A stretch of DNA of 38,431 nucleotides, taken from IMG/VR virus record IMGVR_UViG_3300025646_000128, positions 1 through 38,431 of that record. One strand, given 5' to 3'. The position numbers were made by a program, and so were the translations under genes. The notes below the pieces were generated by a model. It saw only the letters and a list, made by a program, of their open reading frames with translations. It ran no database searches and was not told where the DNA came from. This document shows positions 1-38,431 of the stretch, piece by piece. The stretch comes from a virus. Each line of letters opens with the position of its first letter. Within the stretch, counting starts at the first letter, position 1.

Positions 1-747
1 CACGGAGACCAGCTGGCATCTCAATATAACATTGACTACTTTGGCAATAAGGCGGTTCCAAGATATGTAGTAACTCTTAAGGGAGCGAAGCTATCTGCTG
101 AAGCAGAAGATAAGCTCTTTAGATTCTTGCAGACCAATTTGCGTGGTCAGTCTCACAGAACACTCTACATTCCACTACCAGGAGATTCAGATACCAATAA
201 GGTAGAGTTTGATATGAAGCCAATTGAGAACGGTGTTCAAGAAGCATCCTTTAACGAATATCGTATTCGTAATCGTGATGATATCCTTGTGGCACATCAA
301 GTGCCACTGTCTAAAATTGGTGGAGCAGACTCATCAAGCATTGCTTCTGCACTATCTCAAGATAGGACATTTAAAGAGCAGGTTGCAAGACCCGCACAGA
401 CTAATCTTGAAAAAATGATTAACAAGGTAGTTCGTGAAAAGACAGACATCTTAGAATTTAAGTTTAATGAGCTAACCCTTACTGATGAAATTGCTCAGTC
501 TCAGATTCTTGAGAGATACGTAAAGACACAGATTATGGTACCTAATGAGGCACGTGAAGTTCTAGGTCTTCCACAAAGATCAGATGGTGACGAGCCATTC
601 GAGATGTCTGCAAGGCAGGCAACAGATGCTAGGGCAAATAATGCAGGAAATAGGCAAAGAGATGCAGAGAGATCAAACAATCAATCTGATAGCCCAGCCA
701 CCATTTCAGGTCGAAATGCTGGAGGGGAGGGTAGAAGCTCAAACTAA
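1..747 (+). CDS. Phage portal protein, C-terminal part (5' partial)
   Basis: The reading frame is open from base 1 and no start lies in the window, so only the last 248 codons are present. The visible part starts HGDQLASQYNIDYFGNKAVP, which resembles the region of HK97/PBSX-type portal proteins where the clip leads back to the crown. The C-terminal 60 residues are polar and low-complexity (N, R, S, D), as is common for portal tails inside the capsid. Portals form a dodecameric ring at one capsid vertex through which DNA is packaged and to which the neck attaches. Position directly before protease, scaffold and capsid genes supports the call. An ATG at 127 is internal and should not be taken as the start. 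Confidence 0.8.
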   Translation, partial: HGDQLASQYNIDYFGNKAVPRYVVTLKGAKLSAEAEDKLFRFLQTNLRGQSHRTLYIPLPGDSDTNKVEFDMKPIENGVQEASFNEYRIRNRDDILVAHQVPLSKIGGADSSSIASALSQDRTFKEQVARPAQTNLEKMINKVVREKTDILEFKFNELTLTDEIAQSQILERYVKTQIMVPNEAREVLGLPQRSDGDEPFEMSARQATDARANNAGNRQRDAERSNNQSDSPATISGRNAGGEGRSSN

Positions 748-753
748 AAAAAC

Positions 754-794
754 TTAACGATTTGTTAACAATTTTACAAAAAGGCTTCTATAAT
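754..794 (+). promoter_or_regulatory. Promoter for protease-scaffold gene, near-leaderless
   Basis: TTAACA (765-770) and TATAAT (789-794) are separated by 18 bases, a near-consensus vegetative promoter. The expected transcription start falls at about 801-803 and the ATG is at 804, with no Shine-Dalgarno sequence, so the transcript should be leaderless or nearly so. An inverted repeat, TTAAC-gattt-GTTAA (754-768), overlaps the -35 box and could be an operator. The operator idea is only inference. Confidence 0.6.
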
Positions 795-803
795 TAATAT
801 ACC

Positions 804-2150
804 ATGACTATATCAAAGGCTCAGTGGGCCACTGATGGCGATACCGTTCGTTTTTCAATGCCCCTCACTAAAGTAGACAAAGAGCGAAGAATCGTCTCTG
901 GATTTGCCACGCTTGACAATGTTGACAAGCAGATGGATATTGTAACAACCGAAGCCTCAATGAAGGCTTTTGCAAAGTTTCGTGGAAACATCCGTGAAAT
1001 GCACGAGCCGATTGCTGTAGGCAAGATGGTTGCGTTTAAAGAAGACAAGTATTTTGACCCACAGTCAAAAAAGATGTATAATGGCGTTTTTGTTTCCGCC
1101 TATGTTTCAAAGGGTGCACAGGACACCTGGGAAAAAGTTTTAGATGGCACCCTATCAGGCTTCTCCATTGGGGGGAAGATGAACAAGTGGGATGATGCCT
1201 ATGATGACAAGATTGACAAGTCAATTCGTATTATTAAAGACTATGACTTGGTAGAGCTTTCTCTTGTTGACAACCCAGCCAACCAATATGCAAATATTGT
1301 TTCTATCGAAAAGGTAGATGGCAAAGATGTAATCAAGGGAGAAATTGCTGACGTAGATATTGAAAATGTTTTTTGGGACGAAGAGTCTGGATTAGTCATG
1401 GTGTCTAAAAATGATTCTGAGGAAAGCCCAGTATCTGGAACCAGCATGAAGAACATAGGTTTCGTTGAGTCAAACGATAACGAAAAAATGGATATGATAA
1501 AGTTCTTAGTTGATAGTGCTAAAGGCATTGGAACTGAGATTGACAAGGAGGTAAGTCCTATGGAAAAGAACACAGAGGCTGTTGTCGAAGAGACTACAGA
1601 AGAAGTTGTTGAAAAATCAGAGGTCGCTCCAGAGGCAGATGCCGTAGCTGAGACTGTCGAGAAGGCAGACGAAGCTGAGACAGAAGAGAAGTCTATGGAT
1701 GAAGAGGAAATGGAAGAAAAGTCTGACAATATGGAAGACGAAGAGACCATGAAGTCTGACGACATGGACGAGGATGACGAGAAGTCTTATGAAGACAAGA
1801 AGTCAGATTCTGTTGAAGAGGTATCTAAGTCAGACGATGTAATTGTAGAGGTTGTCTCAGACATCAAGTCTAACATTACATCTGCCTTTAGCGATCTGTC
1901 TGAGGTGGTCAAGTCACTAAACGACGAGATTGCTTCCCTTAAAAAGTCTCTTAGTGAGGTTTCCGCCAAACTAAATAATGCTGAGAGCGGCTTTAATGAG
2001 CTTGGAAAGCGTGTAGATGCCGTAGAGGCCGACACAGCTTTCCGCAAATCTGGCGATCTAGGCGAGATCGTACAGGAAACTCAGATTGAAAAGTCTGAGC
2101 AATCCCTATGGGGCGGACGTTTCCTCAAAACTGCCGACTTATTTAATTAA
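804..2150 (+). CDS. Prohead maturation protease fused to scaffold domain (XkdF-like)
   Basis: The 448-residue protein has an N-terminal protease domain (about residues 10-180) resembling the XkdF/S78-type prohead proteases. H67 in the EMHEP stretch and a serine in LSGFSIGG (S118 or S121) are the likely catalytic residues. The enzyme would cleave scaffold and capsid during maturation. Residues 253-350 are extremely acidic (E, D, K, S with repeated KSD units), and 350-430 look like a coiled coil, as in internal scaffolds. The C-terminus ends SLWGGRFLKTADLF, a likely capsid-binding tail. A strong internal ribosome site (see 1545-1562) suggests the scaffold part is also made alone. The gene lies between portal and capsid genes, the usual order. 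The start has no Shine-Dalgarno and appears leaderless. Confidence 0.85.
   Translation: MTISKAQWATDGDTVRFSMPLTKVDKERRIVSGFATLDNVDKQMDIVTTEASMKAFAKFRGNIREMHEPIAVGKMVAFKEDKYFDPQSKKMYNGVFVSAYVSKGAQDTWEKVLDGTLSGFSIGGKMNKWDDAYDDKIDKSIRIIKDYDLVELSLVDNPANQYANIVSIEKVDGKDVIKGEIADVDIENVFWDEESGLVMVSKNDSEESPVSGTSMKNIGFVESNDNEKMDMIKFLVDSAKGIGTEIDKEVSPMEKNTEAVVEETTEEVVEKSEVAPEADAVAETVEKADEAETEEKSMDEEEMEEKSDNMEDEETMKSDDMDEDDEKSYEDKKSDSVEEVSKSDDVIVEVVSDIKSNITSAFSDLSEVVKSLNDEIASLKKSLSEVSAKLNNAESGFNELGKRVDAVEADTAFRKSGDLGEIVQETQIEKSEQSLWGGRFLKTADLFN
1545..1562 (+). promoter_or_regulatory. Internal ribosome binding site for nested scaffold
   Basis: AAGGAGGT at 1545-1552 is a full anti-16S match. Seven bases later comes ATG (1560-1562), in frame with the 804-2150 gene (codon 253). 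The codons coding for this site (K-E-V-S-P-M) sit exactly at the border between the protease and the acidic scaffold region. This is a much better initiation site than that of the full-length gene. Confidence 0.7.
1560..2150 (+). CDS. Nested in-frame scaffold protein
   Basis: Translation from the internal ATG gives a 196-residue protein equal to the C-terminal part of the protease gene. It has an acidic, low-complexity N-terminal half, a predicted coiled coil and the hydrophobic-tipped end with GRFLKTADLF. This is the arrangement known for lambda C/Nu3, where the scaffold is made in excess from an internal start in the protease gene. The call rests on the Shine-Dalgarno (AAGGAGGT, 7-base spacer), the reading frame and the domain border. 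No experimental product is known to me for this phage. The full-length protein would then act as the minor, scaffold-tethered protease. Confidence 0.65.
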   Translation: MEKNTEAVVEETTEEVVEKSEVAPEADAVAETVEKADEAETEEKSMDEEEMEEKSDNMEDEETMKSDDMDEDDEKSYEDKKSDSVEEVSKSDDVIVEVVSDIKSNITSAFSDLSEVVKSLNDEIASLKKSLSEVSAKLNNAESGFNELGKRVDAVEADTAFRKSGDLGEIVQETQIEKSEQSLWGGRFLKTADLFN

Positions 2151-2176
2151 GCAACAATCACTTAGGAGGTGACAAT

Positions 2177-3307
2177 ATGTCGGAAGAGATTATCAAGAAT
2201 AACCCAGACGCTGCTGGTGCTGACTCTGGTCTATATAACGGAGAAGGTGCTTTTGCATCTGGTGGTGTTGGAGGTGTAACGAATCCTGGTGCAGATACAC
2301 TAGGAAACATTCCAACAGCTAACTTTGGTGTGACAAGTGGTCCAAATGCCGTAAATCCTTCGGGTGATGCTGCTAGTGGTATCCTACGCCCTGAACAGGC
2401 CCGTAGGTTTATTGACTACGTTTGGGATGCTACTGTTCTCGCCAAGGATGGCCGCCGAGTTACCATGCGTGCAAACACAATGGAGCTCGAAAAGGTCAAT
2501 GTGGGTGAGCGTGTTATCCGTGCAGCTGCACAGGCTAACGGTGACTACACCAACACTGGTGCTCAGTTCACAAAGGTTGAACTGACTACAAAGAAGATCC
2601 GTCTGGACTGGGAGGTCTCAGCTGAAGCACTAGAAGACAACGTCGAAGGTGCTGCACTTGAGGACCACTTGGTTCGACTAATGACAAATGCTTTTGCAAA
2701 TGACATTGAAGATCTAGCAATTAACGGTACTGGTACTGGTTCTGACGCATTCCTGAGCATTATGCCAGGTTTCGTCGCAAAGCACCAGGGCAACGGAGAC
2801 TCACACGAGTCTGTTGTTACAGTAACCAACGATGGCTGGACCCCAGAGGTCATGCAGAACATTATTCTGGCTATGCCACGTAAGTATCGTGCACTTAAGA
2901 ACAATCTTAAGTTCTACGCTGGTACTGACGTGTTCCAGGGTATCGTAAAGAACAATGGTACACTTGCGGACGCTATTGCTGAGGCCTTTGGCTCTCACGC
3001 AGGTGCTGCTGGTACACCAGCTGGTCGTGAGCGTTACCTATCTGGAACAGACCAGACATTCGGTGGTGCTCGCACTACCCGTGTTCTAGGCATTGAGGTA
3101 CAGGAAGTACCTTACTACCCAGATGGTTACATCGATCTAACATTCCCTCAGAACCGTGTATGGGGTTTCCAGCGAGACATCACTGTAAACCGTGAGTACA
3201 AGGCTAAGAAGGACACCATTGAGTACACCGTATTCGTACGTTTTGGTATTCAGTGGGAGGAAGAGGACGCAATTGCTTGGGCAGATGCCGCAGCAGACGC
3301 ATCCTAA
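2177..3307 (+). CDS. Major capsid protein (HK97 fold)
   Basis: The 376-residue protein follows the scaffold gene and has a strong Shine-Dalgarno (TAGGAGGTGA) before ATG. The first ~65 residues are Gly/Ala/Asn-rich and flexible, as in precursor arms. Then follow segments typical of HK97-fold capsids: the long spine helix region with WEVSAEALEDN and the IEDLAINGTGTGS stretch after it. The FPQNRVWGFQRDITVN and EYTVFVRFGIQWEEEDA segments near the end fit the P-domain and A-domain strands. Hundreds of copies would form the icosahedral shell. Codon use is markedly more C-ended than in neighbouring genes, as expected for a highly expressed gene, and a terminator follows directly. Confidence 0.9.
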   Translation: MSEEIIKNNPDAAGADSGLYNGEGAFASGGVGGVTNPGADTLGNIPTANFGVTSGPNAVNPSGDAASGILRPEQARRFIDYVWDATVLAKDGRRVTMRANTMELEKVNVGERVIRAAAQANGDYTNTGAQFTKVELTTKKIRLDWEVSAEALEDNVEGAALEDHLVRLMTNAFANDIEDLAINGTGTGSDAFLSIMPGFVAKHQGNGDSHESVVTVTNDGWTPEVMQNIILAMPRKYRALKNNLKFYAGTDVFQGIVKNNGTLADAIAEAFGSHAGAAGTPAGRERYLSGTDQTFGGARTTRVLGIEVQEVPYYPDGYIDLTFPQNRVWGFQRDITVNREYKAKKDTIEYTVFVRFGIQWEEEDAIAWADAAADAS

Positions 3308-3328
3308 TCTATAACTAAATAACCTTGA

Positions 3329-3360
3329 GGGGGCAGGGGCTACTCAGCCTCTGCCCCTTT
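3329..3360 (+). terminator. Intrinsic terminator after capsid gene
   Basis: GGGGCAGGGGCT (3330-3341) pairs with AGCCTCTGCCCC (3346-3357) over 12 base pairs with one G-U, closed by a four-base loop (ACTC) and followed by TTT. It is GC-rich in an AT-rich genome, about 22 bases after the capsid stop. It would separate the capsid transcript from the neck genes. Confidence 0.8.
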
Positions 3361-3371
3361 AAACATACATC

Positions 3372-3380
3372 TGGTATAAT
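3372..3380 (+). promoter_or_regulatory. Extended -10 promoter before small head gene
   Basis: TGGTATAAT is an extended -10 (TGnTATAAT) placed 12 bases after the capsid terminator. The next gene starts at 3404 with its own AGGAGGA site. No -35 box is visible, since that region lies in the terminator stem. It restarts transcription for the neck genes. Confidence 0.6.
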
Positions 3381-3403
3381 AAAGATAAATTCTAGGAGGA
3401 ATA

Positions 3404-3865
3404 ATGTCAGAAGATATTCGTGACAAGATGACTGATTACAATCCCAATGCTACTGATGGCGACGGCGATGGTATGATACAAGATGCAACTCCTTACGAGA
3501 GACCAGAGGGAACAGACTTGACAGAAGAGCAGCTTGCTGCTATTGAGGAAGAGGGCAAGACTGCATCGGATGTAATTGACGCTAAGGTAACTGGCGGATC
3601 TGATGAAGTAAACGTTCTCGCACCAGTCGAAGACGGTGTAATTGGTTCTAGTAAGACAAAGAGACCAACTCCAAAAGCAGCTGTTAAAAAGACAGCTTCA
3701 AAGGTTGAAACAGCAGCAGTTCACTCTGCTCGCAACATCTCCTGGGTTGGCGTAGGCCGAATCAAGAAAGGCTACAACTTCGTGGAGGCAGACCTAGCGG
3801 AAAAGTGGACAACACTTGACGGCGTACGTCTAGCGGACCCAAGCGAAATTCAGGGGCTTTCTTAA
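3404..3865 (+). CDS. Small head-associated protein with Ca-binding-like loop
   Basis: The 153-residue protein is preceded by AGGAGGA and starts at ATG 3404. Near the N-terminus it has DGDGDGMIQD (residues 18-27), a D-x-D-x-DG loop like those of EF-hand or dockerin calcium sites. A charged and Ala/Lys-rich linker follows. The last ~45 residues form a compact part, with ISWVGVGRIKKGYNFV and a WTTLDGVRLADPSEI end. That last segment resembles the C-terminal domain of small proteins found after the capsid gene in other actinobacteriophages. I infer a capsid-associated or head-tail joining role from position. The exact function is not recognised. Confidence 0.55.
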   Translation: MSEDIRDKMTDYNPNATDGDGDGMIQDATPYERPEGTDLTEEQLAAIEEEGKTASDVIDAKVTGGSDEVNVLAPVEDGVIGSSKTKRPTPKAAVKKTASKVETAAVHSARNISWVGVGRIKKGYNFVEADLAEKWTTLDGVRLADPSEIQGLS

Positions 3866-3868
3866 ACC

Positions 3869-4747
3869 ATGGAAATATTGAGGGTTCCGTCATATTCTTC
3901 AGTTGTTAGCATTGATGTTACAGATGCTAGCACTGAATACTCTTATTCAATTAAGGATATGGCGGACCTCTCTATTTCTGGGGGAACAGTTACATCAGAC
4001 AGCAATGCATCTGTAAGCATTACTCTTCCGTCTCAGTATGACGGACAATATGAGATTACAATTGATGACGAAGAACACTATTATGAAATCGTAAGGCCTT
4101 ATAGTGACCCAAACGATCACGGTTCAACTGCTAGTGAAATTAGCGAGTACGCCAAGAATGAAGAGCTAGCTCGTGCAATCATTGACTCTATTATTACAGA
4201 AGGATTTTACTACCGTAAAAAGGTAATCCAAACATCTGGATTTGGAACAGACTACCTACCACTTTGGTGTGATGCAAAAAAAGTTCTTAAGGTCTATGAA
4301 AATAATGTTTTGATTTATGACTCTGCAAATGCATCAGAATACGAAAGAAATTTTGAAATTACTAAAGACAAGACTGCAATTATTGAAACAGAGGCAGGGG
4401 CTATTAATAGAGCAGAGGGTGCATCGCTGCTAATTCCGATAGCTAGCTCTGACCAGGGCGTAATTGATTATTACTCAAGAGGATTTGCTAGGACAGCAGA
4501 CTATATTATCATTGTAGAAGATGGCTACAAGAGACTCCCTGGAGACATCGTCAGAGCCTCTGAGCTGCTCGTAGACGACATTTCATGCGGTAAGCTTGAA
4601 TACTACAAGCGTTATATTGAAGATTACAACACAGACCAGTTTAAACTTAAGTTTAACAGCGGAGTATTCGAGGGGACGGGCAATATTATTGTAGACAAGA
4701 TTCTTTCTAAGTATCTTAAGTCTATTCAAACGCTAGGAGTCTTGTAA
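3869..4747 (+). CDS. Head-tail adaptor (connector) protein
   Basis: This 292-residue protein is the first of four overlapping neck genes. The N-terminal ~75 residues are beta-rich and polar (Ig-like in appearance). The C-terminal part, with RTADYIIIVEDGYKRLPGDI, then ELLVDDISCGKLEYYKRYIEDY and a helical end, looks like the helical bundle of gp6/gp15-type adaptors that dock on the portal. The ATG at 3869 has only a weak upstream G-rich stretch, so translation may be coupled to the gene ending at 3865. Order (capsid, adaptor, stopper, gp10-like, terminator) fits the usual neck module. Sequence-level recognition is moderate. Confidence 0.6.
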   Translation: MEILRVPSYSSVVSIDVTDASTEYSYSIKDMADLSISGGTVTSDSNASVSITLPSQYDGQYEITIDDEEHYYEIVRPYSDPNDHGSTASEISEYAKNEELARAIIDSIITEGFYYRKKVIQTSGFGTDYLPLWCDAKKVLKVYENNVLIYDSANASEYERNFEITKDKTAIIETEAGAINRAEGASLLIPIASSDQGVIDYYSRGFARTADYIIIVEDGYKRLPGDIVRASELLVDDISCGKLEYYKRYIEDYNTDQFKLKFNSGVFEGTGNIIVDKILSKYLKSIQTLGVL

Positions 4748-5193
4748 TGTCATGCAATTCTACAGACTTCATGTTTCCCCTATGTGCTGAAATTTACTAC
4801 CCAACAGTTGAGCAGGGAGCTTATGGAGATGTCAAGAAAACCTGGATGCTCAATAAATCCATAGCTTGTAACTTTTCTGATGGAAGCACATCGCTAAAAG
4901 AAGAGGTTAAGCCAAACGTGGCATTAACACAAGAAAAAATTCTAGTTGGAAGGATCAAAGACGATATAAGAATTGGAGATCGCAATTCTAAAAATTCTAT
5001 TACAAATGTCTTGGTTACCAACATTAAAGACAAAAGTGGAAATGAAATTTATTTAGAAACTGCAGGCCCAAGAGCTGGCAGATCAACACTTTTTGAAGTT
5101 GCATCACAAGAACCCTTTGTAGGACCTTTCGGGGGAATTGAATATTACAAAATCGTACTAAGAAGATCAGAGAATCAGGCAGGTGATCTATAA
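4747..5193 (+). CDS. Head closure / head-tail stopper protein
   Basis: The 148-residue, beta-rich protein overlaps the preceding gene through TAATG. It begins with a Tyr-rich barrel-like segment (CAEIYYPTVEQGAYGDVKKTW), a pattern common in stopper proteins, which start by describing a tail-axis beta barrel. It contains charged loops such as VGRIKDDIRIGD and ends with a strand, YYKIVLRRS. Stoppers of the SPP1 gp16 / HK97 gp7 type form a ring below the adaptor and keep DNA in the head. The assignment relies mainly on size, fold type and order in the neck operon. Confidence 0.55.
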   Translation: MSCNSTDFMFPLCAEIYYPTVEQGAYGDVKKTWMLNKSIACNFSDGSTSLKEEVKPNVALTQEKILVGRIKDDIRIGDRNSKNSITNVLVTNIKDKSGNEIYLETAGPRAGRSTLFEVASQEPFVGPFGGIEYYKIVLRRSENQAGDL

Positions 5194-5864
5194 TGATTAC
5201 TTTTGACCTTACTGACTTTAATAAGGATATGAAAAATTTAATAGGCTATACAAAAGGATTTGTTGAGGGTGCTGAGCGAGCAAAGCCAGTAGCAATGGCT
5301 AAAATTGGTGCAATAACTGTGCAAGCATTAAAAGAATTTATTGACTCTAATGCTAGAGTTAACCCCAATGCCCTACATCACGTTTATGAGTGGCATCAGG
5401 CAGGATCGCCAGAAGCAAGGCTATTTGATATTGATTATGCAGTAACTGGCTTGGGACTTTCTGTAAGTGCAACATTCCGCCAATCTACTGTTATAAAATC
5501 AGGCGAAACACCATTTTATGATAAGGCTAGAATTATGGAGCAAGGAATTCCAGTAACCATAGTTCCAAAAAGAGCAAAGGCCCTAGCCTTTGAGGTTGAT
5601 GGAGAACAGGTTTTCACGAAAGGCCCAGTCAGTGTATCTAACCCTGGAGGTGCAGAAGTTCAAGGAAGCTTTGAGAGAACTTTCGATTTATTTATGAATC
5701 AATATTTTACTCAAGCATTCCTGTCTGCGTCTGGTATACTAGACCATCTGTCTGACCCAAAGGAATATCGTCGATTTTTGTCAAGAGGCCTCAAGGGCGG
5801 AGGCAAGGCAGCTGGCGTATCTGCTGGGTATAAATGGCTAGCTGGAGTAGGAGGGATTAGCTAA
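5193..5864 (+). CDS. HK97 gp10-like neck / tail completion protein
   Basis: The 223-residue protein overlaps its neighbours by TAATG on both sides. It starts with a helical segment (FNKDMKNLIGYTKGFVEGAERAKP) and continues with ITVQALKEFIDS. The middle is a beta-rich domain with RIMEQGIPVTIVPKRAKALAF, which resembles the minor-tail HK97 gp10 family. A helical tail (RTFDLFMNQYFTQAFL) follows. Such proteins are needed to complete the tail or join it to the head. The Gly-rich end (RGLKGGGKAAGVSAGYKW) looks flexible. Confidence 0.6.
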   Translation: MITFDLTDFNKDMKNLIGYTKGFVEGAERAKPVAMAKIGAITVQALKEFIDSNARVNPNALHHVYEWHQAGSPEARLFDIDYAVTGLGLSVSATFRQSTVIKSGETPFYDKARIMEQGIPVTIVPKRAKALAFEVDGEQVFTKGPVSVSNPGGAEVQGSFERTFDLFMNQYFTQAFLSASGILDHLSDPKEYRRFLSRGLKGGGKAAGVSAGYKWLAGVGGIS

Positions 5865-6406
5865 TGTCTGAGCCAATAACCAATACTCCAATTTTATGGA
5901 TCAATAAATACCTGCAAGAAAAGCTACAAGAGGGGCTTGGATTTAGCGAGCCAATTCCGTTTTTCCCTACTGGGCCATCAACAATCGATAACCTTACCGA
6001 GTATTTCCCTCAAAATCCAGAGGGCGTAATGTGTGTTTATGATCGAATGTTTAGGATGAGACGAAAGCCATTTCCTCACATTAAGACTGAGCAAGTGCTT
6101 TATTATTTTTATGCAACGGAAACAAACAGCCCTCTTAATATGATTAAAGTTCAAGAATCTGTATTAAGGCTGATGGATCGTGAAGATGAAACAGCAGAAG
6201 AGATAAATGAGTGGGCGGCTAATCAGGAATATGTTGTTGAAGGACAAACTTTATCAAATAAGTTTTATTTTCATAGATTTAAGGTTTATCAGCTAGAAGA
6301 AGCTAGAGATATTATAGATTTTGGAACAGCAAGGACGTACGCTGGCAACAAAATAATCATTGATTATGAGTATCATGATATATTTACAAATGCTCCTAAT
6401 TCATAA
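5864..6406 (+). CDS. Tail terminator protein
   Basis: The 180-residue protein is the last gene of the neck operon and lies directly before the tail tube gene, the standard position of the tail terminator (lambda gpU / SPP1 gp17 type). It has a helical start (TPILWINKYLQEKLQEG) and an aromatic-rich beta sheet (EQVLYYFYATET, NKFYFHRFKVYQLEEARD). It ends with the strand KIIIDYEYHDIFTN. This alternation of helix and sheet fits ring-forming terminator proteins that cap the finished tail tube and fix its length. Recognition is by context and general fold, not by a signature motif. Confidence 0.6.
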   Translation: MSEPITNTPILWINKYLQEKLQEGLGFSEPIPFFPTGPSTIDNLTEYFPQNPEGVMCVYDRMFRMRRKPFPHIKTEQVLYYFYATETNSPLNMIKVQESVLRLMDREDETAEEINEWAANQEYVVEGQTLSNKFYFHRFKVYQLEEARDIIDFGTARTYAGNKIIIDYEYHDIFTNAPNS

Positions 6407-6414
6407 AAGCCCAT

Positions 6415-6420
6415 TATAAT
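6415..6420 (+). promoter_or_regulatory. Possible -10 box before tail tube gene
   Basis: TATAAT in the 67-base gap before the tail tube gene. No TG extension and no -35 box are visible, so it is weaker than the other boxes. The tube gene itself has a good ribosome site (GAGGTGA) about 8 bases before ATG 6474. Confidence 0.4.
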
Positions 6421-6473
6421 TATTTTGAGGAAACACGCCCGCTTATTCTATATGAAAAAAGAGGTGAATAAAT

Positions 6474-7115
6474 ATGGCATATACACGTGGTACTAATGCT
6501 AACATCATTGTTGGTGCAGCTGCCCTCTTCACATACGAAGCAGGTGAGCTAGCTGACGGTGACCTACCAGCATACGTAGCTGCGACATCTTACAAGGACA
6601 CCCTTTCTGATGACGCTGACTTCCGTAATGTTGGTTACACCATGAACGGTCTGGAACTTGCTTTCCAGCCTGACTTTGGTGAGGTACAGGTAGACCAGAT
6701 TCTCGACGTGGCTAAGCTTTACAAGCAGGGTATGCAGGTTAACCTGAACACTGCTTTTGCTGAGGCTACGCTAGAGAACCTACTTTTCGCAATCGCTGGT
6801 AGCTCTGATGACCTGTCTGCTTTGACAGGAACTGGAATTGGATCAAACTCTCAGGAGCTTGTTCTAAACTCTGGTGACATCGGTGAGTGCCCAGTTGAGC
6901 GTGGTCTAGTTGCTGTCGGTCCAGGTACAGGTGACTGTGACCCAACCGAGCAAATTGAGCGTATCTACGTTGCATATCGTGCACTCTCTATTGAGAATGT
7001 TACAGTATCTGCAAAGCGTGACGAGCCTTCGATGTTCGAAGTTTCGTTCCGCCTACTGCCAGCTGATTCAGGTTCCTACGGTAAGATCGTAGACCGTGCA
7101 ATCCCAGCTGCATAA
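6474..7115 (+). CDS. Major tail protein (tail tube)
   Basis: The 213-residue protein follows the terminator gene and precedes the tail assembly chaperones, as expected for the tube subunit. It starts with GTNANIIVGAAALFTYE. It contains VAKLYKQGMQVNLNTAFAEATLENLLFAIAG, a segment seen in tube proteins of related phages, and ends with a strand-rich part (MFEVSFRLLPADSGSYGKIVDR). Its codon use is rich in C-ended codons like that of the capsid gene, indicating high expression. It should form stacked hexameric rings around the tape measure. An efficient terminator follows. Confidence 0.85.
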   Translation: MAYTRGTNANIIVGAAALFTYEAGELADGDLPAYVAATSYKDTLSDDADFRNVGYTMNGLELAFQPDFGEVQVDQILDVAKLYKQGMQVNLNTAFAEATLENLLFAIAGSSDDLSALTGTGIGSNSQELVLNSGDIGECPVERGLVAVGPGTGDCDPTEQIERIYVAYRALSIENVTVSAKRDEPSMFEVSFRLLPADSGSYGKIVDRAIPAA

Positions 7116-7133
7116 TAACCAAATATAGATTTG

Positions 7134-7175
7134 CCCCTGGCGTTGCTTCGAAAGGAGCCGTGCCAGGGGTTTTTC
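7134..7175 (+). terminator. Intrinsic terminator after tail tube gene
   Basis: CCCCTGGC (7134-7141) pairs with GCCAGGGG (7162-7169). The stem extends inward through G-U pairs and GCTT/GAGC-type pairing to a C-GAAA-G tetraloop at 7149-7154. It is followed directly by TTTTTCTTT. This is the strongest terminator in the window and would limit transcription from the tube gene into the chaperone genes. Confidence 0.9.
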
Positions 7176-7177
7176 TT

Positions 7178-7186
7178 TGATATAAT
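7178..7186 (+). promoter_or_regulatory. Extended -10 promoter giving a leaderless chaperone mRNA
   Basis: TGATATAAT lies directly after the terminator T-run. The box ends 6 bases before ATG 7193, so the predicted transcript start falls on the A of the start codon. There is no Shine-Dalgarno between them. This supports leaderless translation of the long chaperone. Confidence 0.65.
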
Positions 7187-7192
7187 AAATAC

Positions 7193-7876
7193 ATGCCAAC
7201 TACAGTATATAAATCAGGAACTGTCACTTTACTTGACGATACTGAACTCTACATTACTCCATTAAAGATTAAATATCTTAGAGAATTTATGGAGGCATTT
7301 AAGTTGGTTCAAGAATCAAAAAATAATGATGAATCAATGACAACCTTAGTGGAATGTGTAAGAATTGCAATGAAGCAATTTCGTCCAGAAATTAAAACAG
7401 CTGAGCAAGTGGAAGACATTGTGGATTTAAATACAATATACGAGATATTAAAATACTGTGCGGGGATTAATTTAAAAAATGATGATGACAATAAAGAGCA
7501 GATTAGTGATCAGGCAAAGAAGAATTCGCCAAGCTGGGACGAGCTAGATATAGTAGCCCTAGAGTCTGAGGTATTTCTTTTGGGCATTTGGAAAGATTAT
7601 GACGAGCTAGAATCATCTCTTTCTATGGAAGAACTCGTTGTTACCCTTAATGCTAAAAGAGATGCTGACTATCAAGACAAAAAGTTTACAGCAGCTATGC
7701 AAGGGGTAGATCTAGATAAGCAGTCTGGTAAAAATAATGAGTGGGAAGAAATGAAAGCAAGAGTATTTAGTAAGGGGCAAGCACAAGACGGTAGCGATAT
7801 TCTAGCCTATCAGGGGGTAAATGCACAAAAGGCAGGGTTCGGCATTGGGATGGGCCTAGGCTACGAAAGACTATAA
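7193..7876 (+). CDS. Tail assembly chaperone, long form (G-T type as one frame)
   Basis: The 227-residue protein has an N-terminal G-type domain (residues 1-95) and a T-type domain (about 110-190). The T-type part shows SWDELDIVALESEVFLLGIW and DYDELESSLSMEELVV followed by LNAKRDADYQDKKF, typical of the downstream half made by frameshifting in other phages. Here both halves are one continuous frame. Such chaperones bind the tape measure and guide tube polymerisation. Residues 1-95 are paralogous to the next gene (roughly 40% identical by eye, for example IECVxIAMKQFxPE). The gene begins without a ribosome site directly behind a promoter. A slippery heptamer lies exactly at the domain border (see 7471-7482). 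The C-terminal 40 residues are Gly/Gln-rich. Confidence 0.8.
   Translation: MPTTVYKSGTVTLLDDTELYITPLKIKYLREFMEAFKLVQESKNNDESMTTLVECVRIAMKQFRPEIKTAEQVEDIVDLNTIYEILKYCAGINLKNDDDNKEQISDQAKKNSPSWDELDIVALESEVFLLGIWKDYDELESSLSMEELVVTLNAKRDADYQDKKFTAAMQGVDLDKQSGKNNEWEEMKARVFSKGQAQDGSDILAYQGVNAQKAGFGIGMGLGYERL
7471..7482 (+). other. Slippery heptamer T TTA AAA with immediate -1 stop
   Basis: T TTA AAA (7471-7477) is in the correct phase of the long chaperone frame (codons 94 and 95 are TTA and AAA). A -1 shift adds one Lys codon and then meets TGA at 7480-7482. The shifted product would be 96 residues, that is the G-domain alone. The site lies exactly at the G/T domain border, where phages usually shift to extend the protein. 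Use of the site is inference. Confidence 0.45.
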
Positions 7877-7892
7877 AAAAATAAGCCTTTTA

Positions 7893-7901
7893 TGCTATAA
7901 T
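7893..7901 (+). promoter_or_regulatory. Extended -10 promoter before short chaperone
   Basis: TGCTATAAT lies 17 bases after the stop of the long chaperone and 37 bases before the next ATG (7939), which has a strong AGGAGG site (7930-7935). No convincing -35 box is seen. The short chaperone thus has its own promoter and a better ribosome site than the long one. Confidence 0.6.
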
Positions 7902-7938
7902 ATACTAACCACGAGCCTATTTATTCACAGGAGGAAAA

Positions 7939-8262
7939 ATGACCGTTAAGGTAAATGAGGGAACTACAATTGCCCTAATTGATGGAACACAGATTGCAGT
8001 AAGGCCACTAAAGATTTCTCTTCTTAGAGATTTTATGAAGAAGTTTGAAGAAATCGCAAAGGTTGCAGATAATAACGATAAGTCAATGGACGTTCTTATT
8101 GAGTGCGTTCAAATTGCAATGAAACAATTTAATCCAGAGCTTGCAGCCGATGCAAAGGCACTGGAGGATAACCTAGACTTGCCAACAGTTTATAAGATTG
8201 TTGAGGAGGCATCAGGACTTCAGCTATCTGAAACGTCTATCGCCAGCAAGCTTGGCAAGTAA
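7939..8262 (+). CDS. Tail assembly chaperone, short form (G type)
   Basis: The 107-residue protein matches the first ~95 residues of the upstream long chaperone along its whole length (shared PLKI, LRDFM/LREFM, ECVxIAMKQFxPE and LDLPTVYKI/VDLNTIYEI segments). It then stops without any T-type domain. It is therefore the G-only partner that other phages make from the same gene when no frameshift occurs. Strong ribosome site AGGAGG, 3 bases before an ATG at the normal spacing, and its own -10 box imply higher synthesis than the long form. The tape measure gene follows 23 bases later. Confidence 0.75.
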   Translation: MTVKVNEGTTIALIDGTQIAVRPLKISLLRDFMKKFEEIAKVADNNDKSMDVLIECVQIAMKQFNPELAADAKALEDNLDLPTVYKIVEEASGLQLSETSIASKLGK

Positions 8263-8285
8263 CTAAAAACTGGAGGTGTTAATGA

Positions 8286-11200
8286 ATGGCTGATGCTGAA
8301 GCCAGAATAGGTATAAATGTCGATGTATCAAATGCATTGGCAGGCCTTCGCCTCCTTCAAAAAGAAATGGCCAATTTCAATTTGGCCATGGCCCAGGGCA
8401 CGGCAGCACAACGTGCCCAGGCCCAAACTATACAAAAAGATTTAATAAATAATATAAATGCTAGCGGAAAATTTGCAGCTAGCATTAAGACTGTTTCTAC
8501 TTCTGCAGAATCTTTTACAAATGCCCTAGAAAAAAATAAACTTTCTATGGGGCAATACTTTAAGTATGCTGCAGGAACTTCTAAAACTTTTTCTAGAGTT
8601 TTTAGTAACGAGTTTAACACCATTGAAAAGGTGGCCCGTGAAAGAGTAAAAACTCTACAAACCCAGTACGTCAAGCTTGGCCGTGATGCAAACGGTGCAA
8701 TGAAAGCAATTGCCATTAGGCCACTTGCTCTTGACATGGATAACCTTGCAACTAAGACAGCAATAGCAGCACAAAAACAGGCCATCCTCAATCAGCTTCT
8801 TAGACAGGGTTCTACAAATCTTCTAAATTTTGGTAAGAATACCCAGTGGGCTGGTCGCCAGCTTATGGTCGGTTTCACCATTCCGCTAACTTTGTTTGGT
8901 GCCCAGGCTGCCAGATCATTTATGCAAATTGAGCAACAGGCAATTAAGTTTAGAAGAGTATACGGTGATACATTTACTGCAACAGCAGAAACCGACAAGA
9001 TGATTGAGCAAGTTAAAGAGCTTGCTTCTGAGTTTGCAAAATATGGTGTTCAAGTTGAAAAGACTATGGAAATGGCTGCTGATGCAGCTGCCATGGGTAA
9101 AATGGGTGCAGACCTACTTGCACAAATTAATGAGTCAACAAAGCTAGCGGTGCTTGGTGGGGTAGAGCAAGAACAAGCTTTGCAAACTACGATAGCACTT
9201 ACGAATGCGTTTGGCATCGAAGCAGATAAACTAGCAAGTAAAATTGATTTTTTGAATGCTGTTGAAAACCAAACTGTTACAGCAATTGAAGATTTGACTA
9301 TTGCAATACCAAAAGCTGGCCCTGTTATTCAAGAGCTGGGGGGTAGCGTAGAAGATCTTGCATTCTTCCTAACAGCAATGAAGGAAGGCGGCATTAACGC
9401 ATCAGAGGGTGCTAACGCACTCAAGTCTGGTCTTGCTAGGATGATTAATCCTACAAGAGAGGCTACAGAATTCCTAGCACAGTTTAATATTAATGTTAAT
9501 AAAATTGTTGAAGGAAATGCAGGAAACATTAAAAATGCAGTTCTTGAGCTTGCCACAGCACTAGATACACTAGACCCACTAAACAAAGCACGAGCCATCG
9601 AAACTCTTTTCGGGCGGTTTCAGTTTGCACGTCTTTCTACACTATTTGATAATGTAATTAAGCAAGGTACTCAGGCAGAAAGAGTTCTTAAGCTTTCTGC
9701 TTCTTCGGCTGCAGAGCTAAGAGTTTTGACCCAACGAGAGCTAAAGCGAGTAGAAGACTCGCCAATGTTTAAGTTTCAAAAAGCAGTTGAAGAGCTTCAG
9801 GTTTCTCTTGCACCACTTGGAGAGGCATTTATCAAAGCAGTTACGCCACTTATTAAGTTTGGAACAGATCTTCTTAATAATTTTAACAAGTTAGATGATG
9901 GCACTAAAAACTTTATAGTGACACTTGGAGGGCTTCTTGGTGTTGTCGGACCAGTAGCATTGATGACCTTTGGTTTGCTAGCTAATGGTGTAGCAAACTT
10001 AATTAAGTTGTTCGTAACAATGGGCGGTATTTTTCAAAAGAGCAAGCTAGGAACAACAGATCTTGCAACATCAACACAGTATTTGACACAAGAGCAGCTA
10101 GAAGCAGATGCAGTAGCTGCATCACTTAATAGTAAGCACATTGCTCTAACAAACACCTTTACTTCTGAGGCATCAGCAATTAACCAACTAGTTATTGCAT
10201 ACAATCGTGCACTTACAGCACAGGGAAGACTAGTTGGGGTAACTCCAGCCAAGGGCCAGGTGCTAAACCCAGCTCTAAAACTTGCTGATGGAATCCAGAG
10301 TGTCCCTGGGCGACGTGGTGCGGGAGATGTCGTACCAGCGATGCTGTCTCCTGGAGAGGCGGTTATTCCAGCTAAGCAATCAAAGAAGTACGCTGGATTT
10401 ATTCAGGGAATCCTGGGCGATAACATTCCAGGATTTAAATTCGGAAAGCTAGGCCTAGCAGCAAAATTTGGAAATCGCTTTAAGGGCACTGTTGTCGAAA
10501 CGATGTTTAGAAGGCTTACTGGTCAAAATCTTGATAGGATAAGATTTAATCAGACATCTTTTGAGAATAGGCTAAAAGAAAATGCCATAAGGAGACCTGG
10601 AAAAGATGTAGCTGTAAGGATGTTCTCTGACGACCTAGTCGGTGCACTTGGCAGGGGCGAAAAAAGATATAGAAATATTTTTGAGGTTGGCGGTAAGTCA
10701 AGAGGAAGTCTTGATGAAGCAACTGGACAAAGGGCTATAGCAGAAAAACAGCTGTTCAAGCTTGATGAATCGGCCAGACCAAGCCTGCGTCCAGCATATG
10801 GATACGTCGTAAAAAGAGACTTGCCACAAATTAAGTATGGCAAAACCTCTATTGCAGACAGGCTGTTTGGTGCAGACAGTACTTTTGGTGGAATGAATCC
10901 AAAATACCTGGCTAGAGATAATGTTGCCCAATCAATGTCTGTAATGAATCAAAAGACCTATCGCTATGGAGATATCGCTATGATTCTTAAGCGTAGGGCA
11001 CTTCGTGGAAGAACCACTATTACTCAGGGTGATAGCATCAATGCTGCTCTGGGCAAATATGCCACACCAGCAAAATTTGGAACTTTAAGTAGGGCAAGAC
11101 TTAAAGCTGCAAAAACAACTGGAAAGGGGCAGAGCGATTTTGTAGAAGCCCAAATCCTTGGAGGGTTTAGCTTTAAGGATATCAAGAGAATTGTCTCAAC

Positions 11201-14200
11201 TGAGCCACAAACGATAATCGGGCTTCAGACAGCATTAAAGGCTGCAGGAATTCGTGGAGTTCGTGTCGGCATGCCTAAGCTGACTATGATGCAAAAAATT
11301 AGAGCAGCCCTTAGGATGGGCCCTGGCTCTCCAACAAAGCTTCCCAGAATGCAATCAGAGGGTCCATATAAAGATAGGTACTTTAACGATCCAACAATTC
11401 TAAGTAGCGGTAGAAAGCTGTGGCTCAACAAGGGCATAGTATCTGTCCCTGGACCACGTGGTGCAGGAGATGTTGTTCCAGCAATGCTATCTCCTGGAGA
11501 AGCGGTTATCCCAACCAAATTTGCAGACAAGTATGCCCCACTTATTAACGGCATGGTATCGGGAAGTATCCCAGGATTTATGGCAGGAAGAGCTGGAGAA
11601 GGCAATAGTAGGATGTGGTTTGATCCTAAGAATACTCTGCAGGCATCACACATGAGAGAAGAAACTAGCCTTTTGTCACAGGCCGAAGCTAGAAGAATGC
11701 TTCGTAGAGAAGTTGACAAAGCAATTAGGATGGGAATTCTTAGCAGGAGTGATATTGACACAAAGGCAATATCTGGCCTGACTGGACAAAATAAGCTATA
11801 TTCACAACAGCTAGCATTAATGCAATCTGGAACTAATCAGGCTACTACAACTAGGGGCGGAGGAGCAGTATCAAAATCAGATTTCGGATCATTTGTTAGA
11901 AACAATCCAGGAATGATGGGTGCTGGAACGGCAGCAAACCTAGAGTTCTTAAAGGGTACGGCTCAAGGCGGTAGATATTCGGCAGTAACTGATAAAACGT
12001 TGACCAAATACCTAAAAGACTTTGACAAGAGCATAACTCAGCAACTAAAGCTTTTGAATAAGAAGACTCTTACTGAAAGAGATCAGTATAGAATTTTTAA
12101 GAAAGCCAGAGTTGATGCTGAAAGACAAATTTCTAACATTAGTCAGAGAAGTGCTATTAAGCTAGTAAATAGATTTGGTGACTTAAGGCTTAGCCCAGGA
12201 ACTCCAGGAAAGCTTGCCCAAGGAGCCTCAGACCAAGGCAGAACTATGAGGCCTAGTCCAGTTAAGAATTATGGAAATGCACAGAAGAGAACGCAAGGAA
12301 TTCGTTCCAGGCTTGCCACCTTGATGGGAAGGCCAGATACATTTTTGTCACAAGCAAACATGATGCTTCCTCAAGCAATGAAAGCCCAAATTCAACCACT
12401 TCTTGGTGCCCTACCTCCTGAAGCTCGTGCAGCAGCCGAAAGAGATTTGATAGCTGCAAAGGGTGATCCCAAAAAGCTTCAAGCGGTAGCCAATAAGATT
12501 ATCAAGGGAGACTATGGAAAGCTTGCTGCCACATCTCAAAAACAAACTTCAGGAAAAGCAGCTGCAACAAAGCCAGCCAAACCTTCAACAAAGGCTACAA
12601 ATAAGCGAGCACCCGCAAGACCTAAGCCAGTATCTAATGTTCTTCTAAGGGAAAATCTTGGAAATGGCGTAACTAGAACTGTATCTCAATCAGAAAATGG
12701 AAGAATTGCTACAACATTCCGTCATAACAATAGGTTTGTTTCTGAGGCCAAGGCCCTAGAGCTGTCTCAGCTTAAGCCTCAAAAAACAAATGGAATAAGA
12801 AAATTAATTTCAGGAAATGGAAATAGGCCATCTCTAGGAACGGCCATGGGCGTTGCTGGCGGTGCTGGAATGACAGCTGGAATGATGATGTCCTTTAGTG
12901 GCGAAGAAGGAATGCAAAGTCTAGGACAAAATGTTCTAATGGGTTCGTTGCTTCTTAGTATGCTGCCAATGCTTAAAAATCCTGCTGTTGCAGTTGTTGC
13001 AGGTCTAGCAGCTGTTGCAGGAAGTATGTGGTATTTAAATAAGAGACTTGAAGATGCTGCCAAGTCTGGGGTAGACGCTGCTAGTGCGATGTCTATGACA
13101 AACAAAAAACTAGAAGAGCTAGCTCAGTTTACAGGCTCTGCAACTGCATCATCAATTTTGGACGAAGAGAGGGCCACTCAGCTTGCTGGTGAGCCAGGTA
13201 AGAAGAGACAGTTTGGACAAGAATTCCTAGGGTCAGAGCTCGGCCAGTCAATGATGGCAGATGTCAAGTCTCAAATTGAGAGCGGAGCTTCCAGCCTTGA
13301 GGTTGGGCAAAATATTGCAAACCAGCTTGCATATGCAGTTCTTCAGGGTGCATTAACAAAGGCCGAAGCTGGTAGCATAGCAGCAGCACTAAGTACTGAA
13401 CTAAAAGACTTTACAATAACTGCTACAGTAAATGGACAACTTAATAGGTTGATGGGACCAAATGGAGAAAACCTGCTTACCGATCCATTAACTATTGCCT
13501 TAAATATTCAGCAAAACTCTGTAGACCAGCAATCTCAGGCATTTGAAAATGCTTTCTCAACAGCTACCGAAAATTCCTTAGACACATTTAGAAATAATGT
13601 CTTGTCTGTATCTGCTGCTAGTGCGGTTGCAATAGCAGGTTCAGCCATAACTGCTGGCCTAATTGCGGGTGGGGTAACTGCACCACTAGCACTGGCCTCT
13701 GCAGCATTAACCGCCATAGCTGCAACGCAAACCCAAACGCTCGTAGATGCTGGACTAGAAGGCTGGCAGCGAGAAGAGAATGCTAAGCTAATGGGAGTAG
13801 CCGTACAGCTTGGTGCAGAACAGTTAGCACAGAACCAGGGAATTCTTGATGCAACTGAACAAAGATATGCTTCTCAAATAGCTGATCTACAAGCTCAAAA
13901 GGAAGCTGCCAAAACAGATGAAGAACGCCTTGCACTAGAGCAACAGATTGCTGATAAGCAAGCTGAAAGAGATGCAGGCCTTGCCCAGATTAAGCAAAAA
14001 AATGCCGATATCTATAATAGCCTAGTTCAGCAAGCTGAGGCCCTAAAAGATGTCGATCCAGAAGGATTTAATAATGCAATTGGACTTGCAATCGATGCTC
14101 AATACGCAAATTCTTCTGATGCACTTAAGGCAGCAGCAGAACTGGCAAAAGAGTCCCTATCTAGCATGGAAGACGGTGAGTTTAAGGTAGGTCTTCAGAT

Positions 14201-17200
14201 TGCCCTAGCTGCTGGAGAGCTAGATCCAGTTACTGTTACTAATCTAGTTAATGCAGCTAAAGACAATGCTGACATTGAAGCAAAATACAAACTTTTAGTA
14301 GATAGCGAGGGAACAGCAGAAGCAAATCAGCTACTGCAGATACTTGCAAAAGCGGGTGTTAAAACTGCAAACTACTCTGTAATTATTGATTACATTATGA
14401 ATAATGGAACAGAGTTTGACAATGATGTCGAAGCTTTGGCACAAATTGCAAACATGGAACAAGAGTACGGTTTAAGGATTGACCTAGATGCTTCTGGATC
14501 CCAAAAGATTATTGATTCAGTATCACAATTTATTGAAGATACAGATGAGATGCCAGAAATGGTAACACTTGATGTTTTAACTAACTATCTTGCCCAATAT
14601 CCAAATATGGATCCAGGAACAGTTCAAACAATTAAGGGCCTAATTGATAACTGGGATGTTCTTTCAAATGGAAATAATGAAGTTAACTACCAAGTCTTGG
14701 TTGACTTTGCAATTGGAAAGGCAGACCCAGCAGCCATTCTGGGATTCTATCTGGCACAAAATCCAGACAAGGCACCAAAGTTTACGGGATCCCTAGATGC
14801 GTTTGAAAGGCAAAAGAGCTCACTACTTGACGATGCTATCGCATGGTTTATGGGTCTGCTAGGAAATAACCCAATTAATACTGACGTAGAGGAAGTGGTT
14901 ACAGGAACTGGAACCAGAAGCACAATTCTAGACTCCATTCTTAATAAGCTAAAGCAGGTTAAAGATGCAGCTATAGATGCAACTAGCGGGCTTGCTGGTT
15001 TAAAGAACCTTCTTGGCGACGGACAAGATCTTCAAGGATTCTCTGGATTTAATCAACAGCTTGTCTTTAAGGGCTACGGCTCTGAATTTATTGACTTTTT
15101 AAATGGTCTAGAAACAGCTGATCGTGAAAAGTTCTTAACAATTACTGAAGACGGACTAATTCGTGTCACCAAAGCTGGAAAAGCACTAAACAGTGCATTT
15201 GCAGAGGCGGCATTGGGAGATTTCCAGTTCTCGCTTACTCAGGGCGTAGCAGACATGAATATGACAATTCGTGCCATGAATACCCTAACTGCTGCAGGAC
15301 TAACAAACGCAGAAGCATATGAAATTGCCACAGATGCTGCCCTTGCATATGCAATTGTAACTAGAACAAATGATGCAGATCTTGACAATCTAATTGATTC
15401 ATTTAGAAGATTTAAAAAGCTAGCAGCTGAAGCAGAAAACATGACCCCAGAAGGATTCCTTTCTAACCTGGGCACAGGTATGGGAAAGATTGATGAATTC
15501 TTTGCTAATCGTAAAAACCTTGTAAACCTAGACTTTGAGCTGGGCATTAATCAAAGTGGATTAAACCCAGACAGCATCAACATGAGTGCAATTCAAGACC
15601 TAATAAACGAGGCAGAGTTTGACATCTTCAATTGGGAATACGAAATAGATGATCTTGAGTATTTGATTGATGGTATTGCTAAGCAAGAAGATGCAATTAA
15701 TGAGGCGTACGATAAACGAGTAGAGGCTTTAGAAAAGGTAAACGAGCTTAATCAGGATGCCATTGCGGGAGAAAAGGCTAAGCTGACTATTGCAGATGCT
15801 TTAAGTCAGGGTGACATTGCAGCAGCAGCTAAGGCAGCTATTGATGAGCGTGAACGTCAGGCAGAACTTCAGTTTGAAAAACAAAAGGCGGCACTTGAGG
15901 CTTCTAGAGAAAGAGCACTTTCTGGAGTCACTGCCACAAATGGCCAAACAAGGGTACAAATTGAAGAAAAGATTCTCGAACTTAGAGACCTAATTGCTCA
16001 AAAGGAAGAAGATGTTTTAGAGAAGCAGGAAAAGCAGCTTCTAGAGGCAGAGCGTGCAAGAGACGTGGCACTAGAAGCAATCGGTGCAGAGGGCTATCTC
16101 GGCAAGACAGAAGATCAGTGGAGGGCAATCGAAGCTGCCACTAGAGATGCTGTAACTCAAACAACAGCCTGGAAAGATGAAATTATAGCAGCCCTAAAGC
16201 TCCTTGGCGGAATGTTTGACGCAGAAGGAAACTTTATAGGATTCGGTTCACTAAAATTCCCAACCTCTGGTGAAATGCTTGGAAACGACGGCAGTGGTGG
16301 AACAACTCCAAGCCCAACTCCTACAAACACAGGCCCTGGTCCATCCGATCCTCCTCGTAATAATGATGACGGCAGTAGTTCCGCTCCAAGAGTTCTTATC
16401 GCTGACACTACCCCTGCAGAGCTTGAAAAGATCAACATTCCAAAGACAAAAGAGGAGCTAAATAAGAATATTCCAAAGGGCAAGGGTATTGCAGAGGCTA
16501 CTGCCGCTGAAGGAAGTGAAGGAATTCCGACACCGACACCTCCTGCCCCTGCAAACAATCTAACCCCTAGACAAAGAGAGCTGCTGAATAGAACGGGCCG
16601 TCCGATATTGATGGATGGCAAAACTTACTATGTTCCGCCAAAGGGCGGTGCCTTTGCTCTAGCAGACGGGGGCAGCATTTCTGGCCCAGGAACTGGCACA
16701 TCTGACTCTATTCCTGCAATGCTTTCTGACGGTGAATATGTAGTCAGGGCATCTAGTGTGGGCAAGCTCGGTGTAGACTTCCTAAACTTTATCAACAAAA
16801 ATGGACATATACCTGGATTTGCCTTCGGTGGCAAGGTAATGCTAGACAAGGGAAATTCATTTGCAAGCAAGCCAACAAGTGTAAGCTCAGCCCTAGCTGC
16901 AGATAAGAAACGGGCATTCTCATTTAAGTCGCCAACTAAGCCTGAGCCAAAACCAGGAGACCCGTCGTTTGCTGCATATCGCCCCACCAGCCCAGGAGAT
17001 GCAATTGGTAAGGGCATGCAGCTTGCAATGGACAACATTCAAAGATTATTCTTTGGTCAGGCATCGCTTAATGCTAAATATGGCATTAGCAGTGACACTT
17101 CTGACACAATAGATTCAATAGCTGCTATAGCACTAAACAGCCTGCCAGCTCCAGCACTAAAGGGAATTACTAACATAAGAAGCCTTGCACCAGCTATAGA

Positions 17201-18491
17201 TAATATGATTGCAAAATCAATTATTCAAAATACACTAAATAAGCCAAGGGTCGCAGTTGGAATGACACCAAGTGGCGTTGAAGGAGCAATTAAAGACAGA
17301 GCTTTTAGAACAATAAGCGACCTAGAAGATGTTGGACAGTTTGTAACTAGGCCATCTGGATATAATGCCACAAGAAGACAAGTAGAAAACGACCTACTGG
17401 GCATTCCACTTAATACAGCATCATCTCAAAGACCAATATATGGAACTATAACATCCGCTTTTGGCACCAGACTTCCCTATAGTTTAGTACAAAAAATGGG
17501 AGGGCAAACTGGCAATGCTTTGAGATTGTTCGATCCAAGATTTAATAAAGTTACAAACCAATATATGTATAACCTTGGAAGCAACGCCAGCGATTTTGTA
17601 CCGCTAGCACTAGCAAGGACTGGAAGGGGTGCTCAAGGAACCTACACACTAGGAGACACATTTAGGCTCTCTCCTGGGGCCAACATCTTTAGGCTAGGCA
17701 ATAAGACAGACTCAAGGAACGCAACACAGGCAATACTTAGAGAATTTAAATCACCAAGTAGTGAGCTAAGAAATGTATCACCATACTCATTGCCATATCT
17801 TGAGGCTCAGATTAACAATGGTAAAAATCTTTTTAACCTAGTTAAAAAGTTTGAGGTTCCGATAAGGCAAAACAATAATGAGTGGGCAGGCCTAACCCAA
17901 AGCACTGCAAGGTCAGAAGCTCAAAGGCTACAAAACTTTTTACAGCAAAGTGGCGTATCCAATGTAAGGACTGGAACATTTAGAGACATAGCACCAGCTT
18001 GGCAATGGCAACTAAAGCAGATGAAAACCGATATGTTGAGGTCTCCAGCAATAAGAGGAGCAAAAAATCTACAATATGAGCTATCAAGAACTGGATCAAG
18101 GATAAAAGATCAGGTTCTTCAAAGATTAATGCCACAAAGGCAGGCTCCAGGATACAACCCACTCCGTGGAGTTGATTGGGAAAATACGCTTGCAAGCGGT
18201 GGGCTTGTTAAGCCAAAGTATCTAAGCTCTGGTGGCTTTGCAATTGGAACAGACACTGTGCCCGCAATGCTTACTCCAGGAGAGTTCGTAATGAGTAGAT
18301 ATGCAGTGCAGGCACATGGAGTCGACAAACTAAAGGCCATGAATTCTGGTGCAAATTCTTCTGAGTCAGTGTATAATTATAACTTGAGCTTAAATGTTAA
18401 GTCTGAAGCAAACCCCGATGAAATTGCTCGCACAGTAATGACACAGATTAAGCGGGTAGACTCTCAAAGGTTAAGGAGTAATAGGTTCTAA
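8286..18491 (+). CDS. Tape measure protein
   Basis: At 3401 residues this is by far the largest gene. Start choice: GGAGGT (8272-8277) lies 8 bases before ATG 8286; an ATG at 8282 in another frame stops at once. Residues ~230-450 resemble the TP901-type tape measure core (PhageMin_Tail), with EMAADAAAMGKMGADLL and AIPKAGPVIQELGG. Hydrophobic, membrane-like stretches lie near 540-585, 1515-1580 and 1775-1820. Coiled coils lie near 1860-1925 and 2450-2640, with a Pro/Thr-rich linker near 2670-2705. Four PAML(S/T)PGE repeats occur (residues 672, 1053, 2797, 3314 on), and two ART-like segments lie between repeats 1-2 and 3-4. The protein sets tail length, is assembled with the two upstream chaperones, and is normally ejected with DNA. 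At ~0.15 nm per residue the tail would approach 0.5 micrometre, less if the inserts fold compactly. Confidence 0.95.
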   Translation: MADAEARIGINVDVSNALAGLRLLQKEMANFNLAMAQGTAAQRAQAQTIQKDLINNINASGKFAASIKTVSTSAESFTNALEKNKLSMGQYFKYAAGTSKTFSRVFSNEFNTIEKVARERVKTLQTQYVKLGRDANGAMKAIAIRPLALDMDNLATKTAIAAQKQAILNQLLRQGSTNLLNFGKNTQWAGRQLMVGFTIPLTLFGAQAARSFMQIEQQAIKFRRVYGDTFTATAETDKMIEQVKELASEFAKYGVQVEKTMEMAADAAAMGKMGADLLAQINESTKLAVLGGVEQEQALQTTIALTNAFGIEADKLASKIDFLNAVENQTVTAIEDLTIAIPKAGPVIQELGGSVEDLAFFLTAMKEGGINASEGANALKSGLARMINPTREATEFLAQFNINVNKIVEGNAGNIKNAVLELATALDTLDPLNKARAIETLFGRFQFARLSTLFDNVIKQGTQAERVLKLSASSAAELRVLTQRELKRVEDSPMFKFQKAVEELQVSLAPLGEAFIKAVTPLIKFGTDLLNNFNKLDDGTKNFIVTLGGLLGVVGPVALMTFGLLANGVANLIKLFVTMGGIFQKSKLGTTDLATSTQYLTQEQLEADAVAASLNSKHIALTNTFTSEASAINQLVIAYNRALTAQGRLVGVTPAKGQVLNPALKLADGIQSVPGRRGAGDVVPAMLSPGEAVIPAKQSKKYAGFIQGILGDNIPGFKFGKLGLAAKFGNRFKGTVVETMFRRLTGQNLDRIRFNQTSFENRLKENAIRRPGKDVAVRMFSDDLVGALGRGEKRYRNIFEVGGKSRGSLDEATGQRAIAEKQLFKLDESARPSLRPAYGYVVKRDLPQIKYGKTSIADRLFGADSTFGGMNPKYLARDNVAQSMSVMNQKTYRYGDIAMILKRRALRGRTTITQGDSINAALGKYATPAKFGTLSRARLKAAKTTGKGQSDFVEAQILGGFSFKDIKRIVSTEPQTIIGLQTALKAAGIRGVRVGMPKLTMMQKIRAALRMGPGSPTKLPRMQSEGPYKDRYFNDPTILSSGRKLWLNKGIVSVPGPRGAGDVVPAMLSPGEAVIPTKFADKYAPLINGMVSGSIPGFMAGRAGEGNSRMWFDPKNTLQASHMREETSLLSQAEARRMLRREVDKAIRMGILSRSDIDTKAISGLTGQNKLYSQQLALMQSGTNQATTTRGGGAVSKSDFGSFVRNNPGMMGAGTAANLEFLKGTAQGGRYSAVTDKTLTKYLKDFDKSITQQLKLLNKKTLTERDQYRIFKKARVDAERQISNISQRSAIKLVNRFGDLRLSPGTPGKLAQGASDQGRTMRPSPVKNYGNAQKRTQGIRSRLATLMGRPDTFLSQANMMLPQAMKAQIQPLLGALPPEARAAAERDLIAAKGDPKKLQAVANKIIKGDYGKLAATSQKQTSGKAAATKPAKPSTKATNKRAPARPKPVSNVLLRENLGNGVTRTVSQSENGRIATTFRHNNRFVSEAKALELSQLKPQKTNGIRKLISGNGNRPSLGTAMGVAGGAGMTAGMMMSFSGEEGMQSLGQNVLMGSLLLSMLPMLKNPAVAVVAGLAAVAGSMWYLNKRLEDAAKSGVDAASAMSMTNKKLEELAQFTGSATASSILDEERATQLAGEPGKKRQFGQEFLGSELGQSMMADVKSQIESGASSLEVGQNIANQLAYAVLQGALTKAEAGSIAAALSTELKDFTITATVNGQLNRLMGPNGENLLTDPLTIALNIQQNSVDQQSQAFENAFSTATENSLDTFRNNVLSVSAASAVAIAGSAITAGLIAGGVTAPLALASAALTAIAATQTQTLVDAGLEGWQREENAKLMGVAVQLGAEQLAQNQGILDATEQRYASQIADLQAQKEAAKTDEERLALEQQIADKQAERDAGLAQIKQKNADIYNSLVQQAEALKDVDPEGFNNAIGLAIDAQYANSSDALKAAAELAKESLSSMEDGEFKVGLQIALAAGELDPVTVTNLVNAAKDNADIEAKYKLLVDSEGTAEANQLLQILAKAGVKTANYSVIIDYIMNNGTEFDNDVEALAQIANMEQEYGLRIDLDASGSQKIIDSVSQFIEDTDEMPEMVTLDVLTNYLAQYPNMDPGTVQTIKGLIDNWDVLSNGNNEVNYQVLVDFAIGKADPAAILGFYLAQNPDKAPKFTGSLDAFERQKSSLLDDAIAWFMGLLGNNPINTDVEEVVTGTGTRSTILDSILNKLKQVKDAAIDATSGLAGLKNLLGDGQDLQGFSGFNQQLVFKGYGSEFIDFLNGLETADREKFLTITEDGLIRVTKAGKALNSAFAEAALGDFQFSLTQGVADMNMTIRAMNTLTAAGLTNAEAYEIATDAALAYAIVTRTNDADLDNLIDSFRRFKKLAAEAENMTPEGFLSNLGTGMGKIDEFFANRKNLVNLDFELGINQSGLNPDSINMSAIQDLINEAEFDIFNWEYEIDDLEYLIDGIAKQEDAINEAYDKRVEALEKVNELNQDAIAGEKAKLTIADALSQGDIAAAAKAAIDERERQAELQFEKQKAALEASRERALSGVTATNGQTRVQIEEKILELRDLIAQKEEDVLEKQEKQLLEAERARDVALEAIGAEGYLGKTEDQWRAIEAATRDAVTQTTAWKDEIIAALKLLGGMFDAEGNFIGFGSLKFPTSGEMLGNDGSGGTTPSPTPTNTGPGPSDPPRNNDDGSSSAPRVLIADTTPAELEKINIPKTKEELNKNIPKGKGIAEATAAEGSEGIPTPTPPAPANNLTPRQRELLNRTGRPILMDGKTYYVPPKGGAFALADGGSISGPGTGTSDSIPAMLSDGEYVVRASSVGKLGVDFLNFINKNGHIPGFAFGGKVMLDKGNSFASKPTSVSSALAADKKRAFSFKSPTKPEPKPGDPSFAAYRPTSPGDAIGKGMQLAMDNIQRLFFGQASLNAKYGISSDTSDTIDSIAAIALNSLPAPALKGITNIRSLAPAIDNMIAKSIIQNTLNKPRVAVGMTPSGVEGAIKDRAFRTISDLEDVGQFVTRPSGYNATRRQVENDLLGIPLNTASSQRPIYGTITSAFGTRLPYSLVQKMGGQTGNALRLFDPRFNKVTNQYMYNLGSNASDFVPLALARTGRGAQGTYTLGDTFRLSPGANIFRLGNKTDSRNATQAILREFKSPSSELRNVSPYSLPYLEAQINNGKNLFNLVKKFEVPIRQNNNEWAGLTQSTARSEAQRLQNFLQQSGVSNVRTGTFRDIAPAWQWQLKQMKTDMLRSPAIRGAKNLQYELSRTGSRIKDQVLQRLMPQRQAPGYNPLRGVDWENTLASGGLVKPKYLSSGGFAIGTDTVPAMLTPGEFVMSRYAVQAHGVDKLKAMNSGANSSESVYNYNLSLNVKSEANPDEIARTVMTQIKRVDSQRLRSNRF
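10299..10448 (+). repeat. Tape measure PAMLSPGE repeat 1
   Basis: This codes for residues 672-721, with GAGDVVPAMLSPGEAVIP followed by a helix and IPGFKFG. It is about 75% identical in protein to repeat 2 over the first 25 residues, and the DNA is also clearly related. The motif recurs in tape measure and other phage proteins and its role is unknown. Confidence 0.8.
10650..11270 (+). other. ART-like segment A inside tape measure protein
   Basis: Residues ~790-995 contain, in order, RPAYG (R835), the run RTTITQGDS (D916, S917) and DFVEAQILGG (E954). This R / T-x-T-x-GDS / EAQ order resembles the R-S-E layout of ADP-ribosyltransferase-like folds and of the DUF3626 family. It sits between PAMLSPGE repeats 1 and 2. 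Fold and activity are inferred from short motifs only. Confidence 0.4.
11442..11591 (+). repeat. Tape measure PAMLSPGE repeat 2
   Basis: Residues 1053-1102 have the same order as repeat 1: GAGDVVPAMLSPGEAVIP, then a KYAPLINGM helix and SIPGFMAG. It closes the segment that starts with repeat 1. Confidence 0.8.
16674..16836 (+). repeat. Tape measure PAMLSDGE repeat 3
   Basis: Residues 2797-2850 are a more diverged copy: GTSDSIPAMLSDGEYVV, then a helix (VGKLGVDFLNFINKNG) and HIPGFAFGGK. It opens the second insert and follows the Pro/Thr-rich linker. Confidence 0.75.
17340..17880 (+). other. ART-like segment B inside tape measure protein
   Basis: Residues ~3020-3200 repeat the motif order of segment A: RPIYG (R3049), GTYTLGDT (D3124, T3125) and PYLEAQINNG (E3173). 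Spacings are similar (75 and 49 residues against 81 and 38 in A). It lies between PAML repeats 3 and 4, the same relative position. The GDS serine of segment A is Thr here, so this copy may be inactive or variant. Confidence 0.35.
18225..18350 (+). repeat. Tape measure PAMLTPGE repeat 4
   Basis: Residues 3314-3355: SGGFAIGTDTVPAMLTPGE, then a short FVMSRYAVQAHG and a helix. It closes the second insert, about 47 residues before the C-terminus. Confidence 0.75.
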
Positions 18492-19129
18492 TGGCTACTG
18501 CATCATATATATCAGGAAGAAAAAAGTATGGTAGGCCCCAGGCCATGCTTTGGGCAGACAACTCAGGAACAACGACCGACTCAGGACTTTATGTGCCATT
18601 AGGACATGAAATTGGTGCCGATGTTTCTGGAGAGCCAGACACCTCTTTGCACAATCAGTTTCTGATTCTTTCTGATCATAATAGATTACCACTAGATATG
18701 TCAATCGAAAGAATTGAAAATAAGCAAAGAATGATTAATGGAAGAATGCGTTCACATCATATCGCAGATAAGCTAACACTCTCCACATCTTGGGAAATGC
18801 TTCCATCTCGCAGTTATTCAAGCTCTCCAGATTTCAATGAAGTAACTGGAAAGTCACCATCATATAAAATTAGAAATGAGGAGTTTACTGCTGATGGCGG
18901 TGCAGGAGGAAATGAGCTGCTAAGTTGGTATGAAAACCACTCTGGCTCATTCTGGCTGTATCTGGCCTACGACAAGTATCCAAATTTTGATACAGACACA
19001 TACAATAGGCTGGGTCAGTATAATGAAGTAATTGAAGTCTTTTTTGCAGACTTTAAGTATTCGGTGGCAACCCGTGGTACAAATAACCATGACTTGTGGG
19101 ACATATCGGTGATTTTGGAAGAGGTATAA
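18491..19129 (+). CDS. Distal tail-type minor tail protein
   Basis: The 212-residue protein overlaps the tape measure stop (TAATG) and is the first gene after it, where distal tail proteins normally lie. It is beta-rich with many aromatic residues: LPLDMSIERIENKQRMINGRMRS, a pattern reminiscent of Dit N-terminal domains, then KLTLSTSWEMLPSR, and SGSFWLYLAYDKYP near the end. A distal tail protein forms the ring joining the tube to the tip complex. The family match is by position and general pattern, so an ordinary minor tail protein is the alternative. Confidence 0.6.
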   Translation: MATASYISGRKKYGRPQAMLWADNSGTTTDSGLYVPLGHEIGADVSGEPDTSLHNQFLILSDHNRLPLDMSIERIENKQRMINGRMRSHHIADKLTLSTSWEMLPSRSYSSSPDFNEVTGKSPSYKIRNEEFTADGGAGGNELLSWYENHSGSFWLYLAYDKYPNFDTDTYNRLGQYNEVIEVFFADFKYSVATRGTNNHDLWDISVILEEV

Positions 19130-22100
19130 ATGTTTAGAGATACGGCTCTTCAAAATCATTTAGAAACAAGCAGTAGTATTCAAAGCCAAGCTCTTGTTGT
19201 TGCTGAATGGAATATGAATTATTTTGATAACATCAAAGCCGTTGGAAACTATCGGTATAGGCCAGCAGATTCAGATTCCAAATACTTTGGCATTCTTAAT
19301 ACTTTTGATGAAAAAGATACGGGAAACTTTTATACAGATGCAACAAATGCTGATGTTTTAATTGACGGAGGCGTTGATGACGATGGGACACCAACCACTT
19401 TTCTTTCAGCCAAACAAAAAGAAAAGTTGCTATATTCGCTGGAAGACTGCTTTGGAAGATTTAGGCCCAGGTCTGGAATCAATAAAGCAAGATATTTTGA
19501 ATACAACAAATATTTGCATCACTCAAATTCTAATATGGCTCGCAGGCCCAGGTACTATCCTGGACACAAAAATGATTTTTTTAAATACTGGTCTTCTTAT
19601 AGAACAGAAGAGGGCAATGAACGAGGCATAGCCAACAACATAGCTCCAGGAAATAGTTACTATATTGATGATGCAGCACCATTTGTTGTTTATAAAGACC
19701 CCGTGCCAACAAACAAAATTGTTGTAAAAATGCAAACTAATGTGGGAGACATCGATTTAGGTCCATTCTCAAGCTCCTCAGGATCTTTTAATGACCCATT
19801 CTATGGAGAAGACAACGCAACCGTACCCTCTGATTGGTCTATTCAATACTTAACTGCAAACGGATCGTGGTCCACGGCAATTTCTTTTAACGGAAGCTCA
19901 AGCAGAGCAAATGGAGATCCCATTATTCGCTCGGATGGTTATGTAGAAATTTCTTATGGACTACAAATACCTGAGACTTACCTAAACACTTTTAGATTAA
20001 TTTCAGAAATTACATCAGAAAGAATGCTACCTGACTCCGCCCTACTGGGCCACGGATATTTGCTAAAACAAAATGCCACAGACATTGGAGTTTTAAAAAT
20101 TTGGAATGGTACCTCATATGACTCTTATAACCCACAGTACGGATGGTCTGTTACTGAAGATGGAATTAATGCTCAAACACAGTTTGTATCTGCTTTTAAT
20201 CAGCCAAGCACTTTTACTAGCACAGTAACTGGGCAAGAGCAGTATAGGGAGTTTGAGTACATTTATGGACTTCGAGTAGTTGCACGAACAATGACAAAGG
20301 TAGATTCAACCTTTGATTTAATTGAGCTTTCTCCCAGGTTGCTAGCAAATCTGTCTAACTATGTTATAGAGTATGATGTTAATAAGTCAGCCTCAGACCT
20401 GGGAATTACTGGAATGCCAGTAGGACAACTTCTAGCGTCCACTGGCTCCATAACATTGTTTGACTACGACAATTCATTTAATTCAAATAATCAAGACAGC
20501 ATTCTGTCACAGTACCTGGCAAAAAATATTCAATTTAAGTTCTATGAGGTAATCCTTGGAGTAGATAACTACGATTATTTTGTGCCAATTAAGACACTTT
20601 ATTCCGATGGGTTCCCCAGTTATTCAAGCAAAGATAGAACTGTAAATCTTATTTTAAGAGATCTGTTCTTTTATTTTGAATCTATCACAGCACCACAAAT
20701 CTTAGTAACCGATGTTTCACTAAGCTATGCAGTATCTCTTTTGCTAGACTCTATTGGATTTTCAAACTATACCTTTAAAAGGACTAGTTCTGATATTGAC
20801 CCTGTAATCCCATTCTTTTTTATTGGACCAGACACCAATGTTGCAACTATTTTAGAGCAGCTTGCAAGGTCAGCACAGTGTGCCATGTTCTTTGATGAAT
20901 ATAACAACTTTGTTTTAATGAATAAAAATTACATTATGCCATCGTTAGAAGAGCGTGTTACAGATACGACCCTTTACGGATCTACAGATTTTGAAAAAGA
21001 TGGAGTTATTAAAAATAATAAAACTAATTCAAAACTAGCAAACATTATTGAAGTGTCTTCTGATAACAACAATGTGTATAATGGGGGACAAATTAATTAC
21101 ACATCTAGGTACATACAAAAGTCATATGGATCAATAAGACAAGCCTCATTGGTTGATAAAGAAAAAACCTGGATTTATCAACCTGCATACTTGTGGGAAG
21201 TGAGTGCCAGCGAGAACACAAAGTCTATTAATAATCAAACCAATTCTCAATCTAGCTATGTTCTTAGTGCAATACCACTTAATTCAAATCTATCAGACAG
21301 TGTGCCGTCGGTAAGTGGACATCAGCTACGAGATAATGTAATAGATCTCGGAGAAGCAGTCTACTGGATAAGCAGATACAATGGATATTTTTATTCGAGC
21401 GGAGAGGTTATTCGGTACGATGCGGTTCAGTACAATGTCTCTGGAATTTCAGGAGACACAAACGTCTGGATTTCAAGCGTCCAAGAGTACAGCAATTATT
21501 TTGGAAAGCTAAAATTTAATGGCAAAATATATCCAACTGGTCTAGTCAAAATATATACAGAGCCTTATTATGAAACTGTTAACGGCACAACAAGGCTAAA
21601 AAATGGAGCAGTTAGAAAGCACGGAAGGGGCCAGTTTGGAACTAGCGTAGTACATCACTCAGCAGGAATAGACCCTTATTGGACTGACGACAACAATGTT
21701 TACTCTTCACTAGTAGATTCTAGGCACTTGTTCTCATCTGTTTCAGAGGAAGACGCTGGGATTGCAATTGAGCCAGTCTCTGCTAATAACTCAACTAGAA
21801 ATGGAATTATTAAAAACTTTATGAGCACAGAATTTATAGAAGATTCTGCAGTAGGCAAAATAAAGACTATAGCTCCAGGAACAATTCAGTCTTCAGCACT
21901 TATTGTTAATGGGCCTAGCTATACAGTAAATCAAAATGCTCTAAATTATGTAACATATATTAATAAGCCACTTACCGATAGGTTTGTACACTTCGGAACA
22001 AGAATGCGTATTATAGGAAAAATTGAAAATAATGAAAACACAGGACAAACGGTGGTTGGTGGATCAACATACTACACACTACAAAGCAACTCTCCATCGC

Positions 22101-23413
22101 AAAATACAACCATTTCTGGAGGCTCTGGCGGTATAGCTTGCATGCTTAATCCTTCTACAGAATCTGGCGAGGGGTACTATTATGAAATTATTGCATTGTC
22201 TGAAACAAACATTGAAGCATATGATAATGCAGAAAATGTACATAACATTATTTTTTATAAGACTACTCAAGGCAGCAATGTTCCAACAAAACTATGGGGC
22301 GGACTTTCTAAAATTATTGTAGACACTGGAAAGTTTACTGGACAGGCCCGAATGGTTGGCGAAGAAAACCCCACCGTATATGACCTGGCACTAGAGTATC
22401 AAGACATCGGTAAGATTAGAAGATTTTACTTATATCTTAATGCCAAGCTTATTGCAATTGTAGATGATGAAAGCCCATTGCCAAAATATAACAACATGGC
22501 TGTATTTGTAAGAGGCTCGTCCAGATGTATGTTTGAAAACATATATGCAATTGCAAATAACTATTCTCAGAATACTTCATATGCAATTGATACCCCAATT
22601 ATGCCAGCAATTGTTGATGACGAAGTCAATGCAAATGAGGCTTTCTCTAAGTACGCACTTTCTGGAGTGGTGCAGGCAACCTATCTTTCAGGAATTAGTC
22701 CATCAGAACCACCAAAATATAATATTTACTATGAAGAATTTGGAAGCATCATGAGGGAAGTCGCATACTTTGACATCAAATATGATAAGGCCTACCCAGC
22801 ACTTTATGCAAAAATAGCCCCAACCTTTAATGGGATTAAGGGCTATGCAGCATCAGGATTTATTGCTGGATCATACGGTGCAGAGTTTTTAATTTTTAAT
22901 TGTACAGATACTGTTTTAAGTCTAGATGCCTCCAGCGGAAACTATCTAAGAATTTTGGGAATTACATTTACTCAGCAATCTCCAGAAACATTGACGGTAG
23001 ACGATTATTTTCAAAATAGGGGAGATTTTTCTAGACCAGCCATTACTGCAAATGGAGAAATTGTTTCCCCACTGATATCTAACAATGAGTATCTAGATAT
23101 TAAAAGTAGCAGAGCAACATATGGCTCTAGTGAGTTTAGCCTTGATTTGCCATATGTTCAAACTGAAGATGAGGCTAGAGAGCTTATGGGCTGGATTATA
23201 TCAAAAGTAATGAAGCCAAGAAAATCAGTCGGACTTCAAATATTTGCAAACCCAACAATACAGCTAGGAGATATCGTAGAGCTTGAGTATGAGGATAGCA
23301 CGGGAGCAAGGCAGGTGTCTTCTGGAAATTCTCGATTTGTTGTTTATTCCACTAGCTACTTTAGAAATTCTGATGGCCCATCAATGGAAGTTTATTTAAG
23401 TGAGGTAAAATAA
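19130..23413 (+). CDS. Large tail hub / minor tail protein with lectin-like domain
   Basis: The 1427-residue protein begins directly after the preceding stop, with GAGGT 4 bases before ATG. The N-terminal part (EWNMNYFDNI; FGRFRPRSGINK; RRPRYYPG and FFKYWSS near residues 110-155) resembles the N-terminus of large minor tail proteins of actinobacteriophages. Residues ~890-1145 form a beta-rich segment with alternating strands that looks like a concanavalin/LamG-type jelly roll and could bind host glycans. The end (ELMGWIISKVMKP, then IQLGDIVELEYED) matches the late domain of tail hub proteins. I infer that it forms the tail tip platform and contacts the cell surface. Confidence 0.65.
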   Translation: MFRDTALQNHLETSSSIQSQALVVAEWNMNYFDNIKAVGNYRYRPADSDSKYFGILNTFDEKDTGNFYTDATNADVLIDGGVDDDGTPTTFLSAKQKEKLLYSLEDCFGRFRPRSGINKARYFEYNKYLHHSNSNMARRPRYYPGHKNDFFKYWSSYRTEEGNERGIANNIAPGNSYYIDDAAPFVVYKDPVPTNKIVVKMQTNVGDIDLGPFSSSSGSFNDPFYGEDNATVPSDWSIQYLTANGSWSTAISFNGSSSRANGDPIIRSDGYVEISYGLQIPETYLNTFRLISEITSERMLPDSALLGHGYLLKQNATDIGVLKIWNGTSYDSYNPQYGWSVTEDGINAQTQFVSAFNQPSTFTSTVTGQEQYREFEYIYGLRVVARTMTKVDSTFDLIELSPRLLANLSNYVIEYDVNKSASDLGITGMPVGQLLASTGSITLFDYDNSFNSNNQDSILSQYLAKNIQFKFYEVILGVDNYDYFVPIKTLYSDGFPSYSSKDRTVNLILRDLFFYFESITAPQILVTDVSLSYAVSLLLDSIGFSNYTFKRTSSDIDPVIPFFFIGPDTNVATILEQLARSAQCAMFFDEYNNFVLMNKNYIMPSLEERVTDTTLYGSTDFEKDGVIKNNKTNSKLANIIEVSSDNNNVYNGGQINYTSRYIQKSYGSIRQASLVDKEKTWIYQPAYLWEVSASENTKSINNQTNSQSSYVLSAIPLNSNLSDSVPSVSGHQLRDNVIDLGEAVYWISRYNGYFYSSGEVIRYDAVQYNVSGISGDTNVWISSVQEYSNYFGKLKFNGKIYPTGLVKIYTEPYYETVNGTTRLKNGAVRKHGRGQFGTSVVHHSAGIDPYWTDDNNVYSSLVDSRHLFSSVSEEDAGIAIEPVSANNSTRNGIIKNFMSTEFIEDSAVGKIKTIAPGTIQSSALIVNGPSYTVNQNALNYVTYINKPLTDRFVHFGTRMRIIGKIENNENTGQTVVGGSTYYTLQSNSPSQNTTISGGSGGIACMLNPSTESGEGYYYEIIALSETNIEAYDNAENVHNIIFYKTTQGSNVPTKLWGGLSKIIVDTGKFTGQARMVGEENPTVYDLALEYQDIGKIRRFYLYLNAKLIAIVDDESPLPKYNNMAVFVRGSSRCMFENIYAIANNYSQNTSYAIDTPIMPAIVDDEVNANEAFSKYALSGVVQATYLSGISPSEPPKYNIYYEEFGSIMREVAYFDIKYDKAYPALYAKIAPTFNGIKGYAASGFIAGSYGAEFLIFNCTDTVLSLDASSGNYLRILGITFTQQSPETLTVDDYFQNRGDFSRPAITANGEIVSPLISNNEYLDIKSSRATYGSSEFSLDLPYVQTEDEARELMGWIISKVMKPRKSVGLQIFANPTIQLGDIVELEYEDSTGARQVSSGNSRFVVYSTSYFRNSDGPSMEVYLSEVK

Positions 23414-23892
23414 TGGCAATTAATTCAGTTCCAAGCACCCCATCAATTAGCAGTGTTGATATTTCTTCTGCCATTAAACCTGCCACCCCAGATATAATTA
23501 CATTTGATTGGGAAGAGCTTCCTGTAGATCTTATGGCCGATCTTATATTTGAAGACATCGGTGGCCAAGAATTAATTAACATTGCTCGTAATGATACGAT
23601 AAATGGACAAAATATTATTTATCAACCTATTAAAAATTTAGCTTATGTTTTTAGCAAGTATAACTCTAAAAATATAGTTCCTTTGCAAGATACCTCTGAC
23701 TCTTTCTTTGCAAATTTTTCTATTAAACTTGAAGACTATTTGCCAATTGAAGGGAACGGCCCAGCTGGGAAAAATGTCTACATAGATAATGATGGCAATT
23801 TGGTTGTTGAAATTATTAATGCTCAGCCAGACGAGCAGGTAGAAATTGAAATCCTTAACACAGGAGAGCTATTTGATGGTACAATATATTAA
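23413..23892 (+). CDS. Minor tail protein
   Basis: This 159-residue protein overlaps the hub gene by TAATG. It contains LPVDLMADLIFEDIGGQELI and INIARNDTINGQNIIYQPIKNL, a stretch I associate with small tail-tip proteins in actinobacteriophage genomes. A C-terminal part carries repeated short strands (VYIDNDGNLVVEIINAQ, EQVEIEILNTGELFDGTIY). A role as hub-associated baseplate component is inferred from position between the hub and the fibre-like genes. No catalytic motif is visible. Confidence 0.55.
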   Translation: MAINSVPSTPSISSVDISSAIKPATPDIITFDWEELPVDLMADLIFEDIGGQELINIARNDTINGQNIIYQPIKNLAYVFSKYNSKNIVPLQDTSDSFFANFSIKLEDYLPIEGNGPAGKNVYIDNDGNLVVEIINAQPDEQVEIEILNTGELFDGTIY

Positions 23893-23903
23893 GGAGTTCT
23901 CAG

Positions 23904-25070
23904 GTGATCACTAATACAGGAAAAAATATATTGGCCAAATATCTAGTTGGTCAAGCCCCAGCTTACGCTTCTTATATAGCGGTAGGCTGTGGAGCCAAGC
24001 CCGTAGCATCTAACTATACTTTTAGTCCTTCTGAAATTACCAATATACAAGCTAAAGAAACTTTAGATTTTGAAATGTTCCGAGTTCCAATTATTTCAAG
24101 AGGATACGTTACAGAAAATGGAACCCCCAAAATTGTATTAACGGCAGAATTGCCAACAGAAGAAAGATACGAAATATCGGAAGTTGGTGTATATTCGGCA
24201 GGCTCAAATCCTTCAGCGGGAACAAATGATAGCAAGACAATTTATGCATTTACTCAAAACGAAAACTGGGAATATCACTCTGCAACTTCTGCAACGTCTA
24301 TTCCTATAATTTACGAGCCCCTTGATCCAGCTGAGGATAACGTTATTGATGTCGAAGCTATCCGTGGCGAAGATACTCCAGTATTTCAGACAAATGCCGA
24401 TAACAGAGTATTTACTGATCAGGACAGAGCAAGCAGATACGAGCGTTGCAGATTTTTAAATAACATTGTGGCACTTAGGGGAGACTCATCAACAATGTCC
24501 CTTGATTCGGGAGGACACTTAGTTGTAGATTCTGGAGATCATATTCACCTAAACGGAGTAGCCCTAGACTTTAATAGAAACGCCCCGACAGATCAAATTA
24601 AGCTAGCATTTTCTGTTATTAATAAAGACGGAGATGCACCATCTGGAGTAGTGCCAGAAAACGTTAAGCTACTGCTGGAGTTTGCCTCTGAAGATGTTTT
24701 TGGGGCAGGAGAGTTTGCAAGACTTGAAATTAATCTAGACAATGGCACAGAGTCTGACGAGCACGACTTTTCTTCAAATAGATATGTCGTAGTAACTAGA
24801 CAGCTTCAAGATTTATACAAGAGTGCTGGCTTTTCCTGGAACTCCGTAAATATTGTAAAAGCATATACATCTGTTACTTATCAAGGACAGCCTTCTAACC
24901 AGTTTTATGTTTGCCTAGACGCTGCTAGGTTTGAAAATATCACAGACGTTAATCCTTTGTATGGACTAACGGGATATTCGGTTATTAAGAATGCCGATGA
25001 TGAGACTATTATTAAAAGATCAAACACCACTAACTTTATTGAGTTTAGATTTAGCATGGATGTGGCATAA
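23904..25070 (+). CDS. Tail fibre / receptor-binding candidate
   Basis: The 388-residue protein starts at GTG 23904, seven bases after AAGGAG (23891-23896). The first ~130 residues (ITNTGKNILAKYLVGQAPAY, IAVGCGAKP, YEISEVGVYSAG) resemble the attachment domain found at the N-terminus of many phage fibre and baseplate proteins. A beta-rich C-terminal domain (residues ~190-388) with SLDSGGHLVVDSGDHIHLNG follows and could be the exposed part. It overlaps the next gene by TAATG. The receptor-binding role is inferred. Confidence 0.5.
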   Translation: MITNTGKNILAKYLVGQAPAYASYIAVGCGAKPVASNYTFSPSEITNIQAKETLDFEMFRVPIISRGYVTENGTPKIVLTAELPTEERYEISEVGVYSAGSNPSAGTNDSKTIYAFTQNENWEYHSATSATSIPIIYEPLDPAEDNVIDVEAIRGEDTPVFQTNADNRVFTDQDRASRYERCRFLNNIVALRGDSSTMSLDSGGHLVVDSGDHIHLNGVALDFNRNAPTDQIKLAFSVINKDGDAPSGVVPENVKLLLEFASEDVFGAGEFARLEINLDNGTESDEHDFSSNRYVVVTRQLQDLYKSAGFSWNSVNIVKAYTSVTYQGQPSNQFYVCLDAARFENITDVNPLYGLTGYSVIKNADDETIIKRSNTTNFIEFRFSMDVA

Positions 25071-25486
25071 TGGCAGACGCTGGAATTAAAAAAGCTACGG
25101 TGCTAAAGCAATCTTTGCCACCAGTTAATTCAGACAATGGATATTTAGTGAGATATAGAATTGTTTCAGAAGACAGAAACAGATACTCTCACTGGTCACC
25201 AATTGTAACGCTTACTGGAAATGCTCCACAGACAGTCGCTGGATCCGTAATCTATGCAGATGGCGTAGCAAATGCTGTATGGGGAGATGAGGCACAATAT
25301 CCAGACTATGATGTTTTTGTAGGATTTGATAGTGCTACGCCAGCCTATCACGGAACAACCTCAATACACAATTATTCTTTTTTAAATGAAGGGACGACGC
25401 AGATTGAAGTAATAATTCAAATAGCTAGTTCATCAAAAACACTAAGCAATACTTTAGAGATATATTCAGAAACAGTTCTGATATAA
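25070..25486 (+). CDS. Minor tail protein, beta-sandwich
   Basis: The 138-residue protein overlaps the fibre-like gene by TAATG. Its sequence suggests a single fibronectin-III or Ig-like beta sandwich: GYLVRYRIVSEDRNRYSHWSP in the first strands and a second half of alternating strands (HNYSFLNEGTTQIEVIIQIAS). Such small sandwiches often decorate tail tips. No closer family is recognised. The gene ends 18 bases before the next ATG, with a promoter box overlapping its stop. Confidence 0.5.
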   Translation: MADAGIKKATVLKQSLPPVNSDNGYLVRYRIVSEDRNRYSHWSPIVTLTGNAPQTVAGSVIYADGVANAVWGDEAQYPDYDVFVGFDSATPAYHGTTSIHNYSFLNEGTTQIEVIIQIASSSKTLSNTLEIYSETVLI

Positions 25487-25487
25487 T
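25479..25487 (+). promoter_or_regulatory. Extended -10 promoter before 25504
   Basis: TGATATAAT overlaps the stop codon of the upstream gene. It is followed by a second partial TATAAT and by AGGAGA 5 bases before ATG 25504. No -35 box is evident. It is of the same class as the boxes at 3372, 7178, 7893 and 35665. Confidence 0.55.
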
Positions 25488-25503
25488 ATAATAGGAGATA
25501 AGC

Positions 25504-25953
25504 ATGGCAAAAGTACCTTTACCAGAACGTGGTCAACCACTAGACGTGGCATACCTATACACGCTTGCCAATGCCCTAAACGATCTTTCTAGCCAGGTTT
25601 CGCCGTCTACCTACAAATATGTAACGGTAGATACACCAGGATCTGGTGCAGGAAAACAAAGCGTAAAAACCTCAGAGTCAAGAATCATTGGTGGCTATAT
25701 CGAAGTCGCTAGTGGCAGCACAGTGACTGCAGGTAATGAAAAATCTTTTTCGTATGAATTTCCTGCCGAATTTAAGTTTGCACCCATTGCAACTGCAACT
25801 CCAGTAAACTTTGGCAATACGGCAGCAGGTAGAAATGTGTCAGTAATTCTTAAAACGGTAACGACCTCAAAGGTTGAAGGCACTGTTAGGTTTAACGCAA
25901 GTGGTGACGTATCTGTTGCTATTAATTTAATTGTTGTGGGTATTCCAGTATAG
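25504..25953 (+). CDS. Structural protein, probable tail-tip component
   Basis: The 149-residue protein has a helical start (GQPLDVAYLYTLANALNDLSSQV). A beta-rich body follows, built of Thr/Val/Ser-rich strands (FSYEFPAEFKFAPIATATPVNF, VSVILKTVTTSKVEGTVRF, VSVAINLIVVGIPV). This resembles the trimeric C-terminal domains of small fibre or tip proteins in other phages. Its own promoter and ribosome site suggest independent expression. Function is inferred from fold type and position at the end of the tail module. Confidence 0.45.
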   Translation: MAKVPLPERGQPLDVAYLYTLANALNDLSSQVSPSTYKYVTVDTPGSGAGKQSVKTSESRIIGGYIEVASGSTVTAGNEKSFSYEFPAEFKFAPIATATPVNFGNTAAGRNVSVILKTVTTSKVEGTVRFNASGDVSVAINLIVVGIPV

Positions 25954-25961
25954 GAAGGACC

Positions 25962-26504
25962 ATGGCAAATCGTAATGGCTTTAGGAGTCGTGAAGAATAT
26001 AACAATGCCCCCGTCATCCCTGGCAATAAAAAGGTATGGTTTTTAAATGGAGATTTGGTACGCATTCATCACCTTAATAGGTCTAATGGAATTATGTCTG
26101 TTTATAATATTATTCAAGATAGAATTGAAAGTTGCCTGGTCTCGGATTTTAAAAAGAATAGGGAGCGTGCGTACACTGTTGGAGAAACAGCGGATTTAGT
26201 TAATAGACATAAGAAGTATATGCCTCAACTAATGAAGCGTGGTGTAATCCCATATCCAACAGGTAGTCAAAAAGGCGGATCTACTGGATGGCAAGTAAGA
26301 AGTTATTATTCTGAGATGCAAGTAAAAGAAATTCGTGATATACTAGCTACCTATCATATGGGCAGGCCTCGTAAAGATGGACTAATCACAAATGATATAA
26401 CTCCTTCTCCACAAGAGTTGACACGGAGAATGGGAGATGGTATACTAACGTATACTAGAACTGAAGATGGTAGATTTATTCCAATATGGTCTGAATCTAT
26501 TTAA
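25962..26504 (+). CDS. MerR-like DNA-binding protein
   Basis: The 180-residue protein starts at ATG 25962 after GGAAGGA. Residues ~70-130 form a winged-helix pattern: AYTVGETADLVNRHKKYMPQL, then MKRGVIPYPTG and YYSEMQVKEIRDILATYH. This corresponds to the HTH plus wing plus helix of MerR-type excision or regulatory proteins. Next comes MGRPRKDG. The first 65 residues (KVWFLNGDLVRIHHLNRSNGIMSVYN) look like a small separate beta domain. It lies between the tail module and the replication module, and its 3' end contains a consensus promoter. I infer a transcriptional regulator, possibly of the late/early switch. Confidence 0.6.
   Translation: MANRNGFRSREEYNNAPVIPGNKKVWFLNGDLVRIHHLNRSNGIMSVYNIIQDRIESCLVSDFKKNRERAYTVGETADLVNRHKKYMPQLMKRGVIPYPTGSQKGGSTGWQVRSYYSEMQVKEIRDILATYHMGRPRKDGLITNDITPSPQELTRRMGDGILTYTRTEDGRFIPIWSESI
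26418..26446 (+). promoter_or_regulatory. Consensus promoter for replication genes
   Basis: TTGACA (26418-26423) and TATACT (26441-26446) are separated by exactly 17 bases, with TG one base before the -10 (26438-26440). The expected start is near 26453, still inside the end of the MerR-like gene, and the first replication-module gene starts at 26513. It is one of the two best promoters in the window and fits an early promoter read by host RNA polymerase. Confidence 0.7.
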
Positions 26505-26512
26505 CAGAAAGA

Positions 26513-26728
26513 ATGGGTATGAATAACGAAGATACAAGAGTCAAGGTCGGACTTGGCTATACGCTAAATCTTGGCAATTTCCAATCACTTAGGGTGGACC
26601 TAGAGATTGCAGACAATAAGCGTGAAGGCGAAAACATTACCGAAGCCTTTGATCGTGTATATGCTTTTGTAGAAGAAAAGCTTGCAGAAAAGGTAAAAGA
26701 GGCTTCGGGCGAGCTAGAGGCTAAGTAG
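26513..26728 (+). CDS. Small conserved hypothetical protein
   Basis: The protein has 71 residues from ATG 26513. A second ATG at 26519 is an equally possible start, since neither has a strong ribosome site. It has a strand-rich first half (RVKVGLGYTLNLGNFQSLRV) and a helical second half (ITEAFDRVYAFVEEKLAEKV). I have the impression of similar small proteins in other actinobacteriophages but know no function. It is the first gene after the consensus promoter and overlaps the next by TAGTG. Confidence 0.5.
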   Translation: MGMNNEDTRVKVGLGYTLNLGNFQSLRVDLEIADNKREGENITEAFDRVYAFVEEKLAEKVKEASGELEAK

Positions 26729-27039
26729 TGGCAGACCGCAAAGAGCGGTTTGCTTTGCTAAGTCGGTACAGTAAGCTTCATGCTATTAAGTATGAGGCAA
26801 AGCCTCAGCTCAATCTTAATGTAGAACAGTGGGCAGCAGATGCCCTAGTAGACTCATATGGTCTACAAGTCTGCTACGACCTACTACAATATTACTTTGA
26901 CGTATCCCCTAGCCCAAACTGGAAGTATTTTGCTAACTATGCCCAGGATATTATTGACCGTCAAGAACAGTATAGGCAAGATTTAAAAGAAAGAAAAGAG
27001 AGACGTGAGCAGGCAAGGAAGTGGTTGAGTGAAAATTAA
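26728..27039 (+). CDS. Conserved replication-module protein of unknown function
   Basis: The 103-residue protein starts at GTG 26728, overlapping the stop of the previous gene. It is mostly helical: a basic N-terminus (ADRKERFALLSRYSKLHAIKY), a Trp/Tyr-rich middle (EQWAADALVDSYGLQVCYDLLQYYF) and a charged helical end (ERKERREQARKWLSEN). Similar short helical proteins precede the helicase in several phage replication modules, so a role as replisome accessory or helicase loader is conceivable. That is inference from position only. Confidence 0.45.
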   Translation: MADRKERFALLSRYSKLHAIKYEAKPQLNLNVEQWAADALVDSYGLQVCYDLLQYYFDVSPSPNWKYFANYAQDIIDRQEQYRQDLKERKERREQARKWLSEN

Positions 27040-27232
27040 AAAGAGACGATCATGGGCCAAGTCTATTACGTGGAGGGTGCTTGCTGTTATTAGCACCTTT
27101 GGCGTAGGGTATGCAATGACATCAAGTCTGACCTTTGCAACTTCTCTCACCATAGTTTCTAACACAATCAATTTTGTGTTATACTACATTCATGAGAGAG
27201 TTTGGCTAAAAGTAAAGTGGGGTAGGGTATGA
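27029..27232 (+). CDS. DUF2061-like small membrane protein
   Basis: The 67-residue protein starts at GTG 27029, overlapping the previous gene, and its TGA overlaps the helicase ATG. It contains KSITWRVLAVISTFGVGYAM, then SLTFATSLTIVSNTINFVLYYIHERVW, the pattern of the DUF2061 (PF09834) family. It should form two transmembrane helices with positively charged ends (KIKKRRSW; LKVKWGR). The family is known from bacterial genomes but its function is not established. Its place between replication genes, translationally coupled to the helicase, is unusual. Confidence 0.8.
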   Translation: MKIKKRRSWAKSITWRVLAVISTFGVGYAMTSSLTFATSLTIVSNTINFVLYYIHERVWLKVKWGRV

Positions 27233-28449
27233 GTAGCACAGAATCTAAGTTAATATCTGCAGTCTTAAATGACAAGCAAGTGCACGTTATGCTACAAGCT
27301 AACGCAGATAATTTAATGGCAACCCACGGCGATGTCTGGGAATTTATTAGAAAATATTTTGACAACAATGGCACAGTTCCGCCAACCTCTCTGGTGCTTG
27401 AAAAGTTTAGAGACTTTGAGGTTATAGAAAATACTGGTTCTACCAAGTATCACCTTGATGAGCTACAGGCAGAATACCTAAACTCTAGCCTTAAGTCTAT
27501 CCTTATGAGTGCTGCCTCAGAAGTCCAGGTAGGAGAAGGTGCCAAGGTTCTGGAAACCTTAATTACCCAAACTTCAGAGCTTAAGAAAAACACTGCTGTT
27601 ATTAGGGATATTGATGTCACAGATCTTGAATCTGCCGTTGCCTATTATCAGGAGCAGCAAAGACTAGCTGAAACTGGCATAACTGGAATTAAGACAGGCC
27701 TACCAGGATTTGATAATTACCTGCCAGCAGGCATTCAGCCAGGCCAGCTAGGAGTTTTTCTTGCATACCCAGGCATTGGAAAGTCTTGGCTATCTCTATA
27801 TTTTGCAGTGCAGGCCTGGAAGCAAGGCAAGTCGCCACTAGTAATTAGCCTTGAAATGAGCGAGACAGAGGTTCGTAATCGTGTCTTTACTATTATGGGT
27901 GAAGGCCTATGGTCACACAGAAAGCTAAGCTCTGGGCAAGTAGATGTAGATGATTTGAAAAAGTGGCATGCCAGTAAGCTTGCTGGCAAGCCAGAGTTCC
28001 ACATTATTTCAAACGATACTGGAGGAGATATTACCCCGTCTGTATTGAGGGGAAAGATTGATCAATACAGCCCAGATTTCGTAATTGTTGACTACCTACA
28101 GCTGATGTCTCCAAACCAGAAGTCCGATAACGAGACGGTGCGTATGAAGAACCTATCTCGTGAGCTCAAGCTTATGGCTATTTCTGAAGAGGTGCCAATC
28201 ATGGCCATCTCATCAGCAACACCAGATGATGTTACCAAGCTAGATACCGTGCCAACCCTTGGCCAAACCGCATGGTCTAGGCAGATTGCCTACGATGCTG
28301 ACTGGGTAATGGCCCTGGGACGTGCACCAAACTCAGACATTATAGAGTGTGTTTTTAGGAAAAACCGCAATGGCTTTATGGGAGAGTTCTTGGTCCAGGT
28401 AGATTTTGATAAAGGATGGTATAAGTACAAGGATTATGAAGATAATTAG
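27229..28449 (+). CDS. DnaB-like replicative helicase
   Basis: The 406-residue protein overlaps the DUF2061 gene by ATGA. It has a helical N-terminal region (1-130) with weak similarity to DnaB N-terminal and linker parts. A RecA-type ATPase core follows: Walker A AYPGIGKS (179-186, Lys185), the DnaB-like SLEMSETEVRNRV stretch (207-219) and Walker B with FVIVDYLQLM (Asp288). A later SSATPDDVTK loop and an RKNRNGFMGE segment suit motif H4 and the arginine-finger region. It would unwind the phage DNA at the fork and work with the primase two genes later. No dedicated loader is recognised. Confidence 0.9.
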   Translation: MSSTESKLISAVLNDKQVHVMLQANADNLMATHGDVWEFIRKYFDNNGTVPPTSLVLEKFRDFEVIENTGSTKYHLDELQAEYLNSSLKSILMSAASEVQVGEGAKVLETLITQTSELKKNTAVIRDIDVTDLESAVAYYQEQQRLAETGITGIKTGLPGFDNYLPAGIQPGQLGVFLAYPGIGKSWLSLYFAVQAWKQGKSPLVISLEMSETEVRNRVFTIMGEGLWSHRKLSSGQVDVDDLKKWHASKLAGKPEFHIISNDTGGDITPSVLRGKIDQYSPDFVIVDYLQLMSPNQKSDNETVRMKNLSRELKLMAISEEVPIMAISSATPDDVTKLDTVPTLGQTAWSRQIAYDADWVMALGRAPNSDIIECVFRKNRNGFMGEFLVQVDFDKGWYKYKDYEDN

Positions 28450-28450
28450 T

Positions 28451-28456
28451 TATAAT
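28451..28456 (+). promoter_or_regulatory. -10 box giving a probable leaderless transcript
   Basis: TATAAT lies directly after the helicase stop and ends 7 bases before ATG 28464, which has no ribosome site. The distance matches a start codon at or next to the transcript 5' end, as at 804 and 7193. No TG extension or -35 box is seen. Confidence 0.5.
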
Positions 28457-28463
28457 TTACTGT

Positions 28464-28808
28464 ATGAACACCATACATCACAAGGCAATCAAGAGATTTT
28501 CTCTAGACGGTATTATTCAGGACGATTCCAAAATTGGAAGGCTCCACGAAGAATACAAGAGAATTCTTGGCATAGAGATGAAGCTATCGGGTTATGTGCC
28601 GAGATTAGACATTGACCCAGACTTTACTATCAGCTATAATAGTGAGTCTAATAGCTTTAGCTTTGAGCTTAGTGTTTATGGAACTTATGTGGGAAAGAAG
28701 AGAGCAGAATGGATAATAGGAATAGACGGAACGGACGTGATTTCTTCACAGACCGACAAGTCGAACGAGTCCTTACCGCTTCGGGTATCGAGATATCCCA
28801 AGAGCTAG
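28464..28808 (+). CDS. Hypothetical protein overlapping the primase gene
   Basis: The 114-residue protein has a helical N-terminus (HHKAIKRFSLDGIIQDDSKI) and a beta-rich centre (GYVPRLDIDPDFTISYNSESN, FSFELSVYGTYVGKKRAEWII). Function is unknown. The last 100 bases (28709-28808) overlap the primase gene in a different frame. The overlap codes for plausible residues in both frames at the start (EWIIGIDGTDVI against the primase N-terminus), but the last 20 residues look like random read-through. Confidence 0.55.
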   Translation: MNTIHHKAIKRFSLDGIIQDDSKIGRLHEEYKRILGIEMKLSGYVPRLDIDPDFTISYNSESNSFSFELSVYGTYVGKKRAEWIIGIDGTDVISSQTDKSNESLPLRVSRYPKS

Positions 28809-29653
28809 ATGCTGACTATTTAATTTTCTGCCCATTCCACAGCAATCACAGAACACCAGCAGCTGAAGTAAATAAAGAAACGGGTATGCTATTTTGCTTT
28901 TCCTGTCACGTTACTTCAACACTTATAGAGCTTGTTATGCACGTGTCGGGTAGGTCATACTTTGAAGCAGCCAGACTTATTAAAAGTAAAGAGTCAAAAG
29001 ATAGCCTAGTAGAACAGCTTAATAAAAAGCTTGTTGAAGAGCCAGAGTATAAGGCATTTGACCAAGAAATGGTTAGCAGGCTTGCGTCTCAGGCTTCTGC
29101 TTCAGAAACTGCTATAGATTATTTTGCAGGCCGTAAAATTACTAAAGAGTCTATGTCTAAATTTAAGCTAGGATTCTCAGAAAAGCAACAAATGGTAACT
29201 GTTCCAGTGCATGCACCTGACGGCACCCTGGTAGGCTTTGTTGGCAGGTCTATTGAGGGCAAGGTATTTAAGAATACTCCAGGCCTACCAAAAGCTAAAA
29301 TACTTTTTAATTTGCACAGGATCAAGTCAGAAGATAGTGTCTACATTGTAGAGTCATCGTTTGATGCTATTCGTCTAGATCAATGTGGCATACCAGCAGT
29401 TGCTACTCTGGGGGCAAACGTGTCGAACAAGCAAATAGAGCTGCTGAAAAAATATTTTAATAGTGTTATCGTAGTTGCAGACAATGATGATGCGGGCGGT
29501 AACATGAAAAATAAGATCCTTGAATCTTTACGTTCAAGGGTATCTGTGGTACAATTGGACCAGCGATACAAAGACATCGGAGACATGAGCGATGAAGATA
29601 TTAAAAATCTTAAACCATCATTTGACAACTCCATAATGTCTATGCTAAAATAA
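28709..29653 (+). CDS. DnaG-like primase (zinc finger plus Toprim)
   Basis: The 314-residue protein starts at ATG 28709 inside the preceding gene. It has a CHC2-type zinc site: C41 and H44 in the FCPFH stretch and C63 and C66 in FCFSCH, which binds template DNA. A core follows with GLPKAKILFNLHRI and a Toprim domain (VYIVESSFDAIRL with the conserved Glu; VVADNDDAGG with the metal-binding Asp residues). It makes RNA primers for lagging strand synthesis. It is shorter than cellular DnaG because it lacks the C-terminal helicase-binding domain. It is encoded next to the helicase and SSB-like genes. Confidence 0.9.
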   Translation: MDNRNRRNGRDFFTDRQVERVLTASGIEISQELDADYLIFCPFHSNHRTPAAEVNKETGMLFCFSCHVTSTLIELVMHVSGRSYFEAARLIKSKESKDSLVEQLNKKLVEEPEYKAFDQEMVSRLASQASASETAIDYFAGRKITKESMSKFKLGFSEKQQMVTVPVHAPDGTLVGFVGRSIEGKVFKNTPGLPKAKILFNLHRIKSEDSVYIVESSFDAIRLDQCGIPAVATLGANVSNKQIELLKKYFNSVIVVADNDDAGGNMKNKILESLRSRVSVVQLDQRYKDIGDMSDEDIKNLKPSFDNSIMSMLK

Positions 29654-29677
29654 AAAACCAAAAAACAGGAGAAAAAA

Positions 29678-30337
29678 ATGAGTGTAATTAAAGGGCTAAA
29701 GAATATCAATGCACTACTTGATAAGCCAAGATATGATGAAAACAAGCCACGAGTTCGTTGGCTAAAGCTTGCAGACGGTCAGTCTGTCAAGATTCGCTTT
29801 ATTGAAGAGCTAGACGAAGATAGTGCTAGCTATGCTGACAATCGAGGTCTCGCACTTGTAGTAAAGGAGCACTCGAACCCAAAGGACTACAAGCGTAAGG
29901 CTGTAGATACAATGGATACCGATGGCCGTGACTTTGCTGAGGAGATGTACCGCAAGGACCCAAAGGCAAACTCTGGCTGGAAGTCAAAGCTTCGCTTCTA
30001 CTGCAACGTTCTTGTTGATGACGGCCTTGAAGATCCCTACGTTGCCATCTGGTCAATGGGTGTAAGCAAGCAGTCTGTATTCAATACAATTCGTGAGTAT
30101 GCTCTAGATACTGGAAGCATTTCTAATGTTACATGGAAGCTAAAGCGAAATGGCCAGGGAACTGAGACCAACTATACTCTAATTCCAACAGCTCCAGACA
30201 AGGAGCCGTTCACATGGGATGGAATTGAGCCATTCCCATTGGAGTCTGCACTAAACAAGATTCCATACGCAGAGCAAGAGGCATTCTACCTCGGCTTTGA
30301 TGCTCCATCAGTCACTTCTTCAAATCTTGACTGGTAG
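29678..30337 (+). CDS. Single-stranded DNA binding protein (gp32-like)
   Basis: The 219-residue protein starts at ATG 29678 after ACAGGAG. The body, with VRWLKLADGQSVKIRFIEEL at the front and KLRFYCNVLVDDGLEDPYVAIW in the middle, looks like the OB-fold core of phage ssDNA-binding proteins of the gp32-like type. VWxx-like aromatic and basic patches such as SNPKDYKRK fit DNA contact. It ends in a short polar tail, SVTSSNLDW, less acidic than in gp32. It lies between primase and polymerase genes, the usual SSB position. Codon use is C-rich, consistent with abundant expression. Confidence 0.65.
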   Translation: MSVIKGLKNINALLDKPRYDENKPRVRWLKLADGQSVKIRFIEELDEDSASYADNRGLALVVKEHSNPKDYKRKAVDTMDTDGRDFAEEMYRKDPKANSGWKSKLRFYCNVLVDDGLEDPYVAIWSMGVSKQSVFNTIREYALDTGSISNVTWKLKRNGQGTETNYTLIPTAPDKEPFTWDGIEPFPLESALNKIPYAEQEAFYLGFDAPSVTSSNLDW

Positions 30338-30345
30338 GAGATAGG

Positions 30346-33300
30346 TTGAGCTATAACGGCCTTCACGTCCACACGCACTACTCTTTATTTGATGGCATTG
30401 CCACACCTGAAGAGTATTTGACTCGTGCCCAAGAACTGGGCATGAAGTCTCTTGCAATTACGGACCACGGATCACTTTCTGGGCACAGAGAGTTCTATCG
30501 TATCGCCAAAGAAAAGGGCATTAAACCAATTCTTGGTATTGAGGGATACATTACAACGGATAGAAAAGATCAGCGTGCACCAGATGTTCGTGACGGCCTA
30601 CTAGACCTTGTATATAATCACATTATTGTTATTGCAAAAAATCAAACAGGTCTAGAAAATCTTAACAAGCTCAACGAAATTGCGTGGACTGAAGGGTTCT
30701 TCAAAAAGCCACGCTTTGACTACGAGGTGCTAGAGAAGTACTCAGAGGGGCTTATAGTCCTATCTGGGTGCCTCTCTGGTGCCCTAGCAAAGGCTATTGA
30801 GGCCGAAGAGTTGGCAGAGGCCAAGAGAATTATTGAGTGGCACAAGCGGGTATTTGGTGAGGACTATTACATTGAAGTAATGCCACACAACCCACCAGAA
30901 GTAAACAAGCAGCTACTAGAGCTGGCAGATAAGTACGGTGTAACTCCAATTGTTACTCCAGACTGCCACCACTCTGATACCAGTCAAAAAGAAATTCAAG
31001 AACTTAAGCTCATCCTTAACTCTTATGCCAATAAGGTGGAAAAGAGTGCTACCTATGAGAAGTCTTTAAAGTATGACAACCTCATGGATAAGCTTAACTA
31101 TCTCTACGGAGAAAGGCAGATTTCATTTGCTAATTTTGACATTCACTTGCTTTCAGATGAAGAAATGCATAGTGCAATGAAAGCACAAGGCATTGACAGA
31201 GAAGACATGTACCTAGCAACTCATGAAGTCTCAGACAAGATTGAAGACTACGGGATTAAGGATCACCTAGATCTGCTACCAGTACAATATCAAAATCCTG
31301 ATGCAGAACTTAGGGAGCTAGCCATGGCTGGTTTAGAAAAACGTGGAGTCCTTAGTGATGAGTATGTGGCTAGGCTAGACGAAGAGCTTGAAGTAATTAA
31401 AGACAAAAACTTTGGCCCATACTTTTTGGTTGTTCGCTCTATGATTGCCTGGGCAAAGAAAGAGGGAATTATTGTAGGTCCTGGCCGTGGCTCAGCTGCT
31501 GGCTCCTTGCTTTGCTATGCACTAGAGATTACCGACATTGATCCAATTAAGCACGGACTACTATTCTTCCGTTTTATTAATCCAGAGCGTAATGATTTTC
31601 CAGATATTGATACAGACATTCAAGACTCCCGTCGTGATGAAGTAAAAGATTATCTGGTTAGACAATATAAGCACGTAGCATCGATTGCAACATTCTTGCA
31701 GTTTAAAGACAAGGGTGTTGTTCGTGATATTGCACGTGTTCTACATATCCCATTAACGGATGTTAACAAAGTAATGAAGGTGGTGGACACTTGGGATGAC
31801 TACTGTACATCAAAACAAGCAGCGTGGTTTAGAGAAAAATATCCAGAGATTGAAAAATATGGCGATCAACTGCGTGGGCGTATTCGTGGGACTGGCATAC
31901 ATGCTGCTGGTGTTGTTACCTCTAAGCATCCTATTTTTAGGTATGCTCCCATGGAAACTCGTACGGCTCCAGGTACAAAAGAAAGAATCCCAGTAGTAGG
32001 GGTAGACATGGAAGAGGCAGAGCGTATCGGTCTTATTAAGATTGATGCACTAGGCCTTAAAACACTATCAGTTTTAAGAGACACTTTAGATATTATTGAG
32101 CAAAGACACTATAAGAAAATTAACCTACTATCTATAGACATGGAGGACCCAAAAGTCTACCAGATGCTCTCTGACGGCTTTACAAAGGGTGTTTTTCAGT
32201 GTGAAGCAACGCCTTATACCAACCTACTTGTCAAGATGGGGGTAAAGAATTTTGCAGAACTTGCAGCTTCCAATGCACTAGTTCGCCCAGGTGCAATGAA
32301 TACTATTGGTAAGGACTATATTCTTCGTAAACAGGGCAAGCAGAATATCGGCTATCACCATCAAGTTATGAAAGAATTTACTTCAGAAACTTATGGGTGT
32401 ATTTTGTACCAGGAGCAGGTTATGCAAGCCTGTGTAAACCTTGGCGGTATGACAATGGCAGAGGCTGACAAGGTTCGTAAGATTATTGGAAAGAAGAAGG
32501 ATGCAAAAGAGTTCGATCAATTTAGAGAAAAGTTTGTTGAAGGTGCTTCAAGGTATCTCACTCCTAATTTCGCAAGGGATTTATGGTCTGATTTTGAGGC
32601 CCATGCTGGGTATTCGTTTAATAAGTCTCACGCTGTGGCGTACTCTACGCTCTCGTATTGGACGGCATGGCTAAAGACATACTATCCACTTGAGTTTATA
32701 TATTCTATCCTTAAGAATGAAAAAGATAAGGACGCACGCACCGAGTATTTGATTGAGGCCAAGCGTATGGGCATTTCTATTAAGCTGCCACACGTAAATG
32801 ATTCTGATGCAGACTTTAAGATTGAAGGCAAGGGCATTCGGTTTGGACTTACTGGCATTAAGTACATTTCAGATAATGTTGCCAGCAAGTTCTTGGCAAA
32901 GCGTCCATTTAAGTCATACAAAGAGCTAGAAGAGTTTACTATGCAAAAGGGTAGCGGAGTAAACACAAGATCATTGCAAGCATTGAGGGTAACTGGTGCA
33001 GCAACTTTTGAAGATAACCCTAGGAACGATGATGAAGTAAGGACTAACCTTTATGAGTTTTTAAACCTTCCAGAGTTTAATGTCTCTGTTCCACCGCACT
33101 ATTATGCATTTATTAATGATGTGGAAGAGTTTGAAGAAAAGGGATCTTTTATCTTAATGGGAATGGTCAAAAGCATTAAGCGTGGCAAGGGATGGTCACG
33201 AGTAGAAGTTCTTGACAAAACTGGAAGCATAGGAATATTTGATGAAGAGCAAACTGAAATTGAGCCAGGCCGTACGTACCTGTTACTGGCTACTGATAAT

Positions 33301-33621
33301 CGCATTGTGCATTATGTCCCTGCAGACGAGATAAGCAAGGCAGATTCGGCATTGGTTCGATATCTAAACTACAAGAGCTTGCCGTATAAAGAAGATGAGC
33401 TTTTTGTTGTATCTTTTAAGTCACGCACAACAAAGGCTGGGAAGAAAATGGCATCAATGACTGTGGCAGATGTTGCCAGGGAGCTACACTCAATAACAGT
33501 ATTTCCCACAGCATTTCCAAAGGCATATATGAAAATTAAAGAGGGCAAGGCATACAACCTAAGCCTAGGTAAAACAAAAGACGGAACGGTCATATTGGAG
33601 GATGTAATTGACAACAATTGA
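30346..33621 (+). CDS. dnaE: DNA polymerase III alpha subunit (family C, DnaE-like)
   Basis: The 1091-residue protein starts at TTG 30346, 5 bases after TAGGAG. The PHP domain is at the N-terminus (LHVHTHYSLFDG, TDHGSLSGH and PDCHHSDTS), with the metal ligands apparently intact. The polymerase core has PDIDTDIQD (Asp420, Asp422) and KIDALGLKTL (Asp567), matching the three catalytic Asp residues of DnaE. A GPGRGSAAGSLLCY segment marks the palm. An OB-fold-like region (FILMGMVKSIKRGKGW) lies near residue 935. It is the phage's replicative polymerase. An intact PHP site could give it intrinsic 3'-5' proofreading, and a separate DEDDy exonuclease is encoded 1.4 kb downstream. Confidence 0.95.
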   Translation: MSYNGLHVHTHYSLFDGIATPEEYLTRAQELGMKSLAITDHGSLSGHREFYRIAKEKGIKPILGIEGYITTDRKDQRAPDVRDGLLDLVYNHIIVIAKNQTGLENLNKLNEIAWTEGFFKKPRFDYEVLEKYSEGLIVLSGCLSGALAKAIEAEELAEAKRIIEWHKRVFGEDYYIEVMPHNPPEVNKQLLELADKYGVTPIVTPDCHHSDTSQKEIQELKLILNSYANKVEKSATYEKSLKYDNLMDKLNYLYGERQISFANFDIHLLSDEEMHSAMKAQGIDREDMYLATHEVSDKIEDYGIKDHLDLLPVQYQNPDAELRELAMAGLEKRGVLSDEYVARLDEELEVIKDKNFGPYFLVVRSMIAWAKKEGIIVGPGRGSAAGSLLCYALEITDIDPIKHGLLFFRFINPERNDFPDIDTDIQDSRRDEVKDYLVRQYKHVASIATFLQFKDKGVVRDIARVLHIPLTDVNKVMKVVDTWDDYCTSKQAAWFREKYPEIEKYGDQLRGRIRGTGIHAAGVVTSKHPIFRYAPMETRTAPGTKERIPVVGVDMEEAERIGLIKIDALGLKTLSVLRDTLDIIEQRHYKKINLLSIDMEDPKVYQMLSDGFTKGVFQCEATPYTNLLVKMGVKNFAELAASNALVRPGAMNTIGKDYILRKQGKQNIGYHHQVMKEFTSETYGCILYQEQVMQACVNLGGMTMAEADKVRKIIGKKKDAKEFDQFREKFVEGASRYLTPNFARDLWSDFEAHAGYSFNKSHAVAYSTLSYWTAWLKTYYPLEFIYSILKNEKDKDARTEYLIEAKRMGISIKLPHVNDSDADFKIEGKGIRFGLTGIKYISDNVASKFLAKRPFKSYKELEEFTMQKGSGVNTRSLQALRVTGAATFEDNPRNDDEVRTNLYEFLNLPEFNVSVPPHYYAFINDVEEFEEKGSFILMGMVKSIKRGKGWSRVEVLDKTGSIGIFDEEQTEIEPGRTYLLLATDNRIVHYVPADEISKADSALVRYLNYKSLPYKEDELFVVSFKSRTTKAGKKMASMTVADVARELHSITVFPTAFPKAYMKIKEGKAYNLSLGKTKDGTVILEDVIDNN

Positions 33622-34618
33622 ACAAGCAATGGCTTTGCTAGACCCTAAGATAAGGGCAAAAGTCCAGCCAGCAATCGGAATTTCAACAGAGTTCCAACCA
33701 ACACCCAGTGCAGGCCTAAATCGTGCACTAGGAGGGGGCTTTCCATACGGCAGGCTAGTTCTGTTGTGGGGTAGCAAGGCATCTGCCAAGTCATCTCTTT
33801 GCCTTCAAACAGTTGCTATGGCACAAAAAGAAGGAAAGCTATGTGCCTGGATTGATGCTGAAATGTCGTATGACGAAGAGTGGGCAAAAAAGTTGGGGGT
33901 AAATGCAGAACAGCTTATCTATTCAGAAGCTCGCAGTATTAATGACATGACTAATGTTGTAATTGCACTAATCAATGCTGGAGTAGATATGATTGTGATA
34001 GATAGTATTAGCTCTCTTTTGCCAGCAGTGTTTTTTGAGAAAGACTCTGATGAGCTAAAGGCACTAGAAAATACTAAGCAGATTGGTGCGACATCTAAGG
34101 ACCTATCCCATGCATGGCTAATGATTAATTGGGCCAATAATAGGGACAAGCCTGCACTTGTTGTAGCAATCTCTCAGTCTAGAAATAATATTCAGGCAAT
34201 GTACACACAGCCAATGCCAACGGGAGGAAACTCTACCCAATTTATGTCTTCAACAATTGTTAAATTATTTTCTTCTAACTCTGATGGTCAAGCCATCAAG
34301 GGCAAGATAAAGATAGGAGACAAGCTTATTGAACAAAAGGTGGGTAGGCGTGTTAGGTGGGAAGTTACAAACTCTAAAACATCTGCTCCAGGAGAGACTT
34401 CTGAGTATGACTTTTACTTTAAGGGAGACCATGTCGGAATAGACTCGGTAGGAGATCTTGTAGATACCTCAGAAATGCTAGGACTCGTAGAGCGTACGGG
34501 TGCTTGGTACAAGCTAGAAAATGGCGAAAAGATTCAGGGCCGTGATGCTTTTGTAAAGTATGTAAAAGAAAATAAAGAGTATCGAGATAAGCTAGTTGGG
34601 CTATTAAATGAGCAATAA
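33608..34618 (+). CDS. RecA/UvsX-like recombinase
   Basis: The 336-residue protein starts at TTG 33608, 14 bases inside the polymerase gene, after GGAGG (33597-33601). The ATPase core has a Walker A of the form GSKASAKS (G55-S62), with Ala where RecA has Gly, as in the phage UvsX type. The IDAEMSYDEEWA stretch (82-93) corresponds to RecA's catalytic Glu region. Walker B, MIVIDSISSLLP, has Asp132, and KVGRRVRWEVTN with a C-terminal tail completes it. It lacks RecA's large C-terminal domain. It should form filaments on ssDNA for recombination-dependent replication and repair. It overlaps the next gene by 11 bases. Confidence 0.9.
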   Translation: MTTIEQAMALLDPKIRAKVQPAIGISTEFQPTPSAGLNRALGGGFPYGRLVLLWGSKASAKSSLCLQTVAMAQKEGKLCAWIDAEMSYDEEWAKKLGVNAEQLIYSEARSINDMTNVVIALINAGVDMIVIDSISSLLPAVFFEKDSDELKALENTKQIGATSKDLSHAWLMINWANNRDKPALVVAISQSRNNIQAMYTQPMPTGGNSTQFMSSTIVKLFSSNSDGQAIKGKIKIGDKLIEQKVGRRVRWEVTNSKTSAPGETSEYDFYFKGDHVGIDSVGDLVDTSEMLGLVERTGAWYKLENGEKIQGRDAFVKYVKENKEYRDKLVGLLNEQ

Positions 34619-34799
34619 GTATGAGGTTCATCCAGGAAAATTTCCTTGCCACACGTGCAAGGAAGTGGTAAAATCATTAAGGCACTATATAGAAGCAAAA
34701 GAGTTAACGTGGGTGTGCAGTCAAAAGCACCTTACCAAAGTTAGCTTGGATGTAAAGAAAAAGAAAAAGAAAGATTATGAGCGAGAAAGCGGAAAGTAA
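34608..34799 (+). CDS. Small zinc-ribbon protein
   Basis: The 63-residue protein overlaps the recombinase stop by 11 bases (ATG 34608). The Cys/His pattern is CHTC (residues 14-17) and a second pair CSQKH (37-41), with aromatic residues between, suggesting one zinc site. A Lys-rich tail (VKKKKKKDYERE) follows. Small phage zinc ribbons of this type are common in replication clusters and may bind nucleic acid. The function is unknown. It overlaps the nuclease gene that follows. Confidence 0.6.
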   Translation: MSNKYEVHPGKFPCHTCKEVVKSLRHYIEAKELTWVCSQKHLTKVSLDVKKKKKKDYERESGK

Positions 34800-35064
34800 A
34801 CGAATTGGAGCTAGACAACATAAAAACTCTGGTCGTAATACCAAGAAAGGCGATGCCACTTGGGAAAACTTTACCGTTGACTTTAAGGAGTATCCAAAAG
34901 GCTTCACTGTAAACCAGGACAACTGGGCAAAGGCCGTAACCGATGCAATGAAAAATAAGAATGACCCCGCAATCGTGGTTGTTCTGGGAGAAGGAATCAG
35001 GAAGACAAGGCTTGCAATTATAGAGTTCTCTCTATTGGAGCAGCTTATTGAGGAATCAAAATGA
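34777..35064 (+). CDS. PDDEXK nuclease, Holliday-junction-resolvase-like
   Basis: The 95-residue protein starts at ATG 34777, overlapping the zinc-ribbon gene by 23 bases and the exonuclease by ATGA. It has the layout of small PD-(D/E)XK phage nucleases: a basic start (RIGARQHKNSGR), Asp26 in KKGDA, and the DxK motif (Asp35, Lys37) in FTVDFKEYP. Helix WAKAVTDAM follows, and strands with AIVVVLGEG and LAIIEFSLLEQL complete the core. This family cleaves branched DNA or serves in recombination. It is compact, lacking extra domains. Partnering with the UvsX-like recombinase is inferred from adjacency. Confidence 0.7.
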   Translation: MSEKAESKRIGARQHKNSGRNTKKGDATWENFTVDFKEYPKGFTVNQDNWAKAVTDAMKNKNDPAIVVVLGEGIRKTRLAIIEFSLLEQLIEESK

Positions 35065-35672
35065 AAAAAATACTAATGCTAGATATTGAAACAACACCAA
35101 TTAAAGCGTATGTCTGGGGACTCTGGGATCAGAATGTCACTATTGATCAGATCATTGAGCCGACAGAGATGCTATGCTTTGGTGCAAGGTGGCTAGGCAA
35201 AAAGCAAGTAATCTTTAAGTCAGTACATCATGATGGAAAGAAGGCAATGCTAGAAGAGCTTCACAGGCTTATGGACGAAGCTGATGTTTTGGTGGGGTGG
35301 AACTCTGCAGCGTTTGACCACAAGCACATCAACAGAGAATTTCTAGAGAATGGCATGCAGCCACCTTCTCCAGTAAAGGACCTAGATCTTATGTCTATAA
35401 CAAAAGCAAACTTTGCTTTTCCATCAAACAAGCTTGACTATGTTGCCCAGCGACTTGGGGTAGGTGCAAAGGTAAAGCACTCTGGGTTTAGCCTGTGGCT
35501 AAAGTGTATGGACGGCGATGACAAAGCCTGGAAGGAAATGAAGAAGTATCAAGTACAGGACGTTAACCTTTTGATTGATTTGTATTATGAGCTGCTTCCA
35601 TGGTTTGTTGGCAAGGGTAATGTGACAAGCACAGAGAAGCAAAAAATTATAGAGTCTGAGTTCGTGGTATAA
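35061..35672 (+). CDS. DEDDy 3'-5' exonuclease
   Basis: The 203-residue protein has the three exonuclease motifs: DIET (Asp8, Glu10), NSAAFDHKHINREF (Asp86) and YQVQDVNLLIDLY (Tyr163, Asp167). That is the DEDDy form, resembling the proofreading domains of family B polymerases and DnaQ-like enzymes. It is a stand-alone enzyme without a polymerase domain and could proofread for the phage DnaE or trim recombination ends. The gene start ATG overlaps the preceding stop. The last codons (GTG GTA TAA) lie in the -10 box of the next gene. Confidence 0.85.
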   Translation: MKKILMLDIETTPIKAYVWGLWDQNVTIDQIIEPTEMLCFGARWLGKKQVIFKSVHHDGKKAMLEELHRLMDEADVLVGWNSAAFDHKHINREFLENGMQPPSPVKDLDLMSITKANFAFPSNKLDYVAQRLGVGAKVKHSGFSLWLKCMDGDDKAWKEMKKYQVQDVNLLIDLYYELLPWFVGKGNVTSTEKQKIIESEFVV

Positions 35673-35673
35673 T
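35665..35673 (+). promoter_or_regulatory. Extended -10 promoter overlapping the exonuclease stop
   Basis: TGGTATAAT contains the TAA stop of the exonuclease. Its predicted transcript start is about 35680, where the next frame has GTG (second codon after ATG 35677). A leaderless GTG start therefore fits at least as well as the ATG. No ribosome site is seen. Confidence 0.55.
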
Positions 35674-35676
35674 ATA

Positions 35677-35985
35677 ATGGTGGAACAAGAAACAAGTACA
35701 ATAGATAAAATTAATGGGCTGTCTGAGATAGCGGACTTCATGCAAGATGAAGAGCTAACCCAGGCACTCACCACCATTGCCAAGCTAATCTTAAAGCCAG
35801 ATATTCCAATTCAGGTAGCAACACTTGAAATTGTTAGGCTACAGGCTATTGCAGCTAAGATGTCACTAAGGGCAACCTGGATGGTCAATGTAGAAAAGGG
35901 AGATCGGGCGAAGAAAAATATATACTTTACAACAGCAGAAGCAGTCAATGACCTTGTTGCAGCTCTAAAGTATATAACTCGTTAA
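35677..35985 (+). CDS. Conserved hypothetical protein of replication module
   Basis: The protein has 102 residues from ATG 35677, or 101 if the GTG at 35680 is used as a leaderless start. It is mostly helical, with GLSEIADFMQDEELTQALTT and VATLEIVRLQAIAAKMSLRATWMVN. The end (KKNIYFTTAEAVNDLVAALKYITR) looks like a strongly conserved tail, which I have the impression of seeing in other actinobacteriophage proteins. No catalytic motif is visible. It precedes the Cas4-like nuclease and may act with it. Confidence 0.5.
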   Translation: MVEQETSTIDKINGLSEIADFMQDEELTQALTTIAKLILKPDIPIQVATLEIVRLQAIAAKMSLRATWMVNVEKGDRAKKNIYFTTAEAVNDLVAALKYITR

Positions 35986-35988
35986 GAC

Positions 35989-36792
35989 ATGATGGCTAAA
36001 AATTTACTACAGCAAGTAATGCTAAAGGCAGACTCTGCTCAGCAAAAGAAGTCTTTTTTAAATACCCAAGAGCTAATAGACAAAATTAATTATGGGTATG
36101 TTGCCAAGCGTGGGACCAAGTTCCAAACAAAGAAAACTTTTGCCCCTAGCACAATAGCATTTTCCCATGGCGAGTGCCCCAGATACTGGTATTTAGCATT
36201 TGAGGGAGCCGACTTTACGGATAACGCAGATGCTTATGGCGGTGCTAACATGACATCTGGTACCAAGTCACATGAGCGTATTCAGCAAGCCATGGAAGAT
36301 GCAGGCATTCTTAAAGACTCTGAGTTTAAAGTTACGTGGGAGGACCCACCAATCTTTGGCTTTGGCGATGTAATTCTTGATTGGGCAGGCGAAGACTTGC
36401 TCGGAGAAATTAAGACTATGCCCATGGAGGGCTTTGAGTATCGACAGAGGGTGGGCAAACCAAAAACTGGTCACCTAATTCAGCTACTAATTTATATGAG
36501 AATTCTTAATAAGACTAAGGCAGTTCTTATTTATGAAAATAAAAATAATCATGATCTACTAGTTATTCCAGTAGAAGCTAGCGATTATTATATCAAGTGG
36601 GTAAACCAGACATTTGACTGGATGAAGACAGTTCGCAAGGCCTGGGAGGACAAAAAGCTTCCAGAAAAGAACTATAGGTCTAATTCCAAGATCTGCAAAA
36701 CCTGTCCAATTCGGGCGGTTTGCGATGAGGCTGGCAAGGGAGAGACAAAGATTAATTCCTTGGAGCCGATAGATGAAAACCAAATATTGTAA
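35989..36792 (+). CDS. Cas4-like PD-(D/E)XK exonuclease
   Basis: The protein has 267 residues from ATG 35989 (a second ATG at 35992 is equally likely). Four Cys residues (C63 in GECPRYWYL, and C236, C239, C245 in CKTCPIRAVC) match the [4Fe-4S] cluster of Cas4/AddB-type nucleases. The nuclease motifs are H95 (KSHERI), D127 (GFGDVIL), E140-I-K142 and Q165 (HLIQLLIY). It should be a 5'-3' or bidirectional DNA exonuclease, likely for recombination or end processing. No CRISPR or other Cas genes are nearby, so adaptation of CRISPR spacers is not implied. It overlaps the next gene by 20 bases. Confidence 0.85.
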   Translation: MMAKNLLQQVMLKADSAQQKKSFLNTQELIDKINYGYVAKRGTKFQTKKTFAPSTIAFSHGECPRYWYLAFEGADFTDNADAYGGANMTSGTKSHERIQQAMEDAGILKDSEFKVTWEDPPIFGFGDVILDWAGEDLLGEIKTMPMEGFEYRQRVGKPKTGHLIQLLIYMRILNKTKAVLIYENKNNHDLLVIPVEASDYYIKWVNQTFDWMKTVRKAWEDKKLPEKNYRSNSKICKTCPIRAVCDEAGKGETKINSLEPIDENQIL

Positions 36793-37060
36793 GTGGTGCG
36801 ATACACAGTTTGATACAGAAGTTTCTTATCAAATATATTGTTCAACAGGGTGCCGAGAAGAGGCTACTAAAGAAAAAATTGCTGATAGATATATCGCCAA
36901 TAGAAGAAAGCAGCAACACAAAAAGCCTAAGACTTGCAAAAACTGTGACAGCAAGCTGTCCGTATACAATGACGAAGATTTGTGCGTAAAATGTATTGTC
37001 AATCCACCAGATGTTAAGGGTGCATTAAGAGACATTCGTAGAATGAGCAAAGATGGCTAG
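36773..37060 (+). CDS. Zinc-binding protein with two Cys-x2-Cys ribbons
   Basis: The 95-residue protein starts at ATG 36773 inside the Cas4-like gene. Residues 6-9 (CKWC), 23-27 (CSTGC), 54-57 (CKNC) and 72-75 (CVKC) form two treble-clef or ribbon-like Zn sites. A basic helix separates them (DRYIANRRKQQHKKPK). Small dual-ribbon proteins of this kind lie near resolvase genes in other phages. DNA or RNA binding is likely but the function is unknown. It overlaps the RuvC-like gene by 8 bases. Confidence 0.6.
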   Translation: MKTKYCKWCDTQFDTEVSYQIYCSTGCREEATKEKIADRYIANRRKQQHKKPKTCKNCDSKLSVYNDEDLCVKCIVNPPDVKGALRDIRRMSKDG

Positions 37061-37583
37061 GCTTTGTTCCATAGATGCTAGCACAAACAATCTTGCCTAT
37101 GCAATCTTTGATGGAGAAGATTTAGAGAGATACGGAAAAATAAGCTTTGGCGGACAAACAATATACGAAAAAATTTCAAATATAAACAACCTAATTTTAG
37201 GAGAGTTTGAGCATGACTGGATACACACTGCAGTAATGGAAAGAGCTGTTTTTATGAATAGCCCAAAGACCATGTCAGAGCTATCTATGGTTCAGGGTGC
37301 AATCATGGCGGGGCTATCGTCTGCTAAAATTAAAAATTGTTTGGGGGTGCCACCCATAACCTGGCAGAACGGAATTGGAAACAAGGCACTGACTAAATCA
37401 GAAAAGCTAGAAATCCGTAAAGAGTACCCAGACAAGTCGGCCTCTTGGTATAAAAATTATGAAAGAGAATTTAGAAAACAGAGAACAATTAAGTTTGTCA
37501 ATATTAACTATGATGTTAGTATTGACGATAATGATATTGCAGATGCCATAGCCATAGGGCATTACATAATTCATCATACTTAG
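37053..37583 (+). CDS. RuvC-like Holliday junction resolvase
   Basis: The 176-residue protein starts at ATG 37053. It has the RNase H-fold catalytic set: Asp8 in the SIDASTNNLAYA stretch, Glu63 in VMERAVF and Asp161/Asp164 in DDNDIADAIAIGHY. These match RuvC metal ligands. It would resolve recombination or replication intermediates before packaging. The last 40 residues before the C-terminal motif are basic (NYEREFRKQRTIKF). A second nuclease of the PDDEXK type is also encoded at 34777, so two resolvase-like enzymes are present. The stop is followed by the small HTH gene. Confidence 0.85.
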   Translation: MARLCSIDASTNNLAYAIFDGEDLERYGKISFGGQTIYEKISNINNLILGEFEHDWIHTAVMERAVFMNSPKTMSELSMVQGAIMAGLSSAKIKNCLGVPPITWQNGIGNKALTKSEKLEIRKEYPDKSASWYKNYEREFRKQRTIKFVNINYDVSIDDNDIADAIAIGHYIIHHT

Positions 37584-37590
37584 GAGGGTA

Positions 37591-37619
37591 TTGACAATGA
37601 CTTCATTTTCTGCTAAACT
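37591..37619 (+). promoter_or_regulatory. Consensus promoter overlapping the small HTH start
   Basis: TTGACA (37591-37596), a 17-base spacer and TAAACT (37614-37619) with TG one base upstream (37611-37613) form a full consensus promoter. It overlaps the first codons of the HTH gene (ATG 37597), and its expected start is near 37626. A transcript from here would miss the HTH start and serve the genes from 37762 on. The HTH protein could thus bind and regulate this site. Confidence 0.55.
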
Positions 37620-37761
37620 ATATACAAATAAAACATGGCTAGGTAAAAGATATATTATTGATCGTAAGACTCCGCAGGAGATTGCAAAAGAGTGCGGAAC
37701 TAGCGTAGAAACAATATATGTATACCTTGCTAAATTTGGATTTAAGAAATCGAAACGATAA
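37597..37761 (+). CDS. Small helix-turn-helix protein
   Basis: The 54-residue protein is preceded by AGGAGG (37582-37587), 9 bases before ATG. The second half, DRKTPQEIAKECGTSVETIY, followed by VYLAKFGFKKS, is a typical HTH of the resolvase or homing-endonuclease-associated type: helix, turn with CGTS, and recognition helix. The first half has basic and aromatic residues (NKTWLGKRYII). It is probably a DNA-binding regulator. It is directly followed by another small gene with no gap. Confidence 0.65.
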   Translation: MTSFSAKLYTNKTWLGKRYIIDRKTPQEIAKECGTSVETIYVYLAKFGFKKSKR

Positions 37762-37935
37762 ATGAAAATTATTAAACACTTATTTAAAGTAGCCAGGGCA
37801 CGGGCTAAAGCACTTGGCTGTAAGCACACAGACACTTCTGTTGCTTCCTGCCCATATACTGGGCTAACATATACGACCTGTAACCGATGCTACGCAAGAA
37901 AGGCAGAGCCGACAGTTGTTAACAACGCAGAATGA
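37762..37935 (+). CDS. Small Cys-rich zinc-binding protein
   Basis: The 57-residue protein starts at ATG directly after the preceding stop. The Cys/His pattern is CKH (20-22), SCPY (Cys30) and CNRC (40-43) with a basic start (KHLFKVARARAKALG). This pattern resembles short zinc-ribbon proteins found in actinobacteriophage genomes. It is too short to name. Its last 20 bases overlap the TTG start of the next gene. Confidence 0.5.
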   Translation: MKIIKHLFKVARARAKALGCKHTDTSVASCPYTGLTYTTCNRCYARKAEPTVVNNAE

Positions 37936-38179
37936 TATTGCTAGGGTATGCAAAGACATTAGCGTTATGCTGCAAGAAAAGAACGTAGCATACGGAGATT
38001 CAGCACTAGACCCCGTACGCATTTTTTCAAAGTCAAATGCTATTGAGCAGCTGCTAGTTCGTATTGATGACAAGCTTTCTCGTTTTGCCAGGGGCATGGA
38101 ATACCCTGGAGACAATGATATTGACGATTTAATTGGATACCTTGTTCTATTAAAAATTGCTAAGGAGAGAAATGGGTAG
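37916..38179 (+). CDS. DUF1599-like (Nmad1) protein
   Basis: The 87-residue protein starts at TTG 37916, overlapping the previous gene. No other start keeps the domain whole, since the first internal ATG is codon 18. Residues 20-85 (NVAYGDSALDPVRIFSK, QLLVRIDDKLSRFARGME, IDDLIGYLVLLKIAKERNG) match the short DUF1599 pattern, named nucleotide modification associated domain 1. Its function is not established, though the family occurs with phage nucleotide modification genes. No modification enzyme is visible in this window. Confidence 0.65.
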   Translation: MLTTQNDIARVCKDISVMLQEKNVAYGDSALDPVRIFSKSNAIEQLLVRIDDKLSRFARGMEYPGDNDIDDLIGYLVLLKIAKERNG

Positions 38180-38431
38180 AAGAAAAAGGGCAGTAGTAAA
38201 GCCAAGCTATTTTGTAACTGAGCCATATATGGAAATTGACGGTTTTCCAGTGCAGCAAGGTGATATAATTAAAGTGCATGGTGAATGGGGTGCTAGGTTT
38301 AAGTTTATGGGCGTTACAACCAATACACTTACTGGTGCTGACTGGGTAGACTGCTTTGAGATTATCAAGGGAGTTCCCTCAGTATTCCGTTCATTCAAGC
38401 AAGATCGTATTAAGCGAGTGCCAAAGCGAGG
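38172..38431 (+). CDS. Conserved small actinophage protein (3' partial)
   Basis: The gene starts at ATG 38172 after AAGGAG (38162-38167) and runs off the window after 86 codons. It begins with a basic stretch (GRRKRAVVKPSYFVTEP), then GDIIKVHGEWGARFKFMG, DWVDCFEIIKG and RSFKQDRIKRVPKR. It resembles a small, mainly beta protein family I know from actinobacteriophages (DUF7246-like in memory, not checked). Function is unknown. It overlaps the preceding gene by 8 bases. Confidence 0.5.
   Translation, partial: MGRRKRAVVKPSYFVTEPYMEIDGFPVQQGDIIKVHGEWGARFKFMGVTTNTLTGADWVDCFEIIKGVPSVFRSFKQDRIKRVPKR

Follow-up and report, generated by a model that had tools for sequence, protein, structure and literature searches.

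Most long-tailed bacteriophages produce two sizes of tail assembly chaperone from one gene through ribosomal slippage. Few recoding events in phages are as well conserved as this frameshift, and it is usually held to be necessary for the ratio of the short form (G) to the long form (G-T). In phage lambda, many G copies coat the tape measure protein, and G-T, which is about 30 times rarer, brings the tube protein (PMC5009743). The Streptomyces phages of the Stanwilliamsviridae (Bmoc, Comrade, and Annadreamy) possess one G only, the gene of which has a promoter, a leader, and a Shine-Dalgarno (SD)-like site, and their G and T frames, which are offset by -1, share a stretch that contains C_CCA_AAT or C_CCG_GAA. 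Some T4-like phages are described as carrying one short and one fused long chaperone gene with no frameshifting (PMC10274946, in which the authors of PRFect cite Vladimirov, Gautam and Davidson 2022), and Microbacterium cluster EA phages as expressing two chaperone ORFs separately with no evident frameshift (PMC7302621).

We analyzed a 38,431-base IMG/VR virus record (the window, i.e., the whole stretch of DNA), in which two neighboring plus-strand genes are flanked by the major tail protein gene on one side and by a tape measure gene of 3401 codons on the other (Table 1). The initial annotation had proposed a long and a short chaperone gene here, and both were found where it had placed them. 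The pair shares with lambda gpG/gpGT and other siphophage chaperones (PMC5009743) the G/G-T plan, the gene position, and a common G domain, but it has no slippery site and is made up of two genes with separate promoters and start regions. With the Stanwilliamsviridae phages it shares homologous G and T and the gene order. As far as the description in PMC10274946 goes, the pair also fits the duplicated plan of T4-like phages, that is, a short G-only gene plus a longer, in-frame fused gene instead of a frameshift, the two being paralogous in G. T4-like phages, however, are myophages, and neither frameshifting sister phages nor a leaderless and a leadered start appear in that description. The cluster EA phages likewise lack a frameshift, but the source describes two separate ORFs rather than a fused long gene and a paralogous short one.

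Table 1. Genes and sequence elements of the chaperone locus in the window
Feature	Position	Strand	Evidence or remark
Major tail protein gene, Ig-domain type	6474..7115	+	phrog_2175, E 2.1e-30; directly 5' of the chaperone genes
Predicted intrinsic terminator, parting the major tail protein gene from the chaperone genes	7134..7176	+	Hairpin, then T tract
Predicted extended -10 promoter of the long gene, TGATATAAT	7178..7186	+	Ends 6 nt 5' of ATG 7193
Long chaperone gene, G-T fused in a single frame, 227 aa	7193..7876	+	phrog_10504 and phrog_10474; 286 loci
G domain of the long gene	7193..7474	+	44% identity to the short gene
T_TTA_AAA heptamer, in frame at the G/T junction	7471..7477	+	A -1 slip would lead to TGA at 7480-7482
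T domain of the long gene	7532..7873	+	Alignment with T ORFs of Streptomyces phages, 41-48% identity
Predicted extended -10 promoter of the short gene, TGCTATAAT	7893..7901	+	Leader of ~31 nt
AGGAGG Shine-Dalgarno site of the short gene	7929..7934	+	Strong SD also in 151/172 relatives
Short chaperone gene, G domain only, 107 aa	7939..8262	+	phrog_10504, E 3.5e-19
Tape measure protein gene, 3401 aa, expected chaperone client	8286..18491	+	Position and length

Residues 1 to 100 of the long protein correspond to phrog_10504 and residues 132 to 216 to phrog_10474, and the short protein corresponds over its whole length to phrog_10504, the sole family among its strong PHROGs matches; the E values for this homology are 5.4e-18, 2e-16, and, for the short protein, 3.5e-19. 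Over the first 94 residues of the long protein, an alignment with the short protein shows 44% identity and 70% positives (E = 2e-26). In Streptomyces phages, the counterparts by position of the two flanking genes are annotated as major tail protein and tape measure protein. As with siphophage chaperones in general, the genes follow that for the major tail protein and precede that for the tape measure protein, and the short and long products share a G domain. A Pfam search with both chaperones returned no family at its cutoff and no relevant family among the G relatives, and a PDB sequence search with the chaperones returned nothing relevant. We infer that the two genes encode tail assembly chaperones and that the phage is a long-tailed one, distantly related to the Stanwilliamsviridae.

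By the usual rule of ~0.15 nm of tail per tape measure residue, the very long tape measure protein of the window predicts a tail of ~500 nm. Positions 27229 to 37583 encode a DnaB-like helicase, a DnaG-like primase, a RecA-like protein, and an exonuclease-like protein, which is consistent with the window being part of a larger phage genome. A tRNA and Rfam search of the window gave no match.

Related loci were collected by four scans of IMG/VR and one scan of bacterial genomes and were sorted with G and T profiles. The 332 loci comprised 286 with GT followed by G, as in the window (tandem loci), 38 with G and T in different frames (G-T loci), 6 with GT only, and 2 that were truncated or carried an indel; counted as distinct sequences, there were 199 GT-G pairs and 35 G-T loci. 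The six GT-only loci were dismissed as a third state, all of them ending at most 152 nt from the end of the stored locus, as was one locus (L148) as a G-T-G intermediate, its appearance being due to a one-base indel, whether an error or a mutation, inside the G domain.

In the phage collection, tblastn with the two window chaperones gave matches in 130 (long protein) and 124 phage records, and the former were from 127 Streptomyces phages and 3 Rhodococcus phages, with no other host genus in that collection. The G ORF and the T ORF were separate and in different frames in the Streptomyces phages examined, and all distinct G-T loci inspected showed an offset of -1 with a frame overlap of 25 to 94 nt. 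Within the overlap, most distinct G-T loci have an in-frame C_CCA_AAY or G_GGA_AAC, the place of which is taken by C_CCG_GAA in the others; in Rhodococcus phage Trina, G and T are likewise offset by -1, with an in-frame G_GGA_AAA. The replacement of the C_CCA_AAY of relatives by C_CCG_GAA was seen in Streptomyces phages of the Boydwoodruffvirinae type (L161, L168, L169, L174 to L176, L179, and L181); this heptamer is noncanonical and may be a weaker or a different slip site. Several G-T loci (L189, L196, L198, L210, and L237) are from IMG/VR contigs, as the tandem loci are, and some IMG/VR G-T loci have T domains that score as high as those of tandem loci. Thus, both states occur among close relatives.

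From its matches on environmental contigs and the absence of cultured relatives, we read the tandem clade as a freshwater one. The sole match in the bacterial genome scan was a locus of the frameshift form (L173) on a 110-kb contig, CAINGU010000031.1, in a cyanobacterial metagenome-assembled genome, which may be a viral contig binned with the cyanobacterium. Phages isolated on Planktophila exist (PMC10202952).

In the tape measure tree, which was built from the first 600 residues and was the best resolved of the trees built, all tandem phages fell into one derived clade with support of 100/99 and the frameshift lineages outside it; outward from this clade lay two freshwater frameshift groups, the L173 group, and the Streptomyces phages. 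Since the tandem phages form one derived clade among frameshifting lineages, the original state was most likely frameshifting, which gave way once to duplication. In the G-domain trees (96 columns), the long copies formed one clade (97/95 in one tree) on longer branches than the short copies, the long copy being the faster evolving of the two. The short copies also formed one clade, with support of 86/99 and 99/96 in two trees but 75/96 in a third, and the G genes of freshwater frameshift phages stood beside them. In the T tree and the major tail protein tree, the freshwater frameshift phages fell among tandem phages. AU tests did not reject a single tandem clade in either (p = 0.487 and 0.223, respectively), nor a clade of long plus short copies in the G tree (p = 0.329), and given these tests we did not retain the several switches that the T and major tail protein trees alone would suggest.

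In a different history, the freshwater group would have started out with the tandem arrangement, and its frameshift phages would have arisen by reversion or recombination. This would account for the major tail protein tree, where four freshwater frameshift phages make up a single clade nested among the tandem phages, as well as for the use of G_GGA_AAC by freshwater frameshift phages where the Streptomyces phages and the L173 group use C_CCA_AAY. We consider it unlikely, since the tape measure tree, with its 600 columns, puts the frameshift phages outside the single tandem clade and since the G trees give no supported placement of the frameshift G genes within the short copies. The simplest reading is that the locus of a frameshifting ancestor was duplicated once, and recombination or reversion may have occurred in a few lineages.

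All three domains are under purifying selection, with dN/dS values of 0.12 for the long G, 0.12 for the short G, and 0.08 for T. The two G domains, which the initial annotation had taken to be paralogous, proved to be alike in predicted structure: in AlphaFold2 models, their elements come in one common order, with two strands ahead of helices at approximately residues 26 to 40, 46 to 64, 70 to 78, and 80 to 91, the short-gene model being of low confidence (pLDDT 62.7). In a VIA-align search with the long model, the HK97 tail assembly chaperone 2ob9 ranked first, with a Z of 4.1 over 87 residues (unrelated rows reached up to 3.9) and an alignment spanning model residues 1 to 93; this structural match is no more than suggestive. 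Both models were matched by viral predicted structures bearing the name "tail assembly chaperone", and Foldseek against the PDB gave no match at an E value below 1.

The divergence of the two G domains, at 44% identity, and the separation of the short-copy branch from the long-copy branch might indicate that the short gene has taken a different job, such as a distinct role in the head or tail, rather than serving the long protein as its G partner. This seems improbable to us: the short copy is closest to the G of freshwater frameshift phages, the short gene lies directly 3' of the long gene in all tandem loci and keeps the ancestral style of start signals, and it is the long copy that has evolved faster.

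The frameshift of the lambda G/GT class was absent from the tandem clade, where the long gene is a single open frame with no conserved heptamer. Neither C_CCA_AAY nor G_GGA_AAN was found in the G-T linker of any of 87 representative tandem loci. The window does contain a canonical heptamer, T_TTA_AAA, in frame exactly at the junction and with an immediate -1 stop, so that the long gene could in principle still frameshift in reverse, in the manner of dnaX, a -1 slip yielding a G-like product of ~96 aa and the second gene being extra. TTTAAAA, however, occurs in just 2 of the 87 representatives, and the density of in-frame X_XXY_YYZ heptamers is no higher in the linker (0.0061 per codon) than in the rest of the gene (0.0055 per codon); besides, the linker is A rich, and one such site is to be expected in some members. 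Because the site is not conserved and the linker is not enriched, the T_TTA_AAA is probably fortuitous, and we rejected such a slip as very unlikely. The notion that an assembly or sequencing error fused G and T in this contig, for which a single-base indel would suffice and of which the indel in L148 could be an instance, is refuted by 199 distinct sequence pairs on many contigs with the same arrangement and low dN/dS, and we give it practically no weight.

The replacement of a frameshift by long and short paralogues, as first proposed from the window, is therefore borne out: relatives keep the -1 frameshift, and the tandem phages, a single derived clade, have lost its sites. The tandem pair is confirmed and holds across the whole clade.

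We further compared the start signals of the two genes over distinct upstream sequences, 143 for the long gene and 172 for the short gene. In the window, no SD site precedes ATG 7193, and since the extended -10 element ends 6 nt before this codon, the predicted +1 is the A of the start codon itself. None of the 143 long-gene upstream sequences has a 4-nt SD. An extended -10 is present in 128 of them, 127 of which have it 5 to 9 nt from the start codon (107 at exactly 6 nt), and from this promoter position the long-gene +1 is predicted at or beside the start codon in 127/128 relatives. The short-gene upstream sequences all contain an extended -10 (172/172), and 151 of 172 contain a strong SD. 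The start-signal arrangement of the window is not due to chance, as it recurs in related loci (SD in 0/143 versus 151/172). Thus, the leaderless long gene (a prediction from promoter position) and the short gene with its own promoter and AGGAGG site, both put forward in the initial annotation, hold clade-wide.

The -10 hexamers of the two genes differ, and the split is kept across tandem loci: the long gene mostly has TATACT (71, with TATAAT in 36), and the short gene nearly always has TATAAT (167/172). A hairpin followed by a T tract lies 5' of 141 of the 143 long genes versus none of the 172 short genes; in the window, positions 7128 to 7176 fold with a predicted -28.7 kcal/mol (z -5.9), and the T tract comes next. 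Within 1.94 Mb of tandem loci, long genes accounted for 250 of the cases in which an extended -10 lay 5 to 8 nt ahead of an ORF start, and all other ORFs for 36, and so this close arrangement is nearly specific to the long gene. In most frameshift-type G genes, a terminator and a -10-like box are followed by a leader and a purine-rich SD-like site, an arrangement resembling that of the short gene. Elsewhere in the window, the genes at 804, 28464, and 35677 have a TATAAT-like box ~3 to 10 nt from the start codon and no SD; these may be leaderless too, or their starts may be wrongly placed.

We propose the following explanation, which as a whole we regard as likely. The ancestor would have made G and G-T from one locus via -1 ribosomal frameshifting, and this locus would have been duplicated in the ancestor of a large freshwater phage clade. 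The upstream copy would have become a permanent in-frame G-T gene, retaining the terminator and promoter that follow the major tail protein gene while its leader and SD were lost, so that it would be translated from leaderless mRNA. The downstream copy would have lost T, its promoter, leader, and SD remaining in the style of the ancestral G gene. As in lambda, many G would coat the tape measure protein and few G-T would bring tail tube subunits, at a ratio that the two start regions would set in place of slippage: that of the long gene leaderless and mostly with a TATACT -10, and that of the short gene leadered, with an SD and a TATAAT -10. The terminator would cut the long gene off from transcription of the major tail protein gene, and the short gene could be read both from its own TATAAT promoter and from long-gene transcripts. 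A terminator-isolated TATACT promoter and a leaderless start on the long gene, and a TATAAT promoter, read-through, and a strong SD on the short gene, would all favor G over G-T, which is what lambda requires.

The data are consistent with a ratio set by expression, as was initially suggested; this, like the direction and size of the ratio and the actual transcription starts, is predicted from the DNA. In mycobacteria, leaderless mRNAs are not systematically less well translated, but are similarly translated and less produced (PMC7148126). According to these mycobacterial data, a leaderless start alone does not mean less G-T. We lean, with some reserve, toward a reading in which, in this clade of freshwater phages, subfunctionalized paralogues replace a programmed frameshift and the mode of initiation sets the ratio, a leaderless start giving the rare long form and an SD-led start the abundant short form.

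A short plus a fused long chaperone gene is already known as a plan, from the T4-like precedent as described in PMC10274946. With regard to the open literature searched, what is new is the lineage, the presence of frameshifting phages as its close sisters, the probable single switch, and the contrast between leaderless and SD-led start signals; no description of leaderless chaperone genes was found in that literature. For annotation, a leaderless long gene followed by an SD-led short gene provides a signature of such loci. The tandem phages show how a recoding trick can be lost, with the transition visible among relatives: close relatives use either the frameshift or the duplicated pair, with one inferred switch and a conserved replacement for the control of the ratio. 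This system thus makes it testable why the frameshift persists elsewhere and whether the ratio alone matters.

What the first reader, a model, noticed from the sequence alone, without database searches (positions are those of the whole stretch)
10650..17880. Two ADP-ribosyltransferase-like segments embedded in the tape measure protein
Two distant segments share the order RPxYG, TxTxGD(S/T), EAQ with comparable spacing (R835/D916/E954 and R3049/D3124/E3173). This resembles ART-type or DUF3626-type domains. Tape measure proteins enter the host with DNA and T4 Alt is a known injected ART, so these could be injected effectors or a structural relic. The second copy has Thr for Ser and may be degenerate.
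Basis: partly seen in the sequence, partly recalled or inferred. Interest (0 to 1): 0.75.

Follow-up and report, generated by a model that had tools for sequence, protein, structure and literature searches.

The report
Enzyme cassettes inside phage tail ruler
The protein that sets this phage's tail length carries two inserted, mutually related ADP-ribosyltransferase-like domains in slots that related phages fill with other domains or leave empty, so the tail ruler probably doubles as a vehicle that delivers enzymes into the bacterium with the DNA.

Summary
The 3401-aa tape measure protein (TMP, window 8286-18491) contains two related domains at residues ~762-996 and ~2965-3231. A profile of first-slot domains from related phages, leaving out the window's own copy, finds the second at E=9e-11; the best of 998 shuffles scores 0.27.

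Domain 1 has an ART fold: its AlphaFold2 model matches DarT (Z 12.2) and SopF (Z 11.1), ahead of all else. A 40%-identical copy in a sister phage just passes the Pfam DUF3626 cut-off. Domain 2 is an ART by homology only; its model failed (pLDDT 36), and several residues conserved in domain 1 are lost.

Both domains are cassettes between PAMLSPGE loops. Related TMPs with 88-99.7% identical N-termini carry other inserts in the same slot. Slot-1 ARTs are under purifying selection (dN/dS 0.10-0.38), and one ART cassette has clearly moved between backbones. This favours a functional, exchangeable payload over a relic.

Conservation suggests an x-Y-E active site (Y838/E954; Y3052/E3173), like SopF's I-Y-E, rather than one using R835. 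Injection and NAD-dependent activity are inferred. I found no report of an ART inside a TMP; nearest precedents are T4 Alt, MuF toxins, polyvalent proteins and TMP-like CIS effectors.

The parts
8286..18491 (+). Tape measure protein, 3401 aa
   Evidence: PhageMin_Tail PF10145 E 1e-25 at residues 246-443; TMP PHROGs to E 6e-91 over residues 44-650; tail genes downstream, portal/head protease/major head protein upstream
10275..10451 (+). Loop repeat 1 (residues 664-722, ...GAGDVVPAMLSPGEAVIPAK...), left border of cassette 1
10452..11426 (+). Cassette 1 (residues 723-1047): in relatives such as L004, L009, L011 and L014 backbone homology jumps from residue ~720 to ~1047
   Evidence: blastp block map
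10569..11273 (+). ART domain 1 core (residues 762-996)
   Evidence: AlphaFold2 model of residues 730-1011 matches DarT Z 12.2 and SopF Z 11.1; sister copy over DUF3626 cut-off
10788..10802 (+). RPAYG motif, R835-G839; Y838 is the proposed active-site Tyr
   Evidence: P and Y invariant across domain-1 homologues, domain 2, mycobacteriophage and DSL-LC01 homologues
11031..11036 (+). D916-S917 of TITQGDS
   Evidence: D invariant across all full-length homologues compared
11145..11147 (+). E954 of EAQ, proposed catalytic Glu
   Evidence: invariant in all full-length homologues, in domain 2, mycobacteriophage and DSL-LC01 copies
11418..11594 (+). Loop repeat 2 (residues 1045-1103), right border of cassette 1, 64% identical to loop 1
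16674..16835 (+). Loop repeat 3 (residues 2797-2850, SDSIPAMLSDGEYVV), left border of cassette 2
16797..18191 (+). Cassette 2 (residues 2838-3302): absent from L004 and several others, where homology jumps from ~2837 to ~3302
   Evidence: blastp block map
17178..17978 (+). ART-like domain 2 core (residues 2965-3231)
   Evidence: hhalign probability 97%, score 76; domain-1-only HMM E 8.8e-11; AF2 model unusable, pLDDT 36
17430..17444 (+). RPIYG motif, R3049-G3053; Y3052
17655..17660 (+). D3124-T3125 of TYTLGDT
17802..17804 (+). E3173 of EAQ
18222..18383 (+). Loop repeat 4 (residues 3313-3366, GTDTVPAMLTPGEFVM), right border of cassette 2 and TMP C-terminal region

Best explanation
The tape measure protein of this phage carries two ADP-ribosyltransferase cassettes as cargo. 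The ruler backbone (N-terminal ~720 residues, the central region and the C-terminal ~100 residues) is conserved in the family. Between PAML(S/T)PGE loop repeats there are two slots where different domains are inserted, exchanged or absent. In this phage both slots hold ARTs of the DUF3626/SopF/DarT type. On infection the TMP leaves the tail tube ahead of the DNA; the cassettes fold in the cell (or envelope) and use NAD+ to attach ADP-ribose to a host target early in infection, as T4 Alt does from the phage head. Predicted active sites: the Tyr of RPxYG and the Glu of EAQ (Y838/E954 and Y3052/E3173). Shown here: homology of the two domains, the ART fold of domain 1, clean cassette borders, exchange between phages, purifying selection on slot-1 ARTs. 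Inferred: NAD-dependent activity, delivery to the cytoplasm, target, benefit to the phage.
For: ART fold: AF2 model (core pLDDT 80-90) hits only ARTs at the top, DarT and SopF E 2e-4 to 1e-3, probability 1.00; VIA Z 12.2 DarT, 11.1 SopF, next fold Tpt1 7.6. The best-matching viral predicted models include a DUF3626 protein, a minor capsid protein and large multidomain-size phage proteins. DUF3626 profile: L017 copy over cut-off; mycobacteriophage gp2/gp3 and Actinomycetia phage DSL-LC01 homologues over cut-off. Domain 1 related to domain 2 by profile. Slot behaviour; TMPs with 88-99.7% identical N-termini carry different inserts. L008 versus L021: ART dS 0.16, backbone dS 0.84, so the cassette moved between backbones. 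Selection: slot-1 ART dN/dS 0.10-0.38 over nine pairs. Other cassettes include a HAD phosphatase-like and a GNAT-like domain over Pfam cut-offs in L029. Literature: TMPs are ejected before or with the DNA (PMC7296036; PMC13277306); T4 Alt is a virion-injected ART (PMC5512222).
Against: No activity data. AF2 model 1 has mean pLDDT 64 with disordered stretches, and model 2 failed. Domain 2 lacks several residues conserved in domain 1 (AVRM Arg to Gly, FE motif, YG to LG, RTT to GTY), was seen in no other phage, and has no dN/dS test. Folded ~230-residue domains must pass through or sit in a narrow tail tube, so they would have to travel unfolded; not tested. Delivery might stop in the cell envelope, where NAD is scarce. 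Few TMP copies per virion (about 3-6, own knowledge) means a small dose.
Confidence: 0.7

Rival explanations
1. Structural spacer or relic: the domains descend from ARTs but now only lengthen or stiffen the ruler, without enzymatic role.
For: Domain 2 has lost several conserved residues and could not be modelled. TMPs are long, repetitive and tolerate insertions.
Against: Slot-1 ARTs are under purifying selection, dN/dS 0.10-0.38, with Y, D and E positions kept at 26-60% identity. The slots are empty or differently filled in close relatives, so this content is not needed for tail building. Other slot contents include recognisable enzyme families (HAD, GNAT).
Confidence: 0.15
2. DNA-directed ART: like DarT, the domains modify bases in DNA (host or incoming phage DNA) rather than protein. 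This is a variant of the best explanation, differing in substrate.
For: DarT is the top structural match; a TMP travels with the DNA end.
Against: SopF, a protein-modifying enzyme and a DUF3626 protein, scores almost as high, Z 11.1 against 12.2. DarT's R51/H119/M78 arrangement could not be mapped here.
Confidence: 0.2
3. Envelope or entry role: the ARTs act during penetration, for example on the host cell surface, on the phage's own tail or DNA-channel proteins, or in superinfection exclusion.
For: TMPs can end up in the envelope; some carry peptidoglycan hydrolase motifs (TM4, cited in PMC13277306).
Against: ARTs need NAD+, which is cytoplasmic; no signal either way in the sequence.
Confidence: 0.12
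4. Chance motif similarity in a low-complexity coiled-coil protein.
Against: Profile E-values, shuffle controls and fold search.
Confidence: 0.01

Closest known systems
T4 Alt (virion-injected ART)
   Same: An ADP-ribosyltransferase carried in the virion and expected to act at once on the host.
   Different: Alt is a separate protein in the head with an R-S-E site of the Alt/VIP2 clade (PMC5512222); here the ARTs are inside the tail ruler and belong to the DUF3626/DarT/SopF type.
MuF polymorphic toxins of temperate phages (PMC5576092)
   Same: Exchangeable toxin domains, among them ARTs, fused to a virion protein and proposed to be injected.
   Different: MuF toxins are C-terminal to a MuF domain encoded next to the portal. 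Here the carrier is the TMP, the inserts are internal between loop repeats, and the gene after the portal is a head protease.
Polyvalent proteins (PMC5512222)
   Same: Multi-domain injected proteins with ART, kinase and GNAT modules; L029's TMP has a similar mix (HAD, GNAT).
   Different: No TMP carrier is described there (no mention of 'tape measure'), and their ARTs are assigned to the HYD2 clade.
TMP-like CIS effectors, Sle1 (PMC13277306)
   Same: TMP-related proteins of actinobacterial contractile systems with diverse, exchangeable functional domains.
   Different: Those are dedicated effectors of non-phage nanomachines with C-terminal modules and no ART mentioned; here a phage's own tape measure carries internal ARTs.
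DUF3626 (PF12294), SopF and DarT
   Same: Fold and, in DUF3626 phage homologues, conserved P-x-Y, Asp and Glu positions.
   Different: Window copies fall below the DUF3626 cut-off; location inside a TMP; target unknown.
Mycobacteriophage cluster A gp2/gp3 (PHROG 8314, e.g. Larenn, Malec, Kerberos)
   Same: Homologous DUF3626-type domain (L017 copy E 1.8e-10 against phrog_8314; own Pfam hits).
   Different: Stand-alone gene at the genome left end, with Pro in place of R835.

Membership tests
ADP-ribosyltransferase superfamily (fold) | ART catalytic-domain fold | tested here: met
   Domain 1: DarT Z 12.2, SopF Z 11.1, Foldseek probability 1.00. Domain 2 only by homology to domain 1; its own model is unusable.
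ADP-ribosyltransferase superfamily (activity) | NAD-dependent transfer of ADP-ribose | not testable with these tools
   Needs biochemistry.
DUF3626 (PF12294) | Score over the Pfam gathering cut-off (27 bits), window copies themselves | tested here: not met
   No hit for P0001 or P0004, nor for the window record.
DUF3626 (PF12294) | Score over cut-off by a homologous cassette in the same TMP slot | tested here: met
   L017 27.2 bits against 27; 5 of 10 homologues hit at E<=1, best 1.7e-6. So the window domains are DUF3626-related, not formal members.
R-S-E (cholera-toxin-like) ARTs | Arg, Ser-Thr-Ser and Glu active-site motifs | tested here: inconclusive
   Glu invariant; R835 is not conserved in mycobacteriophage homologues, and the Ser of GDS is Thr or absent in some copies.
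H/I-Y-E (diphtheria-toxin-like, SopF) ARTs | Active-site Tyr and Glu of the H/I-Y-E triad | tested here: inconclusive
   Y838/E954 and Y3052/E3173 conserved; in model 1 they lie on predicted strands 108-113 and 223-228; residue-level overlay on SopF not available.
MuF polymorphic toxins | MuF domain encoded next to the portal gene | tested here: not met
   Portal ends at ~747, next gene is a head maturation protease; no MuF match in the TMP.
Polymorphic toxin-like modularity | Same carrier, exchanged domains in the same slot | tested here: met
Polyvalent proteins (Iyer et al. 2017) | Several effector domains in one injected polypeptide | tested here: inconclusive
   Two ART-type domains here; HAD and GNAT in L029; injection not tested.

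The most novel reading that the evidence does not exclude
In this uncultivated phage family the tape measure protein is a general cargo carrier. Loop-bordered slots are loaded with interchangeable effector domains (ARTs, HAD phosphatase, GNAT, others unnamed), so that each particle delivers host-modifying enzymes as part of its own DNA-injection conduit. This would be a tail-borne counterpart of MuF toxins and head-borne Alt.
Probability: 0.55. Interest if true: 0.85.

Novelty: new variant of a known kind. Interest (0 to 1): 0.74.

Why it matters
It would show that a core structural protein, present in every long-tailed phage particle, can double as a delivery vehicle for exchangeable host-modifying enzymes. 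It gives concrete, testable domains (and point variants) for the old question of whether tape measure proteins do anything inside the host beyond opening a channel. It also suggests that the unexplained length variation and mosaicism of tape measure proteins may partly be cargo rather than ruler, and offers a natural set of backbones with and without cargo. It further points to an unannotated ART in cluster A mycobacteriophages, which can be grown in the laboratory.

Tried and rejected
Direct Pfam, NCBIfam, PADLOC and PDB-sequence searches with the window domains gave nothing usable (54 member 1). Single-protein pattern scans of viral contigs with either domain found no relatives; the route that worked was the TMP N-terminus, then an alignment of three domain-1 copies. 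A seven-copy alignment was too divergent for a pattern scan. Two scans of bacterial genomes and one with the TMP middle part found no relatives, so host and further domain-2 copies remain unknown; these pattern scans reach only close relatives, so this is no evidence of absence. Domain 2 structure: AF2 with the joint alignment failed (pLDDT 36), so I did not run a fold search with it. I considered that the loops act as DNA recombination sites: loop 1 and loop 2 are only 64% identical in DNA, so recent recombination between these two is not supported. A possible kinase reading of the L010/L028 cassette found no support. Literature searches for an ART inside a TMP found none; only open-licence papers were searched.

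Full report
What was claimed.

Is it there? Yes. The window is one whole IMG/VR record of 38,431 bases, classed linear and so perhaps a fragment of the genome. ORF 8286-18491 encodes 3401 aa and is a tape measure protein: PhageMin_Tail E 1e-25 and TMP PHROGs to E 6e-91, lying between head genes (portal, head maturation protease, major head protein) and tail genes. The motifs sit exactly at R835/D916/E954 and R3049/D3124/E3173. The ordered motif appeared in none of 20,000 shuffles; since the pattern was framed after the fact, I rely on profiles instead.

Are the two segments related? Yes. I collected 38 TMP loci of related phages through the conserved N-terminus and 11 loci (some on the same contigs) through the ART itself. 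Ten domain-1 homologues form a clean alignment. Against segment 2 this profile gives hhalign probability 97% and score 76 over 229 columns. Seven other pieces of the same TMP, ten other inserts, 60 shuffles and the reversed sequence score at most 24. An HMM built without the window's own copy finds segment 2 at E 8.8e-11, with the best of 998 shuffles at 0.27. In the joint alignment thirteen columns are invariant, among them RPxYG (R, P, Y, G), GD, and the Glu.

What fold? The AlphaFold2 model of residues 730-1011 has mean pLDDT 64.5 with a core at 80-90. Foldseek against the PDB returns ten ART chains at the top, all DarT or SopF. VIA-align gives DarT Z 12.2 and SopF Z 11.1, with Tpt1, itself ART-like, at 7.6 and other ARTs at 4-6. 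The viral library returns phage proteins of the same type, one named DUF3626, one a minor capsid protein. At the sequence level the homologous cassette in L017 passes the DUF3626 cut-off (27.2 against 27 bits) and half of the ten homologues hit DUF3626 at E<=1; the window copy itself does not. SopF is described as a DUF3626 protein (PMC6682159) and is an ART with an I-Y-E triad that modifies Gln124 of ATP6V0C (PMC10333799). So a DUF3626-type domain with ART activity is established elsewhere. Domain 2 could not be modelled (pLDDT 36); its ART status rests on homology.

Active site. I compared domain-1 copies with homologues in cluster A mycobacteriophages (gp2/gp3) and in the portal-adjacent protein of Actinomycetia phage DSL-LC01, all three of which match DUF3626 above cut-off. 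The P-x-Y of RPxYG, the Asp of GD and the Glu of EAQ are kept in all; R835 is not. With SopF's I-Y-E in mind, the likely pair is Y838/E954, and Y3052/E3173 in domain 2. This is inference from conservation; no residue-level overlay on SopF was available. Domain 2 lacks other conserved positions (AVRM Arg to Gly, the FE motif, YG, RTT), so it may be altered or inactive.

Why it is a cassette. Mapping the window TMP on relatives shows backbone homology stopping at residue ~720 and resuming at ~1047, and stopping at ~2837 and resuming at ~3302, in TMPs such as L004 that lack both ARTs. Each border is a PAML(S/T)PGE loop repeat. Slot 1 holds ART domains in 17 of the fetched TMP loci besides the window, and elsewhere unrelated inserts. 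TMPs with N-termini 88-99.7% identical carry different slot contents. One pair, L008/L021, has ART dS 0.16 but backbone dS 0.84, showing transfer of the cassette between backbones. L029's 3790-aa TMP carries, in and after this slot, a HAD phosphatase-like domain and a GNAT acetyltransferase-like domain, both over Pfam cut-offs.

Function or relic? Nine pairwise comparisons of slot-1 ARTs give dN/dS 0.10-0.38 (Nei-Gojobori; several dS values exceed 1 and are rough). The three closest pairs, with reliable dS, give 0.11-0.14. The domains are therefore maintained as proteins, while being dispensable for TMP function across the family. That combination fits a payload. Domain 2 was seen in this phage only, so no such test is possible for it.

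Mechanism proposed. TMPs fill the tail tube and leave it before the DNA; this is described for the gene transfer agent RcGTA (PMC7296036) and reviewed for CIS and phages in PMC13277306. Domains inside the TMP would be carried along, fold on arrival, and act on host targets with NAD+ at the start of infection, as T4 Alt does. Steps shown: TMP identity, ART fold of domain 1, homology of domain 2, exchange, selection. Steps inferred: ejection into the cytoplasm, NAD-dependent activity, target, and advantage. Whether the substrate is protein (SopF-like) or DNA (DarT-like) is open.

Comparison with the known. Injected ARTs are known from T4 Alt; exchangeable effector domains on virion proteins are known from MuF toxins (PMC5576092) and polyvalent proteins (PMC5512222); TMP-related effectors with exchangeable domains are known from actinobacterial contractile systems (PMC13277306). 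A phage's own tape measure protein with internal ART cassettes was not found in the open-licence literature. I therefore rate it a new variant of a known kind.

Limits. Host unknown: the close relatives are all uncultivated, the TMP N-terminus is ~28% identical to Streptomyces phage TMPs, and an actinobacterial host is a guess. No experiment. Modest AF2 alignment depth (10 sequences).

Noticed in passing
L029 (IMGVR_UViG_3300042448_000030), TMP residues ~725-1710: A 3790-aa tape measure protein with a HAD acid-phosphatase-like domain (E 7e-12), a GNAT-like domain (over Pfam cut-off), an unnamed domain shared with L010/L028, and a 'LGKGMYFS' segment reminiscent of PARP-like ARTs (no family hit), separated by KMAMGGILEMAKGGI repeats.
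   Followed up: partly
L017 TMP residues ~2960-3340 (L017:18776-20023): The second slot holds a different insert with PLVRV...SVTLDRFMSVTTASS...LYKFNVKS, which resembles a classical R-S-E ART by eye; no hit in Pfam, NCBIfam or PDB sequences and no score against the slot-1 ART profile.
   Followed up: partly
L010, L013, L015, L028, L029 TMP slot 1 (L010:2420-3292): A conserved ~290-aa insert (KQVFVKPVMDEKAALAEIRATTIARQAHGL...RGDKDL) with a faint kinase look, found in no library searched.
   Followed up: partly
L041:1318-2097 and L042:1615-2340 (mycobacteriophages Kerberos, Malec): Cluster A mycobacteriophage left-end genes annotated as hypothetical (PHROG 8314 type) match DUF3626 above the Pfam cut-off and keep the P-x-Y and Glu positions: likely unannotated ARTs in cultivable phages.
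   Followed up: partly
L056:8254-9654 (Actinomycetia phage DSL-LC01, Dishui Lake): The gene right after the portal, annotated 'cytoplasmic protein', carries a DUF3626-type domain (38.8 bits): the same enzyme type in a head-borne, MuF-like position.
   Followed up: partly
L008 versus L021, TMP slot 1: ART cassettes 96.5% identical (dS 0.16) on backbones with dS 0.84: a recent cassette transfer between phages.
   Followed up: yes
L009/L011/L008 (YT[NS]A.[MT]FL..DD) and L014/L031 inserts: Further recurring, unnamed inserts in TMP slot 1 of relatives, no Pfam match above cut-off where scanned.
   Followed up: no
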